Source: Vitis vinifera (Eukaryota; Streptophyta; Magnoliopsida; Vitales; Vitaceae). From it: a stretch of DNA of 64,000 nucleotides. Below are positions 1 through 64,000 of this stretch, piece after piece. The stretch's first letter is position 1; the number at the start of each line of letters is the position of its first letter. The translations under genes and the position numbers were made by a program. A model generated the notes under the pieces. The model was given only the letters and a program-made list of their open reading frames with translations, was not told the origin of the DNA and did no database searches. The stretch spans positions 744,501-808,500 of the forward strand of contig NC_081810.1 in NCBI RefSeq assembly GCF_030704535.1, given 5' to 3'.

Positions 1-594
1 ACCAAAAATGTCAAACATAGGTTGATTTGATGGATCTTTTTATTATAAGAATTTCTTTTGATGAATAAGCATAACAAACTATATAGCATTAATCTTAATT
101 TTCGTCCTAAAGTGGGCCATTGAATTGGTCAAGAAAGTGATAATTATACTTGTTATTTATTTATTGAATTTGGATTAATCAATATTTGGAAAGAATAAAA
201 ATAATTTGAGTTATCGAGCGTTTATTTATATTGATCAATTTCACCTTTATATAAAAATTAATCTACTAATTAAATATATACAAAAAAGAAAAAAGATAAA
301 ACAAAACAAACAAAGATATTGAAAAAGAGATTATTTGATAAGGAGAATACTTAAATAAAAACAAAAATATTAAGAAATAAATTTAACCTATCGAATTATT
401 TTAGACATTTTTATTTTATTTTTAATTAAAGTGATGATTTGTCTATTTAAAATGATGAGTTTTTCAATTTATTTATTTATTTTTCTAAGTGTAGAATTTT
501 TTTTTTCCTTTCAAAACATAACCAAACACGTTTACTATTATAAACAAGCATGCAAAAACAAATACAGCATATGTTTTAAATTCAAAATTCTTAC
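1..594. other. AT-rich spacer with duplicated yippee-upstream segment
   Basis: No gene is seen here. About 60-210 closely matches about 37,060-37,210 in the same orientation (shared stretch around aaagtgggccattgaattgg). At 37 kb this segment lies about 0.65 kb upstream of a yippee-like gene on the minus strand. The copy here therefore probably belongs to the upstream region of another yippee-like copy beyond the left edge. That is inference from the order of the segments. Confidence 0.5.
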
Positions 595-817
595 GCATCA
601 TCACGAAGGAGAAACTAGGTCTTCTCCCTACTACGGTGCGAAGGGAGTTCCTGCAATAATAAAATATTTATATTATTACTTAAAACTAGCAGATTGGGAG
701 AAAAAAGAGAGATTAGATAGTCTATACCTTGATAAGAGCATTAAACGGAGCATGCCGAGCTTGGCAAAACAAGCAAGAAAACAACACATTGGACATAGAG
801 ATAGTAGACGACGACAT
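595..817 (-). pseudogene. Yippee-like gene relic (exons 1 and 2 only)
   Basis: Two pieces align with the first two exons of the complete yippee-like gene at 35,790-36,423. Exon 1 (817 down to 728, 30 codons) keeps an ATG, a C-x2-C pair (SCLFC) and a GT donor. Exon 2 (650 down to 595, 56 nt, the same length as its counterpart) has an AG acceptor and a GT donor but contains an in-frame stop in place of the Cys-Trp of the good copy. Nothing like exons 3 and 4, which hold the second C-x2-C and the GWK motif, is seen to the left. Yippee proteins are small zinc-binding proteins. This copy cannot make a complete one. It is a decayed tandem duplicate. Confidence 0.6.
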
Positions 818-888
818 TGTAAGTTTGAGCAAAGTACCTAAAGTATCAGTTTCTTCGATATATATCAATATATACCAAGAACAAGAAA

Positions 889-3229
889 ACTAAAAGAATA
901 TCACGGAAAAGCTATAAAGAATATAGCAAGAAGGGAAGAAAGATTATGACTAATGCTCGGAAGCTCGAATCTTTGGGCTTACAAAAAAGTAGGATAACGG
1001 AGTTCTTTGCTATATCATTGGATTCAATACTGAACATGTCATTATCTCTGAACTCTCGTCACGGTGGATTTGAGCTTCTTTACGACAGAAAGAAGGGAAG
1101 AAAGAAACGAAAGAAATGAGGAAATAAAAAAATTAGAGAGCAAGAGGTAATGGATGAGAAAATCCAAGAGAAAGAGGCTATCAGTTTCTTGAAGACTTTC
1201 TCTGAAACTCCACCCCCCCTTTACTAAATTCCACTGAGAGATTGATGAAGAAAGAAAAACCTGCAGCTTGATGAATCTTAGAATGTGACTGCAAGAAAAC
1301 TAAAAGAATATCATGGAAAAACTATAAAGAATACAACAAGAAGGGAAGAAAGATTATGACTAATGCTCGGAAGCTCGAATCTTGGGGCTTCCAAAAAAGT
1401 AGGATAACGGAGTTCTTTGCTATATCATTGGATTCAATACTGAACATCCCATTATCTCTAAACTCTCGTCATGGTGGATTCGAGCTTCTTTACGACAGAA
1501 AGAAGGGAAGAAAGAAACGAAAGAAAGGAGGAAATAAAAAAATTAGAGAGAAAGAGGTAATGAATGAGAAAATCCAAGAGAAAGAGGCTATGAGTTTCTT
1601 GAAGACTTTCTCTAAAACTCCACCCCCCTTTACTAAATTCCACAGAGAGATTGATGAAGAAAGAAAAACCTGCAGCTTGATGAATCTTAGAATGTGACTG
1701 CAAGAAAACTAAAAGAATATCATGGAAAAGCTATAAAGAATACAGCAAGAAGGGAAGAAAGATTATGACTAATGCTCGGAAGCTCGAATCTTGGGGCTTC
1801 CAAAAAAGTAGGATAACAGAGTTCTTTGCTATATCATTGGATTCAATACTGAACATGCCATTATCTCTAAACTCTCGTCACGGTGGATTCGACCTTCTTT
1901 ACGATAGAAAGAAGGGAAGAAAGAAACGAAAGAAATGAGGAAATAAAAAAATTAGAGAGAAAGAGGTAATGGATGAGAAAATCCAAGAGAAAGAGGCTAT
2001 TAGTTTCTTGAAGACTTTCTCTGAAACTCCACCCCCCCTTTACTAAATTCCACTGAGAGATTGTTGAAGAAAGAAAAACCTGCAGCTTGATGAATCTTAG
2101 AATGTGACTGCAAGAAAACTAAAAGAATATCACGGAAAAGCTATAAAGAATATAGCAAGAAAGGAAGAAAGATTATGACTAATGCTCGGAAGCTCGAATC
2201 TTGGGGCTTACAAAAAGGTAGGATAACGGAGTTCTTTGCTATATCATTGGATTCAATACTGAACATGCCATTATCTCTGAACTCTCGTCACGGTGGATTC
2301 GAGCTTCTTTACGACAGAAAGAAGGGAAAAAAGAAACGAAAGAAATGAGGAAATAAAAAAATTAGAGAGAAAGAGGTAATGGATGAGAAAATCCAAGAGA
2401 AAGAGGCTATGAGTTTCTTGAAGACTTTCTCTGAAACGCCACCCCCCCTTTACTAAATTCCATTGAGAGATTGATGAAGAAAGAAAAACCTGCAGCTTGA
2501 TGAATCTTAGAATGTGACTGCAAGAAAACTAAAAGAATATCACGGAAAAGCTATAAAGAATACAGCAAGAAGGGAAGAAAGATTATGACTAATGCTCGGA
2601 AACTCGAATCTTGGGGCTTACAAAAAAGTAGGATAGCGGAGTTCTTTGCTATATCATTGGATTCAATACTGAACATCCCATTATCTCTGAACTCTCGTCA
2701 CAGTGGATTCGAGCTTCTTTACGACAGAAAGAAGGGAAGAAAGAAACGAAAGAAATGAGGAAATAAAAAAATTAGAGAGAAAGAGGTAATGGATGAGAAA
2801 ATCCAAGAGAAAGAGTCTATCAGTTTCTTGAAGACTTTCTCTGAAACTCCACCCCCCTTTACTAAATTCCACTGAGAGATTGATGAAGAAAGAAAAACCT
2901 GCAGCTTGATGAATCTTAGAATGTGACTGCAAGAAAACTAAAAGAATATCACGGAAAAGCTATAAAGAATACAACAAGAAGGGAAGAAAGATTATGACTA
3001 ATGCTCGGAAGCTCGAATCTTGGGGCTTACAAAAAGGTAGGATAACGGAGTTCTTTGCTATATCATTGGATTCAATACTGAACATGCCATTATCTCTGAA
3101 CTCTCGTCACGGTGGATTCGAGCTTCTTTACGACAGAAAGAAGGGAAGAAAGAAACGAAAGAAATGAGGAAATAAAAAAATTAGAGAGAAAGAGGTAATG
3201 GATGAGAAAATCCAAGAGAAAGAGGCTAT
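889..3229. repeat. Tandem array of ~410-bp units, left part
   Basis: Units begin with caagaaaactaaaagaatat at 889, 1292, 1701, 2111, 2521 and 2930, giving periods of 403-410 bp. The last unit is cut by the LTR fossil that starts at 3230. Units are nearly identical, differing by scattered single bases and the length of a C run. Each unit contains a Lys/Arg-rich reading stretch on the plus strand that is closed by TGA in most units and open in a few (for example 1356-1697). A pyrimidine-rich stretch on the minus strand is open in other units. No protein family is recognised and I do not call these genes. Confidence 0.9.
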
Positions 3230-6200
3230 TGATTACTACCCAAAAAGGGCTATTTTACACCTTTAAGTCATTATGTTTTAAGCACTTTTGTGTAGTAATT
3301 CTTCATCTTTATTCCAATTGGCATGTTAAGGACCTAGCAATGACTCCTAATCATATTTGTGGCTAGTTTTAGTGTTTTTGACATCTTTTTAGACCATTAA
3401 GACAAGCCATCCAAAGGAGAAAAGCAAAGAAAACCAAAGAGAAGCAAAGAGAAGCAAGGAGGAAAATAGAGGACAGCATCTGCAGTCTTCTTTGGCACTT
3501 TTGAAGCACTTTCCGAAGTCCATTTTTTACATTCTATATACCATTTCAAAGCTCAGGAAGTCAAGAATCCAACGCTTCAAATCGTGTATGATTTGGAGCT
3601 GAAACGAGGAGGATATGGCTTTCGGAAGACAACTGCTCCAGGTGTGCGAATGGTGTGCGAAATTCGCACACCCCCTTAGCTGTGCGAATGGTGTGCGAAA
3701 CTCGCACACACCCCATGCGTGGTGCGAATTTTCCTCTGTTTTTGCCGACTCCACTTTAGATATTTTCTTTTGTATTTTTTGATGTAATTTCCTTTCTTCT
3801 CCTTGTAACAAGCCAATCACAAGCTTTGCTTTTGTAAAAACTATATAAGGGGTGGAAATCACCTCTTGGAGGGATCACGCATGTTATGTTTTACACTTAA
3901 AAAAACATACAGAGCTCTCTCGTTTTCCCTTTTCTCTTTGCTATTTTCTTTTTCTTGGAAGCCAAACAACCTCTGAGTTTTTTTTCTCAGAGGATGAGAG
4001 GCTAAAATTTTGGTTTCTTGGAGTGATGGAAGCTAGGTGAAAAGTCTAGATGCAAGGTGGAAAACGCTCGTGCCTTAAATACAGGTAGTTGAAGTTCATA
4101 AATGGCTTTTAAATCCAAAGTTTTGCTTTAAATCCCTTAGAATCACTTTGAATGGCCAATACATGGTAAGCTTCAGGTCTCTGTGGATGCTTATTGCTAG
4201 ATCCATATCAGTCCATTAGTTATCATGTACGAGCCATTGGAAAGTGGTTCAAGGTGAAGACCCATAGTGTCTAAAGCCATTAATGGACCTGACTACCATT
4301 TCTATTGATTTTTATGGATTAAATCTTCATTGTTAAACCTATACTGGTTCGGGAAATAACTATAGGTTAAATCCCCAATGCGAGGAGAAAAATCCGGAAT
4401 TTTCCACTTTGCATTCTAAACTTGATCCTAGCAATCCTGAGCTCCGGGAGACTTTCTTTCTTCCATTTTTAATTAGTTTATGTTAATTTAGTTTCAAACA
4501 CTTTCAAAACAAATTTTATTTTCTTTTAAACTCTAAGTTTTTAATAAAGGAAATTATTAAATTCAATTCCTAATCATGAGTATATCACTGGTAGAATGAA
4601 AACCCATCCCAGAGTTCGACCCTAGAGCCACTATACTATAGTAGCTTTGCTACACTAGAATGAGGTCATAGGTTTTATAAATGTTTTTGATTAAATGACC
4701 CGACTGGATTTACATGCGCGAATCAAAATGGCGCCGTTGCCGGGGATGGTGCCACGATACAGTGATACAACCTTTTAGAGGCTACTTGTGATTTTCATCA
4801 CAAGTTTGGTGAATTCCTTTTTCACTAACTTTATTTCCTTTTTTTTTATTTATTGTAGAATTTCTTTTGTTTTCTTTCTAACTTTAACTTTCTTCTAGTT
4901 TTCTTTTGTTTTTGTTGTCTTTGTTTTGTTTTCAGGCAAGTAGTGATTTGTGTATGCCCTATTGGATTCGGGACCAAGAGGGAAGATTAGTAAGGATTGA
5001 GAATCCTCAAGACACAGAGTTGGATATCTGTGTAAACATCATGGACCCTCCACAAGAGGATCAGAATTCTCAACAAGGTCAAGGGGGTAATCCAAATGCA
5101 TATCTATCCATGAGGGATAGAATGCACCCACCAAGGATGAGTGCACTCTCATGCATCATACCTCCTCTTGAGCAGCTGATTATAAGGCCCCATATTGTGC
5201 TCCTTCTACCAAATTTCCATGGAATGGAGAGTGAGAATCCATATGCCCACATCAAGGAGTTTGAGGAGGTGTGCAATACCTTTAGAGAGGGAGGAGCTTC
5301 AATAGACTTGATGAGACTCAAGCTATTCCCTTTCACTTTGAAGGACAAGGCAAAAATATGGCTTAATTCTTTAAGGCCAAGGAACATAAGGAATTGGGTT
5401 GATCTTCAGGCCGAGTTTTTGAAGAAATTTTTCCCCACCCATAGGACCAATGGGTTGAAGAGACAAATCTCAAACTTTTCTGCAAAAGAAAATGAGAAGT
5501 TCCATGAATGTTGGGAAAGGTATATGGAGGCCATCAATGCTTGTCCTCATCATGGCTTTGATACATGGCTCTTGGTGAGCTATTTCTATGATGGGATGTC
5601 TTCTTCCATGAAGCAAATTCTTGAAACCATGTGTGGGGGAGATTTTATGAGTAAGAATCCGGAAGAAGCCATGGATTTTTTAAGTTATGTATCTGAGGTA
5701 ACAAGAGGATGGGATAAGCCCAACTCAAAGGAATTGGGAAGGATGAAAGCTCCTGTAAATCCAAAGGATGGAATGTACATGTTAAGTGAAGACATGGACA
5801 TGAAAGCTAAGGTGGCAACAATAGCAAGGAGATTGGAAGAACTTGAGTTGAAAAAGATGCATGAAGTCCAAGCCATTTTCGAGACTCAAGCCCATGCCAT
5901 GCCATGCACCATTTGCCAATCATGTGATCATGTGGTAGATGAGTGCCCAACCATGCCAGCTGTGAGGGAGATGTTAGGTGATCAAGCCAATGTTGTGGGG
6001 CAATTTAGGCCTAACAACAATGCACCTTATGGAAACACCTATAATTCAAGCTGGAGAAACCATCCAAATTTTTCTTGGAAACCAAGACCACCTCCATACC
6101 AACCGCAAGCCCAAACTCAAGCACCTCAACAAACCTCTTCAGTGGAGCAAGCCATTGCGAACCTAAGTAAAGTCATGAATGACTTTGTGGGTGAACAAAG

Positions 6201-8636
6201 GGCAATCAACTCCCAATTGCACCAAAAGATTGAGAATGTTGAGAGTTCTCTAAATAAGAGAATGGATGGGATGCAAAATGATCTATATCAGAAGATAGAT
6301 AATATTCAATACTCCATCTCTAGGCTTACCAACATCAACACAGTGAATGAGAAAGGAAAGTTCCCCTCTCAACCAAGCCAAAATCCTAAGGGTGTTCATG
6401 AAGTTGAAACCCAAGAGGGTGATTCTTCAAAGTTGAGGGAGGTCAAAGCTGTGATCACCTTGAGGAGTGGAAAGGAGGTTGATCAACCCTTGCCTAAGGT
6501 GAGGCAAGATGAAGAACTCTTGTCAAAGAAAACCTTGGTTAAAGAGAGCAATAACCAAGAAGAGGAGAGTGGGAAGAAAAGTGCATCCAAATCAAGCATT
6601 GAAGAAAAGCCGAAGATAGTGATTAAAGAAGATATGATGAAGAAACATATGCCCCCCCCTTTTCCTCAAGCTTTACATGGAAAGAAGGAAATCAAGAATT
6701 CATCAGAAATTCTTGAAGTCTTGAGACAAGTGAAGGTGAATATACCCTTACTTGATATGATCAAGCAAGTCCCCACATATGCAAAGTTTCTAAAGGACTT
6801 GTGCACGGTTAAGAGAGGGCTACATGTGACAAAGAATGCATTCCTCACTGAGCAAGTAAGTGCTATCATTCAGAGTAAGTCTCCAGTTAAGTATAAAGAT
6901 CCGGGTTGCCCCACCATTACAGTCAACATTGGAGGGACACTTGTGGAGAAAGCTTTACTAGACTTGGGGGCAAGTGTGAATTTGCTCCCATACTCTGTGT
7001 ACAAGCAACTGGGACTTGGAGGATTGAAGCCCACAGCCATCACTCTCTCCTTAGCTGATAGGTCTGTCAAAATCCCAAGGGGGTGATAGAGGATGTTCTG
7101 GTTCAAGTGGACAAATTCTACTATCCCGTGGATTTTGTTGTGCTTGATACTGATCCCACTGTTAAGGAAGCCAATTACGTGCCAATCATCCTTGGGAGAC
7201 CTTTCCTGGCTACCTCCAATGCCATCATCAATTGTAAAAATGGGGTGATGCAGCTCACATTTGGAAACATGACCTTGGAATTGAATATATTCCACCTATG
7301 CAAGAGGCATCTTCACCCAGAAGAGGAGGAAGGATTGGAGGAGGTGTGCTTGATCAACACCTTGGTTGAAGAGCATTGTGACAAGAATTTAGAAGAGAAC
7401 CTGAATGAAAGCCTTGAAGTGCTTGAAGAAGGGTTACCTGAACCCTCTGATGTGCTAACCATCATGTCTCCTTGGAGGAGAAAGGAAGAGATCTTACCCT
7501 TATTCAATGAGGAGGACTCAAAAGGAGCAGCTAGGGAGGACCCTCCAAAGCTAGTTTTGAAGCCACTTCCTGTTGATTTAAATGCAAACTTCATATGGGA
7601 TCTGGGCAAGCTAAATCCGGATCCAATTTTTTGATGGACTTAGTCTTTCTAAAGACTAGCTAGTCCATATCTTTTTGTTTTATTTTTAAACTTGTTTTGA
7701 TTTTGATTTCTTGCTTTAATTTTATTTTGGTTTGATTGAACTTAGGTTTTTTGATGATCTTGCTATGAGGGCTGTTTTCGGACAAAGAGTCTTGCTTTAT
7801 GACTCTAAGCTTCATCTTTTTCCGGGAAAATTGAAATCAAGATGGACGGGTCCTTTCATAATTCATGAAGTGCAACCAAATGGAGTAGTGGAACTACTCA
7901 ACTTCAATAGCACTCGAACTTTCAAAGTTAATGGGCATTGTCTCAAGCCCTATATCGAATCTTTTTCCCGAGACAAGGAGGAATTCATCCTCCTTGATCC
8001 ACCTCCAACATGAAAACACTTGGTTCATGGTTGAACTTAGTCTTTCCAAAGACTAAAAAGTCCATCCTCTTTTTGTTCTCTTTTAAGTTGATTTTAGTTT
8101 AATCTAATGTTTTCTTGTGTTTATGCATGTTTTGATTTCTATTTTTGACTTTAATTTCATTCTAATGTGGTTGTGTAGGTAGGAAGGCTTGAAGAATGAA
8201 GTCTTGGTGAAAACAAGGGAAAACAGGGGAGAAAAGACAAGACTCAGCAAAATTCGCACACCACTTACCCTGTGCGAATTTTCTTTTGCACCACTTTTCA
8301 AAAATTGCATGCTTTCGGTCCCTTGTGCGAATTTCACAGGAATGCGAACCTTGTGCGAACCCTGTGCGAATTCGTTTTTTGCGCCCGCCGGCCATGGGAG
8401 CTCCCAATCTTCAATTTTCCTCTTGAAAAGCTCCAATTTCCAAGCCTATTCACCATGACAAATCTTTTACATACCAAAGCCAGCTTTTCCCACCCTCAAA
8501 GGCCACAAATACTCACCATCTCAAACAAGCCACAATTCTTCAAAAGCGCGGGTGAATAGTACCCTGTGCGAAAAACTCGCACACCCCCCCTCCCCTGTGC
8601 AAAAATTTCGCACACCACCCCCCCCCCCCCCCCCCC
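3230..8636 (+). mobile_element. Athila-type Ty3/Gypsy LTR retrotransposon fossil, broken
   Basis: An LTR retrotransposon inserted in the 410-bp array. Parts seen: one LTR at about 3230-4725 (ends TGATT...AATCA, 1,496 bp); a primer-binding site at 4729 starting TGGCGCCGTTGCCGGGGA, typical of Athila/Ty3-type elements; a gag-plus-protease region at about 4906-7086 with a retrotransposon gag domain, a Cys-rich CxxC knuckle-like motif and a protease motif DLGAS; a further piece at 7083-7634; an integrase C-terminal-like tail at 7732-8013 (PGKLKSRWTGPF motif); and a 3' region with GTGCGAA repeats running into a C run. It is broken, with several breaks, and no second LTR is recognised, so LTR divergence cannot date it. 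The open gag region suggests it is not very old. Confidence 0.85.
8618..8636. repeat. Homopolymer C tract at the element/array junction
   Basis: Nineteen consecutive C residues lie where the 3' end of the LTR fossil meets the 410-bp array. The array unit itself has a CCCCCCC run at the matching position, so the junction may have formed through C-run homology. Confidence 0.9.
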
Positions 8637-8637
8637 T

Positions 8638-11600
8638 ATTTACTAAATTCCACTGAGAGATTGATGAAGAAAGAAAAACCTGCAGCTTGATGAATCTTAG
8701 AATGTGACTACAAGAAAACTAAAAGAATATCATGGAAAAGCTATAAAGAATACAGCAAGAAGGGAAGAAAGATTATGACTAATGCTTGGAAGCTCGAATC
8801 TTGGGGCTTACAAAAAAGTAGGATAACAGAGTTCTTTGCTATATCATTGGATTCAATACTGAACATGCCATTATCTCTGAACTCTCGTCACGGTGGATTC
8901 GAGCTTCTTTACGACAGAAAGAAGGGAAGAAAGAAACGAAAGAAATGAGGAAATAAAAAAATTAGAGAGAAAGAGGTTATGGATGAGAAATTCAAGCGAA
9001 AGAGGCTATCAGTTTCTTGAAGACTTTCTCTGAAACTCCACCCCCCCTTTACTAAATTCCACTGAGAGATTGATGAAGAAAGAAAAACCTGCAGCTTGAT
9101 GAATCTTAGAATGTGACTGCAAGAAAACTAAAAGAATATCACGGAAAAGCTATAAAGAATACAACAAGAAGGGAAGAAAGATTATGACTAATGCTCGGTA
9201 GCTCGAAACTTGGGGCTTACAAAAAAGTAGGATAACGAAGTTCTTTGCTATATCATTGGATTCAATACTGAACATGCCACTATCTCTGAACTCTCGTCAC
9301 GGTGGATTCGAGATTCTTTACGACAGAAAGAAGGGAAGAAAGAAACGAAAGAAAGGAGGAAATAAAAAAATTAGAGAGAAAGAGGTAATGGATGAGAAAA
9401 TCCAAGAGAAAGAGGCTATTAGTTTCTTGAAGACTTTCTCTGAAACTCCACCCACCCTTTACTAAATTCCACTGAGAGATTGATGAAGAAAGAAAAACCT
9501 GCAGCTTGATGAATCTTAGAATGTGACTCCAAGAAAACTAAAAGAATATCACGGGAAAAGCTATAAAGAATACAGCAAGAAGGGAAGAAAGATTATGACT
9601 AATGCTCGGAAGCTCGAATCTTGGGGCTTACAAAAAAGTAGGATAACGGGGTTCTTTGCTATATCATTGGATTCAATACTGAACATGTCATTATCTCTGA
9701 ACTCTCGTCACGGTGGATTCGAGATTCTTTACGACAGAAAGAAGGGAAGAAAGAAACGAAAGAAAGGAGGAAATAAAAAAATTAGAGAGAAAGAGGTAAT
9801 GGATGAGAAAATCCAAGAGAAAGAGGCTATCAGTTTCTTGAAGACTTTCTCTGAAACTCCACCCCCCCTTTACTAAATTCCACTGAGAGATTGATGAAGA
9901 AAGAAAAACCTGCAGCTTGATGAATCTTAGAATGTGACTGCAAGAAAACTAAAAGAATATCACGGAAAAGCTATAAAGAATACAGCAAGAAGGGAAGAAA
10001 GATTATGACTAATGCTCGGAAGCTCGAATCTTGGCGCTTACAAAAAAATAGGATAACGGAGTTTTTTGCTATATCATTGGTTTCAATACTGAACATGCCA
10101 TTATCTCTGAACTCTCGTCCCGGAGGATTCGAGCTTCTTTACGACAGAAAGAAGGGAAGAAAGAAACGAAAGAAAGGAGGAAATAAAAAAATTAGAGAGA
10201 AAGAGGTAATGGATGAGAAAATCCAAGAGAAAGAGGCTATCAATTTCTTGAAGACTTTCTCTGAAACTCCACCCCCCCTTTACTAAATTCCACTGAGAGA
10301 TCGATGAAGAAAGAAAAACCTGCAGCTTGATGAATCTTAGAATGTGACTGCAAGAAAACTAAAAGAATATCACGGAAAAGCTATAAAGAATACAGCAAGA
10401 AGGGAAGAAAGATTATGACTAATGCTCGGAAGCTCGAATCTTGGGGCTTACAAAAAAGTAGGATAACAGAGTTCTTTGCTATATCATTGGATTCAATACT
10501 GAACATGCCATTATCTCTGAACTCTCGTCACGGTGGATTCGAGCTTCTTTACGACAGAAAGAACGGAAGAAAGAAACGAAAGAAATAAGGAAATAAAAAA
10601 AATTAGAGAGAAAGAGGTAACGGATGAGAAAATCCAAGCGAAAGAGGCTATCAGTTTCTTGAAGACTTTCTCTGAAACTCCACCCCCCCTTTACTAAATT
10701 CCACTGAAAGATTGATGAAGAAAGAAAAACCTGCAGCTTGATGAATCTTAGAATGTGACTGCAAGAAAACTAAAAGAATATCACGGAAAAGCTATAAAGA
10801 ATACAGCAAGAAGGGAAGAAAGATTATGACTAATGCTCGGAAGCTCGAATCTTGGGGCTTACAAAAAAGTAGGATAACGAAGTTCTTTGCTATATCATTG
10901 AATTCAATACTGAACATGCCATTATCTCTGAACTCTCGTCACGGTGGATTCGTGCTTCTTTATGACAGAAAGAAGGGAAGAAAGAAACGAAAGAAATGAG
11001 AAAATAAACAAATTAGAGAGAAAGAGGTAATGGATGAGAAAATCCAAGAGAAAGAGGCTATCAGTTTCTTGAAGACTTTCTCTGAAACTCCACCCCCCCT
11101 TTACTAAATTCCACTGAGAGATTGATGAAGAAAGAAAAACCTGCAGCTTGATGAATCTTAGAATGTGACTGCAAGAAAACTAAAAGAATATCACGGAAAA
11201 GCTATAAAGAATACAGCAAGAAGGGAAGAAAGATTATGACTAATGTTCGGAAGCTCGAATCTTGGGGCTTCCAAAAAAGTAGGATAACGGAGTTGTTTGC
11301 TATATCATTGGATTCAATACTGAACATGCCATTATCTCTGAACTCTCGTCACGGTGGATTCGAGCTTCTTTACGACAGAAAGAAGGGAAGAAAGAAACGA
11401 AAGAAAAGAGGAAATAAAAAAATTAGAGAGAAAGAGGTAATGGATGAGAAAATCCAAGAGAAAGAGGCTATCAGTTTCTTGAAGACTTTCTCTGAAACTC
11501 CACCCCCCCTTTACTAAATTCCACTGAGAGATCGATGAAGAAAGAAAAACCTGCAGCTTGATGAATCTTAGAATGTGACTGCAAGAAAACTAAAAGAATA

Positions 11601-12398
11601 TCACGGAAAAGCTATAAAGAATACAGCAAGAAGGGAAGAAAGATTATGACTAATGCTCGGAAGCTCGAATCTTGGGGCTTACAAAAAAGTAGGATAACAG
11701 AGTTGTTTGCTATATCATTGGATTCAATACTGAACATGTCATTATCTCTGAACTCTCGTCACGGTGGATTCGAGCTTCTTTACGACAGAAAGAAGGGAAG
11801 AAAGAAACGAAAGAAATGAGGAAATAAAAAAATTAGAGAGAAAGGGGTAATGGATGAGAAAATCCAAGAGAAAGAGGCTATTAGTTTCTTGAAGACTTTC
11901 TCTTAAACTCCACCCCCTTTACTAAATTCCACTGAGAGATTGATGAAGAAATAAAAACCTGCAGCTTGATGAATCTTAGAATGTGACTGCAAGAAAACTA
12001 AAAGAATATCACGGAAAAGCTATAAAGAATACAGCAAGAAGGGAAGAAAGATTATGACTAATGCTCGGAAGCTCGAATCTTGGGGCTTACAAAAAAGTAG
12101 GATAACGGAGTTGTTTGCTATATCATTGGATTCAATACTGAACATGCCATTATCTCTTAACTCTCGTCACGGTGGATTCGAGCTTCTTTACGACAGAAAG
12201 AAGGGAAGAAAGAAATGAAAGAAAGGAGGATATAAAAAAATTAGAGAGAATGAGGTAATGGATGAGAAAATCCAAGAAAAAGAGGCTATCAGTTTCTTGA
12301 AGACTTTCTCTGAAACTCCACCCCCCTTTACTAAATTCCACTGAGAGATTGATGAAGAAAGAAAAACCTGCAGCTTGATGAATCTTAGAATGTGACTG
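8638..12398. repeat. Tandem array of ~410-bp units, right part
   Basis: The array continues after the LTR fossil. A partial unit (8638-8710) is followed by nine complete units starting at 8711, 9120, 9530, 9941, 10351, 10762, 11172, 11582 and 11990. The period is 408-411 bp. The array ends near 12398, where the sequence changes to CAACACCACCGTGAGAG. Several units (9256-9465, 9523-9876, 10005-10286, 11236-11517) stay open for 69-117 codons because AAATGA reads AAAGGA. With the left part there are at least 14 complete units. Confidence 0.9.
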
Positions 12399-14440
12399 CA
12401 ACACCACCGTGAGAGCTCTACAGAAAACCAGGGAAAAATGAGGGAAATGAGAGAGAGAGAGTTGGTTGTTTTCTTGTTATATTTCCTAGAACACCTATGG
12501 AACTATATTTATGGAGTTAAGTTTTACTAATTATAATTATCATTTGATAAATTTAATGTTTATAACTAATCAATGCCATTAACAACATCATAATAAGTAT
12601 AAAAATTCAATTTCTATTATTTAATCAAAATATTATTGCTTTGGTTGAAGTGGGCTTTGTTTAGATGTATTACTTAATAGCTTAGGGCTATGTTTGATTC
12701 TTTGAAAGTATTAAGAAAAGAAAAAAAAAATGTTAGATAAAAAGATTTTCTTATGTTTGGTTTCATTATGAAAAATATGAATGAAATCAAAATATAATTA
12801 AAAAAATTTAATTGCATGTATTTAAAAATTATTTCATCCGGAATAGGAAAAATAAGTGAAATAAGCTTGAAGTAGTATAAAAAAATTTTTAAAAAAAATT
12901 ATTGATTTGAAATCCTTTGTTCTTCTTTTATTTTCTTAATTTCACTATTTCTTTCCTTTTCTACTTTTCTTTGTCATTTTTTCCCTTACATTTTTCCTTC
13001 AAATTTATATATGGAACCAAACATAGCCTAAACGGTCAATTTGGTATTAATACAACTTTTAGAAGAATCACTCTTTATTATATTTGAAGGCAACTCAATT
13101 AGAATATAAAGAAATTGAATACAAGAGAGAAACTATATTTTCAAAAGTACCATAACTATGTGCAAATTTTTATTTTTTATTAAATATATGTAGAAATACT
13201 ATCAACTTATTCTTCTATAAGTTTTGAAAATAGAAATATGTCAAGTCTGTTGACAAAATTCTCAATACTAGACAAGCAAGAACATTAATAGAGAGGTAAC
13301 TAAGAGAGTCGTGTTAATTATACAATTTTAATGTACATATATTTTGGTAGATTTATATATATAGATTGATGAGCATGATAATCACCCAATAATCGGTGAA
13401 AGCCAATAAATACCACCAACTTGTCATGACCAATAGAATTGTGTTATATTACCATGTCCTGAAATTAATCTTGCATTTACCGTAAATTTTTACTATAAAA
13501 ATTTAAAGAAAGTTATAATTTAGTGTAAAATTAAATGACCCAAGGTGTAATTTATAATTACCTAGTAAACATGTTGTCTTTTATGAATTACAAATTAATG
13601 ATGTTCATCACTATCAAATAAGCTGTTAGTAAGGTGAACCATCTTGTTCAAAGGGATGAAAAAATATATATTTATATTTAATTAAAAATCTTTAATAATA
13701 ACATATTTGTCAACTGCACATTAACTTTCACTTGTACTTCTACTGATAAAATGCTATAGGCAAAGGCTATCCCACATAAGTTCAAAACAACTTATTAAGA
13801 GAAGGATGCTGACATGGGGCTCACCCTTCTACCTTACATCACTTAAAATGCTGGGAAGCACTTATGCAAGATCTGTGATTCATTTGTTGTATACCCAGCT
13901 GCCAACATCCCATCCAATGCAGACTTTTCAATCTCAAATCATCTGAGATGCAAATTCAAGCATTTCATTAGGGATGAGGAGCAAGTTTGGCCGTTAATCA
14001 AGTAGCTGGTGAAAAGAGATGGTGATTGTGCAAGAATGGACTGGAGACTCCTCTCATCACTCTTCAACCAACATGTGCATCACAGAAAATGGGGCAAGTT
14101 TAGGATGGACATATGTGTCCATTCTATTTTGAGAAATTCATTTCCAAAATACCATTTTCCATGTAAGAGAAAAAGTTAGAAAGTAGTGACTGATCTCATT
14201 AGCATTTCCTCATATCCAAACCTTAAAGTTCCTTGAGTAAGAAATACAGTTTCTGTTTCTCCAAGTGAATATTTCAAAAGTTTCAAACCTTAAATAATGA
14301 GAATTAATCACGGTAATTCCCTACCAGGAAAATCCAAAAATTAACAAATGTATCATTGATAAGGCAAGACCAAAATTGAAGTCAATATTTTATTGGGAAT
14401 AAACAATTGAACACCATGGTGGTGGAGTGATGAATCACAG
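12399..14440. other. AT-rich intergenic spacer
   Basis: No reading frame with recognisable similarity is seen. The region holds one MITE (12,686-13,028) and low-complexity A/T runs. A more balanced stretch near 13,790-14,120 resembles neither a known protein nor an RNA that I can recognise. Confidence 0.5.
12686..13028. mobile_element. MITE, GGCTATGTTTGRTTC family, copy 1
   Basis: Starts GGCTATGTTTGATTC and ends GGAACCAAACATAGCC, giving a terminal inverted repeat of about 15 bp around an AT-rich core of about 340 bp with no coding capacity. Related copies occur at 14,544-14,841 and 51,594-51,899. The TIR type suggests a hAT-like non-autonomous family, but no clean target duplication was identified. 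Confidence 0.6.
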
Positions 14441-14543
14441 ATACTTAGCTAACCAAGGTAGTTCCTTGTCATCTTTGAGTGCAAATGCTACATCATCACT
14501 GTCACGAGGCAGCATAATTCGGGTTAGTTCTTATAATCCTATA

Positions 14544-14841
14544 GGCTATGTTTGATTCCTAGAAAATTAGAGGAAAAATGCAAGGCAAAGAAAATAGAGA
14601 GAAAAAGTGAAAAAAAAAAAAAAAGATTTAAAGCCAATAAATTATTATGATCATATGCTACTTCAAATTCATTTCACTTATTTTAATTCTTGAATATAAA
14701 GATTAAATAATTTGACATATATAAGTTCCTAACTAATTTTAATCATATTTGATTTTTCTTTCCTAATTTTTATGATAAAACTAAATATAAGAAAATCATT
14801 TTTCTTACTATTTCTTATCTTTCCAGGAATCAAACATAACC
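14544..14841. mobile_element. MITE, GGCTATGTTTGRTTC family, copy 2
   Basis: Starts GGCTATGTTTGATTCC and ends GGAATCAAACATAACC, with an AT-rich core of about 300 bp and no coding capacity. It lies in the last intron of the ORC1 copy. Confidence 0.6.
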
Positions 14842-15890
14842 ATAGTTCTGACAATAATATAATTTGAGAAATTGTTGACAGTATTGCATGGCTTCTTTAA
14901 AGGGCTGAGTAAAAATAGTAGTGAGGATCATCACATTATACAGAACTGCAACACTAGGCAAACGAGTTGGGAGCATACAACTTTGGTCAACCTTTTTTTT
15001 AGTGTGAAATGATCCTGGCTAATTGTTTTCTTTTAACTTTCCCAATAATGTAAATCTAGGATAGGGCTGCCCACTCAACCACCCAGCCCTGTACTTGATC
15101 CTTGCAGAAGAAAGTATTACCAGCCTAGGTAGTTCTCCATTCCCCTTTTTTTCCTTATTGTCCTATGTATTTTTGGAAGGATTTCTCAACTGTCACCTTG
15201 TACTTAAAAATCTATATCAATGATTTGTTTGTTTTTTGATAAAGAAAAAATAAGTACTAGCAGTTTGCATAATTCATCAGTTGGATTATTGAGTAACAAT
15301 TGTGAGTTCACTAAAGGGAACTAACCTTGGAAAATTGAGCTGCAACTTCTGCAACCTATGCTTAGCTCCTGCTTAACATAGAATGATTCTGCATTCACCA
15401 AGCTTACAACTGCCCAAAAACCAACAAGATAAGCAGCATTCAGTTTTGTGAAGAAGATTACAAGAACACATTCTATATAAGCTCCTATTTTAATTTTTGC
15501 AATCCTACAAACAGGCATTTGAAAACCAAATGAAAAGGAAATAATTTTACTTTGTTTTCCATGTCATTTAGCAACACACTGGTATTTGAGTCATCACCAA
15601 ATGATAACAAGATTATTGCTTGAAATGATACAAATCTGGTTCTTTAAACAGCCAAATGAAGAAATCCATTGTGAATGCAACTGTAAGTGAAGTACCACAT
15701 ATGAAAAGGCAGGTGCCAAAATAATGATAGACTGGAAAGACGGCCATCCCAAATTTCACTCACATAAACAATAAGACAATACTTTAACAAGGCTTACCCA
15801 ACTCTAAGAGTGTGTCCCATCCAGGGAACTTTTCTCCATTGCTTGTACATAGGCATGAAACAGTCACTGACAACTGCAATATGGAAGAAT

Positions 15891-16092
15891 TTGTTTAGGA
15901 AGAAAACCAACATAATACGAAATTATTACCCTATAAGATTTATCCTTGGCAAAGGCATAAAAGAAGATAATACAAGTAAGCTAAACTATATTTGTTTAGC
16001 AGGAAACCAACATACTAGGAAATTATGACCCTATAAGATTCATCCTTGGCAAAGGCATCAAAGAAGGGAATACAAGTAAACTAAAAACTATT
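15891..16092. repeat. 101-bp tandem duplication in ORC1 intron
   Basis: Two direct copies (about 15,891-15,991 and 15,992-16,092) share ccctataagatt and ccttggcaaaggcat and differ at several positions. The duplication is intronic and lies directly upstream (minus strand) of the 15873-15798 exon. Confidence 0.8.
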
Positions 16093-18438
16093 GGGGCTTG
16101 ATTTCTGCTTCTAATGTGCTTCAGTAAGGAATGATTAGAATCTCACAGCTAAGATCCATACACCACACTAGCCTTTCTGGAGAACAAAGGTAATAAAATT
16201 ATAATAGGATGGTCAAAGTTTCTAATGGAACCTTTACAAAAAGGAAAAGGCAAATTCAAAGTATTGAAACTCAAAGCATTCCTAACGGCTGCTTGGCTGG
16301 TTGCTATCCTATGAATGCTTAATGTATGGGCTCCTAGGCTTAATCCATGACATCTATCATTGAGGCTTCTAGTTCATGTATGCCACCATTCCAACTTAAC
16401 AGGAAAAACAATCTCCAACAGCTTGTTGAATATTTGCAGAGTGGGGTGGAGAAATTTCATACTTGGGAGATGATCAATTGAGTTTCAAATGTCATATTTT
16501 AAAGACAACAGAATTTAAAATGTAAACATATCAGCAAGCAAGATTGCAGAAGTTTCTTTTTTGAGAAGATTGAGAAGTTGACCTTTTCAAAAGTGGTCTC
16601 CACCATTCCTGTTTGATAGAGTCCATGCACCATTGCTACTAAGAAGATTTTACTCAGCTTTGAGCTACTCTTCATCACCTGGGAACAAAGAAGAATAGGT
16701 ATTTAAGTATTTTTATTTTCATGAAATATATTAAGTATTTCCAACAAGTAATAATAAAACATTGTTGCAATTCTGCCAAAGTGTACAATTATGAGTACAT
16801 AAAATCTGATACTGACTGCAGCTATGGCTACTTCTGTTGATTCTACCCATATCAACCAATAAAATTATCTAGGGTTTATGCACATTTGAAGCACAAAAAT
16901 CATGCAATCAATGTCAGTGGCTCAATTTTTTTTCTCCATGATATTCCAGGTCTCATATTTAGTTATTATGTCATGACTCATGACTAACAGCTTTTTGGTG
17001 CATGAAAATTTTGTTGTTTATTGTCCAACCCTTCAGAGAGGCTTTCTAATTTCTTTGAATTAGTTTTAATTTATCAATGGCCCATTTCAGCATGAGGCTC
17101 CATTTGGTATTTAGAAATATTGACCTAAGAAATGGCTTCAGAAAATTCAAAACTTCCATCATGTACATCCAGAACAAAATTTTTTTGATAGGCAAATAAG
17201 AGGAATGTTAATAAAAGGAGTGCCTGAAAACAATGGAGAACTACACTGAAGAATATCGATGCTTTGTTGACTCCAAATTCTGTAACCACCCATAATTTTA
17301 AAAAGAAAAAAAGAAAAATGAAAAAGAAAGAAACTCCCTCTTCTTTTTTTAGGCTATTTTCCTTTTAACCAATCTGTCCGCATCTCATTCATTTCATATT
17401 ATAACAAAAATACTTCAAGAAAATAGCACACTGGCATAACAATAAAATAAACTCATTCAACAGCAAAGATACTTCCTTTTCCAAGATTCCGTTTTCTTTT
17501 AGAATGAAATGGAGTTGTATCAAGAACCAGGATTTCTAATTGAGAACAAAAGTGGGCTTTCAACTCACTTGAATATGAGGTGCCTGGAACATTTCCTGTA
17601 TGGCTGCTTCTACCTCTGCCATTCCAACAAGGGCTTTTCCTGGAAAGCAGAGAAATATAGATCCATCTAGTGAGGAGACTGTTGCTTTAGGAACAAGCGG
17701 ATAATACTTCTCAACAAAGTGCAAGCCTGTTTGGGAAGCTAAGAATAATGGTAGTGTTCCATCTAACCAAATATACCACATGCTGCCAGGAAAGAATAAA
17801 ATGTATGGAGAAAAGAGATGTACAGGAACAAAAAATACTGAAATTCGTAAAAGGAAAGAAATATACAAAAGGAAATGGATATAGAGAAACTTAATTAAAC
17901 TATTAATAAGGAAAGTCACCATGAGCGAAAGAACAATTTCTGTGGAACTTCATGCAATGCCTGGATTTTATACTGTGGATGATATCCAGGAACATAATTT
18001 TTGCTTCCAGATTTATTCATCAGGTGGATTTTACAGACTAACAAGAAATATAAAATACAGGAATGATACTTTTTATATATGTTGGGAAAGCAGATTCTAG
18101 ACCATATGCACATTAGCTATGTTGAAGGGATCATTAACCCCACTGCCTTCTTCTTATCAAGGCGTGAAAAGCAAAGCCTAGTGAGTCAAATAAGTGATCT
18201 ACCTTCAGAAGAAGAATCAGGAGGTGAAGCTAGCTTTTTAATATGATAATCTGCAAGCTCTGCTGCACGCCTACATATCTCCAAAGCACGACGTGCATCT
18301 CCAGAAATAGCTGTCACCTGAATATACAAACAACATTGTGAAAATGAAATTAATGAAAACTTGAATAATATGAATATGGAAATGAGTGTCCATTATTGTT
18401 CCCTCTTAGAATATGAAAAAGCAGAGAGCCAGAATTTA

Positions 18439-18565
18439 TTAAGAATTTGTTTGGTAGTGATTCTAGGAAGTGTTTCTACCCCTACTAACACTTAAAAGAT
18501 AAAAATTTTCAAGTGTTAGAAAGATTAGAATTGCTCCTTAGAATCACTACCAAACGGACTCTAAG
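18439..18565. mobile_element. Short foldback MITE in ORC1 intron
   Basis: A 127-bp element whose ends are inverted copies: TTTGGTAGTGATTCTA near 18,450 and TAGAATCACTACCAAA near 18,540. The middle also contains an inverted pair (aacacttaaaa / ttttcaagtgtt), so almost the whole element can fold back. Non-coding. Confidence 0.75.
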
Positions 18566-21500
18566 TCTCATGAAGAAATAGTGCATGGACTGACCGTTCT
18601 TGAAGCAAATTCTATAGCTTGCCTTTCAAATGCATCAATTCCTTGAAGACGACTTGGAATGATTTCTTGTAACTGTTGATAATTATAGGGCCCAAAACAA
18701 AGCCTTTGAATACCCATTCGGCTTGAAATACGGGGAAGCAACTTCTCTGGAAGATCCATGGTATTTGCTATCCCTGAATTTAGATTTATAACACAGCATT
18801 ATAATTGTATTACTACAACTGCTTTTGTTGTAGCAATTTATCACCTGTGCCACTCACAATACCTTATTCTATAAAAGGAAACAACATTACATGGCTATAT
18901 TTGTCACAAGAGAAGATAAACCTTGTTAAAAAAATAAAAGTCCTACCTATCACGATCAATTTGGAATGTGGCTTAGTAGGCCAATCAAGAATGTTGTACA
19001 GAACCTGTAATAAGAAGCAAGGATTGTGGACATAAGAGTTTCTAAACTTTACAGTACATATAAAAATGTAAATGTAAATGAAAAGCGATTACTAGTATGT
19101 TTTATGACAAACAAGTTACCGACTGATTTCTGGTTACGAGAAGATCAAGTTCATCAATAAGTAGAATACAAGGCCGGATCTCCTCTTTGGCAATTTTGCT
19201 TTCATCTGCAAATCGCTCATTCAGCAAGTGAAGAGCCTTTTTCCAACCAACCCTATGACCACTTAATGCCTCATATATAACCTGAAAGAAGTTATGGACA
19301 ATATATTATGGGGAAACAAAAGGAATTCAGTAATAAAATATGAAGCAGATAAACTTCATGTAAGCCATTACCCTGTAAATGTTCTCTGATGATGCCAATT
19401 TTAGACCATTAATATCCACAAAACAGTAGGGTTTTATGCTTCCTGCATCAACTTCAGACCTTAGATTCCTCATTACTGAAAGTACACTCATTGTCTGCAG
19501 TTTGGAGCGGATAAAGAGTACAAAAAAGTAATACTCATTTAAGCAGCAAAAAGATCAAGAAAAAACCTATCGCCTGTTTGAAATAACGCAACATTATTTA
19601 ATTATTTACAGCCAACAGATCTACCTTGCCAGTTCCAGGAACACCATGAATGTACAGGCAACGTCCCAGACATTGATCATTGCAGATGGCACCTTTTATA
19701 AATGCAGTTATCTCTTCCATTTCCCTACATAAAAGCCCATGTCCTCTATTAGAAACTAGTGCGCAAAAAAATGGAACCTATAAAAATTCAGGTCTCACAT
19801 ACTTAATCCTGCAAGGTAGAGACTTGGGCAAAGTTGTCAACAGAAGTGTTGCTTTTGCTCTTTCAAGTTCAGTCTGCTTATGGCATCTCACATGCCCTAG
19901 AATTTTCTTTGTCCCAATTTTGTTTAGCCCAAAGATCCTTCCCTTCCATGAATTCTGCATTGTTTACATAACTAATTAATTCTCTTCTTCAGGTAACCAC
20001 CAAGCTAAAGGCCACAGATATGAATAAAATGTACAGTGTCCATACTGCAGCAACTGCATGAGCTGGGGATGGTCCACTGGGTAAATTGTTCACATTTCCC
20101 TCTTCATATTCCATGTCTTCTTCAGTATCAGAGCCTGAGTCCTTTCCATAATCCCAATCTACATCATTGTCAGCTTCTTCATTGCCCTGACAAATGAGAT
20201 AGTAAGCCCATAAACTAGAAGAGAACACAATAATCCTCAAATTGCTACTTCGATTGTCTAAAATTCTTACTTCTTCACCATTATTGATCTCTGCAAGACG
20301 CTTGAAACTGTGCCAATGCATGTCATATTCATATTCACATAAGAAAATATCATCACCTTCATTATTGGCCTTGGTAAATTCTTTTGGGCTCATTACATTG
20401 CAAAGCCTAATGACGGATTCCATCTGCAGCAACAAAACAAACATTAGCACAACTATGGACTTAAAAGTGAAAAGTTCCACCACTCTTAAAAATGGCATCA
20501 GGGCTAAAGAGAGTGAAACGAAAGCAGAGAAGGAATCAGAAAGACAAAGTTAACATGCTAAAGTTAGAGATTAAATCCGAAGGTGAAGGAGAGATCAAAA
20601 GAAGATTATGAAGTATAACAAGATACCCAACAAATATATAACCCAAGAGTTATGTAGGTCCTCAAACCCAATCAGATTCTATAGAAACTAAATTCTATTC
20701 CAAGCCTAACCAGCACATACTCATAACATAGAAATTTACTTTTATTCCAGGCCTCGTTTATTGCATTGTATACTAGGAAATAAAATATCATAGACAAAAA
20801 AGGAAAATCACCTCAATGTCAGCAAAATCATTTGTCCTATAAAGCTCCCTTCTTAGATTATGCGGCTGTCTTCCAGCTGCAGTCTCTTCAGGGATAATAT
20901 ACCAACGCCCCGAAACCAGTAAGTACCATCCACTTCTTTCCATATACTGCACATCTCCAACATAAAAAAATAAAATAAAATAAATAAAAATAAAATGATC
21001 CATAGTCCACACAAGTACTACTACAATAAAATAATAAGAATTCATATCATTTTCTCTTTTTCTTGTCCCTCAGAAGCAGCAGAGAAGAAAAGAAAACAGA
21101 AATTCAAGTCCCATGTTTTTGGTCATTTTGCTCCTTAGAAATTAAAAACTCAAATCAATCAACCCAAATAGTTATGTCAAACTCGCTTTATAATGAACGA
21201 CATAGCATTCAAGTTTCAAATTGATTCCTTTCCTTTTCCCACATTTTATCAGTAACCAAACAGACAATTTAGCAAAAGGAGATAAAGGACTATACTTTTC
21301 AATATGAGCCGCCCATAAATCACTGGAAAGAAGCTTCTCCCTTGCAGTTCTCTTCTGTTTCTTCCCTTTGGGTGGATTTGGAAGAACAACTTCCTTACCC
21401 AATTTCCGGGCCTCGCAAAACTGGCATATCCAATCCCCTTCTGGAACCTCCTTCAGCGGAGGTTTCAAACACTTCAAATGAAACCCACCCAGGCAATCAT

Positions 21501-21872
21501 CACAGGCCTTCCAGACTTGAAACATTCCCTGCACTCCTCCGCTTGCAATTCTTCATCATCCGAGCTCGCATTTTCCCTTCTTTTCACATACACATCATCG
21601 CCCACCGCAAATTCACCCCCATCATACACAACCTTCTTGTAATAAACCCGCTTCTTCGGCCTCAAACTCGCATTCCTCGAAACCCTAGCCCTAGTCACTA
21701 CGTTTCCCTCATCAGGCCTCTTCCTCTTCCGCGCCTCTGACACATCAGGAGTGACCGGAAGCTTCGATCTTTCAACGTTTTCCACATATTTTGGGGTTCT
21801 TGAAGAGTGCTTTTCAGGTTCAAAAAATTGCAGGGACGACCGGCGAGATGAACGGCGAAGATCTTGTAACAA

Positions 21873-21965
21873 TTTCTTTTAAACATATAGTAAATAATTG
21901 AAATAGTTAACAACATTTATATAAAAAATTGATTACTTTTCGAACAAAAACATGGAAAGAGATAA
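21873..21965. other. Gap between ORC1 relic and MULE
   Basis: An AT-rich stretch of about 90 bp between the first surviving ORC1 codons and the left MULE target duplication. No ATG in frame with ORC1 is present, so the usual ORC1 amino terminus and promoter are not visible here. Confidence 0.6.
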
Positions 21966-21974
21966 TTTTACAAA
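21966..21974. repeat. 9-bp target site duplication, left
   Basis: TTTTACAAA directly abuts the left end of the MULE and is repeated exactly at 32,142-32,150 next to the right end. A 9-bp duplication is the hallmark of Mutator-superfamily insertion. Confidence 0.92.
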
Positions 21975-22075
21975 GGGATAACCGATTAAAAGGGACAAAA
22001 GTCCCTCAATATTGCAAAACTAACCCTTTACTTATTTAGGTCTCAAAAATGACCCAATTCGGACAAAAATACCCC
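21975..22075 (+). repeat. MULE left terminal inverted repeat
   Basis: Begins GGGATAACCGATTAAAAGGG and matches the reverse complement of 32,041-32,141 over about 101 bp, including the blocks TCCCTCAATATTG, AAAACTAACCCT and GGACAAAAATACCCC. Weaker matching continues inward through CCTTTTTCCCTCC, so the inverted repeat may extend to about 150 bp. Confidence 0.92.
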
Positions 22076-22101
22076 CTCACCCCCTCAGTTATCTTTTTCA
22101 G

Positions 22102-22201
22102 CCCTTTTTCCCTCCAACTCCAATTTTCTCTTGTATTGTGTCTCTTCGTTACCCTTTTTCCCTCCAACTCCAATTTTCTCTTGTATTGTGTCTCTTCGTT
22201 A
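22102..22201 (+). repeat. Exact 50-bp tandem duplication inside the MULE left end
   Basis: 22,102-22,151 and 22,152-22,201 are identical 50-bp units beginning CCCTTTTTCCCTCCAACTCC. They lie just inside the left terminal repeat, in the probable leader of the peptidase gene. The right end has a single diverged counterpart, so the duplication is specific to this end. Confidence 0.9.
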
Positions 22202-22480
22202 CCCTGCAAACCCATTTGTTCCATCTGTTAACCTGCGAAAAAGAAATCACGAAGGATTTTTCCGTTTATTGCAAGAGAACAAAAAGGCAACACAATACAA
22301 AGAAAAAACAGAAAGTAAGTTTCACTGTTTCATTCTTTGATTTTGGTTTTTCGAACTGTATATATGAATCTTCATCCATGAAATGAGAAGAAACCCTAAG
22401 TGTCTTATTTTGGTTCTTATTTTTTTCTTTTAATCAAACCCGATTTTTCATCTTTCTGATATTGTGTGTTGATTCAGTTC

Positions 22481-25400
22481 ATGAAAATGGAGGAAGAAAA
22501 AAATTCTGTGATGAAAAATACGAAACAGAAGAGGTATAAAATTTTGGAAAAAAAGAGAAGTGAAAGAAAGCCAGGTTTTGAAACCTCTTCATCGTCATCA
22601 GAAAATGAGAAGAAATCAACTGATTCAGTAAGCATTAATTGTCTACTTGAAATTTTGATTTTTAATTTTTTTTTTAATTTTATCATTTTTAATAGATTTT
22701 TTTTTGTGAATTTATTTTTCATGAATTGATAATCTAATTGTTGGAAATTTTCTCAGTGAGGTTATAGTCCAAGGTTTAAAGCAATATTTGAATTATTAGA
22801 AAAAACTAAACTTAACTACTATCAAGTTTACCATCAAAAGGTTTTGAAAATTTGTGTAATGAAGTTATTTGTTATGAATTTATAACGTATTTGAATATAA
22901 TTTTTGTGAAATTATTTTATCCAAATATTTGGAATTTTGATTTAAATATATATGTTAAGAAGAAACTGAACTTAACTGCTATCAAGTTCATTGTCAGGTT
23001 GCAATTTCAAAATGGTTTTGTTTTGTTTCAAATTTCAATAAACACTAGAATAATGTCTCCAATTTTTTGTAGCTGCAACTTACTAAAATATAATAGCTTC
23101 AATTGCATTAGTAAAATAATATCTTTAGAATATTAGCATTTGACATGACATCCTTAAATAATAGGAAAATAAAGTGTATGTTAAGAAGTAATACAAAATG
23201 ATGGATTTAACATAGTTGGATAAGTTTGGTAATATAATTTTGCTCAATTTATATTGATATTTTTACAATTTGTTATTATTTTGCAGATTGACATTCCTCC
23301 TCCTCTCCTATCTTTTATATCTAAAATATCTAAAGAGGAGTACTTTCCTGGAAAAATTGCATGTTTGTCTCACTTGGTAGCCATTGAAAATATTAAGAAG
23401 AAATTGACTGAACCACAATTGGAGATGTTTAGAAAATCATGTTTTGGTCATTTTTTACTCCTTCCCGAACTTAGATTTTCAGCCCAAATTGTTCATCAAT
23501 TGTTGTTACGTCAATGTAAAACCAAAAAAGACAATGAAATATGGATTTTATTAAAGTCAAAGGGCTTAAGATTTAGTAAAGAAGAGTTTGCATTGATTAC
23601 GGGCTTGAGTTTTGGTCCTATTACAAAATGTGATAAAAAATCATTACGAATAAGGGACACATACTTTAAAGGAGAAAACAAGGTGCGTAATGATGAGTTG
23701 GAGAAAGTTTTTCTTTCTTTAGGAGAGGAAAAGAAAAAGAAAAAGAATAAGAAAAATAAAAAAAAAGGATTTGAAGATGAAGAGGTGATAAAGTTGGCAC
23801 TTTTGTATTTTTTAGAGCATGTTTTATTTGGGAAAGAAGGAAAAAATTTGATAGATATGGAATGGGTTGCTTTGGTTGATAATTTGGAGGCTTTTAACAA
23901 GTATCCATGGGGGGGGATTTGTTATGAGAGGACACTATTTGGTTTGCAAAGAGCTTTGGAGAACCGGGTATCCAAATACCAAGATAAAAAGAAAACAAAG
24001 GGAGAAGCTGCAGTTGAAGCATATAGTCTTGTTGGATTTCCATATGCATTCCAGGTTTGGGCATACGAGGCTATTCCACTTATTGGATTGAAATATGCCA
24101 CTCGTGTATCTGAGAGGTATCCTCGAATATTAAATTGGAGTGCAACAAGTGCTCCAAGGTCTACTGAGGTTGAAAATGTATTTCTAGAGCCTCATGTAAG
24201 TAATTCTTTACCTTTACATTTTAAGAATGCAATTATAAATATTATTGTATTGTTGTTTATTAATAATTATATTTGATTTGGACTTTGTAGTTAACTTTTC
24301 ATTCGCTTCTAACACCCACTTTAGAGGAGCAACAACAAGACTATTACAAGCATGTAGATAAACAAGGAGCTTCAGCAGAAATGTTGCACCAATCAAATGC
24401 CTCACAAGATGCCAAGAATGATGACTTAAGGCATGAAAAAAGCTCATCTGACACTGCTGCATATGTTGCTGCTGCTACTGCTGCAATGGCAGAAGAAACA
24501 ACAAATGATGCAATCACCCCATCAATAGAGGTAACTTAAACTAAACTTAGCCATCATAAATAATGCATGCATGTTTTTTTTTTTTTGGTACTTTATTTAA
24601 TATAAGATGTTCATTCCATAATTAACATGTGGAACCTGACCTTAACTATAAATAAACAAGAGCTATTACAAAAGCAACCTATTCATCGGTTGATTACAAG
24701 GGTAAAATAGGTATTTACAAAGCTAAAAATCAAGCAAAATATCTTGGAGAACCGGTAGTGGAATAACATCAACAATGTCTCAAAACAGGGGATTCAAAGG
24801 AATTTCGCAATGTGCCTAATCCTTCTTGCGAAATTTTCGCAATGTGTTTCTTCATGGTGCGAAATGGCAAAATTTCGCACCATGAAGAAAATCCCCTTGC
24901 GAAATTTTCGCAATGTGGCTCTTCATGGTGCGAAATGGCAAAATTTCGCACCATGAAGAAAATCCCATTGCGAAATTTTTCGCAATGTGAAATTCACCTT
25001 GCGAAATTGGCCATTTGACATGATGCAGTTGTCTTCCGAAGGCCATATCTTCCTCATTTCAGCTCCAAATCATACACGGTTTGAAGCGTTGGATTCTTGA
25101 CTTCCTAAGCTTTCAAATGGTATATAACATGCAAAAATTGGACTTCGGGAAGTGCCTCAAAAGTGCGAAAGAAGACTGAAGCTGTTTTCTTCACTCTGTT
25201 TTCTTCACTCTGTTTTCCTCTTCTCCATTGCTTGTGCTCGTGTTTCCACTTGAAATTCAAGCCTATAAACGTACAAAATCCTTGCTTAACTCGCCCAAGT
25301 AGCTCCTCCAACAATTGGCATGCTTGAATTGGTTCATAAGCTGATAAAAACATGTAAACTTGCCACAAAATGGTTAAAACCAATTACTAAGGATCTTATG

Positions 25401-27407
25401 AATTAATTGGGTTAAATGAATATGATTACTACTCAAAGGTGCTTAAAACCATTATAATTAGGTCTACAAAATAGCACTTTTTGGTAGTAATCACAAAGTG
25501 AACAAACTTGTCATAATATATATATAAATATTGTAAGTGTTAAATTTTTATTTCATTTATGTGCAATATGTGCAGAAATTATGGATGGAGTTTGTGAAAT
25601 TCAGACAAAGCTCAGAGTTAAATTTCAATCATCTAAAGAAAGAAATTGAAGGACTCAACTTGAAGATGGATGAATTGAAACAACTTTTATTAGAAGTTAG
25701 TGACATGTTTACTTGTTTAAATTTTCTAATACTTCAATGTTTTGACATTTGTGTTTTCTCATATTTATTATTATTGGGTGGTGTATGCAATTTTAGGTTA
25801 AGAGTTCGAATGAGGAACACGGTATGCATGACACTAGATTCAGAAAATCTAGTACAAAAGAAAATGATAACAATATGGGCTTTGATTTCCAGACTGGAAT
25901 TTTTGAGGATGTTACAGATGATGAAGTGGAGAGAAATGACATTCCCATGGATGTGAACATTGATATGGAAGCTTCTAGAAACCTTCAGCTTGCAGAAAAA
26001 CACATGACTAAAGAGTTGAAAGATGACTGCTCTATTGATGATCCAGTTATTGATATTGCCAAGTTGTTTGGTACCCCAACTATGTCGGGCGAGTTTTCAG
26101 TATATGTCATACCTCACCATCTATCTCCTGCCATTTTTAAGCGAAGGCGTGAGATTAAAAAGTCTCATATCTTACAGCACCCTTTTACAGATCCCACCAA
26201 GAGAAAGAAACTAAGAAAAGAGATTGAGAAACCATTAACTTCATTTGATCCTTTGCATCCAATCTCTGAAGAAGCATTAGAGTCCTTTCAAAAGTGGATG
26301 AGTGATGACCAAGGGTAAGTTGTATACATCCATACTTGTAAATTTGTGTTCTTCACAAGTTATAAAATTACTAATGTTTTTATTTTTTTTTTTATGTCAA
26401 AGGTCCACAATTGACATTGACTACATGCATATAGATAAAAAATGGTTTCAATCACTGTCTAATCATGGTTCATGGCTTGCTGACACGGTTTGTAAATGAT
26501 GCATTTTGTTTTTATTTTTATTTATTATTATGTTCAGCTTACAACCAAATAATATAACTAATTTACTTTATTGTAATTGTTAGCACATTGATGTTGCCTT
26601 CTTCTTTTTCCGGAAGCGGCGAATAGAAAATCCTCATCTTTTTTCCCAAAAGTTTACCACAGTGGATACTATGTTTTGGGTATGTGTAGTTTGAATTTTA
26701 GTTAACATTTTTAATTTTTTTGTAATAATGAATCTTATGATCTTGGTTATTTATTTATGTATATTAACTTTATTCTATGTAGCAAAATGCTCAAGCAAGA
26801 TGGATTAAGCATGGCAAGAAGTGGAACCAATTCAAATTACTAGAGAATGACATCCTTATTGATTATGCCAATGGTTTGCAGCCTCTTTATTCTGTCAAAT
26901 GGCCTGATGTTGACATTGTGTATGTCCCTATCAATGTTCGGGCTAGTCACTGGGTATTAGGAGTTGTCCACCTTCATCGAAGGATTATATACGTATATGA
27001 CTCATTGATGGGCATCAATAATAATGCAAGATTGCAAGTTGCCATTAAACCATTAGCCAAATTGTTGCCGCATATATTGAATGCAATAGCATATTATGGT
27101 TTTCATGGTGACACAAAAGTTAACTACCAAGAATGGGAAATTGAACGGCTGCAAGATATTCCTCAACAGGAAAATGAGTAAGTGATCTTAAATTTACTTT
27201 CATAACTTATACACTTAATCTTTAATAATAGCCCTAACATTGATTATTTGTGTACCATGCAGTGGTGATTGTGGCATGTTTGTTATCAAATATGCTGAAT
27301 ACTTGATGCACAACCATCCATTGAAGTCATTAACAAGTGCACGAATGGACTGGTTTCGGGAAAAGATGGCAGCAGAGTTATTTTATATGAAATACTTGCC
27401 TATGTAA
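22481..27407 (+). CDS. Ulp1-type (C48) SUMO-protease-like protein of the MULE
   Basis: Nine exons, all with GT-AG borders and matching phases: 22481-22627, 23287-24195, 24291-24530, 25576-25695, 25797-26314, 26403-26487, 26584-26679, 26783-27177, 27263-27407. They give an open frame of 884 aa. Residues about 50-350 form a DUF1985-like domain (KEEFALITGL core), common in plant Ulp1-like genes of transposon origin. A Lys-rich run follows near residue 200, and a charged linker precedes the peptidase. The carboxy end is a C48 peptidase with His-761 (SHWVLGV), Asp-778 (YVYDS), Gln before NDGDCG and Cys-840 (GDCGMF). All catalytic residues are present. Family knowledge: Ulp1 enzymes process or remove SUMO; what the MULE-borne forms do is unknown. 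The ATG at 22,481 is in exon 1, and an alternative at 22,487 is in frame. A 5'-UTR intron may end at 22,476. Confidence 0.85.
22810..22987. promoter_or_regulatory. Two 18-bp dyad motifs in intron 1 of the peptidase gene
   Basis: ACTTAACTACTATCAAGT at 22,810-22,827 and ACTTAACTGCTATCAAGT at 22,970-22,987 match the consensus ACTTRA-N6-TYAAGT found in the central array. Being intronic, they could act on the peptidase gene. A regulatory role is inference. Confidence 0.6.
24574..25493 (-). mobile_element. LTR-derived fragment (Athila-like), fossil, nested in MULE intron
   Basis: The minus strand starts TGATTACTACC at 25,493, as the LTR at 3230 does, and shares a stretch with it at about 25,025-25,170 (matching 3,490-3,630). 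GTGCGAAA/TTCGCAC motifs are repeated at about 24,800-25,010. The plus-strand left border is a run of 13 T. It looks like a single LTR or part of one, with no internal domains, and is broken. It sits wholly within intron 4 of the peptidase gene, whose exons remain in frame. Confidence 0.7.
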
Positions 27408-27591
27408 TGAATTCATGTTGATATTTCACATTTTGATAATGTAGTTGGATGGTTTGTTATATGTAATTGGATAGCTTCATATATGTAGTTAGGCATTTTG
27501 ATAAATGTAGTTGGACAGGTTGATATATCTACTTGGATATTTTGATGAATGTTGTTCGATAGTTATGTATACAATTGACCTTTTAAACTAA

Positions 27592-28225
27592 ACTTCAATG
27601 TTGTCAAGTTGTTATGGGTACAAACTTGAAGATAATTAAGTCCACAGTCTTAATAGAACACATGAACTTAACTACTATCAAGTTAACTGTGAACAAACTT
27701 GACAGATATTAAGTCGAAATCTATTCCAGAATAACATATTTAATCTGGACTTAACAGGTATCAAGTTGATCTTCTATAGACTCATAAGAAGTTGTGTCTA
27801 CAATTGTCATTTTTACCTGAACTTAACTATTGTTAAGTTATTTTATGAACAAACTTGAAGGTAGTTAAGTCCACAGTCTTCAGACAAAACCTGAACTTAA
27901 CTATTGTCAAGTTGTTTTATGAACAAACTTGAAGGTAGTTAAGTTCACAGTCTTCAGACAAAACCTGAACTTAACTATTGTCAAGTTGTTTTATGTACAA
28001 ACTTGAAGGTAGTTAAGTCTACAGTCTTCAGACAAAACCTGAACTTAACTATTGTCAAGTTGTTTTATGAACAAACTTGAAGGTAGTTAAATTCACAGTC
28101 TTCAGACAAAACCTGAACTTAACTATTGTCAAGTTGTTTTATGTACAAACTTGAAGGTAGTTAAGTCCACAGTCTTCAGACAAAACCTGAACTTAACTAT
28201 TGTCAAGTTCCTTATCAATAAACGT
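27592..28225. repeat. Tandem array with 74-bp period built of 18-bp dyads
   Basis: Between the two convergent MULE genes, 74-bp units repeat about five and a half times (27,821 to 28,208), preceded by more diverged copies from 27,592. Each unit has two 18-bp dyad motifs, ACTTAACTATTGTCAAGT and ACTTGAAGGTAGTTAAGT, whose starts are 32 bp apart and then 42 bp from the next. Start positions: 27592, 27624, 27666, 27697, 27749, 27821, 27853, 27895, 27927, 27969, 28001, 28043, 28075, 28117, 28149, 28191. No coding sequence overlaps. Confidence 0.9.
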
Positions 28226-28511
28226 GAGAACAGTTGAGTCCATAGTTTGAGAATAAACATGTAATTTTCATTTATACTTTATACATAACTCATCATAACA
28301 TATATGTACAAAAGTAACAAATATCTCCATTTCTATGGTTATGCAAAAAAAGGGGATCATTATTACAATATTCATCTATGTGCTTATCCTATCACCTTAT
28401 ACAAAAAAGTAACTTACATTTCTGTTCACATGGGTACCAAAAAAACAAAAAAGCTCACTATTACAATTTTCATTCCATGTAAGTTCATAGAGTACCAAAG
28501 CTATCATGATA

Positions 28512-31500
28512 TCAAGGGATTGGTCGTTTGCATGTTTTCCGATTATGCCCATATTGACCACATCGACTACAACGAGATGTGCGCTTGCCCTCTCCACCAG
28601 AAGGAATTCTTACTTTCCTTGGTCTTCCTGTTGGGCGTCTTGTTTTAGGTGGTAACACAACTTTATCACGAATATGATTAGGTACTACCCAATCTATTTC
28701 ATTTCCAGTTGGATAAATACACTCTGAATATGAAGATAACAATGTTTTAGTAGTAAAATACTTGGAGCACAAAGTGTAACATGAAATGTTGTAAAATCTA
28801 CAAGCAGCAATAGCATGTGCACATGGAATATGATCAAGATCAAATTGTCGACATGTGCATGAACGAGTGTCTAAATTCACTTGAGCACTAATGCCAGCAT
28901 AGTTAACATTACACTCCTTGGAGTTGATAGGTTCCACTAGATATGTTGCTGACATATTATACCTAGAACGAAGTTCTCCATCAGCCCACATGGTAAGTTC
29001 AGTTGACATTGACATTGCTTGTTGTTGACGAGTCACAAACCATTTTTGAAGTAAGTTTCTCAATTCTTCAACCAATTGCAAAACCGGAAGATCTCTAGCA
29101 TTTTTCAACACAGCATTAAGGCTTTAAACGATCCCTGTCGTCATGATATTATATCTTTTTTCGGTAGAATATGAACGTGTCCATCGATCAACACCTATAT
29201 CCATCAAATATCTTGCTGCTCTTGGGTCAATCATCTCTAGTTGCCCAAATATAAAATTAAACTCTGAAACACGATAAGCATGGGCAGCATCATGGAACAA
29301 CTTATGAATTACAGGATTCTTGAACTTTGTCTTCAAATTTTGTCCAACGTGATAAGTACAGACACCATGCCTCGCATGGGGAAATACTTTATGTACTGCT
29401 TTCTCAATGCTACCATGTCGATCTGATATCACAAACAAATCATCAATGTGTCCAAGTGCATCATGTAGTTTTTGTAAAAACCACTCCCATGAGGCATCAT
29501 TTTCTGAATCACCAATCCCAAAGGCTAAAGGGTATATCTGATTGTTGCCATCTTTACACGCTGCAATAAATAAAGTCCTTAAGTACTTTGCTTTCAAAAA
29601 TGTCCCATCAACTGCAACCACAGGCCTTATTGATGTGTGAAACCCAGCAAGAGATGCACCAATCGACATAAAAAAGTATTTGAATTGATTATCACAATCA
29701 GTAACTATATCAGTAATGGTACCAGGATTTTTTTGCTCTAAAACATAGCAATAGGATGGTAAAGTGTTATAAGACTCCTCAGGTGATCCCCTAATAGAAC
29801 CTAGAGCAAGTTCTTTGGCTCTCCACGCCTTATCATAACTGATTTGAATGCCATACTGCTTTCGAATGTCTGCTACAATGTCTTTTGGTCGAAATTCACA
29901 ACCAATCCCTTGATATGTTTCTCTTATACTCTCACCAATCAACCAACTACTTGCATGTCGATTGTCACGAGACATCATATCTAACCGACAAGTGTGTGTT
30001 GAATAGAATTTCATTATTTGAAACATATTCGAAATCCCCAACTTGGTAGCACGAACTCGCCACTTGCATTCTTTATCAAAACATTCAACAAGCAATAACT
30101 TAGTAGTGGATTTAGTTGTTTTGAACTCAAACTTCCTTTTCAGAGCCATCATATACAACTTCCTTTGTAATTCTTTCTTACTTGAGTAAATTTGGTGTTC
30201 TTCTAGATGGTCATCACTAATTCCACTAACTATAGGTTGTTGCATCATGTTTTGTCTTTCATTTGCTACATCTTCGATTATAGTGGGATTGTCATGTATG
30301 AACCCATCACTTGTATCAATCATGGTCAAGATTTCTGCACTCTGAGCTGAACCAGTTCTGAATGAGCCAATTTGGGTCACTTGCTTATCACTAGTAGGGT
30401 TAGTATTCATTCTATAATCCTCCTCATTAATTGCAGTCTCATTCATGTTCCAATCATGAACTTTATACCCTTCATGTGACTCATTTTGAAATCTTGGTCC
30501 ATTTTCACCATCAACAGTAAGAGTTTCAACTGAATCACAATGAATGTGTCTACTTTTATGCATCAACATTGAGTCCTCATTCAATTCTTTATCAATCTCA
30601 GAAGACATATGACATTCGAAATAAGAATTGCAAATTGATTTCTGATTGTGATTATCAATTCTCTTTTCAACTATGATGCACAATGGAACAGACAGCTTAC
30701 CATTTGTATAATTTAAACCAATAAAGAATTTCACATCCCCATCATCAGTTAGTTGTATAGGACTTGTGGGTATGTTGGCATTGAATACATACTTCATTGA
30801 AAGAAAACAATTTGTTGGATCTAGCTTCAAAATATGATGGACAACCCCTAATAACTCTTTATATGATATAGTTTTCGGGATCTCAATGCCTTTACCTTTA
30901 CTTCCTTCGAAATAGAAAACATTTCCATCTCGTACCCATTCTCCTTCATATAAAAGCATTATTCCTACTTCATCAACCACTGAAATAACAGAATAATTCA
31001 ATTAGTGGCATCAACAAACAATATTAGAATATTTTTTAGTTACATCATAGCATTAGCACCAATAAGTAGGTATTAATTTTAAAAAACTCATTCATTATTA
31101 AATACATATTATTTCATTACACATATTTATTTTTTTAATAAACAACAAATAAATAACATTATTAATCATCTTTACTACCTCAAATAATACCAATAATGAT
31201 ATAGAAATACAATGTATATAGTTATTAAATAAATTCAGACATTGTAACTCTAAACTATTTTAAACAATAAAAATATATTTGTTTACTAAAAGATTGGTTA
31301 TGTTGTAATTTATTTAATGTCAAGGCTAATTTGCAAATGATTCAACTCAAATTGAGTATAATTAAATACAATAACAAAAATATAATGTTACTATAAAATA
31401 ACTATATACAATCTTAACTTACTTCAAGTTCAACTTAACACACGTCAAGTTCAACTTAATATCCGTAAGGTTTTGATATATAACTAAAAAAGATAACTTT

Positions 31501-31627
31501 ATATATTATGTCAAAACCCTATTAACACATATATTTACATCTATATAAAGCACAAATGTGCAAACAATACCAAAACCATCATAAAATTCCATAAGTTTTA
31601 TTACTTACCATCATTTGATTTTTCCAT
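28512..31627 (-). pseudogene. MULE transposase with one in-frame stop
   Basis: Two exons. Exon 1 (31627-31609) is ATG GAA AAA TCA AAT GAT G; a GT donor joins it to exon 2 (30979-28512), for 829 codons including both stops. An amino-terminal MULE-type domain at residues 10-110 is followed by a charged, variable region. A basic WRV-type DNA-binding (FLYWCH/WRKY-like) domain spans about 275-350 (ECKWRVRA). The DDE transposase shows Asp-464 (AVDGTFLKAKY), Asp near 526 (ISDRHGS) and the C-x2-H motif (CTYH). A SWIM zinc finger starts near 714 (CTC...CAH), and a carboxy-terminal CCHC knuckle is present (CSRCGQYGHNRKTC). The TAA at 29,124-29,126 replaces the Glu usual in MULE sequences of the form IVESLNAVL. 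The frame is otherwise open. It is convergent with the Ulp1 gene. Confidence 0.88.
31433..31471. promoter_or_regulatory. Pair of 18-bp dyads in transposase intron 1
   Basis: ACTTAACACACGTCAAGT (31,433-31,450) fits the dyad consensus. A weaker copy, ACTTAATATCCGTAAGGT, starts 21 bp further on at 31,454, two helical turns away. Both lie between transposase exons 1 and 2. Confidence 0.55.
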
Positions 31628-31848
31628 ATAGACAATGTTTCTCCACGCTACACTTTTTAAGCTGATTGTTTCCTTCTTTTAATCCCTTTTTTCATGGCTG
31701 TAAATGATATTAAAAAAATTATAACAATTTCAAACTTATTTAAATATTTACTACATCTCATTAAATGTTTGAAAATATTCAATAAATAAAACATGAAAGA
31801 AAAAAAATATGGAAAAATAAAAATAAACGTACACTGTTTATCCAACCA

Positions 31849-31870
31849 CAACTTAAAGCGCTTTAAGTTG
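31849..31870. promoter_or_regulatory. Perfect 22-bp palindrome upstream of the transposase
   Basis: The 18-bp core ACTTAAAGCGCTTTAAGT at 31,851-31,868 is flanked by CA and TG, so 22 bp are exactly self-complementary. It is the most symmetrical member of the ACTTRA-N6-TYAAGT family. It lies about 220 bp upstream of the transposase ATG on the minus strand, where an operator or core-promoter-proximal site would be expected. The function is inferred. Confidence 0.7.
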
Positions 31871-32040
31871 AAGAAATCTGAAGAGAAACTGTGTGAGACT
31901 TGAAGAAATGCACTGAAAAGAGAGAAACGGAATAACAGGAGAAAATGAAAAAAATGAGAAAGTGGAAGAAATAATAAAAAGGAGGTGAATGGAGGGAAAT
32001 AAAATTAGAATGGGAGGGAAAAAGGAGTTGATGTAGCTGA

Positions 32041-32141
32041 GGGGTATTTTTGTCCAGATCGGACCATTTTAGAGGCTATTAAAAGTGGAGGGTTAGTTTT
32101 ACAATATTGAGGGATTTTTGTCCCTTCTGATCAGTTTTCCC
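32041..32141 (-). repeat. MULE right terminal inverted repeat
   Basis: On the minus strand it begins GGGAAAACTGATCAGAAGGG and matches the left repeat over about 101 bp with a few substitutions and small length differences. It lies about 415 bp upstream of the transposase start codon, so, as in other MULEs, it may contain promoter sequence. Confidence 0.92.
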
Positions 32142-32150
32142 TTTTACAAA
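32142..32150. repeat. 9-bp target site duplication, right
   Basis: TTTTACAAA, identical to 21,966-21,974, abuts the right end of the MULE. Confidence 0.92.
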
Positions 32151-33952
32151 TATGCCGAGAATTTCACCTTTTTTAACCAATTATCTCTATTTTTAACATG
32201 TTTTTTTATATATTTAAATATTTTTTTAATTTTAAAAATTACTTTTATATGTAGTATTTTATTTTTAATCATTCTTCATATTTATATAATTATTTTTTAA
32301 AATAATTAAAAATAAATAAAGTGAAAACAACTAAAAAAATGTAATGCATATACACTTTTTTTTTTTTTCTGTTTTTAAGAATAAAAAATTATTTTATGTT
32401 TTTTTTTTAAAAGTATTTACTATTTTTTTTATTACTAAATGTGTTTTTCTATTTTTTTTATTAAATGGGGTAAGTTATTTCAAACTATTTTTTAAAAAAA
32501 AATAAAAAAAGCCAAGGGACTTTATAATTTCCAAAAATGTTTATAATCTATCTTTTGTTTGAAAAAAATTAAGTGAGTGTTTGTTTTTTTGGCTTTTTAC
32601 TAAAAGTAATTTATTTTCAAAATTTAATTTTTTTTTCATAATTTATTATAAACTTTTTGTTGAATTGAAAAAAACCAAAATTTTGACTTTTTATAAATAG
32701 AAAAAGTAAAATATTGGTTTTTCTTTACTTTTTAATGCTTAATAAAAATAAAATACTATAAAAATAAATAATTTAATACTTAACACTATTAAACATTAAA
32801 GTTTTATTTAAAATTAAGTAAAATAAATAAATACCACCTACGAGTATGATTGGTTTCCAAACAATCTAAAGGGAATGTGAAAAAAAATTTGAAATTATGA
32901 ATTTAATAGTGCTCCTAAGAAATTAATTTATATACAAATTTCTAATTAATTTTACTCAATTTTATTTTCTTATATATATTTTTCATCGTAAACCTAACAT
33001 GAGAAAATCATTTTTTTAAATTATTTTCCTTTTCTTTATCTTGATTGAAAATTAACACTAATCAGTAAGTTGTACAATAAAACCTCGATAAATTAAAAAC
33101 CTTTATTGAATAATCAAATTTTCAATCTCAACTCAAATTAATGTATTAAATTAATAACATCCTTAAAATCACATCTTTAAGTTTTAATATCACAACTCTT
33201 TCCATCCAATTTTGTTTTTTATGTTTTACAATTTATAATCCTTCCTTATTTTTAGGGTTTATTAAACTTTTATATATTAACATTTTACTACATCCTTTTA
33301 GGGTTTACAACTTTTTATGTAGTTTACATTACAGTAGAAACATAATATTCTTTATAAATTAATAGATATTAATTTATCAAAAAATTGATAAATTATTCGT
33401 TTATTAATGAATCAATGATTCCATTAAGATAATAATTTCTCTTCATGTTAAGAGTATTATTTTATAAAGTTTTAGCATACTTCTAAATTAGACTAATCTT
33501 TTTTTAAAAAAGTTATAAAATAGAATAAATAGAAGTAAAAACTTTTAAGACCATAAAATTAGCTTCAATACCATATGTTAAATGACCAATTATTTAAAAA
33601 ACTTAAAGTGTAAGTAACCAAATGAATAATGTATGTCATAAATAACTCAATCTTGGAGGTGAAGGTTGATATCATAGTACAACATAAATTAAACTTTTCT
33701 CTATTAATTTTATAACTTGTACATTTCATTGTATTATTGCAATCGGGGTATTCCTCCTTATGAAACTTCCTCACATTAAAAAAATAAATAAATAAATTCC
33801 AAACCAAAACCAAAACCAATACCCACTCTCTTTTCTTCCCCCTAACCATGTCAACTTCACCTGATCAGTTACCGCATGAACTGAGATCATGACAAAGAGA
33901 GGCATACATCACATGTAGTTTGCAAGATTTGTTGCAGTAAATTCTATGTTCA
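32151..33952. other. Strongly AT-rich spacer
   Basis: A/T homopolymers and a degenerate MITE-like stretch at about 32,860-33,060 (gtttccaaacaatct ... ccttttctttatcttgattgaaaat). No gene is seen. Confidence 0.5.
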
Positions 33953-34216
33953 TTAAGAATATATCTTCAAGCCGAAGAGGACAAGCAAAAATCCAAAGTA
34001 ATCAAAGCTGTAAGCTGACTTGGTGAGTGCCAACCTGAAGTCATTCCATGAAGGAAACCTAAACCAGAACTCAGTAAGCAAGCTTCTTCTTAGGATCGCC
34101 TTCTCGTATGTGAAGGTATCGAAGGAGAACTTCCCATGGTACCTCCCAAAACCGGATTCGCCAATGCCCCCAAAAGGGATGGTGTTTGCTGCATAACACG
34201 TCATTGGGATTTTCCT
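33953..34216 (-). pseudogene. Aldehyde dehydrogenase family 3 C-terminal fragment
   Basis: The translation contains NTIPFGGIGESGFGRYHGKF, then SFDTFTYEKAILRRS and a hydrophobic end (SFDYFGFLLVLFGLK). This is the carboxy-terminal signature of plant ALDH3 (ALDH3F/H type), which oxidises aldehydes with NAD(P) and has a membrane-associating tail. The usual stop context and tail are preserved. Upstream, on the minus strand beyond 34,216, the frame is lost, and no NAD-binding domain or catalytic Cys exon is seen in the window. It is a gene fragment left by partial duplication or transposon capture. About 85 codons are recognisable out of roughly 480. Confidence 0.75.
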
Positions 34217-34259
34217 CCTCCAACTTTGTTTCACATGCTCATGTTGATGATCACTTGGG

Positions 34260-35789
34260 CTATATGCTCATGGGCTACTACAATATGCACAAGAATTTGA
34301 CATTATTTTTCGTTTAAATTCGGATTTCTCTTCCTTTTCCAAGCATGTTTTTGGGCACTATTGTGTCCCAAAAGGGATGTTTGGTGCATATCTCATATCC
34401 AAAACCTTGTCATGTCATTCCAATGCCATTTATTACTTCTACATTTAATAATACCAATTAACAACTTTTTTTTTAAGTGAGAACCATTTGAGATTAATAA
34501 AATAAGAAATTTTTAAAATTAAAAATACAATTAGAACTAAAAAAACTTTAAAACTAAAATTATAAAAATAAAATATTAACTTTCACTTAATTAAAACACT
34601 CTAATAGAAAATATAAATATGTAGAAAAAATTTGAAAATATAATGGAAGTAAATATTTTATTTTTAAATTTTTAAGTTTTTAATTGTATTTAATTTTTAT
34701 GTATTTTAGTTTTAATTTTATTTTTAATTAAATTTTTATTTTATTTTATTGTTGATGTCAACTAAAATTTTTTTTATTCAATTTTATTAAATTAATGAGA
34801 AGAATATGAGATTAGAAATATTTTATTTATCACTTGAAAATCTATTTATTTAAAAAAAAAATTATAATATATTTATTTTTAAAACACTTGTATCAAATTA
34901 AAATGATAAACTAATTTTGGATAATTTTATTTAATATTATCAAGTAAAAGCGTATTTAAGAAAATAATTCTTTGAGTTATGAAAAAATGCATATATTTTA
35001 AAATATTAATTCTTTGAGTTATGAAAAAATGCATATATTTTAAAATATTTTTAAATAAATGAAGATAAAACTAATTTATGAAAGTTGATGTTCTTTGTTT
35101 TATATTTTTTCAAATTAGTGAGTCAAAACTCACTTTTCTTTTTATTTTATATCATTGAATAAATTAAAGATCATAATTTTAATATTAAATTTATTTTTAA
35201 GTCATATTATTAAAAAATGTTACCATATTATATTGTTGTTGAATAATATTTATTTAAATATGTTCAAACTAGAGTTTTTAGAAATGAACAAATGACTTAA
35301 TAACTAGGGGAATTTTTTTTAATCATAAAAAACTAGTGAATTTATAATGATCATATAATGTTTTTACATGTAAGATTTTACAAGTCTCTACAATCCTCCA
35401 AACTAGTCTGAGTAGTCCTACTAGATATCATATCTCTACATGCTGGTAGAACTTTCTACCTCTAGTAAAGTATAATATTATTAAATAAGATAAATTATAT
35501 TACAATATATTAATTTCTGCAATAAAATAATTTCAAAATATCTATTTTCACTTCTTTATAATTTTTTAGAGTTTTTTTCGACTAAAATGTCCATTAATAT
35601 TTTTCCCTTAGACTTAATCTATCAAAAAATTCCCCACAATTTAATTTAAATTCGGCATATCATTATTTCCTACTAGTACATGACCCATTTGAAACAACAA
35701 TCTGAATAAATGAATAGGAAAAGAAACGAATGATATCAATTATAATAGTTGTCAGCAGAAGCATCCCATTCAGGCTTGTGCCACATCCA
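34260..35789. other. AT-rich spacer
   Basis: Low-complexity A/T sequence with a short direct duplication near 34,962-35,050 (ttaattctttgagttatgaa twice). No gene or RNA is recognised. Confidence 0.5.
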
Positions 35790-36423
35790 TCACATCTTTA
35801 TATGATTTTGCACTATGTATTGGCCTTGATGGACTATTGGGTGATTGTTGCTCTCCTTAACCTGTAAAAAATGCATGCATTCCTTAAGATTATACATGGA
35901 AAAAAACAAAATCCATAACAAGGGAATGACGATTCTTACTATTTTCCATCCAACATGAGCACTGCACTTAGAACAGTACATGCTGGCCATATCTGTTTGA
36001 GTTGTATGACCTCCATCTCTAACCTCAACAGATTTAACACTAGTTGGAGCTTGATCAATTGCCTTTCTTCCTTCAAAGTTCACATTCATCAAGCCACTGC
36101 CATATGCCATATGATATATATGTTTTATGGACCCGGCCAATTGTAAACAAACATGCAATATTATTTTCAAAACAAAGACACATGCAATATTCAAATTCAA
36201 AATCTTACGCGTTATCACGAAAGAGGAACCAACACTTCTCCCCACTCCGATGTGAAGCAAGTTCCTGCAAGAATAATATCAATGTAATATGTATGTTAAT
36301 ACATTAGCTAAAATTATGCACACACGATAGAGATATAAATACCTTAATCAAACCATTGAAAGGAGCAAAGCGAGTTTTGCAATGCAAACAACAGAACCAT
36401 GCGTCTAATGTGGATGTAGACAT
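35790..36423 (-). CDS. Yippee-like zinc-binding protein
   Basis: Four exons with GT-AG borders and consistent phase: 36423-36343, 36264-36209, 36096-35940, 35861-35790, giving 121 aa, close to the usual 105-135 aa of yippee proteins. Zinc ligands are C-x2-C near residue 13 (CLHC) and C-x2-C in MYCSKCSAHVGWK; the latter carries the family GWK motif. LFRDNAGLMNVNFE corresponds to the LFN/NV core and GQYIVQNHIKM to the carboxy-terminal strand. The yippee (Mis18/cereblon-like) fold binds zinc; plant roles are poorly defined. The spacing between the two Cys pairs is a little longer than in the best-conserved members, so this is a divergent paralogue. Relics at 595-817 and a duplicated upstream segment near 60-210 indicate a local tandem family. 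Confidence 0.75.
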
Positions 36424-38480
36424 GATGATTTTGAACAAAATGACTAATTAAAGAGAATCAAAATGATGACTTCGCTGAGAAAGAAACAAAGAAAGATCAA
36501 GACTTCTGTGAAACAAACACTACCCCTTAATAAATATTATGACTCGAGAGAAGAAAAATGCAATTGAGAGAATTGAGAGATCAATTTTTTTTTTTATTGA
36601 GAATAATTTGTCATGTCTTTCTCACTACCCTCTCCCTATTTTATATAGAGTACTAAATAGAAATAAAAACTAAATAAAATAAAAACTAATCCTAAGAATC
36701 CGTTATTCTCATAAACTAAATAGAAATTGATTAGGAATATAAATAAAATAAAATATAAAATAATCCTAAGGATCTTTTATTTCTTAAACTAAATAGAAAC
36801 TAATTAGGAATAAAAACCAAAGATTAAGGGACCTAAGTATCTTTTAGTTGTAACACTTGATTAATGAAGAAGAAGTCTAACAATAAAACGTTTCTATAGT
36901 CTGGTAACTAATAGTTTTTTTGTACTTTTTTTTTAATTTATTTTTGTCATTGGTTGGAATTCAATTAATCAAATATGATGTATATCTTGTTAATTTTTAA
37001 ATTTTTAACGAAAATTTGTGCTTATCTTATATATATATATATTTTTTGTTTTCAATTTCATTGAATTGCATTAATCTTAATTTTCATCCTAAAGTGGGCC
37101 ATTGAATTGGTAAAGAAAGTGGTAATTATACTTGTTATTTATTTATTGAATTCGGATTCATTATAATATTTGGAAAGAATAAAAATAATTTGAGTTATTA
37201 TTTATATTTATGATAATTTTTTTAAAGAGTAGCTTGTACTTTGGAGAAAAAAATTATATGAACTACTAATTTGAAATAATAAAAGCGTTTGTATAGAAAA
37301 AGATGTACTTTAAAAAAAATGTATTTATCTAATTTTTATATAAAAAAAAGAGAGTAAATTATCATTAATTTTTTAAAGAGGATATTTATCTAATTCAAGT
37401 TTTTTTATGAAGATATTTAAATTATTTTAGTTACATTATGATAATTTTTATAAAATGTATATTATCATTGGAGAAAACAAACACCATTTGAATTAATTAC
37501 ATCTAGATATTTGAATTAATGGATATGAATGGGTAACTAAAAAAATCATATAAAGGGGATGAATGGATATGAATGAGTATATAGGAGAAAAGTCATTTTA
37601 GGGAATGAAAGGATGTGAAAAAAGACAATTTTTTAATAAGAGATTTTTTTAAATGTTTGATTTTCTTTAATATTTTTTAAAATATAATATAAAAAAAAAA
37701 CAAAAAAACATTTTTCTTAATCTCCCCTCTTTTATTGCTACCTTTGGGACCAAACATGCCTTTGACATTTTTTTAATTGTTATTTAATACTTTCTTAAAA
37801 GCACATATAGCAAAAAGAACAAAATTAACATTGAAAATATTTAATTAAACATTGAATAACTTATTGCATAATATAAACATATTTAAAATATATAGAAATT
37901 AGGTAAGAAAAAAAAAGTTATTGAATGGATTTTTGTTATGTAAAATATCATAAGAAAAATAATTTTTATAAACATTTTCTAAATAAAACCTTAAGCTCTG
38001 TTTGTTAATCATTTTTAAAAATAATTGTTTGTTATCTAAAATATATATATATATATTTGATGACTTAAAAACAAAAAAATTTGATTTTTTTTTAATTATT
38101 TTTAGTTATTCTCACTTACTTTTAAAGTTATTTAAAAAAAAATATATATAAATATAAATATAAATAACACACTACATATAAAAATTATTTTAAAAATATA
38201 AAAAATAAATTAAAAACATTTCAAATTTTCATATGAGCATTTGTTTTATAAAAACACTGTATGACAATTTTAAAAAATTAACTTGTTTTAATGTTTGAAT
38301 TTTGTTAGAATACAACTTTTGATCTCGTCAAAAGAAGAGAATAAACATTTGTTTGTAAGAGGTATTAACTAATGTAAAAAGACATAAAGGTTTAATTAAT
38401 TTTAGTTATATTTGATATTTTTTATAATATAAAAAATTATTTTCACTAACCCTTGTTTTTCTTTTCTCACTGCACATATC
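36424..38480. other. AT-rich spacer upstream of yippee-like gene
   Basis: Contains the yippee-upstream segment shared with the left edge (about 37,060-37,210) and a stretch at 36,570-36,870 with repeated aaactaaatagaaa / gattaggaat motifs. The latter resembles retrotransposon long-terminal-repeat sequence but is not assigned. Otherwise A/T runs. Confidence 0.45.
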
Positions 38481-38489
38481 TTAAAACAA

Positions 38490-39000
38490 ATATCTGGAGA
38501 AAGAATTAAACACGCCACAGCCAGCTCCTCGTCCTCTTCCTTCTTCTTCTTCTTATTCTTTCCACTGCCACGCACCTCCTCTCGGATTCGGCGCCATAAG
38601 CCGTAGTCGGCACCAATACCGATATCTTCACCTCATCGCGACACCTCCACTACCAGTCGCTCTCTCCGTCACTGCCAAACACATTGTCTCATCTCCACGC
38701 GGCACCACAGCTGGCGACAGCCACCAGACCCACGCCGCCACCTCCACCTCTCCTTGCTGTTTCTGAAATCGGCAGCGTCTTCATTCCCCACGAGCAAGGC
38801 AGTCGCGCCACGGATCATACTTCCACGCCACACCGACGACAGTCGCTTCATCGCCACTGCCTCTTCCTCCTCCCGTGGTCCAACATGCGTCGCTTCTCCG
38901 CACCATCTCCTCCATGACCACTCCTCACCTTCATCCGATCATCCATCCATGACCGCTACTAGTAGCGTATCCTACAACCTCATCGTCGACAGTCCATGCT
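38490..39000. other. GC-rich island of unknown origin
   Basis: A block of about 500 bp, far richer in C and G than its surroundings, with CTT/CTC repeats and many CCACC/CGCC motifs. Several frames are open for 60-80 codons and give Pro/Ser/His-rich peptides of low complexity. No family is recognised. It may be the 5' part of an old gene or of the neighbouring retroelement relic. Confidence 0.4.
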
Positions 39001-39649
39001 AGTTATGCCACCACTATTCTGTTCATATTATTATTCTTCGAGAAAATGTGTAAGATGTTTTTGATCGTTACACAGCACGTGTTCGGATTGTGCTTAGATC
39101 CATTATTTTGGGCTTGGGCCTTTATCTCTTTTATTATTTTCATTATTTTGATTGCTTTAAGCTGACTATCACTGCAACTTGGGCTTCATTTCTTTGGGCT
39201 TGCTTTGGACAATGATGCCTTTGGGCTTTTGTTTGGAGCTTGAATGATCCAAGGATTAAATCTGGATGAAGGCCAATAAAGGAGCCGTCCTTAGGGTTCT
39301 AGTGGGGACGCCGGGACGGCTCTCACTCACTCCTCTCTAATTTTCCCTTGCTCCTTTTTTTAGGATCACTGTATATATATTTTCTTTTCTTTTCTCCGAG
39401 GCACTGTAAGTAATTTATAATTTTGAAGGGAAGGAGGAGTGTTTGTTGGGAAGCTGTTTCTTTGAGAGAGAAACTGAAGCATTGAAGCATTGGAGAGCTA
39501 AAACTCGAGAACCGGATTTACAGATATTAGACTCCCCTTCTGGTCATTTGGTATTCTTTCTAACCCTTTGCCTTTTATTTTAATTTTATTAAAAATTTAT
39601 TTATATTTTCTGTCATCAAATTTGAAAATATGAACTTTTGATGAATTTG

Positions 39650-40560
39650 AAAATTTGATTAATAATAACCTTTTGATGAAGAATGCTTTCCATTCTCCAC
39701 CAACTTTGCTTCCGCTCCTTCTCGTGCCCGAATCGACTAATTTTCAAACCAATTTTCCTCAGGCTTTTAGCTTATTCCTCAAGAATCAATCTCAGCTTCA
39801 CAACTTAGGTGTTGGTAACATCAAATGGTTCAACAAACAGTCCATCAAGCCTTGAAATTGGTAGCTCTTCTCATAATCCCTGTTTACATTCTTTGCAGCA
39901 TCATTGTTCTTCTAGTGTTTCACATACCACTCAATCTAGTTTGCCTCCTTTAGTCAGTCAATCAGAGCCACAAAATCTTCCCTTCGAACCACAAAATTTT
40001 ACATTACTGTAACCTGATTATTCATTTCAGTCAACTTCTTCTTCGCCTATAGAACCACTTTCTAAATATTTACTTGCTTCTAAATTTGTTGTTTCAACTC
40101 ATGTCATGCATACTCATTCAAAATTTGGTATTTTCAAAGCAAAAGCTTATCCTGCCACCATTTCTGTGTGTAAATCAAATTCAATGGAGCCATCATTTAT
40201 AAATCAGGCTTTACTTGATTCTAAGTATAAAGAAGCAATGGTCGAGAAATGCAAAGCTCTTATGAATAGTAACTTATGGTCTTTGGTGCCATATCAAGGG
40301 GGTATGCATGTAGTAGGCAACCAATGAGTTTTTAGAATGAAGTATAAACCTTATGGGACTATTCAGAGGTGCAAGGCACATTTGGATGCTAAGGGTTTTC
40401 TACTAACACAAATTGATGTGAAAATGCTTTTTTAGTACTCTCCAAAAATCAAATTCATTAATTTTATATAGCTTGCTTGTAGAATAGGAAGATGCTCTAA
40501 TTGAGAATTCAGGGAAGAGATGTATCGAAGCTCATTTCTTACTAATGATGTAAGGATACG
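39650..40560 (+). mobile_element. Ty1/Copia retrotransposon relic
   Basis: A short stretch resembles the start of the Copia reverse transcriptase region (about 40,090-40,440: EPSFINQALLDSKYKEAM and NLWSLVPYQGGMHVVGN motifs) and, upstream, a Ser/Pro/Asn-rich linker like that before it in Copia polyproteins. It is broken in several places and reduced to a small part of an element. No LTR pair was recognised, so it looks old. Confidence 0.7.
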
Positions 40561-41954
40561 AGCACTCTCTCCTTTCTCTGTTTAGCCATGATAGACTCCT
40601 TTATGCATATCGTTTTGAAACACCAAAAAGGAATAGAGGCTTATTTGAGATTTGTCCTAACTACCAACCACCTTGAATTAAACCCTACCATTGAGCTTAT
40701 AGAGTATAAGAAATAAATTTTCATTTTGGTAGTTATAGTAGAATTGAGGTTGAGGAAAGTTCAAGACTGCCTCCCTCCTCATTGAATCATCTGACCATTG
40801 CTTCTATAGTAGGATAGGAGTAGGAGTGAGTGCTTCAGGTGGATAAGCTTCAATGCTCTCAACTTGGTTTGGATCGTTTGAACTTTGAACATGTTTGGAT
40901 CTTTTTCAAGGAATCTCATGGCCCCTTTCTTCAATTTCTCACCCTGAATTATGTGATAGCAAATAAAAAATAAAAAAATTTTAGTGATGCTATAAAAACA
41001 GAGAGCCAAGAAGAAATTGCACTCTAAACGACATGGTTTTTATTTTCTCTGTTTCTTCTCTTCCCACGTCCTAGTCGAAATGCTGTTTTTTTTTTTAATT
41101 TTTTTAATTTTTTTTTATAACATCATTTTGACCTCTTCCCCTCTAGTTGAAACAATGTCATTCCATTGTCGGATAAGGGAAATAGAATTGGATTCCCATC
41201 CCTCCTGGCACTTGAAAATTTTGAAACCCTAAGCCAATTGGGGTGAGTTTCTTATTTTCTGAATCCACTATATCATTATTTTCTCTCAGTCCCTTAGTGT
41301 CCAAACAAAGCTCAACAAATGTTTTCCTAAAAATTGATGCTTTTGGTGTGTCCTGCTGCCTTCAAAGCAGAAGGAACACTTCCAAAATAGCCACCAATAA
41401 CATCCATTCAGCTACAAGGCCATAATTTGCTCGATTTCTTTGAAGGCGCACAGCTATTTGATGCTTGACCCTTTTGATTTGAACTTTTTTGGGGGTTAGA
41501 TTTTGATGTGTTTATTTATTTGTTTATTTTTTATTCTGTTGGAAGTTCGTCAGTGAGACTGTGATCTCTTCAAAGTTTGGTAGGGTTTCTATGATTAAGA
41601 ATTGAGATTAGGCTTTTTCTCAGGATTTTTTTTTTCTTTGGTGGTTTGTTAAATTTCTGAGATTGGGTTTGGATTCTCCATTAAACCAAAATTACTCATA
41701 AATTGTAGGGTATGGCTTCGACCAACTGAATTTGGGTAAAATTAATTAGGTTAAGCAACAAAGGCTAAGGTGGAATGAATTACTGTAAACCATGGATTTT
41801 TGTAATCCTTTGTTTCTTCAAACTTTGACCTCCCTTGTTTTCTCAGAAATCGCTCTCAGAAGTCTAAAAGTTTCATAAAGAAAAACGGTGAATGGAAGCA
41901 TTTTGCTGAGATATGGTGTTGCAGACTAGTGGAAGGAATTAAAGGAGACTGGAA
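40561..41954. other. Spacer upstream of peptidyl-tRNA hydrolase gene
   Basis: No gene is recognised. The last few hundred bases (about 41,220-41,954) have the mixed T-rich character of a plant 5' region and leader for the following gene. Confidence 0.4.
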
Positions 41955-44900
41955 ATGCTGAACAGGTTTTCTAGACGGTTGTTCTGCACTGCCTCTCCTC
42001 GACCGTGGCTTTTCGTGGGCTTGGGCAACCCTGGGGATAAATACAAAGGAACAAGACACAATGTCAGATACAATTTATATATCTGTGAAAATTCTCAAAT
42101 CAATGTGTTAGTAATAGTTAACTTTAAAATCAACTTTTGTCTTGCTCAATGTAGGTGGGGTTTGAGATGATCAATGCCTTTGCTGAATCACAAGGGATTC
42201 CAATGGACACAGTTCATTGCAAAGCAATCTTTGGACAAGGTCTGTCAGCTTCATTCCACTCATGCTCTTCATAAATATTCCAGTACATAATTGCATTTAT
42301 CATTAAATTTTGTTTATTTATGTCTCAGGTTTTGTTGATGCTGTTCCTGTTTTCCTCGCAAAGCCTCAGACTTACATGAATTTGAGTGGTGAATCAGTAA
42401 GTTACCGAAACATTTCCTCATAATCTCTGGAGTTTTGATCTCTAAAGTTTTAATTACTTTCCTCCCAGGAAAGTTTCTGCTATTGTCAATGGTTATTTTA
42501 TCTGGCTGTATGATTCAATTTGACTACCATTCAACTGTTTTGAAATGACGAGAAATATATTCACATAACTGGGACTTGTTATTCCATTATCTTAGTATCC
42601 CACTATCAGCAACAAGGGCAAGGTACATAATTGCAAATTAGATACCTTTTAAGGTTTATTTTTTGATCACTAAAATAAAGAGCTTCATAATACTTTTATG
42701 TTTCTGATAGGTAAAATAGAGATCACTCTGATAGTTTTAGTGCACTGAGAAAATATACATGGTATAAACTGAGGGTGTGGGTAAATGCTTAGGAAGATGG
42801 AAGAGATGGGTGGTGGCATAGTTTCACTGCACTTAAACTTGTTTCATGTATGTTATTGTAGTTTTCTTTTATTCACAGAGATTGAAACTCTTTGTAAACC
42901 ATTACTTTTCTATCCATTTCATTATGCTTGATAATAACATGCTATATTTTATGGTTTAAATTGTTTAGTCACATGATTTGAAGTATTGGCTGATTCTATG
43001 ACATTTATGGCAGGATTGATGGATCTTTAGGTAATAAAAATCTAGATTTAGATGAACTGTCTCAAACATATGATGATACTTTGACAGTTCACAATTTGTA
43101 TCACTAGTACTATCGGCTGATACATAATCGAAACATTGCATGATGAAACAATACTTGGTGTTAGTTTGACTTGTTATTTTCAAAAAATTAATTGATTCTC
43201 CTACCTATGAAATTAAATAAAATTGATAACAACAGAAGTATAAGACCTCACATAGAGATGGATGTGATGCAACACCTTTTATTTGTTTTCAGTTAACTGT
43301 AGAATTGGCCACTAGCTGCTCTACAACATCTATTTCTTTGATTATATTTCTTATTTATAGAGGAACATCTATAAGTCATCCGAAACTTTATGTTGTTTGA
43401 TTTTAATGCTAAGTTTTGAAGATTGTAATGCAGATAAATTTTATAGAAAATTTAGTGTCCTTATTAGGATATTAGTTTATTATTCAACAAATTTCTATGA
43501 CATGATGCTATAATTTTGTTATTCTTCATCTAACTCCAGGCTGGCCCACTTGCAGCTTATTATAAGCTACCTCTTAATCGTGTGGTTGTGGTAATTTCTC
43601 AATTGACTAATAGTGTTTCCTTTCTGTTTTCTTTTTAATTGCTTCTATTATTATTTAACTTAAATTTTGTGGATGTAGTTTCATGATGACATGAGCTTGC
43701 CATGTGGGGTGCTCCGTCTTCACCACAAAGGAGGCCATGGAAACCACAATGGGTATGAAGAAAGATGCTTTGCATACTTAATTATAGAACTACTGAAACG
43801 ACGATACTTTATCGAGTTTTTATTTTCCTATTACATGCAAAAAAAAAATTATTGTGACGAAGAGGCACTTGATGTGCATGTTCTTGTGTGCTTTCTGTTC
43901 TGGAAATGCATGCTTGAGTTCGCTTGTATGCCATCAAGTGGATGATTTAAGGTTCAGCTTAGGGTTTAGAAATGGATTTGAAATTGGGATGCTTTTCAGT
44001 TGTTTGGTTGTTTCAAGTTTCAACCCTAAATCTTGGCATGTAGGCCTGGTTCCCAATCTCATTTTTTCAAGTTGCTTAGTATCTCAAATGCTCGAATCCT
44101 GGTTTCAACTATGATTGAAATGGTATCCTCATGGGTGGAAACTGAATTTCTTCCCTTTTCTCTATAAATATTAGAACTCAATTTTCATTTCTCATTTATT
44201 TTACATAGATAAAATTTATCTTTACTGTATCTGTGTGGGTAACTATTAGAACATGGAGGAATGTCATCAAGCTAGATGGATTTTACTTTTCCATGAATTA
44301 GCATCTGAAATGGTTGCATCACCAGGCTTATCAATTAATATGGGTCAGTATGGTTATCATCAAGTACAGTGAGCATATTGGGTAAACTATTAGAATGTGT
44401 AGGATTCTGATCAAAGTAGACGGATTTTACTTTTACATGAATTAGTGTTAGAAATGGTTGCCTCATCAGTTTTATCAATTAATATGGGTAAACTAACTCA
44501 CTATGATCAGCTTAAATTTTCACATCCAAAGGTCATCAAGAACGATTATCATGTTAGGCTGGGCCTTGTGCTTTTTTATGAAACTTCTTGTGGAACTCTG
44601 AATTTTTCTGTTTTATGGTGCATTGATGTTTGATGGAATAAGATAGCTCATAAGCCCTTTGATTTGTGACTTACGGACTCAACTTATATCAGGATGATCT
44701 CAAGTGCTCAACTATTTGACATGCTACATCCAAATGTAGTCTGTTTCTCCGCTGAGCTTTGTTTTGAAAAGGGTGAAATACAAAAGATCTTTGGAGTCCA
44801 ATCTTATTCTTTAAGCCAGATTTGGTACAGGATTTGAGGAATAGAATGTGGGCTTGTGTTGTAGGCTGTTAATGGATGAAACATGTTCCTATGATACTTG

Positions 44901-46217
44901 TATAGGTGCTTAAATTTACCTTGTTTATGGAAGTTAATGTTCATAAAAATGGTCTTAAAGCATGGCTCCTATTTGTTTGCATTTGTAGGAGTGAGTTTAA
45001 AAAGACTTGCAGACGCATATAGGAACATGTATGTTTATAAAAAACAAGAAATGAGATGATAGAAGGGGAAGAAGCATGCAAGGAGGTAGAAGACTGCATT
45101 AAAGAAAATAAAACTAGTGCCAAAATCCACCAATCCTTGTCCCATCTTTGTGCAAGGACGTTGACAAAGTCTTGGGGTCCTGTATGTTGATCTAAAAACT
45201 GAATGGATTGGAACACTAGTCTCAATGCCCAAATGTTTTATGAAAGACATCTTTTAATAATGTCTAATGTGATGAAAAATGCTAATGTACACAAGCCTTA
45301 ACTCATTTTCCTAATTTGGAAACCGGGTGACCAAACAATATTTAGTACCTTAGGTTCACTGGGGGTATTCAAAGGGCACCAATAGGCAAAGAGGAGATTG
45401 AAAACAATTCCACTTGACTCTCAGATACAAAGCTATCTTAGAGGAAATAAATGGATCCAACAGGTTCACACTTCCAAATTGACACTTCATTTTCTTCTTG
45501 AATTTGCATAGAAATCCTTAAACTTTTGTATGTAATAAAACGAATTAAGAATATTTATTAACTTTGTGTTTGTCTATGAAGAGAGTTGGGTTATGTTGAG
45601 AACAGGGGTTGTCTTGTGTGATTTTGCATCTGATTTTACTCATTTTGCTGTAACAGGTTGAAGAGCGTGATTTATCATTTTCGAGGGAACAGAGAATTTC
45701 CTCGGCTAAGAATTGGTTGGTCTGAAATCCCAAATCCATACGCAATGTTCTTCCACTCCTTCAAATAAACTTTTTCCATTTACTAAATATCAACATCCTC
45801 TCATTAGGTATTGGAAAGCCTCCTGGTCAAATGGATCCCAAAGCATTCTTGCTCCAGAAGTTCAGTGCAACAGCTCGAGAACGAGTAAGTTTATCATGAC
45901 TTTTAATCAAACAAAAAAAAGGGAAAAGGAAAAAACCTATATTCCAACATGAATCCCATCTTGTTATCCAATTCTACTATGATTTTGCATGGTTGTATGC
46001 TCTTTGTTGTGCTTTTTCGAGGGCAGCTTCTTTCTTTTTTCCTCGTTTCGTAAAAACTATAACAGTATTCCTTGTGTTTCTTAAGATTGATGCTGCTTTA
46101 CAAGAAGGGGTTGGTGTACTGAAGCTCCTTTCATCAAAGGGATTGACAGAGAGTGCAAGATGCTTCAACACAGAGCAAAAGTACAAGCATATAAGAGTGC
46201 AGAACATGCAGACATAA
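41955..46217 (+). CDS. Peptidyl-tRNA hydrolase, organellar type
   Basis: Eight exons: 41955-42062, 42155-42239, 42329-42396, 43540-43590, 43679-43752, 45657-45715, 45808-45884, 46086-46217. Phases match and give 217 aa. The enzyme (bacterial Pth type) cleaves peptidyl-tRNA released from stalled ribosomes. Motifs: [16 protein letters not shown] with catalytic His-35, the Asn of TYMNLSG, the Asp of HDDMSLPCG and the Asn of GGHGNHNG, all present. The first 14 residues ([14 protein letters not shown]) are basic and hydroxylated with no acids, as in a mitochondrial presequence, so a mitochondrial location is likely. The ATG at 41,955 gives this presequence. Intron 5 is long (1.9 kb) and holds a diverged internal duplication. 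Confidence 0.92.
44241..44490. repeat. Diverged ~144-bp direct duplication in PTH intron 5
   Basis: The segment from 44,241 (aactattagaacatgga) recurs from 44,385 (aactattagaatgtgta). Both are followed by ggattttacttttncatgaattag and atcaattaatatggg. The copies have diverged considerably. Non-coding. Confidence 0.7.
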
Positions 46218-47809
46218 CATCTTCAAGCTTTCTTTTCTGTAAATTTATCCACAAAGCATGTGATTTTTTTTTCTTTTTTCGTAAATGAGTGTTTGGATTC
46301 TTTATATTTCATGTCAAGAATGAAAATATTCATGATATTTTCGATATTTCCATCAAAATACACCTAATTTAGGGTTAGGAATATTGAAAGAGGGGCTAAT
46401 ATTTGACTACCCTCCTTTTCTAATTTTATATGGAATTTTGAATATGATACAAAATGAAACCCAAACAATTTCTTATTTATGGTATGTTGCAGGAAGAAAT
46501 TCAAATATTTGATCATGCTGAATCAATGCAAATTCTTGCAAAACAATTAATTATTTTTATTTTTATTTTTTGTCTTCAAAAAATTTAAGTTAGGCAAGCC
46601 ACCGGGCCCACCTCCATTGCCAAATTGGACCTGCTGGTGAATATGAGACAGCAGTCACTATTTCGAGGGATGATGCACAAAGAATTGGTAACTTTTTGAC
46701 TACTTGCTTGTGTCGTCTTCCTATTTCAAATGATAATTATCACTAGAATCATATGACAAATACTTAGGTCTCATTAAGTTTGGTTAAGGAAACCTCAAAT
46801 TGCATAGTAGATAAATATTTTTAATTTTATAAAAAATATTATATAATTAAAAGAACGAATATATATTTTTCCATATTATGTTTTCTTTTCATACATAAAA
46901 TAGAAATTTCAAGGTGCCAAAGAAAAAGTATATTTTCCCACAATTCTGGTGATGTTGTGGAGAAGTGGGCCCGCCCAAATAAATTTTGTAACCACAGTCT
47001 AAATATGGGTCCGGCCCATAAAATCCAGAAACGAGGGATAAAAACCATAAAACTAAAACGTGGGTTTTTATCCAGTGTGTGGAGTTACAGCAGCCCCCCA
47101 CTGCACAATCCTATCTAGACATGTGCTCTTGTGGGTCCCACTCAGCACTACCCATGATTGAGCTCCCTTCACACGCCCACGCTCAACTCCAGACCGTGTC
47201 CCCACTCTCCATTTTTCACACACAACATTATTCTAACATTTTTGGGTAATTATTATTTATTTAAAAAATATATTTCAAAATCCAATTTTAACCCGTTCAA
47301 AACAAATCATTCAAACAACAATTTCAAAATTAAAATTAAAAGATAAATTATTTTGGAATTTTAATTACTGTAATAAATTATTTCATATTAAATGAAAATT
47401 TAAAATATCAATATTATTTTTCAAAAATAATTATTTTATTTTAAATATAAAAAAAAATTCTACAAAAAAAATCATGGTCTTGAGATTTAAATTAATTATT
47501 AGTAAAAAAAATGATAAAAATAAATAAATAAAAATTAGAAAATCTCTTAAGGTGCAGTTTGTCAGAGGATATAGTGCAGTGTCAGTGACTGTAAATTTTC
47601 CGGGAAAAGAAAAGAAATTTTCCGCGCGTTATTTCTCGCTGTCCAAGCGAGCGTGAGGATAGGTATCCTTTGTACACACTACCAACAACAACAACGTACA
47701 GCGGAGAGAGGCAGGGAGAGGTGAATCCAATATCAGCTCTATCAGTGAGAGAAAAAAGAAAAAAAAAAAGAGAGGAAAAGAGAAGACGAGAGAGAAAGAA
47801 GAAAGAAAG
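46218..47809. other. Spacer and MYB promoter region
   Basis: AT-rich sequence without a recognised gene. A purine-rich GAGAGA/GAAAGAAAG stretch at about 47,740-47,809 immediately precedes the MYB start codon and probably lies in its 5' UTR. Confidence 0.5.
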
Positions 47810-49004
47810 ATGAGGAATGCATCTTCAGCATCAGCTCCACCTTCATCTTCTTCAAAAACACCATGCTGCATCAAGGTTGGATTGAAGAGGGGGCCATGGA
47901 CGCCGGAGGAAGACGAGGTTCTGGCCAATTACATCAAGAAAGAAGGAGAAGGCCGGTGGCGCACCCTCCCGAAGCGCGCCGGTCTCCTCCGCTGCGGCAA
48001 GAGCTGTCGCCTCCGCTGGATGAACTACCTCCGCCCTTCCGTCAAGCGCGGCCAGATCGCCCCCGATGAAGAGGATCTCATTCTCCGCCTCCACCGACTT
48101 CTCGGCAACAGGTTAGGGTTTGTGTATTGGCTGCAGAGCTGCAATCTCCACAGTGATTTGTTTGAATTTAAATGCAGTTTGGATTTCAACTGGGGTTCGG
48201 GCTTTAGGGTTTTGCTTATATACTCATATATTCTTTCATTTTTCTGTTCTAGGGTTTGAATGTATGCAGTTTGGATTTGGGTTTTGGTTTTGGTTTTTGA
48301 CGTACGGTTTGAGCAGGAATATGCAGTTTGGATGCTAACTAGGGTTTTTTCGGATATGGGGTTTCAGGTGGGCTTTGATTGCCGGAAGAATTCCGGGCCG
48401 GACGGATAATGAGATAAAAAACTACTGGAACACACACCTGAGCAAGAAGCTGATCAGCCAGGGAATAGATCCGAGAACCCATAAGCCATTGAACCCTAAT
48501 TCATCTGTTGATGTGAAAGCTTCTTCTTCAAAGGCAAAAGCTGTTATGAACCCTAACCCTAACCCCAACCCTAATCCTTCTCCTTCAGAAAAAGCAGCAG
48601 CCAACAAGGAAGCTGGGAACTTCAAGAGTGACAATCAGTATCAGATTGGGGCAGCTGGCAATGATGGCAGTGCCAATATCCAGAATTCGGATGGTTCCGG
48701 GACCGGATTGAGGAGCAGCAACAACGAAGAAGACGATGACCTTAACTGTGGCACCGATGATGTCTTCTCTTCATTTTTGAACTCATTGATCAATGAGGAT
48801 TTGTTTCCTGGACAACACCATCTCCAACAACAGCACCATGGTGGTCTCATTGCACCGGGCTCCGATGCTTTGATCTCTACTTCTTCAGTCCAGTCGTTCG
48901 GGTTCGGTACCAGCTGGGAGGCTGCAGCCATGACTTCCACGTCTGCTTTTAGCCAAATCGATCACTCCAAGAGGTTTAACGATCAACCTGATAAGCGGTT
49001 CTGA
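47810..49004 (+). CDS. MYB5b: R2R3-MYB transcription factor, MYB5-like
   Basis: Two exons, 47810-48111 and 48368-49004, give 312 aa. The R2 repeat covers about residues 26-76 (W30, W50, W70) and R3 about 79-127, with the single intron splitting R3 at the GNR-W junction. R3 contains the bHLH-binding signature DLxxRxxxLxxxxxxLxxxR. The start [16 protein letters not shown] and the sequence [13 protein letters not shown] resemble grape MYB5b as I remember it; MYB5 proteins activate flavonoid/proanthocyanidin genes together with bHLH and WD40 partners in the nucleus. The carboxy end is acidic ([17 protein letters not shown]) and Ser/Gly/Gln-rich, as in an activation region. After R3 comes an NP-repeat encoded by telomere-like DNA. 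The symbol is a recognition from memory; MYB5a is the alternative. Confidence 0.88.
48546..48578 (+). repeat. Telomere-like CCCTAA-type run inside the MYB coding exon
   Basis: About five hexamers of the type AACCCT/AACCCC/AACCCT/AATCCT encode a run of alternating Asn-Pro near residue 160. The in-frame 6-bp period expands without frameshift. Confidence 0.85.
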
Positions 49005-51125
49005 CGGCCGGTGTTCTTCAATTTGGCTTCAACACCCTGCAATGAGATATATAGTTAATAAGAATTCTAGGGTTTGAGTTGTTAATTTATGTATGTGGTT
49101 GTGTTGTTGTGTTAGTATGCTTTATTTGTATTGTGAACGAATCATGGATTCAGAAAAACGATATTGTGTTTCGCTTCCGATCAAGAATTTGAATTTAGCA
49201 CGGTTGTTCATCACAATATTTATGCAAATTCCGAAAATTCCTTCAATCCTACGTACCAAAAACATACTGTTTTTCATGGTAATTTACTCCAATATTCATG
49301 CATGTTAGTTTTCGTGATGAGATTCAAAAGGATAAAAGCTAGAGAAAGTTCTGCAATTGATGCATTTCCTTAATTTCTTTACTAATTTCACCATCATCTT
49401 CTCAGGCATTTTTTTTCAAAATAGGAGATATGCCAATTAAGAAATGATCAAGGACAACAAACCAGTGCTAGAAATCACATATGAAATGAAGAAGCATGAT
49501 CAATAAACTACTTTTATTTTAGCAATTCCTTTCTTATGATCATAATCAACCTGATACAATTAATCAACATTCTACAAAATTCTCCAGTACTAAAACTACA
49601 ACATCTCACTCACTTAGGTGGAATTCTTGACATTTATAAAGGCGGGGAGCTCAAAGCAGATAATATCTATGCAACAGGCCATGAGAAGAACTCTTCCATG
49701 AATGAATTTATAAGAATGGAAACCAAATCCTTATCAATATAATATTGATATGCATTTGTAGAAAGTGAAACCAGATCCTAACTAATATTGATGTGTATGT
49801 ATGTATATAGTGTTTATAAGGCAGACTCTAAGCAGCATGGATATATATAACTTATTCAAAGTTTGATTAACCAGCACAGTTTTGACAATTTTTCTTGATG
49901 CAGGCACACTCAAATCCATACGCTAAATGAAGTTATTATCGTCTTTGCAGATTTCTCGTGATTGTAATTATGAAAAAGTTGTATAAACTAGTATTTCAGG
50001 CTCAATTTCCTTATCTAGGCAACAAACTTCTTAGTTTGATCACTCTGGTAGTCTACTTGACACCTAGGGTTTCTGAGATTACTGCTCCAATTAATATATG
50101 CATGGACTCAAGCTAGAGTATCTCTTACTCCTACTAGTTCCTCTCACACAATGGAATATGCTTGAGACCAGGGCTTAGTTAATTAAATGCATTGCTCAAC
50201 ATAGTCTCAAAAGATCATCAATTAAGGGTTTCCTCTTAGGCTATAAGAGTGTCCTTTCACTATACCATTGAGAACAATATGCCTAATTTCCCGAGTTATC
50301 CAAATAAACCTCAATAAAGTTCATGAAAAAGAAATTTATATATATATATATACTAGTAATGAAATCCTTCATCAAGAGTTTCATATCACGGAGAGAATTC
50401 ATACATATCATGAATGGGAATAATGCAACACTCTAATTATCCTTTTTTTTATGGTTGATTTTTCAAGAGTATCAGTTTCCTATGAGTTCATCAGAATGTA
50501 TATGTGCCACCCTTTTCATATTTCATATCAAAAGAATATAAATCAAGCCAAGAATTTAGAAGAATTGAGCATATTTACTGGTTTGGCAGTGTTTTAGAGG
50601 GGAGCCATCACAAAGTAGGGTTTCTATGAATATTACCATGCATGGCAGAACAATAAAGCATCAATACACAAGATAAAAATGACTTACTAGGTGTCATGTA
50701 TGGTGGACCAAGAAGTGTCCCAAGCTCTGCAACTGAAGTACTCCGCCTGAATCGGGATATCTTGAGTGTGTAAAACCGACCGCATTTTCACTCCTGAACC
50801 ATGATTCAGCATCAACAACTTGACAAAGATTTCAGATTTAAGCAGCCTCTTATCATCTTCATAATTCATCCTAATACTATTACATATGTTTTGCCTTCTT
50901 AAAAGACTCATGTTCATGTGCACAAAGTGTACAAGTATGACATTTTACCACCTTCTGGTGAGAAGTGCGCATGCACTCTTGTATAGTGTTGGATTAGGTC
51001 ATAAAAAATTTAAGCTGTTATATAATAGACCAATAATATAGAAAGTTTACCATATATATAGACAACATCCTCTCATGCGTGTATATATATAGAGCAGATA
51101 GATTCATCAATTGTTTTCCAAAATT
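49005..51125. other. Spacer downstream of MYB
   Basis: No gene is recognised. Short open stretches (for example minus 50,923-50,687) show no family features. (TA)n runs lie near 50,335-50,352 and 51,050-51,090. Confidence 0.45.
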
Positions 51126-51129
51126 ATCT

Positions 51130-51438
51130 CATCATCGGTCCGTGGGAAAGTTGAAGGAAAATGTTAGGAAAAGAAAATAGGGAGAAAAAAAAGAAGGAAA
51201 TAAATGAAGGAAAATAGAAAATAGATTTAAAGTTAATAAATTATTTTTATATATTTCTTTAAATTTATTTCCATTATGTCAACTTTTTTATATGAAGACT
51301 TGATAATTTAGAAATATATAAGTTTCTAACTAATTTTAGTTAAATTTGATTTTCTTTAGTGTTTTCTATGATAAAACCAAACATCAAAAAATCATTTTTT
51401 TTATTTCTTTAGTACTTTTTAAGATCCAAAGATAGCCT
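51130..51438. mobile_element. MITE related to the GGCTATGTTTGG family, eroded left end
   Basis: The core resembles the other copies (agaaaatagggagaaaa ... aatcatttttttta) and the right end reads aagatagcc. The left terminal repeat is not clear. Confidence 0.45.
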
Positions 51439-51593
51439 AAATTGTTTGAAAAACGATAAAATGGAAGGAAAGAAAAAGTTAAGGAAGAGAAAAAATGGGT
51501 TTATAAACTTAACAAGTTTCTCTTCCATGTTTCTTCAAATTTATTTATTTTCTTGTTTTTTATACAAGGAACAAAGAATCTAAGGTTATGTTT

Positions 51594-51899
51594 GGTTTTC
51601 AAAAAGTAATAAGAAAAGAAAAAAATACTTAAAAAATGATTTTTTTTTTTTCATATTTGGTTGTCTTATGAAAAATATCAAAGAAAATCAAATATAATCA
51701 AAACTAGTAACAAACTTATGCATTTCTAAATTATTTAATCTTTATATCAATAAGTTAAAATAAGTAAACAAATTTGAAGTAACAAATAAAAGTAATTTAT
51801 TAACTTTAAATCTATGTTTTATTTTTCTTCATTTTTTCTTTCATTCTATTTTCTTTCCCTTAAATTTTCCCTCAAATTTTCCAAGAACGAAACATAGCC
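51594..51899. mobile_element. MITE, GGCTATGTTTGRTTC family, copy 3
   Basis: Starts GGTTATGTTTGGTTTTC and ends CCAAGAACGAAACATAGCC. About 306 bp, AT-rich, non-coding. It lies about 155 bp from the related eroded copy, in the opposite orientation. Confidence 0.6.
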
Positions 51900-54836
51900 T
51901 AAAAGTATATATTTAAAAAAAAAAAAACTTATATTTGAGTTTTATTCACATTTTTTCACAATAAATCAAGAGAATTTGTAATCCTTTCTATACTTTTGTT
52001 TCTTTGATACCTTCCTTGATCCAAATGGAATCCCAAAAGTGTGCTAGGATGTATAGGGCTAGGTTTAAGAAGACCTTAGAATCCAAGTGCAATGGGCTGA
52101 GAATTGGGCCAGCCTACCTGGTGGAAATCATCTTAGCCCAATGGTCCAACACACATATCTTGGCTCTGGGCCCAGGCCCCCAAAACCCAAACAACTGGGT
52201 TGGGTCAAACTTGGGCCACAACCTAATCCCACTTTTGAGCCTTTGACCATACCATGGATTCCCAACTTGACTGACTGTCTGACACAAAGATTTGTGTTTT
52301 CATTTTTATTTTTTAATTTTGTTTTCAAAAAACAAATCTAGTGGTTGAGGAGATTTTGTGACGTTTGACCTAATATTCAGTCTCATATCTGACCCTCAAC
52401 TCAACTAACTACCATTCTTCTCCTACTTGATCACTTTGGTAGTTGATTGACTCTCAGTAGGTGGAGCCTTTGACCCTCAGACTCCCCCCTTTCTACAATC
52501 ATCATATCATCAATTCCCACTTTCCATGTAAGAGATCATCATCTGCAATTTTAAAGTGTTTTTCTTGCTTTTGGAAGCAAAAAAACTGCTTCCAAAATTT
52601 GCTCCAAACCAAACATGCATGTACAGAAAAACGGTAGGAGAGGACAAAGAATTGTGCAGAGTTGACATTAGAAAAGAATAAGAATACCACCATCGAAGTG
52701 GTTTTCTTAAACATACTTCGGAAATATACCATGTTTAAAGGGTAAAAAGACAAAGAAAATAAAAAAAAATGGACCACCCAAGGAGTTGGAAGGCATGTGC
52801 CTTCTGGTAGAAATGATGGGTGATAAAACCCTAATTTTGCTTTCTTGTTTGCATGAATGGACACAAGTAATAATCATCTCTTAAACTTTAGAAATTTATA
52901 GTGAAAAGATGCTTAATCTTCTTGTTATCATAGATAAAAGGGTATTTTGGTAATGATTTTGTTTAACTTTTTGACAAATGAAAACAAAACCTTAATTAAT
53001 TGTGAAGATGACAAACTTTGAATCTTTGTAGCCATTTAAATATGGGGTTTAGGTTGAAAAATGACACTTTACTATTATTTATTTTCACTCAATAAACTAC
53101 TAAGTTTGACAATAAATTTGGGTCCTTCATATTTTTATTTTTAATTCCTCTTTAATTCCTAAATACATTGTTTCAAACAAAAATGCATGAGTCTAAGCCC
53201 TAATATTGAATAATTGGCACAACCCCAAAAGAATCCAAAGAAATGAATATGCTCATCATCGAGTTAAGTAATGTCACAATTTGTTATTAAGTATAATTTT
53301 TTGGTTTTGTTTTGCCTATTGAACGTGTCATAGCATGAAATTTTCTATCATGTTTTGATTTTGTTTTCTTAGTAGGGTTTTCTACCTCTGAAACCATAAT
53401 GAACTAAAAAAAATCAAGTGTTTTGATTAATATTTTTTGAAAAAATTCTTCTAAAGATACTCTTTTATCTTTTCATAGACAAAGAACATAAACGCAAAAG
53501 ATAGTAGTTGTATATATCCATTCGTTCATAGAGAGCACGAAACCAATGATAGTAGACAAATGAAAGGAAAAGAAGTAGCATTTCTCATATGATACAAAAC
53601 TTCAAGAAGGAAAAGAGCTTACCTCAAAAACCCGAAGAAACTTTGGTATTTATAGAACTTCTAAAGCCTCTTCTATCGTTTGTAGCAAAATGCAGTGGCA
53701 TATGAGGACACAATGGTGAACATGGGGTCATGGAAATCTCAGGAACCCAAACTTTTTAGAAGAAAAGAGAAAAAGAGAGAGAAGGGGAAAAGGGATAGAA
53801 ACAGAGAAGAGAGCTCTTGGGCATCAAAGGGAGTTCAGAAATTCTTTATATTCAACACGGTTTGTGACCCTTAAGCATGTAAAATTGGCCTTATGGTTGG
53901 GTAGTTTGGTTGGACCGACCGTTGGGTTTTATGTTTTCTCAATTGGGTTGTCCGCAAATAGTCCCATTTGAATCTGCCCGACCAAACATTCTTACCGGTG
54001 AGGAGAGGGGGTCAAAAATTTGTCCGTTAGACAGACCAACCTTTCTTCTTTTTGGTCAGTCCCATCGGTTAAGGCCTCAACTGCCTATCAGCTCAAGGAG
54101 TTAGGGGCACCCCTGCAGTTTTGGGACTTGTGTCCCAAACCCCAAGTTTCTTGCTACAAAATTTATTACCCATGCTCCCTTTTGATGCTTTGGCTCTTTA
54201 AAAATGGTTTGTTTTCAAACATTTTTTATTGCTAGGGTTTTTTTATGGGTTTATTTCTTATGCATTACTTTACATTACTACTACTCTAAGTTAATACACA
54301 CATTGAGGAGTAAATATAATCTTATTGATAATTAGAGATGACAATGGGTTGTGTCGGGTCGGGTTCATAAATATGACCCATTTATTATAAGGATAAAATG
54401 ATATAACCCATAACTAGTTTAATAAGTGAGTTAAGTTGGATTGTGAATGAATGGATATGAATAACCCATTAAAATTATTAACATGGTTTTAATCCGTTAA
54501 TACATTCCAACTTATTAAACATGTTAATATAATTATAACACATTTAACCTATTTTAGATTTTAAATTTATAAATATGTTATTTTAAAATTCTTTTTATTT
54601 GCTCAAACTTTCAAGGTTTTTTTTATAGAGTTAATTAATTTAATTATTTGATTTATATTATAATATGTTTATAAATTTAATTTACACTTATTAATTCTTT
54701 TATTTAATGTTTTAATAATAAAATATTTTTAATCTTTATAATGAAATATTAAAAAAATTACTTAGTTATTTAACTTTTTTACTATATGATATTTAATTAA
54801 TATTTTAAGTTTTTAAAAATTATATATATATATATA
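51900..54836. other. Spacer, probable old repeat remnants
   Basis: No gene is recognised. The stretch at 52,080-52,260 (repeated GGGCC/GGCCCA motifs) and the gacaatgggttgtgtcgggtcgggtt segment at 54,336-54,362 have the look of old transposon sequence, but neither can be assigned to a family from sequence alone. Confidence 0.4.
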
Positions 54837-55181
54837 GGGTTATGCTAGAGGAAATGGGTGAGAGAATAGAATGGAGAACAACAGCTACAATAGCCAGCTA
54901 TGGAGGATGATGAATGGAGATGAGAGCATGGGGACATAGTCGACTATGGAGGAGAAGAGAGGGGAAAAACAGGAAAAGGGGCTGAGAGAGGGAGAGACCA
55001 AGAGGAAAGAGAGAGAAAAAACGGGAAAATGGACTGAGAAGGGGAGGCAACATGTACCAGTTTTTTTTTTTTTTTTTTTCATTTTTTCATTTTCTTTTGG
55101 ATGGCTGAGATTTAATATCTTTCATCCAACGGCTAAAAAAAATCGAGGCATGCTACCTCCCTCGGCACCATAGAATTTCCC
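54837..55181. mobile_element. MITE-like element inserted in a (TA)n tract
   Basis: A 345-bp block starting GGGTTATGCTAGAGG and ending CATAGAATTTCCC is flanked on both sides by TATATATATATA. The ends are weakly inverted (GGGTTATG versus GGGAAATTCTATG). The core is purine-rich, GAGA-type, with a 22-T run at 55,059-55,080. The flanking TA repeats look like one microsatellite split by the insertion. Confidence 0.5.
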
Positions 55182-57480
55182 ATATATATATATAAGATTC
55201 AATATACTGTGGTTGTACAGTTATACTATAACATTATTGAGAGACATTGCTTCAAAAATTGAAGGCACACAATTAATGGGAAAAATCAAAGCTTTATCCT
55301 CACACCCAATTGCCAATAACCCACAGTCAAAGTGTGAAATGCCCTTATTTTGAATGGCTTGACCTACCCTTCTCCATATCAAATCTCAATTGAAATTCCA
55401 CTTTACAAAACACTAGCACCCACAAAACTCTGAAAATGTAAGGCCCTGTTTGTTTCTTAGTTAATCCGAATTGTATTATTGTGTTCTCAAAAAACACTTA
55501 ATAAATTTCTCGTATGAAAAACTCGTTGGTTGCCTGACTCGCGAGAGAAATAATGCATATTTGATAAATGTTTTTTAAAAACAATTCTAAAAATTAATTT
55601 TTGAAAATAATTTTAATATTTTAAAATCATTTTTAAATTGACTAGCAAAATGGGATTAAGTGTCAATTTGGAAATGGTTATGAAACAATTATAAAAAAAA
55701 AGTTTTTAAGAATTGTTTTTAAAAATAATTAGAAATTATTTTGGTGAATAAAATTTTGTTTAAAAACTTAAATATGAAAAATAGTTTGGTTTATTTGTTT
55801 TATTTTATTTTATTTTCCACAAAGGTGGTAATATATATATATATAAATATATATTTTAACATTTTCTAAAATTTATTGTAAAAAATAACCCATATTTAGA
55901 TTTTTTTTTTTGTTCAATATTTGTTAAACATAAATTAAAAAATTTAAAATTGTCTTGTCATCTAAATAATTGAAAAATCATTTTTAAGAATAGTTTTAAG
56001 ATTCGTCTTGTTTATATTTACAAAAAAAAAATTAAAAAAAATGCAAACATGCTTGATTAATCAAAATAGGTTTTGAGAATTATTTTATTTTAAAAAAATA
56101 ATTATATAAATATAATATTTAAAAATAAAAATAAAAATAACGTGTTATAGATAAAAATAATTTTTAAAAATATTTAAAAATACTAAAAATATTTTAACAA
56201 CAATCGAAGAAATGAAGTTGGTCAGCAGAAAGTCAACAGGGAAATTTGGTAGGAATGAACATTTGAAATGACAGGAAAACGTCCGATCAATGAAAGACAT
56301 ATAATATATATTGATTGATTTAGGTTTCTCCCCAACAACAGAAGCAGGAAAATTGGCTCTATTGCCAACTACCCTATTCTCAAACCAACATTTCAACCTC
56401 ATTCTACAAAAACTGATATTCCCTTATACCCCCAAAAACTGTTAAATCTAATCAACACTTCTTTTCCAAATCAGTTTTTGAAAAACAACTTTTGAGAATT
56501 CTTCAGGGTTTGTTTGATATTATTTTTTAGAACAGTTTTATTTTTTTTAAAAAAATAAAAAATGGAAAATAGGATTAACAAATCCGAAGAAAAAATGTTT
56601 CACTATCAAAACATTATTTTTTATTTTCTACCATTAAATAATTTTCAAAAATTATTTTTAACTTGAAATATTTTAAACCTAAATATGTTTAAAACTTGAA
56701 ATATTTTTAACTTATTTTTTATATTTAAAAAATAATTTTTATTTATAGTAATTTATTTTTAATTTTTCTTCTTACTTTTATAATTATTTTTTAAAATATT
56801 CCTAAAAAAGAAAAAGTAAAAACAACTAAAAGTAACCACAAGATGTCTAAAAAAGTAAAAACGCTTTATGTTTTTTTGTTTTTATAATAAAAAATTGCTT
56901 TCTCTTTTTATTGTAAAACATATTTTCATGTTTTTTTTTTTCTTGGAAATTGTTATAAAAAATAGTTAGCGGTCGGGGTCTTCCTTTTTTTTTTTTGGGT
57001 CCTTTTTTCTTTTGACTTGTGGGCAAGGGCTGAGTTTGGGTGAGGGTTGAGCTGGACTTGGGTTGGGCGTATGAAGGCTAGGCAGGGCTTAAATATGGGC
57101 CTATGATATCAAAATTTTGGGCCGCCCCATGTGAGGTTTGAGGCCCATGTGCCAAATTTACACAACTACACAATGAACTAATGTGGCAAAAATTAAGGAT
57201 GGTTTTGAATTTTTTTATTTATTAATTTAAAATAAATATTCTCATAAATTAAAAAAATCATTCATTCACCCTCATCCTGTTCAAATTATTCCTTAATTTT
57301 AAAAAAAAAAAAATAATATCATTTCTAAATTATGTTCAAATATTTTTAATATTATTCTATTAAACATTTTCATAAAAGGTAGATGAAAAAACTTTTGTTA
57401 AAAGAACATAAACAAACTGAACATTATCTAAAATTTTCATTTAATAAAAAAAAAACAACCGACACTAGTTTAAAGAAAAA
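55182..57480. other. Very AT-rich spacer with decayed MITE-like ends
   Basis: Several ends of the type GG(G/C)TTTGTTTG (about 55,443 and 56,506) lie amid A/T homopolymers. No gene is seen. A short, more balanced stretch at 56,970-57,170 is not recognised. Confidence 0.4.
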
Positions 57481-57735
57481 GGGCTGTTTGGATATTATTC
57501 TTAAAACTATTTTTTTTTTTAAGAAATATGATCAATATTTGGAGATTTTTTACATTGTGTATAAATATATAATTTCTTGTTCTTAAGAATAATTCACAAG
57601 TGACTTTAGTCTTTAACGACTCATTTCAAAAACTATTTTTTAAAAATAATTTTCGAAATGATCAGCAAATAGAAAACTAACTTTATTTATTTATTTTTAT
57701 TATTTAGAGAGCATCCTGCCAAACAGACCCTGAAG
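57481..57735. mobile_element. MITE with GGGCTGTTTGG ends
   Basis: Begins GGGCTGTTTGGATATTATTC and ends GCCAAACAGACCCT, an imperfect inverted pair around a 255-bp AT-rich core. It lies just upstream of the alpha/beta hydrolase gene, so it is part of that gene's promoter region. Confidence 0.5.
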
Positions 57736-57858
57736 GAGAAACAAAGCCTAACAATTCAGCCAGTACCACAGGAACCACCAGAATTTTGATTGTTTTATCA
57801 CTTATTTTCTTCCTCAACTCTCTGTAAATCGCTTCTCCTTCTCTCATCAAACTAAGCT

Positions 57859-60800
57859 ATGGCAAGCACCAGTTGCCCATCAATACTATTACCATTCTCA
57901 AAAGTTGATTTTCCTATTCAAAGAGCCACAAAATTTGCTCCGTCGATCAATATTGGTAAAACCCATCTTCAAAAACTTTCCATTTCCAGATTTTCACGCT
58001 TTCGACCAAATGGGTCTGTCGTGTTTTCTCGTTTGAATGATTATTCAGTCGATGATTCATCTCGGGACACTCTGAAAAACAGCCCAGAACTTGGGGTTCA
58101 GAGCTGGTAATGCTTTTAATTGATGTTCTCTCTCTTTCCTTTTTATAGTTTTGAGGGTTTTGGATTGATTTGAGATTTGGGTTGGTGTGTATCTGAGTGT
58201 TTTGGATAGGTTTTTGTTTGGTTGGTGAGAAAATGGAGGAAAGGAAAATTAAACAGTACCATATGTTAGAATTAGATTGAATTTTAAGGGCACATTTAAG
58301 CTCTATTTGGTTGACAAGAAAATTGTAGAGAAGATAAGGAAAATTAACTTGGAACTTCCACATTTTTTAGCTCTGTTTGTGGAGAACTGAAATATTGCAA
58401 AGTTGGATGTTTTCTTTCTTTTACTCTGGTTTCTTAGCTGCCAAACAGATTATGAGGTTTCTCAAAAAACTTGTAAGTTAATTATGATACTCTTTGATGA
58501 ATTTATTGAACGTGATCATGTAAGCCAACTTACTGCCAATTGGTATAGCATATATTTTCCTTTCCCCTTTGTGACTTGGGCTTGTTTCATTGATAGAGTG
58601 CGGACATAATGTCTCTTTTCTCTTTCTCCTTGATCAGAAAATCTTACTTATCAGTTAAAAAAAAAAAATCATATTATTTCTATAAATGAGGTTTACTTCT
58701 TTATAGATCTAAGCAAAATTGTAAATGGTTTCACTGAACAAATGTAGTAAGAATTGTTGATGTGGCACAGTTAGGGTTGGTTGATCAGTGAAGTAGGTCT
58801 ACTGCATAGAGCCTTGGTTTTATGTTATTCAACATTTTAGTATTGTAAAATTTTGATTATGATGGTAAAGTTATATCAATCTCTTTTGCTAAATTTTCAA
58901 TGTGATTTCTGCTGTTTTTATAGCACATGGAACTGGCGGGGTTATTCGATTCGCTATCAGTGTGCGGGGAACAGTGGCCCTGCATTGGTTCTAGTTCATG
59001 GTTTTGGAGCAAACAGGTCTACATCACTCACATTTTGCTTCTCATTAGCAGACTGCTAATTAGGTATTAAATACACAGGTTGCTTACCAAGAACTTGCTT
59101 TATTCATAGTCATGTCTTCTATTCTTTGTCTTCATGGAAACTTCAACTTTGGAGTGGTCTATGTTTTCTACAGAGGTGGGAAACCTACAAAGTAGTTTGA
59201 GTGACATCAACTTACATTTTAGATTCTTCCTTTGGGTTCCTTTTTCCTTTGGCTAATATCATGCCTTGTGATTATTTTCATGTATAGGCTGAAGTGTCAC
59301 AATTTGAACTTTTACCTTTTTTGGTTTTTCCTTCTCTTGAACCTATGATAATCTTGTTTATCAGCAATTGTTGTTTCTAAACATATATATAGATCATATG
59401 CTATGACCTTTCATTTCAAAAGAGAAATTTAGCTCAAGTCTTCTGGCTTGCTTGAGGCAAAATGGCTGTTGGTTCATGCCAACAATTTGATGAAGGAATG
59501 AATCACATGCTGCAATACTTGAGGCTTACCCTATTTCTGAGGCGCACACCTTAACTTTAGTGAATGGCAGATTATTGGTATAGAATTGAAATTTAAGATC
59601 TTTTTATTAACTTACAAAAATGCTCTTAACGTTTATGAGGTTTCGGAAACCCTTTGACACTGTGTTACATTTAAAATCACACTAGATAATGAACCACAGG
59701 AGAGAACAGAAGAAGAGAACCAGAAAGTTAAAATTTGATCATGTTTGTTTGTGCAGAGAAAGTTGAGGGGAAGTTACAATGAATGTTAACATTCTCCTGT
59801 TTGCTAAGGTGGAGGTGACACTGGTGGGGAGGTCCCTGAGGCATCCCTTACAGTGGCTTGTAATATAAAAGGACCCAGATCAATGGAAAACCATATGATT
59901 TATAGTTCTTTGGTCATGTTTCAATTATCCCTTTACATCACAGATGATGAAAAATGAAATGTTGAGTTGATTGATTTCATATCTAAGGAAAGGAACCATG
60001 AGCAGACCTGGTCCTTGATGCAGAGTAATATTAATAAAAGGCCAGGACTTAAGTTTATAGCCTTTGCATGTTTGTCATATATGAACTGTTGATTGTTGCA
60101 ATTTTGTTTCTCAGATCTTATAACTGCATCTTGAATGTGCATATATCAGTAGTTGTGACTCACTCAATTCTCTTAACAGTGATCATTGGAGGAAAAATGT
60201 TCCAGTTCTTGCAAAATCTCATAGGGTATACTCAATTGATCTTATTGGTTATGGCTACTCAGACAAACCAAATCCTCGCAATTTTGGAGCTGATTACTTC
60301 TATACATTCGAGACGTGGGCCACCCAGCTAAACGATTTCTGTACTGATGTGGTCAAAGATGAAGCGTTCTTTATATGCAATTCCATTGGAGGTGACAGCC
60401 CTTTTTAATATTTGGTTCTTATGTTCTTAGTCCTCCTCTATTGGTTTTGATTCTTAAACATGTCCTTTTTACTTCCAAGTCCTCTTTGGTGTTTCTTTCA
60501 TCCTTACAGCAACTGGGTGAATTTACAGAATTTCATTCGAAAGTTTAGAAGCTAATATTTTTATACGGTCTTCTTGTAGGACTTGTTGGCCTTCAGGCAG
60601 CAGTTATGGAGCCACAGATCTGTAAGGGCATCATGCTTCTAAATATCTCTCTTCGTATGCTTCATATCAAGAAGCAGCCTTGGTATGGAAAACCGGTTAT
60701 CAGATCATTCCAGAATTTGCTCAGGTAAAATGGGTTATCTTCTATATGCTTCAGAGTTGTGAGCTCGTGATCTCTGGAATTTAGGTAGTCATGCTATTGT

Positions 60801-61402
60801 GGCAGGAACACCGCTATGGGCAGATTCTTCTACAGAAGTGTTGCCACACCAGAGTCTGTGAAGAGTATTCTTTGCCAGGTATTCCTCTATGTTGATATGG
60901 ATGTATTTTGATTTTCTGTTTAAAAGGGGATGATGATAGACAAGTCATCGGTAGAAGAAAGTATAGTGCATAGGCCTCACAAAGAACTTGATTCATTCTG
61001 ATGAATTCTGTTCCAGTGTTACCATGACACATCACAGGTGACAGAGGAACTAGTTCAGAAGATCCTTCTCCCTGGGCTGGAGCCTGGTGCAGTGGATGTT
61101 TTTCTAGAGTTCATTTGTTACTCAGGGGGCCCTCTTCCTGAGGAACTTCTACCTCAAGTAAAGGTCAGTTTTTCGAAAAGTATGCCTTGTATGCTAACTA
61201 CTATCACCCTTCTGTTAGATATCGTCTTTGACAAAACAAATTTGTGCCTTTTTCCTGGTTTTCTGTTCACTGCAGTGCCCTGTTTTGATAGCATGGGGTG
61301 ACAAGGATCCATGGGAGCCCATTGAGCTTGGAAGAGCCTATGGGAAATTTGATTCTGTTGAAGATTTCATTGTCCTTCCTGATGTTGGCCACTGCCCTCA
61401 GG

Positions 61403-61438
<36 letters not shown>

Positions 61439-61620
61439 ATCTGGGACCTAGTATGCAGAAAAGACTGTGATTTCTTGTTGTTTTGTGATGATTTCTAACT
61501 AAGATCATCTGTTAATGTATGTGCGTGTGTGTGTAGGATGAAGCACCTAATCTTGTGAACCCGCTTGTTGAGTCATTTGTAGCGCGCCATGCCTCACCTA
61601 AAGCTAGTGTTTCTGTATGA
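57859..61620 (+). CDS. Chloroplast alpha/beta hydrolase, CLD1-like
   Basis: Eight exons: 57859-58106, 58924-59016, 60180-60391, 60580-60724, 60806-60878, 61017-61163, 61276-61401, 61537-61620. Phases match and give 375 aa. Residues 1 to about 80 are Ser/Thr/Arg-rich and low in acids, as in a chloroplast transit peptide. The fold follows: oxyanion motif HGFGANSDHW, nucleophile Ser-182 in CNSIGG, Asp near 317 (WGDKDPWEP) and His-345 (VGHCPQ) complete the triad. The core (SIDLIGYGYSDKP, FLEFICYSGGPLPEELLP) resembles Arabidopsis CLD1 (chlorophyll dephytylase 1, thylakoid), which removes phytol from chlorophyll, as I recall it. A related hydrolase of the same family is the main alternative. Intron 7 has a CT microsatellite. 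Confidence 0.85.
61401..61439 (+). repeat. (CT)n microsatellite in intron 7 of the hydrolase gene
   Basis: A run of CT dinucleotides starts directly after the exon 7 donor. A TG-rich (GTGTGT) run closes the same intron before its acceptor at 61,536. Confidence 0.9.
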
Positions 61621-63274
61621 AGTTCATCTGATCCCTTGTCAGATTGATCCACTGCTATTCATTGGCGCTTCAAGATGTCCATTTCTCAACACTGCTGCTG
61701 ATCAGACCACTTCTTATACAAACATTGATTCATTTCAAAGTTGATTGAAGTCTTAGAAGGCAGAGGCTCACAACATTACCACTGAAGCCAGCATACTTCA
61801 AAGTGAATACAGCATTTCATGCCGATTCCTGGAAAGCTAAAGCTCACACCAGCAGTACATTTTCGAACAATCTTTTAGCCCCATCTTGTTTGTTCTACAC
61901 CGTTCTTGTATAATAAACAAAGCTTAAACCAACACAAATCTGGGTGTTAGGCCTGTTTAACTTTCTCGGTTTGGAATTAAGTAGACCGACAAGCACTTGG
62001 TTGTTGTAACAGTCTTGAACAAATTTTCCTCTGCATCATTATGTTGGATAAGATTTTGGATTTGTTTGTCCCATCTTTATATTACAGCAACTGTGGGGTA
62101 CATGTTCACTTTCAACACTTTCAATGGTGGTTAAGAGGCAATGATGAATGCCTTCAACCATCATCTTATCAATCATGAAAACTACTAATTTTGTCACGAA
62201 AATTCCGGATTAACATAATTATCAAGACGAATGCTTTTCACATTCTTGTCTCCTACCATATTAGAAAATAATGTAACTTGTTGCAGAAAACAGGGTTGCA
62301 CTCAGAACACAATTGTGCAAGGTGATTTCATTTTATGAAGATATGCAATAAGTTTTTATAATCATCCTATAAATATCGTCTACTTTGAGTTTAAAGGGTT
62401 TTCTTATGATTTTAAAATATGTTTAACATGGGAATTAATAATTGTTTGGTGGCGGTTCCTTGGTGGACCCATCTTTCATGCACACTTCAACCCTCCTTCT
62501 CTCTCTCTTTTTTTTTTGGCCTACAACCTTATTATTTTGTTTCACAAATAATCTTCTTTGGATTAATACCTGTAATCTCAATTAATGGGAGAAATAAATA
62601 ATCCTAATTTAAAAAAAAAAAAAAAACTTCAAATCTTCAAATTATTTTACCTTTTTCTTTTCAACGGAAGTTCTATAAATATATCTTATTCAAACTTTAT
62701 TGGAGCTCGCAAAATCTCTTCTGTTTTGATTATGTCCTTCCCCTTTAAAAGCATGGGAGGAAAAATAGTCAAAATATTTTCCTAAAAGGAGAAAGTATAA
62801 AAATAGAAAATATTTAATTGAATTCAGTCGCCACCTCAATGGGTGTGCCAAGGGACAGTATGATAGCAACCCCCCAAAAAATTAAAGAAAAATAAGAAAA
62901 AAAAAAAAATCAGTGATACAAAACAAACCACCAAATTAGGGTTTTGAATTTAAATAGCAATGAGGAGATGAATCTCCCCCTACCCTCCAAAAAAAAATGA
63001 ACAGTTGTTCACATCTGGACCCACCAAACAAATTGGATATAAAAAAACAAAAGATCGAAAATAAAGTGAGAATCTCCTTTGACTCAAGTACCAACATTAT
63101 CATTCATGATGGAAAATCAATCAATCTTCTCATTTTTTTTCTCTCTTCTTTTAAATGCTTCTTTAACCACAGAACACAAAACACAACACATGGTATATAT
63201 ACTCTCCTAAAAACCCCAAGAATACTCTCTCAAATTCTAAAGAATCCCAATACAACTTGTCTACCTCACATGCC

Positions 63275-63305
<31 letters not shown>

Positions 63306-63389
63306 GGAGGGTGGGGACTGATGAGAAGACTTGGCTCCTAAAAAAGAAATGTGGAGTGGTTTTGGAGGAGGTGAAGAGGCAAAATAGTA
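61621..63389. other. Spacer between hydrolase and LOG genes
   Basis: The first 300 bases or so are the probable 3' UTR of the hydrolase gene (an aataaa-like signal lies near 61,911). The rest is AT-rich. A (TA)n run at about 63,280-63,305 lies some 90 bases before the LOG start codon, close to its promoter or leader. Confidence 0.5.
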
Positions 63390-64000
63390 ATGGGAAAGTT
63401 CAAAAGGGTGTGTGTGTACTGTGGAAGCAATTCAGGGAACAGAAAGATATTCAGTGATGCAGCTCTTGATCTTGGAAGAGAAATGGTATTATCATTATTA
63501 TTGTGTTTTTTATCTTCTTTGATTATCGTCCATACAAAAGTTCAACAATGGTTTTTTGAGATTGGGAATTGCAGGTTGAGAGGAGGATGGATCTCATCTA
63601 TGGAGGAGGGAGTGTTGGGCTAATGGGTTTGGTTTCTCAGAAGGTCTATGATGGTGGCTGCCATGTTCTTGGGTAAGTGGATCATCAACCAAAATTGATT
63701 AAAAAAGAAAAGAAAAAGAAACTAACTTTTATTTATTTATTTATTTTGTGGGTTTTGATTTTATTTGTATTATCTTTCGTTAAAAAAGAGTGATTCCAAG
63801 GGCTCTGGTTCCAATAGAGATATCAGGGCATGCGGTTGGGCAAGTGGTGATTGTTTCTGACATGCATGAAAGAAAGGCAGAAATGGCTTCTAGGGCTGAT
63901 GCCTTCATTGCACTTCCTGGTATGTCTCTCTCTCATTTCTATATATAAACCAAAATCATCTTACTTTTACTTCACAAAAGAGTGGAGTTGGGAATTCTTC
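63390..64000 (+). CDS. LOG: Cytokinin riboside 5'-monophosphate phosphoribohydrolase (LONELY GUY), 5' part
   Basis: Three exons are visible, 63390-63485, 63575-63672 and 63789-63919, with matching phases; the gene then runs off the right edge in an intron. LOG enzymes release active free-base cytokinin from its riboside monophosphate in cytosol and nucleus. Motifs: [11 protein letters not shown] at the start, [13 protein letters not shown] (nucleotide-binding loop), [22 protein letters not shown], with the exon ending in the PG of the family PGGxGTxxE signature. About 108 residues, roughly half the usual 210-225, are seen. The ATG at 63,390 gives [12 protein letters not shown], a normal short LOG start. 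The subfamily number cannot be set from this part. Confidence 0.9.

Follow-up and report, generated by a model that had tools for sequence, protein, structure and literature searches.

The window, i.e., the whole 64-kb stretch of grape DNA that was analyzed, contains a MULE whose terminal inverted repeats are approximately 101 bp long (Table 1). The inverted arms, taken as 21965-22075 and 32041-32151 with the target duplication counted in, are 79% complementary. Two genes were recognized in the element (open reading frames of at least 80 amino acids were listed, and seven of these were domain-scanned), and VANDAL21 has three (VANA, VANB, and VANC); nothing VANB-like was seen among these frames. 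The two genes lie on opposite strands with convergent 3' ends. In the forward gene, DUF1985 and Ulp1 C48 domains stand in one predicted gene, whose splice sites and joining of exons were deduced from open frames and GT/AG; the Ulp1 catalytic residues are there. The C-terminal CCHC of the transposase was recognized by eye. The window transposase has an in-frame stop, and its 829-aa open frame is intact in nine other copies among those listed.

Table 1. Features of the element and its dyads, in window coordinates
Feature	Position	Strand	Remarks
Target duplication TTTTACAAA	21966-21974 and 32142-32150		9 bp; the sole two TTTTACAAA occurrences in 21900-32300
MULE, 10,167 bp	21975-32141	n/a	target duplication on each side, inverted arms
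Left terminal inverted repeat	21975-22075	+	dyad-free
DUF1985-Ulp1 gene (VANC-like)	22481-27407	+	open frames, GT/AG, domain matches
Predicted exon 1	22481-22627	+	
Predicted intron 1	22628-23286	+	
Dyad, Ulp1-gene intron 1	22810-22827	+	forward type
Dyad, Ulp1-gene intron 1	22970-22987	+	forward type
Predicted exon 2, 303 aa	23287-24195	+	DUF1985
DUF1985 domain	23503-23934	+	Pfam E 5.6e-23
Ulp1 C48 exons	near 26783-27178 and 27258-27407	+	SHW His, YDS Asp, GDCGM Cys
Central array, 16 dyads	27592-28208		14 exact, 2 with one mismatch; between the convergent 3' ends
74-bp tandem repeat, 5.3 copies	27815-28209		two dyads per unit (32 + 42 bp)
Transposase gene	28512-31627	-	DBD_Tnp_Mut, MULE, SWIM; domain scan
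Transposase predicted intron	30980-31608	-	
Transposase-intron dyads	31412-31471		31412 (1 mismatch), 31433 (exact), 31454 (degenerate, 2 mismatches), 21 bp apart
Transposase predicted exon 1	31609-31627	-	
Dyad upstream of transposase	31851-31868		perfectly symmetric
Right terminal inverted repeat	32041-32141	-	dyad-free

A table entry for VANDAL-type MULEs in PMC6446971 gives a 9-bp target duplication, a TIR of 46-174 bp, a transposase with SWIM and CCHC, and, in half of the elements, a PMD and/or DUF protein. The grape element has the 9-bp duplication, the TIR length, SWIM, CCHC (by eye), and DUF1985; the accompanying PMD match is sub-threshold (19 bits vs. a cut-off of 34.9), and the available text of PMC6446971 also stresses that TIRs of VANDALs are absent or else short and degenerate. 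A PDB search with the DUF1985 exon returned VANC21 as the sole match (9lnj/9lnk; E 3.2e-4), and a profile search again gave VANC21 (E 3.2e-5) and no other PDB sequence, with E values admitted up to 1. Judged from these alignments, the DUF1985-Ulp1 gene is a homologue of Arabidopsis VANC21. Prediction of the exon's fold without an alignment yielded no usable model (pLDDT 35.1).

Distribution of the dyad motif

The original prediction placed an 18-bp dyad motif inside this transposon and nowhere else noticed in the window. Eighteen exact matches to ACTTRANNNNNNTYAAGT were found in the window, all within 22810-31868 and far above chance (mean 0.12, largest 2, in 100 dinucleotide shuffles of the window). 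The restriction therefore stands when only exact matches within the window are counted. It does not extend to the whole genome, where the loose motif occurs at 2274 places compared with 400 for the pattern read backwards. When one mismatch was allowed, the window held 23 dyads, 21 inside the MULE and two outside (5306 and 46762), and at up to two mismatches the excess was modest (46 observed vs. 25.3 expected). All 21 MULE dyads lie in predicted introns or intergenic DNA and, just as had been proposed, are split into two in intron 1 of the Ulp1 gene, 16 in the central array, two in the transposase intron, and one upstream of the transposase. Dyads of the array start at 27592, 27624, 27666, 27697, 27749, 27821, 27853, and 27895, followed by 27927, 27969, 28001, 28043, 28075, 28117, 28149, and 28191; the spacings originally listed (32, 42, 31, 52, 72, 32, 42, and 21 bp) were recovered.

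The terminal repeats contain no dyad at up to two mismatches, which makes it less likely that they act at the ends of the element. The transposase could nevertheless bind the dyads, either in regulating its own gene or in bridging the element during transposition: it carries a DBD_Tnp_Mut domain, dyads lie in its intron and upstream of it, and A-type sites lie no more than 10 kb away from 21 of the 25 family transposases in the listed range. However, besides the dyad-free ends, the dense array is situated about 3.9 kb from the nearest element end and downstream of the transposase gene, and binding by the transposase is considered unlikely.

Most dyads of the window element are asymmetric, with one ACTTAA half and one ACTTGA half; the 18 exact dyads comprise 10 forward, six reverse, and two symmetric ones, and forward and reverse mostly alternate along the central array. 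In family A as a whole (the window and 22 other loci counted), 177 of 188 exact dyads pair ACTTAA with ACTTGA. The dyad character originally proposed thus holds for the fixed internal spacing, since the two parts of ACTTAAC...GTTAAGT are separated by exactly 4 bp in 46 of the 50 listed pairs, but not for strict symmetry. The palindromic units, together with higher-order array periods of 146 bp and 219 bp, would suit RNA hairpins or a nucleosome-positioning sequence (2 x 73 bp being near the 147-bp nucleosome core). Such a function is highly improbable: the family A pairing puts an A-C mismatch into transcripts of one direction, and the alternating orientation gives no consistent hairpin set from either strand.

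Genome-wide, sites concentrate in this MULE group rather than being equally common elsewhere. Zones extending 10 kb around the listed matches to DUF1985 or the family transposase cover 0.45% of the genome and contain 95 of the 100 A-type sites and 31 of the 46 symmetric-type sites listed; five A-type and 15 symmetric-type sites lie away from any listed family gene. MULE loci of other kinds, 28 of them in the range covered completely by both lists, had no site. This absence is neutral with respect to the transposase, as different transposases could each recognize a site of their own. In the complete range, six of 18 DUF1985 loci lack any exact site, A-type or symmetric, within 10 kb. Of three weak loci, L054 has seemingly lost both its array and the Ulp1 end to a deletion, and stretches L055 and L056 are array-free with little homology to the element. 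The 50 loose-motif places listed for C1 (first 14.8 Mb) comprise 25 in four clusters and 25 single ones, six of which resemble, by eye, one other repeat of the ACTTGATGAGNYTYAAGT type.

Two clusters distant from family-gene matches were opened, and both were assigned to the same transposon group. One (L038) shares 94% identity with a copy from family B. The other (L039) has no coding match itself; the notion that it is an unrelated element was dropped, since its relatives L051-L053 bear arrays and Ulp1-type matches (L051 and L052 to an Ulp1 protein query, and, at the DNA level, L052 and L053 to the Ulp1 end of the window gene). Pairs of half-sites separated by 6-21 bp were not enriched (160 genome-wide vs. 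358 for the backwards pattern). Their gap is exactly 14 in 42 of the 50 listed, 12 of these 42 being an unrelated GTTAAGTCATTAACTAATCTCACTTAAC-type repeat; with the 13 listed places of that repeat set aside, the gap is 14 in 30 of 37 (counted by eye).

Half-sites and spacing across families

Arrays are borne by other family members too, in three diverged DUF1985-Ulp1 families (A, B, and C) and in an older fourth (D) that is linked to them through Ulp1-like sequence. The split between A and C was drawn from identities by the analyst, automatic grouping having merged the two. DUF1985 exons are 53-67% identical between families (stretches of at least 148 aa), and all four groups have the core half-site ACTTAA and mostly the same 32 + 41/42-bp spacing. 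For comparison of half-sites with dyad centers, units were located by spacers, which avoids the bias to conservation of an alternative list selected by dyad match. Cross-family column agreement was 0.63-0.77 in half-sites vs. 0.37-0.41 in centers, and the half-sites agreed better in all three family comparisons (p 0.0077, 0.00055, and 0.0001); the expectation that half-sites are kept while centers vary was thus borne out across families. The family A unit list was mis-anchored in part (at least six mismatches in the first dyad of 8/35 units and in the second dyad of 8/35), which should lower the half-site score, not raise it.

With four halves counted per unit, ACTTAA accounts for 48 and ACTTGA for 46 of 140 half-sites in family A, ACTTAA for 34 of 56 in family B, and ACTTAA for 73 and ACTCAA for 24 of 112 in family C. 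The persistence of the core across A, B, C, and D is what would be expected of a slowly changing host protein, such as a transcription factor or silencing protein, whose sites were captured by the element or are exploited by the host. A host factor is nonetheless improbable, as dense sites are concentrated in a single transposon group, the variant half-site is not the same in each family, and the VANC21 match supplies a candidate encoded by the element itself.

The array is a 73/74-bp tandem repeat whose copy number varies between copies, and most dyad spacings stay in phase in related copies, with exceptions in L043 (67 bp), L053 (58 and 35 bp), and L049 (one 71-bp unit). The five non-duplicated window spacings gave a helical-phase statistic R of 0.92 at 10.5 bp (p 0.0007 vs. 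jitter up to 5 bp); the best-fitting period is 9.9-10.15 bp, not 10.5, and pooled phase p values were set aside because they treated related spacings as independent. In family A, the array showed no gaps and 48 substitutions (five comparisons over about 254 bp, the copies not being independent), and the mostly non-coding 5' region showed 17 gaps and 209 substitutions (three comparisons). In families B and C, however, indels per substitution were no lower in arrays (1/50, 3/43, and 2/26) than in flanks (1/30, 5/60, 2/21, and 2/23). Helical phasing as a selected trait is therefore only partly supported.

These B and C ratios, and the changing copy number, would also fit a functionless satellite-like repeat in which unequal crossing-over and shared ancestry maintain the unit length, the spacing, and the dyads. 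This explanation appears less probable still than a host factor, because half-sites are better kept than centers only a few bases away in each of the family comparisons, and because dyads are also found beyond the array, singly or paired.

A putative target of a VANC-like protein

The array and the scattered intron dyads are probably targeted in cis by the DUF1985-Ulp1 protein that the element itself encodes, which would act as a VANC-like anti-silencing factor. The original prediction named the transposase, a repressor of it, or a host factor as candidate binders, and this relative of VANC21 appears likelier than any of them. The anti-silencing protein VANC21 of Arabidopsis binds short motifs that are densely packed in non-coding repeats of the transposon encoding it. 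These motifs lie in intronic, intergenic, and terminal DNA, often as tandem repeats, and the intron of VANC and the region upstream of the transposase are among the places bound (PMC5735166). The proposed reading draws on the VANC21 homology and the similar places of the array, on dyads that are dense, non-coding in the window copy, and specific to the group, on half-sites that are kept as centers drift, on the layout common to families A to D, and on the dyad-free terminal repeats. It also draws on two derivatives that have a single junction in common (L041 and L042), in which the equivalent of window 23015-26951, DUF1985 exon included, is deleted and the intron-1 dyads and array are retained.

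The DUF1985-Ulp1 protein would bind each dyad as a dimer, and dyad pairs 32 bp (three turns) apart, with variant half-sites face to face, would form a cooperative four-half-site unit. The protein would thus be densely loaded on introns and between the converging 3' ends, a region whose read-through transcripts could serve as input to RNA-directed DNA methylation. Bound protein would strip or block silencing marks so that both element genes can be expressed; its Ulp1 domain may take SUMO off silencing factors at the bound site, and non-autonomous copies retaining the array would be reactivated in trans. Several observations count against a VANC-like target: the 18-bp dyad form of the motif, the alternating orientation, the unchanged ACTTAA core despite diverged DUF1985 exons (which a conserved host factor also fits), the sites away from family genes, the half of the sampled C1 sites that are single, the siteless DUF1985 loci, and the spacings off whole turns in L043 and L053.

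A more specific and rather doubtful proposal is that VANC-like proteins read a composite operator of two 18-bp dyads, three turns apart with variant halves inward and recurring about every seven turns (73/74 bp), along which a protein filament would form on one DNA face. This code would be nearly unchanged in four diverged families, and the anti-silencing protein of one family could then activate the rest; in Arabidopsis, by contrast, co-evolution is described as fast and specific to each family. If the VANC-like reading is right, sequence-specific VANC-type anti-silencing operates far from Arabidopsis via a defined dimer-type operator; DNA reading by a VANC-like protein (with a fixed dyad and near-fixed turn), the contribution of the Ulp1 domain, and cross-activation of diverged families through conserved operators become directly testable; and the 18-bp operator would be a candidate tag by which the removal of DNA methylation could be addressed to chosen sites.

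The available part of PMC2528002 describes ULP1 MULE families of grape (2008), and the window element may belong to them. Similar to the KIU (Kaonashi) genes of Arabidopsis and the Ulp1 MULEs of melon, rice, and grape, as given in the available parts of PMC13317346 and PMC2528002, the element carries an Ulp1-bearing VANC-type gene in reverse to the transposase, provided that the predicted single gene is correct; dissimilar from KI-MULEs, which are non-TIR in those sources, it has TIRs. The original statement that no such array had been described in Ulp1-bearing MULEs was too strong as to kind, given the VANC target repeats of Arabidopsis VANDALs (PMC5735166) and an available passage of the review PMC13317346, by which VANDALs with Ulp1-carrying VANC genes (KIU) recognize specific motifs in their own kind.

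As with the VANC21 and VANC6 targets (Hosaka 2017, PMC5735166), the element encodes a VANC21-homologous DUF1985 protein, and a short motif that is found mainly in its own transposon group is dense in introns, intergenic, and upstream DNA and in tandem repeats that vary in copy number. Unlike those motifs, which are short (9 bp for VANC21, non-dyad and arrayed in one orientation; 8 bp for VANC6; PMC5735166) and are said to diverge quickly between families, the grape motif is an 18-bp dyad of alternating orientation. Its near-whole-turn spacing is common to four groups, and its core half-site is conserved across families rather than quickly replaced. In CACTA (En/Spm) elements, TnpA binds many subterminal motif copies in both orientations. 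The grape array resembles that system in its many short sites in both orientations and, as proposed here, in the element-encoded protein and the link to epigenetic reactivation; unlike the subterminal Spm sites, which serve transposition, the grape sites are internal, with dyad-free ends and a central main array. Altogether, the array is most likely the landing strip of a VANC-like protein, with a geometry unlike that of the Arabidopsis case.

The dyad array and the element that carries it

The 18-bp dyad ACTTRA-N6-TYAAGT, two half-sites around a six-base centre, is present at an abundance far over chance expectation: 18 exact copies were found in the 64-kb window against 0.12 expected and, when up to one mismatch was allowed, 21 dyads were found in the element and two elsewhere in the window. 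The placement given in the original prediction was borne out, with two dyads in intron 1 of the Ulp1 gene, 16 in the central array, two in the transposase intron and one in the region upstream of the transposase. The element itself is bounded by inverted terminal repeats of ~101 bp and carries two convergent genes; as a result, the main array has a 3' end on either side of it and is not situated at a promoter. The transposase of the window is interrupted by an in-frame stop, and an 829-aa open frame is found in nine other copies among those listed.

The protease residues His, Asp and Cys are visible in the Ulp1 domain of the plus-strand gene. The original prediction had recognised this domain and missed DUF1985, which is the likely pointer to the function of the gene: the single Protein Data Bank sequence matched by the DUF1985 exon (E up to 1) was VANC21 (9lnj/9lnk; E 3.2e-4), the Arabidopsis anti-silencing protein of the transposon VANDAL21, and a three-sequence profile of the exon matched it at E 3.2e-5.

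Directly left of the element, 97 bp from its end, the nearest long frame of a PHD/BAH region ends. The PHD-BAH order is one that we take to resemble that of plant ORC1; if so, the element may have inserted a short way upstream of an ORC1 gene.

Features of the window (positions in nucleotides)
Feature	Position	Strand	Remarks
MULE	21975-32141		10,167 bp; target duplication TTTTACAAA at both sides
DUF1985-Ulp1 gene		plus	predicted exon 2 encodes DUF1985 (E 5.6e-23); last exons encode Ulp1 C48 domain
MULE transposase		minus	domains DBD_Tnp_Mut, MULE and SWIM
Main dyad array	27592-28208
22-bp tandem repeat TTTGATATATGTAGTTGGATAG	27432-27564		6.1 copies, 71%; separates Ulp1 stop codon from dyad array
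Inverted and tandem repeat around TGCGAAAT...ATTTCGCA	24825-24989		within large intron of DUF1985-Ulp1 gene; seems to belong to a distinct insertion
GCGAA words like those of the preceding repeat	3643-3729; 8562-8627
PHD finger (E 1.2e-7) and weak BAH match	19989-21878	minus	open frames
410-bp tandem repeat arrays	882-3229; 8632-12401		5.7 and 9.2 copies, 96%; apart from the MULE; look like one common repeat
ACTTGATGAGNYTYAAGT	5306		fits the loose dyad pattern; also at contig C1, 13.98-14.66 Mb, of searched genome G000; seemingly carried by another repeat

Distribution among transposon families

At least 91 DUF1985 matches were found in the genome and merged by hand into 72 loci, the best 30 of which, including the copy in the window, were taken with 1.5 kb on each side. 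These were grouped by DNA identity into family A, to which the window's element belongs (16 loci), family B (7 loci) and family C (7 loci). Alignments between families cover parts only of the 3.4 kb at ~64-74% identity, and the DUF1985 exons of B and C share 53-67% protein identity with that of the window over stretches of at least 148 aa. Of these 30 best loci, 23 hold an exact dyad and 28 hold one when a single mismatch is tolerated, leaving L021 and L024 with none at that threshold; chance may account for part of the one-mismatch matches, for example in L009. The motif read backwards, used as a control, was found in none of the 30. Arrays spaced mainly 32/41 bp also occur in group D, a fourth and older one (L039, L051, L052 and L053). 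The Ulp1 protein query matched L051 and L052, the DNA at the Ulp1-encoding end of the window's gene matched L052 and L053, and no coding match was found within L039 itself.

Genome-wide, the A-type dyad ACTTAACNNNNGTCAAGT was found at 324 places (183 + 141), versus 2 for the backwards pattern. Zones of 10 kb around the listed matches to DUF1985 or to the family transposase make up 0.45% of the genome, and within this distance lay 95 of 100 A-type sites and 31 of 46 ACTTAACNNNNGTTAAGT sites among those listed. In the range where both lists are complete (contigs C1-C3, and C4 to 11.24 Mb), 12 of the 18 DUF1985 loci had a site nearby, as did 13 of the 14 family transposases; none was near any of 28 other MULE loci, drawn from at least 150 listed. 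Two clusters remote from listed family matches were inspected: one (L038) is a B copy without a listed DUF1985 match, and the other (L039) is a member of group D. In comparison, the loose pattern, with 2274 places in the genome and 25 single matches among the first 50 listed, marks the transposon group less cleanly than the A-type dyad. By eye, six of these 25 appear to come from the ACTTGATGAGNYTYAAGT-type repeat. A dispersed repeat of the GTTAAGTCATTAACTAATCTCACTTAAC type on contigs C2, C3, C5 and C6, apparently unrelated to the dyad-bearing group, likewise has half-sites 14 bp apart; it supplied 12 of 50 listed half-site pairs at this distance and one more at 13 bp.

Conservation of half-sites and spacing

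An array adjoins the 3' end of Ulp1 at the corresponding position in B (L035, L038) and in C (L036, L037, L043, L044). The unit in B and C is mostly dyad, 14 bp, dyad, 23 bp (32 + 41 = 73 bp), and that of A is 32 + 42 = 74 bp. Outside the array, dyad pairs 31-32 bp apart turn up again. In B they lie ~0.4-0.5 kb ahead of the DUF1985 domain, with spacings of 32, 43 and 32 bp, and in one B copy also directly upstream of the transposase match; in family C, as in five loci of A (L022, L026, L029, L030, L034), they lie ~1.1 kb past the start of this domain.

To compare the families, units were located by the 14-bp spacer, so that their selection was independent of the dyads. Column agreement for A-B, A-C and B-C, respectively, was 0.63, 0.69 and 0.77 in half-sites, 0.41, 0.37 and 0.40 in dyad centres, and 0.48, 0.41 and 0.61 in spacers; the excess of half-sites over centres gave permutation p values of 0.0077, 0.00055 and 0.0001. 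The gap within the dyad is rigid, being exactly 4 in 46 of 50 listed ACTTAAC/GTTAAGT pairs less than 15 bp apart. One ACTTAA half is combined with one ACTTGA half in 177 of 188 exact dyads of family A, and 39 of 41 exact dyads in 14 B and C loci are symmetric. In C, an ACTCAA half is usual in the second dyad of the unit; in A and C, variant halves mostly point toward the 14-bp spacer inside each pair.

The proposed helical phasing was upheld in part. The window spacings of 32, 42, 31, 52 and 72 bp are close to whole turns of the helix, with R 0.92 for a period of 10.5 bp and p 0.0007 in the jitter test, and the opening series is identical in eight other A arrays (L040-L042, L045-L049), with one 71-bp unit in L049; however, equal spacings are non-independent events because the repeats share descent. 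Several findings speak against a strict constraint on length: off-phase gaps of 67 bp in L043 and of 58 and 35 bp in L053, indels per substitution as frequent in the B and C arrays as in their flanks, and a best-fitting period of 9.9-10.15 bp. The 32 + 41/42 layout common to all four groups is suggestive, short of proof, of an arrangement on one face of the helix; a near-rigid operator common to the families is an unlikely reading.

Possible use in trans and comparison with VANC21 targets

The DUF1985 exon is missing from both L041 and L042, which have a deletion with a common junction (positions 23015 to 26951 of the window), and both retain the intron-1 dyads and a full array. No listed DUF1985 lies near several further transposase copies of 92-94% identity with a few stops, which suggests that a deletion derivative of this type, of which L041 and L042 are the copies inspected, has multiplied. 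Retention of the array is how a target used in trans would be expected to look; plain hitch-hiking of the array with its element fits the same copies.

In the probable reading, the DUF1985-Ulp1 protein of the element would bind the dyads, possibly as a dimer, and bring about demethylation, and the Ulp1 domain may have a role in this process. Arabidopsis VANC21 recognises the motif YAGTATTAY, which is dense and often tandemly repeated within the non-coding DNA of VANDAL21, and it hypomethylates this family (PMC5735166); non-coding DNA of VANDALs is a target of RNA-directed methylation (PMC10398659). By homology and anatomy, the dyads would be the counterpart of the VANC21 target motifs. Overall, the dyads form a real, group-specific and conserved cis-array, which is probably a variant of VANC-type targets. 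Dissimilar from the targets of VANC21 in VANDAL21, the motif here is a dyad, found in alternate orientation and at near-helical spacing, and its core is conserved across diverged families.
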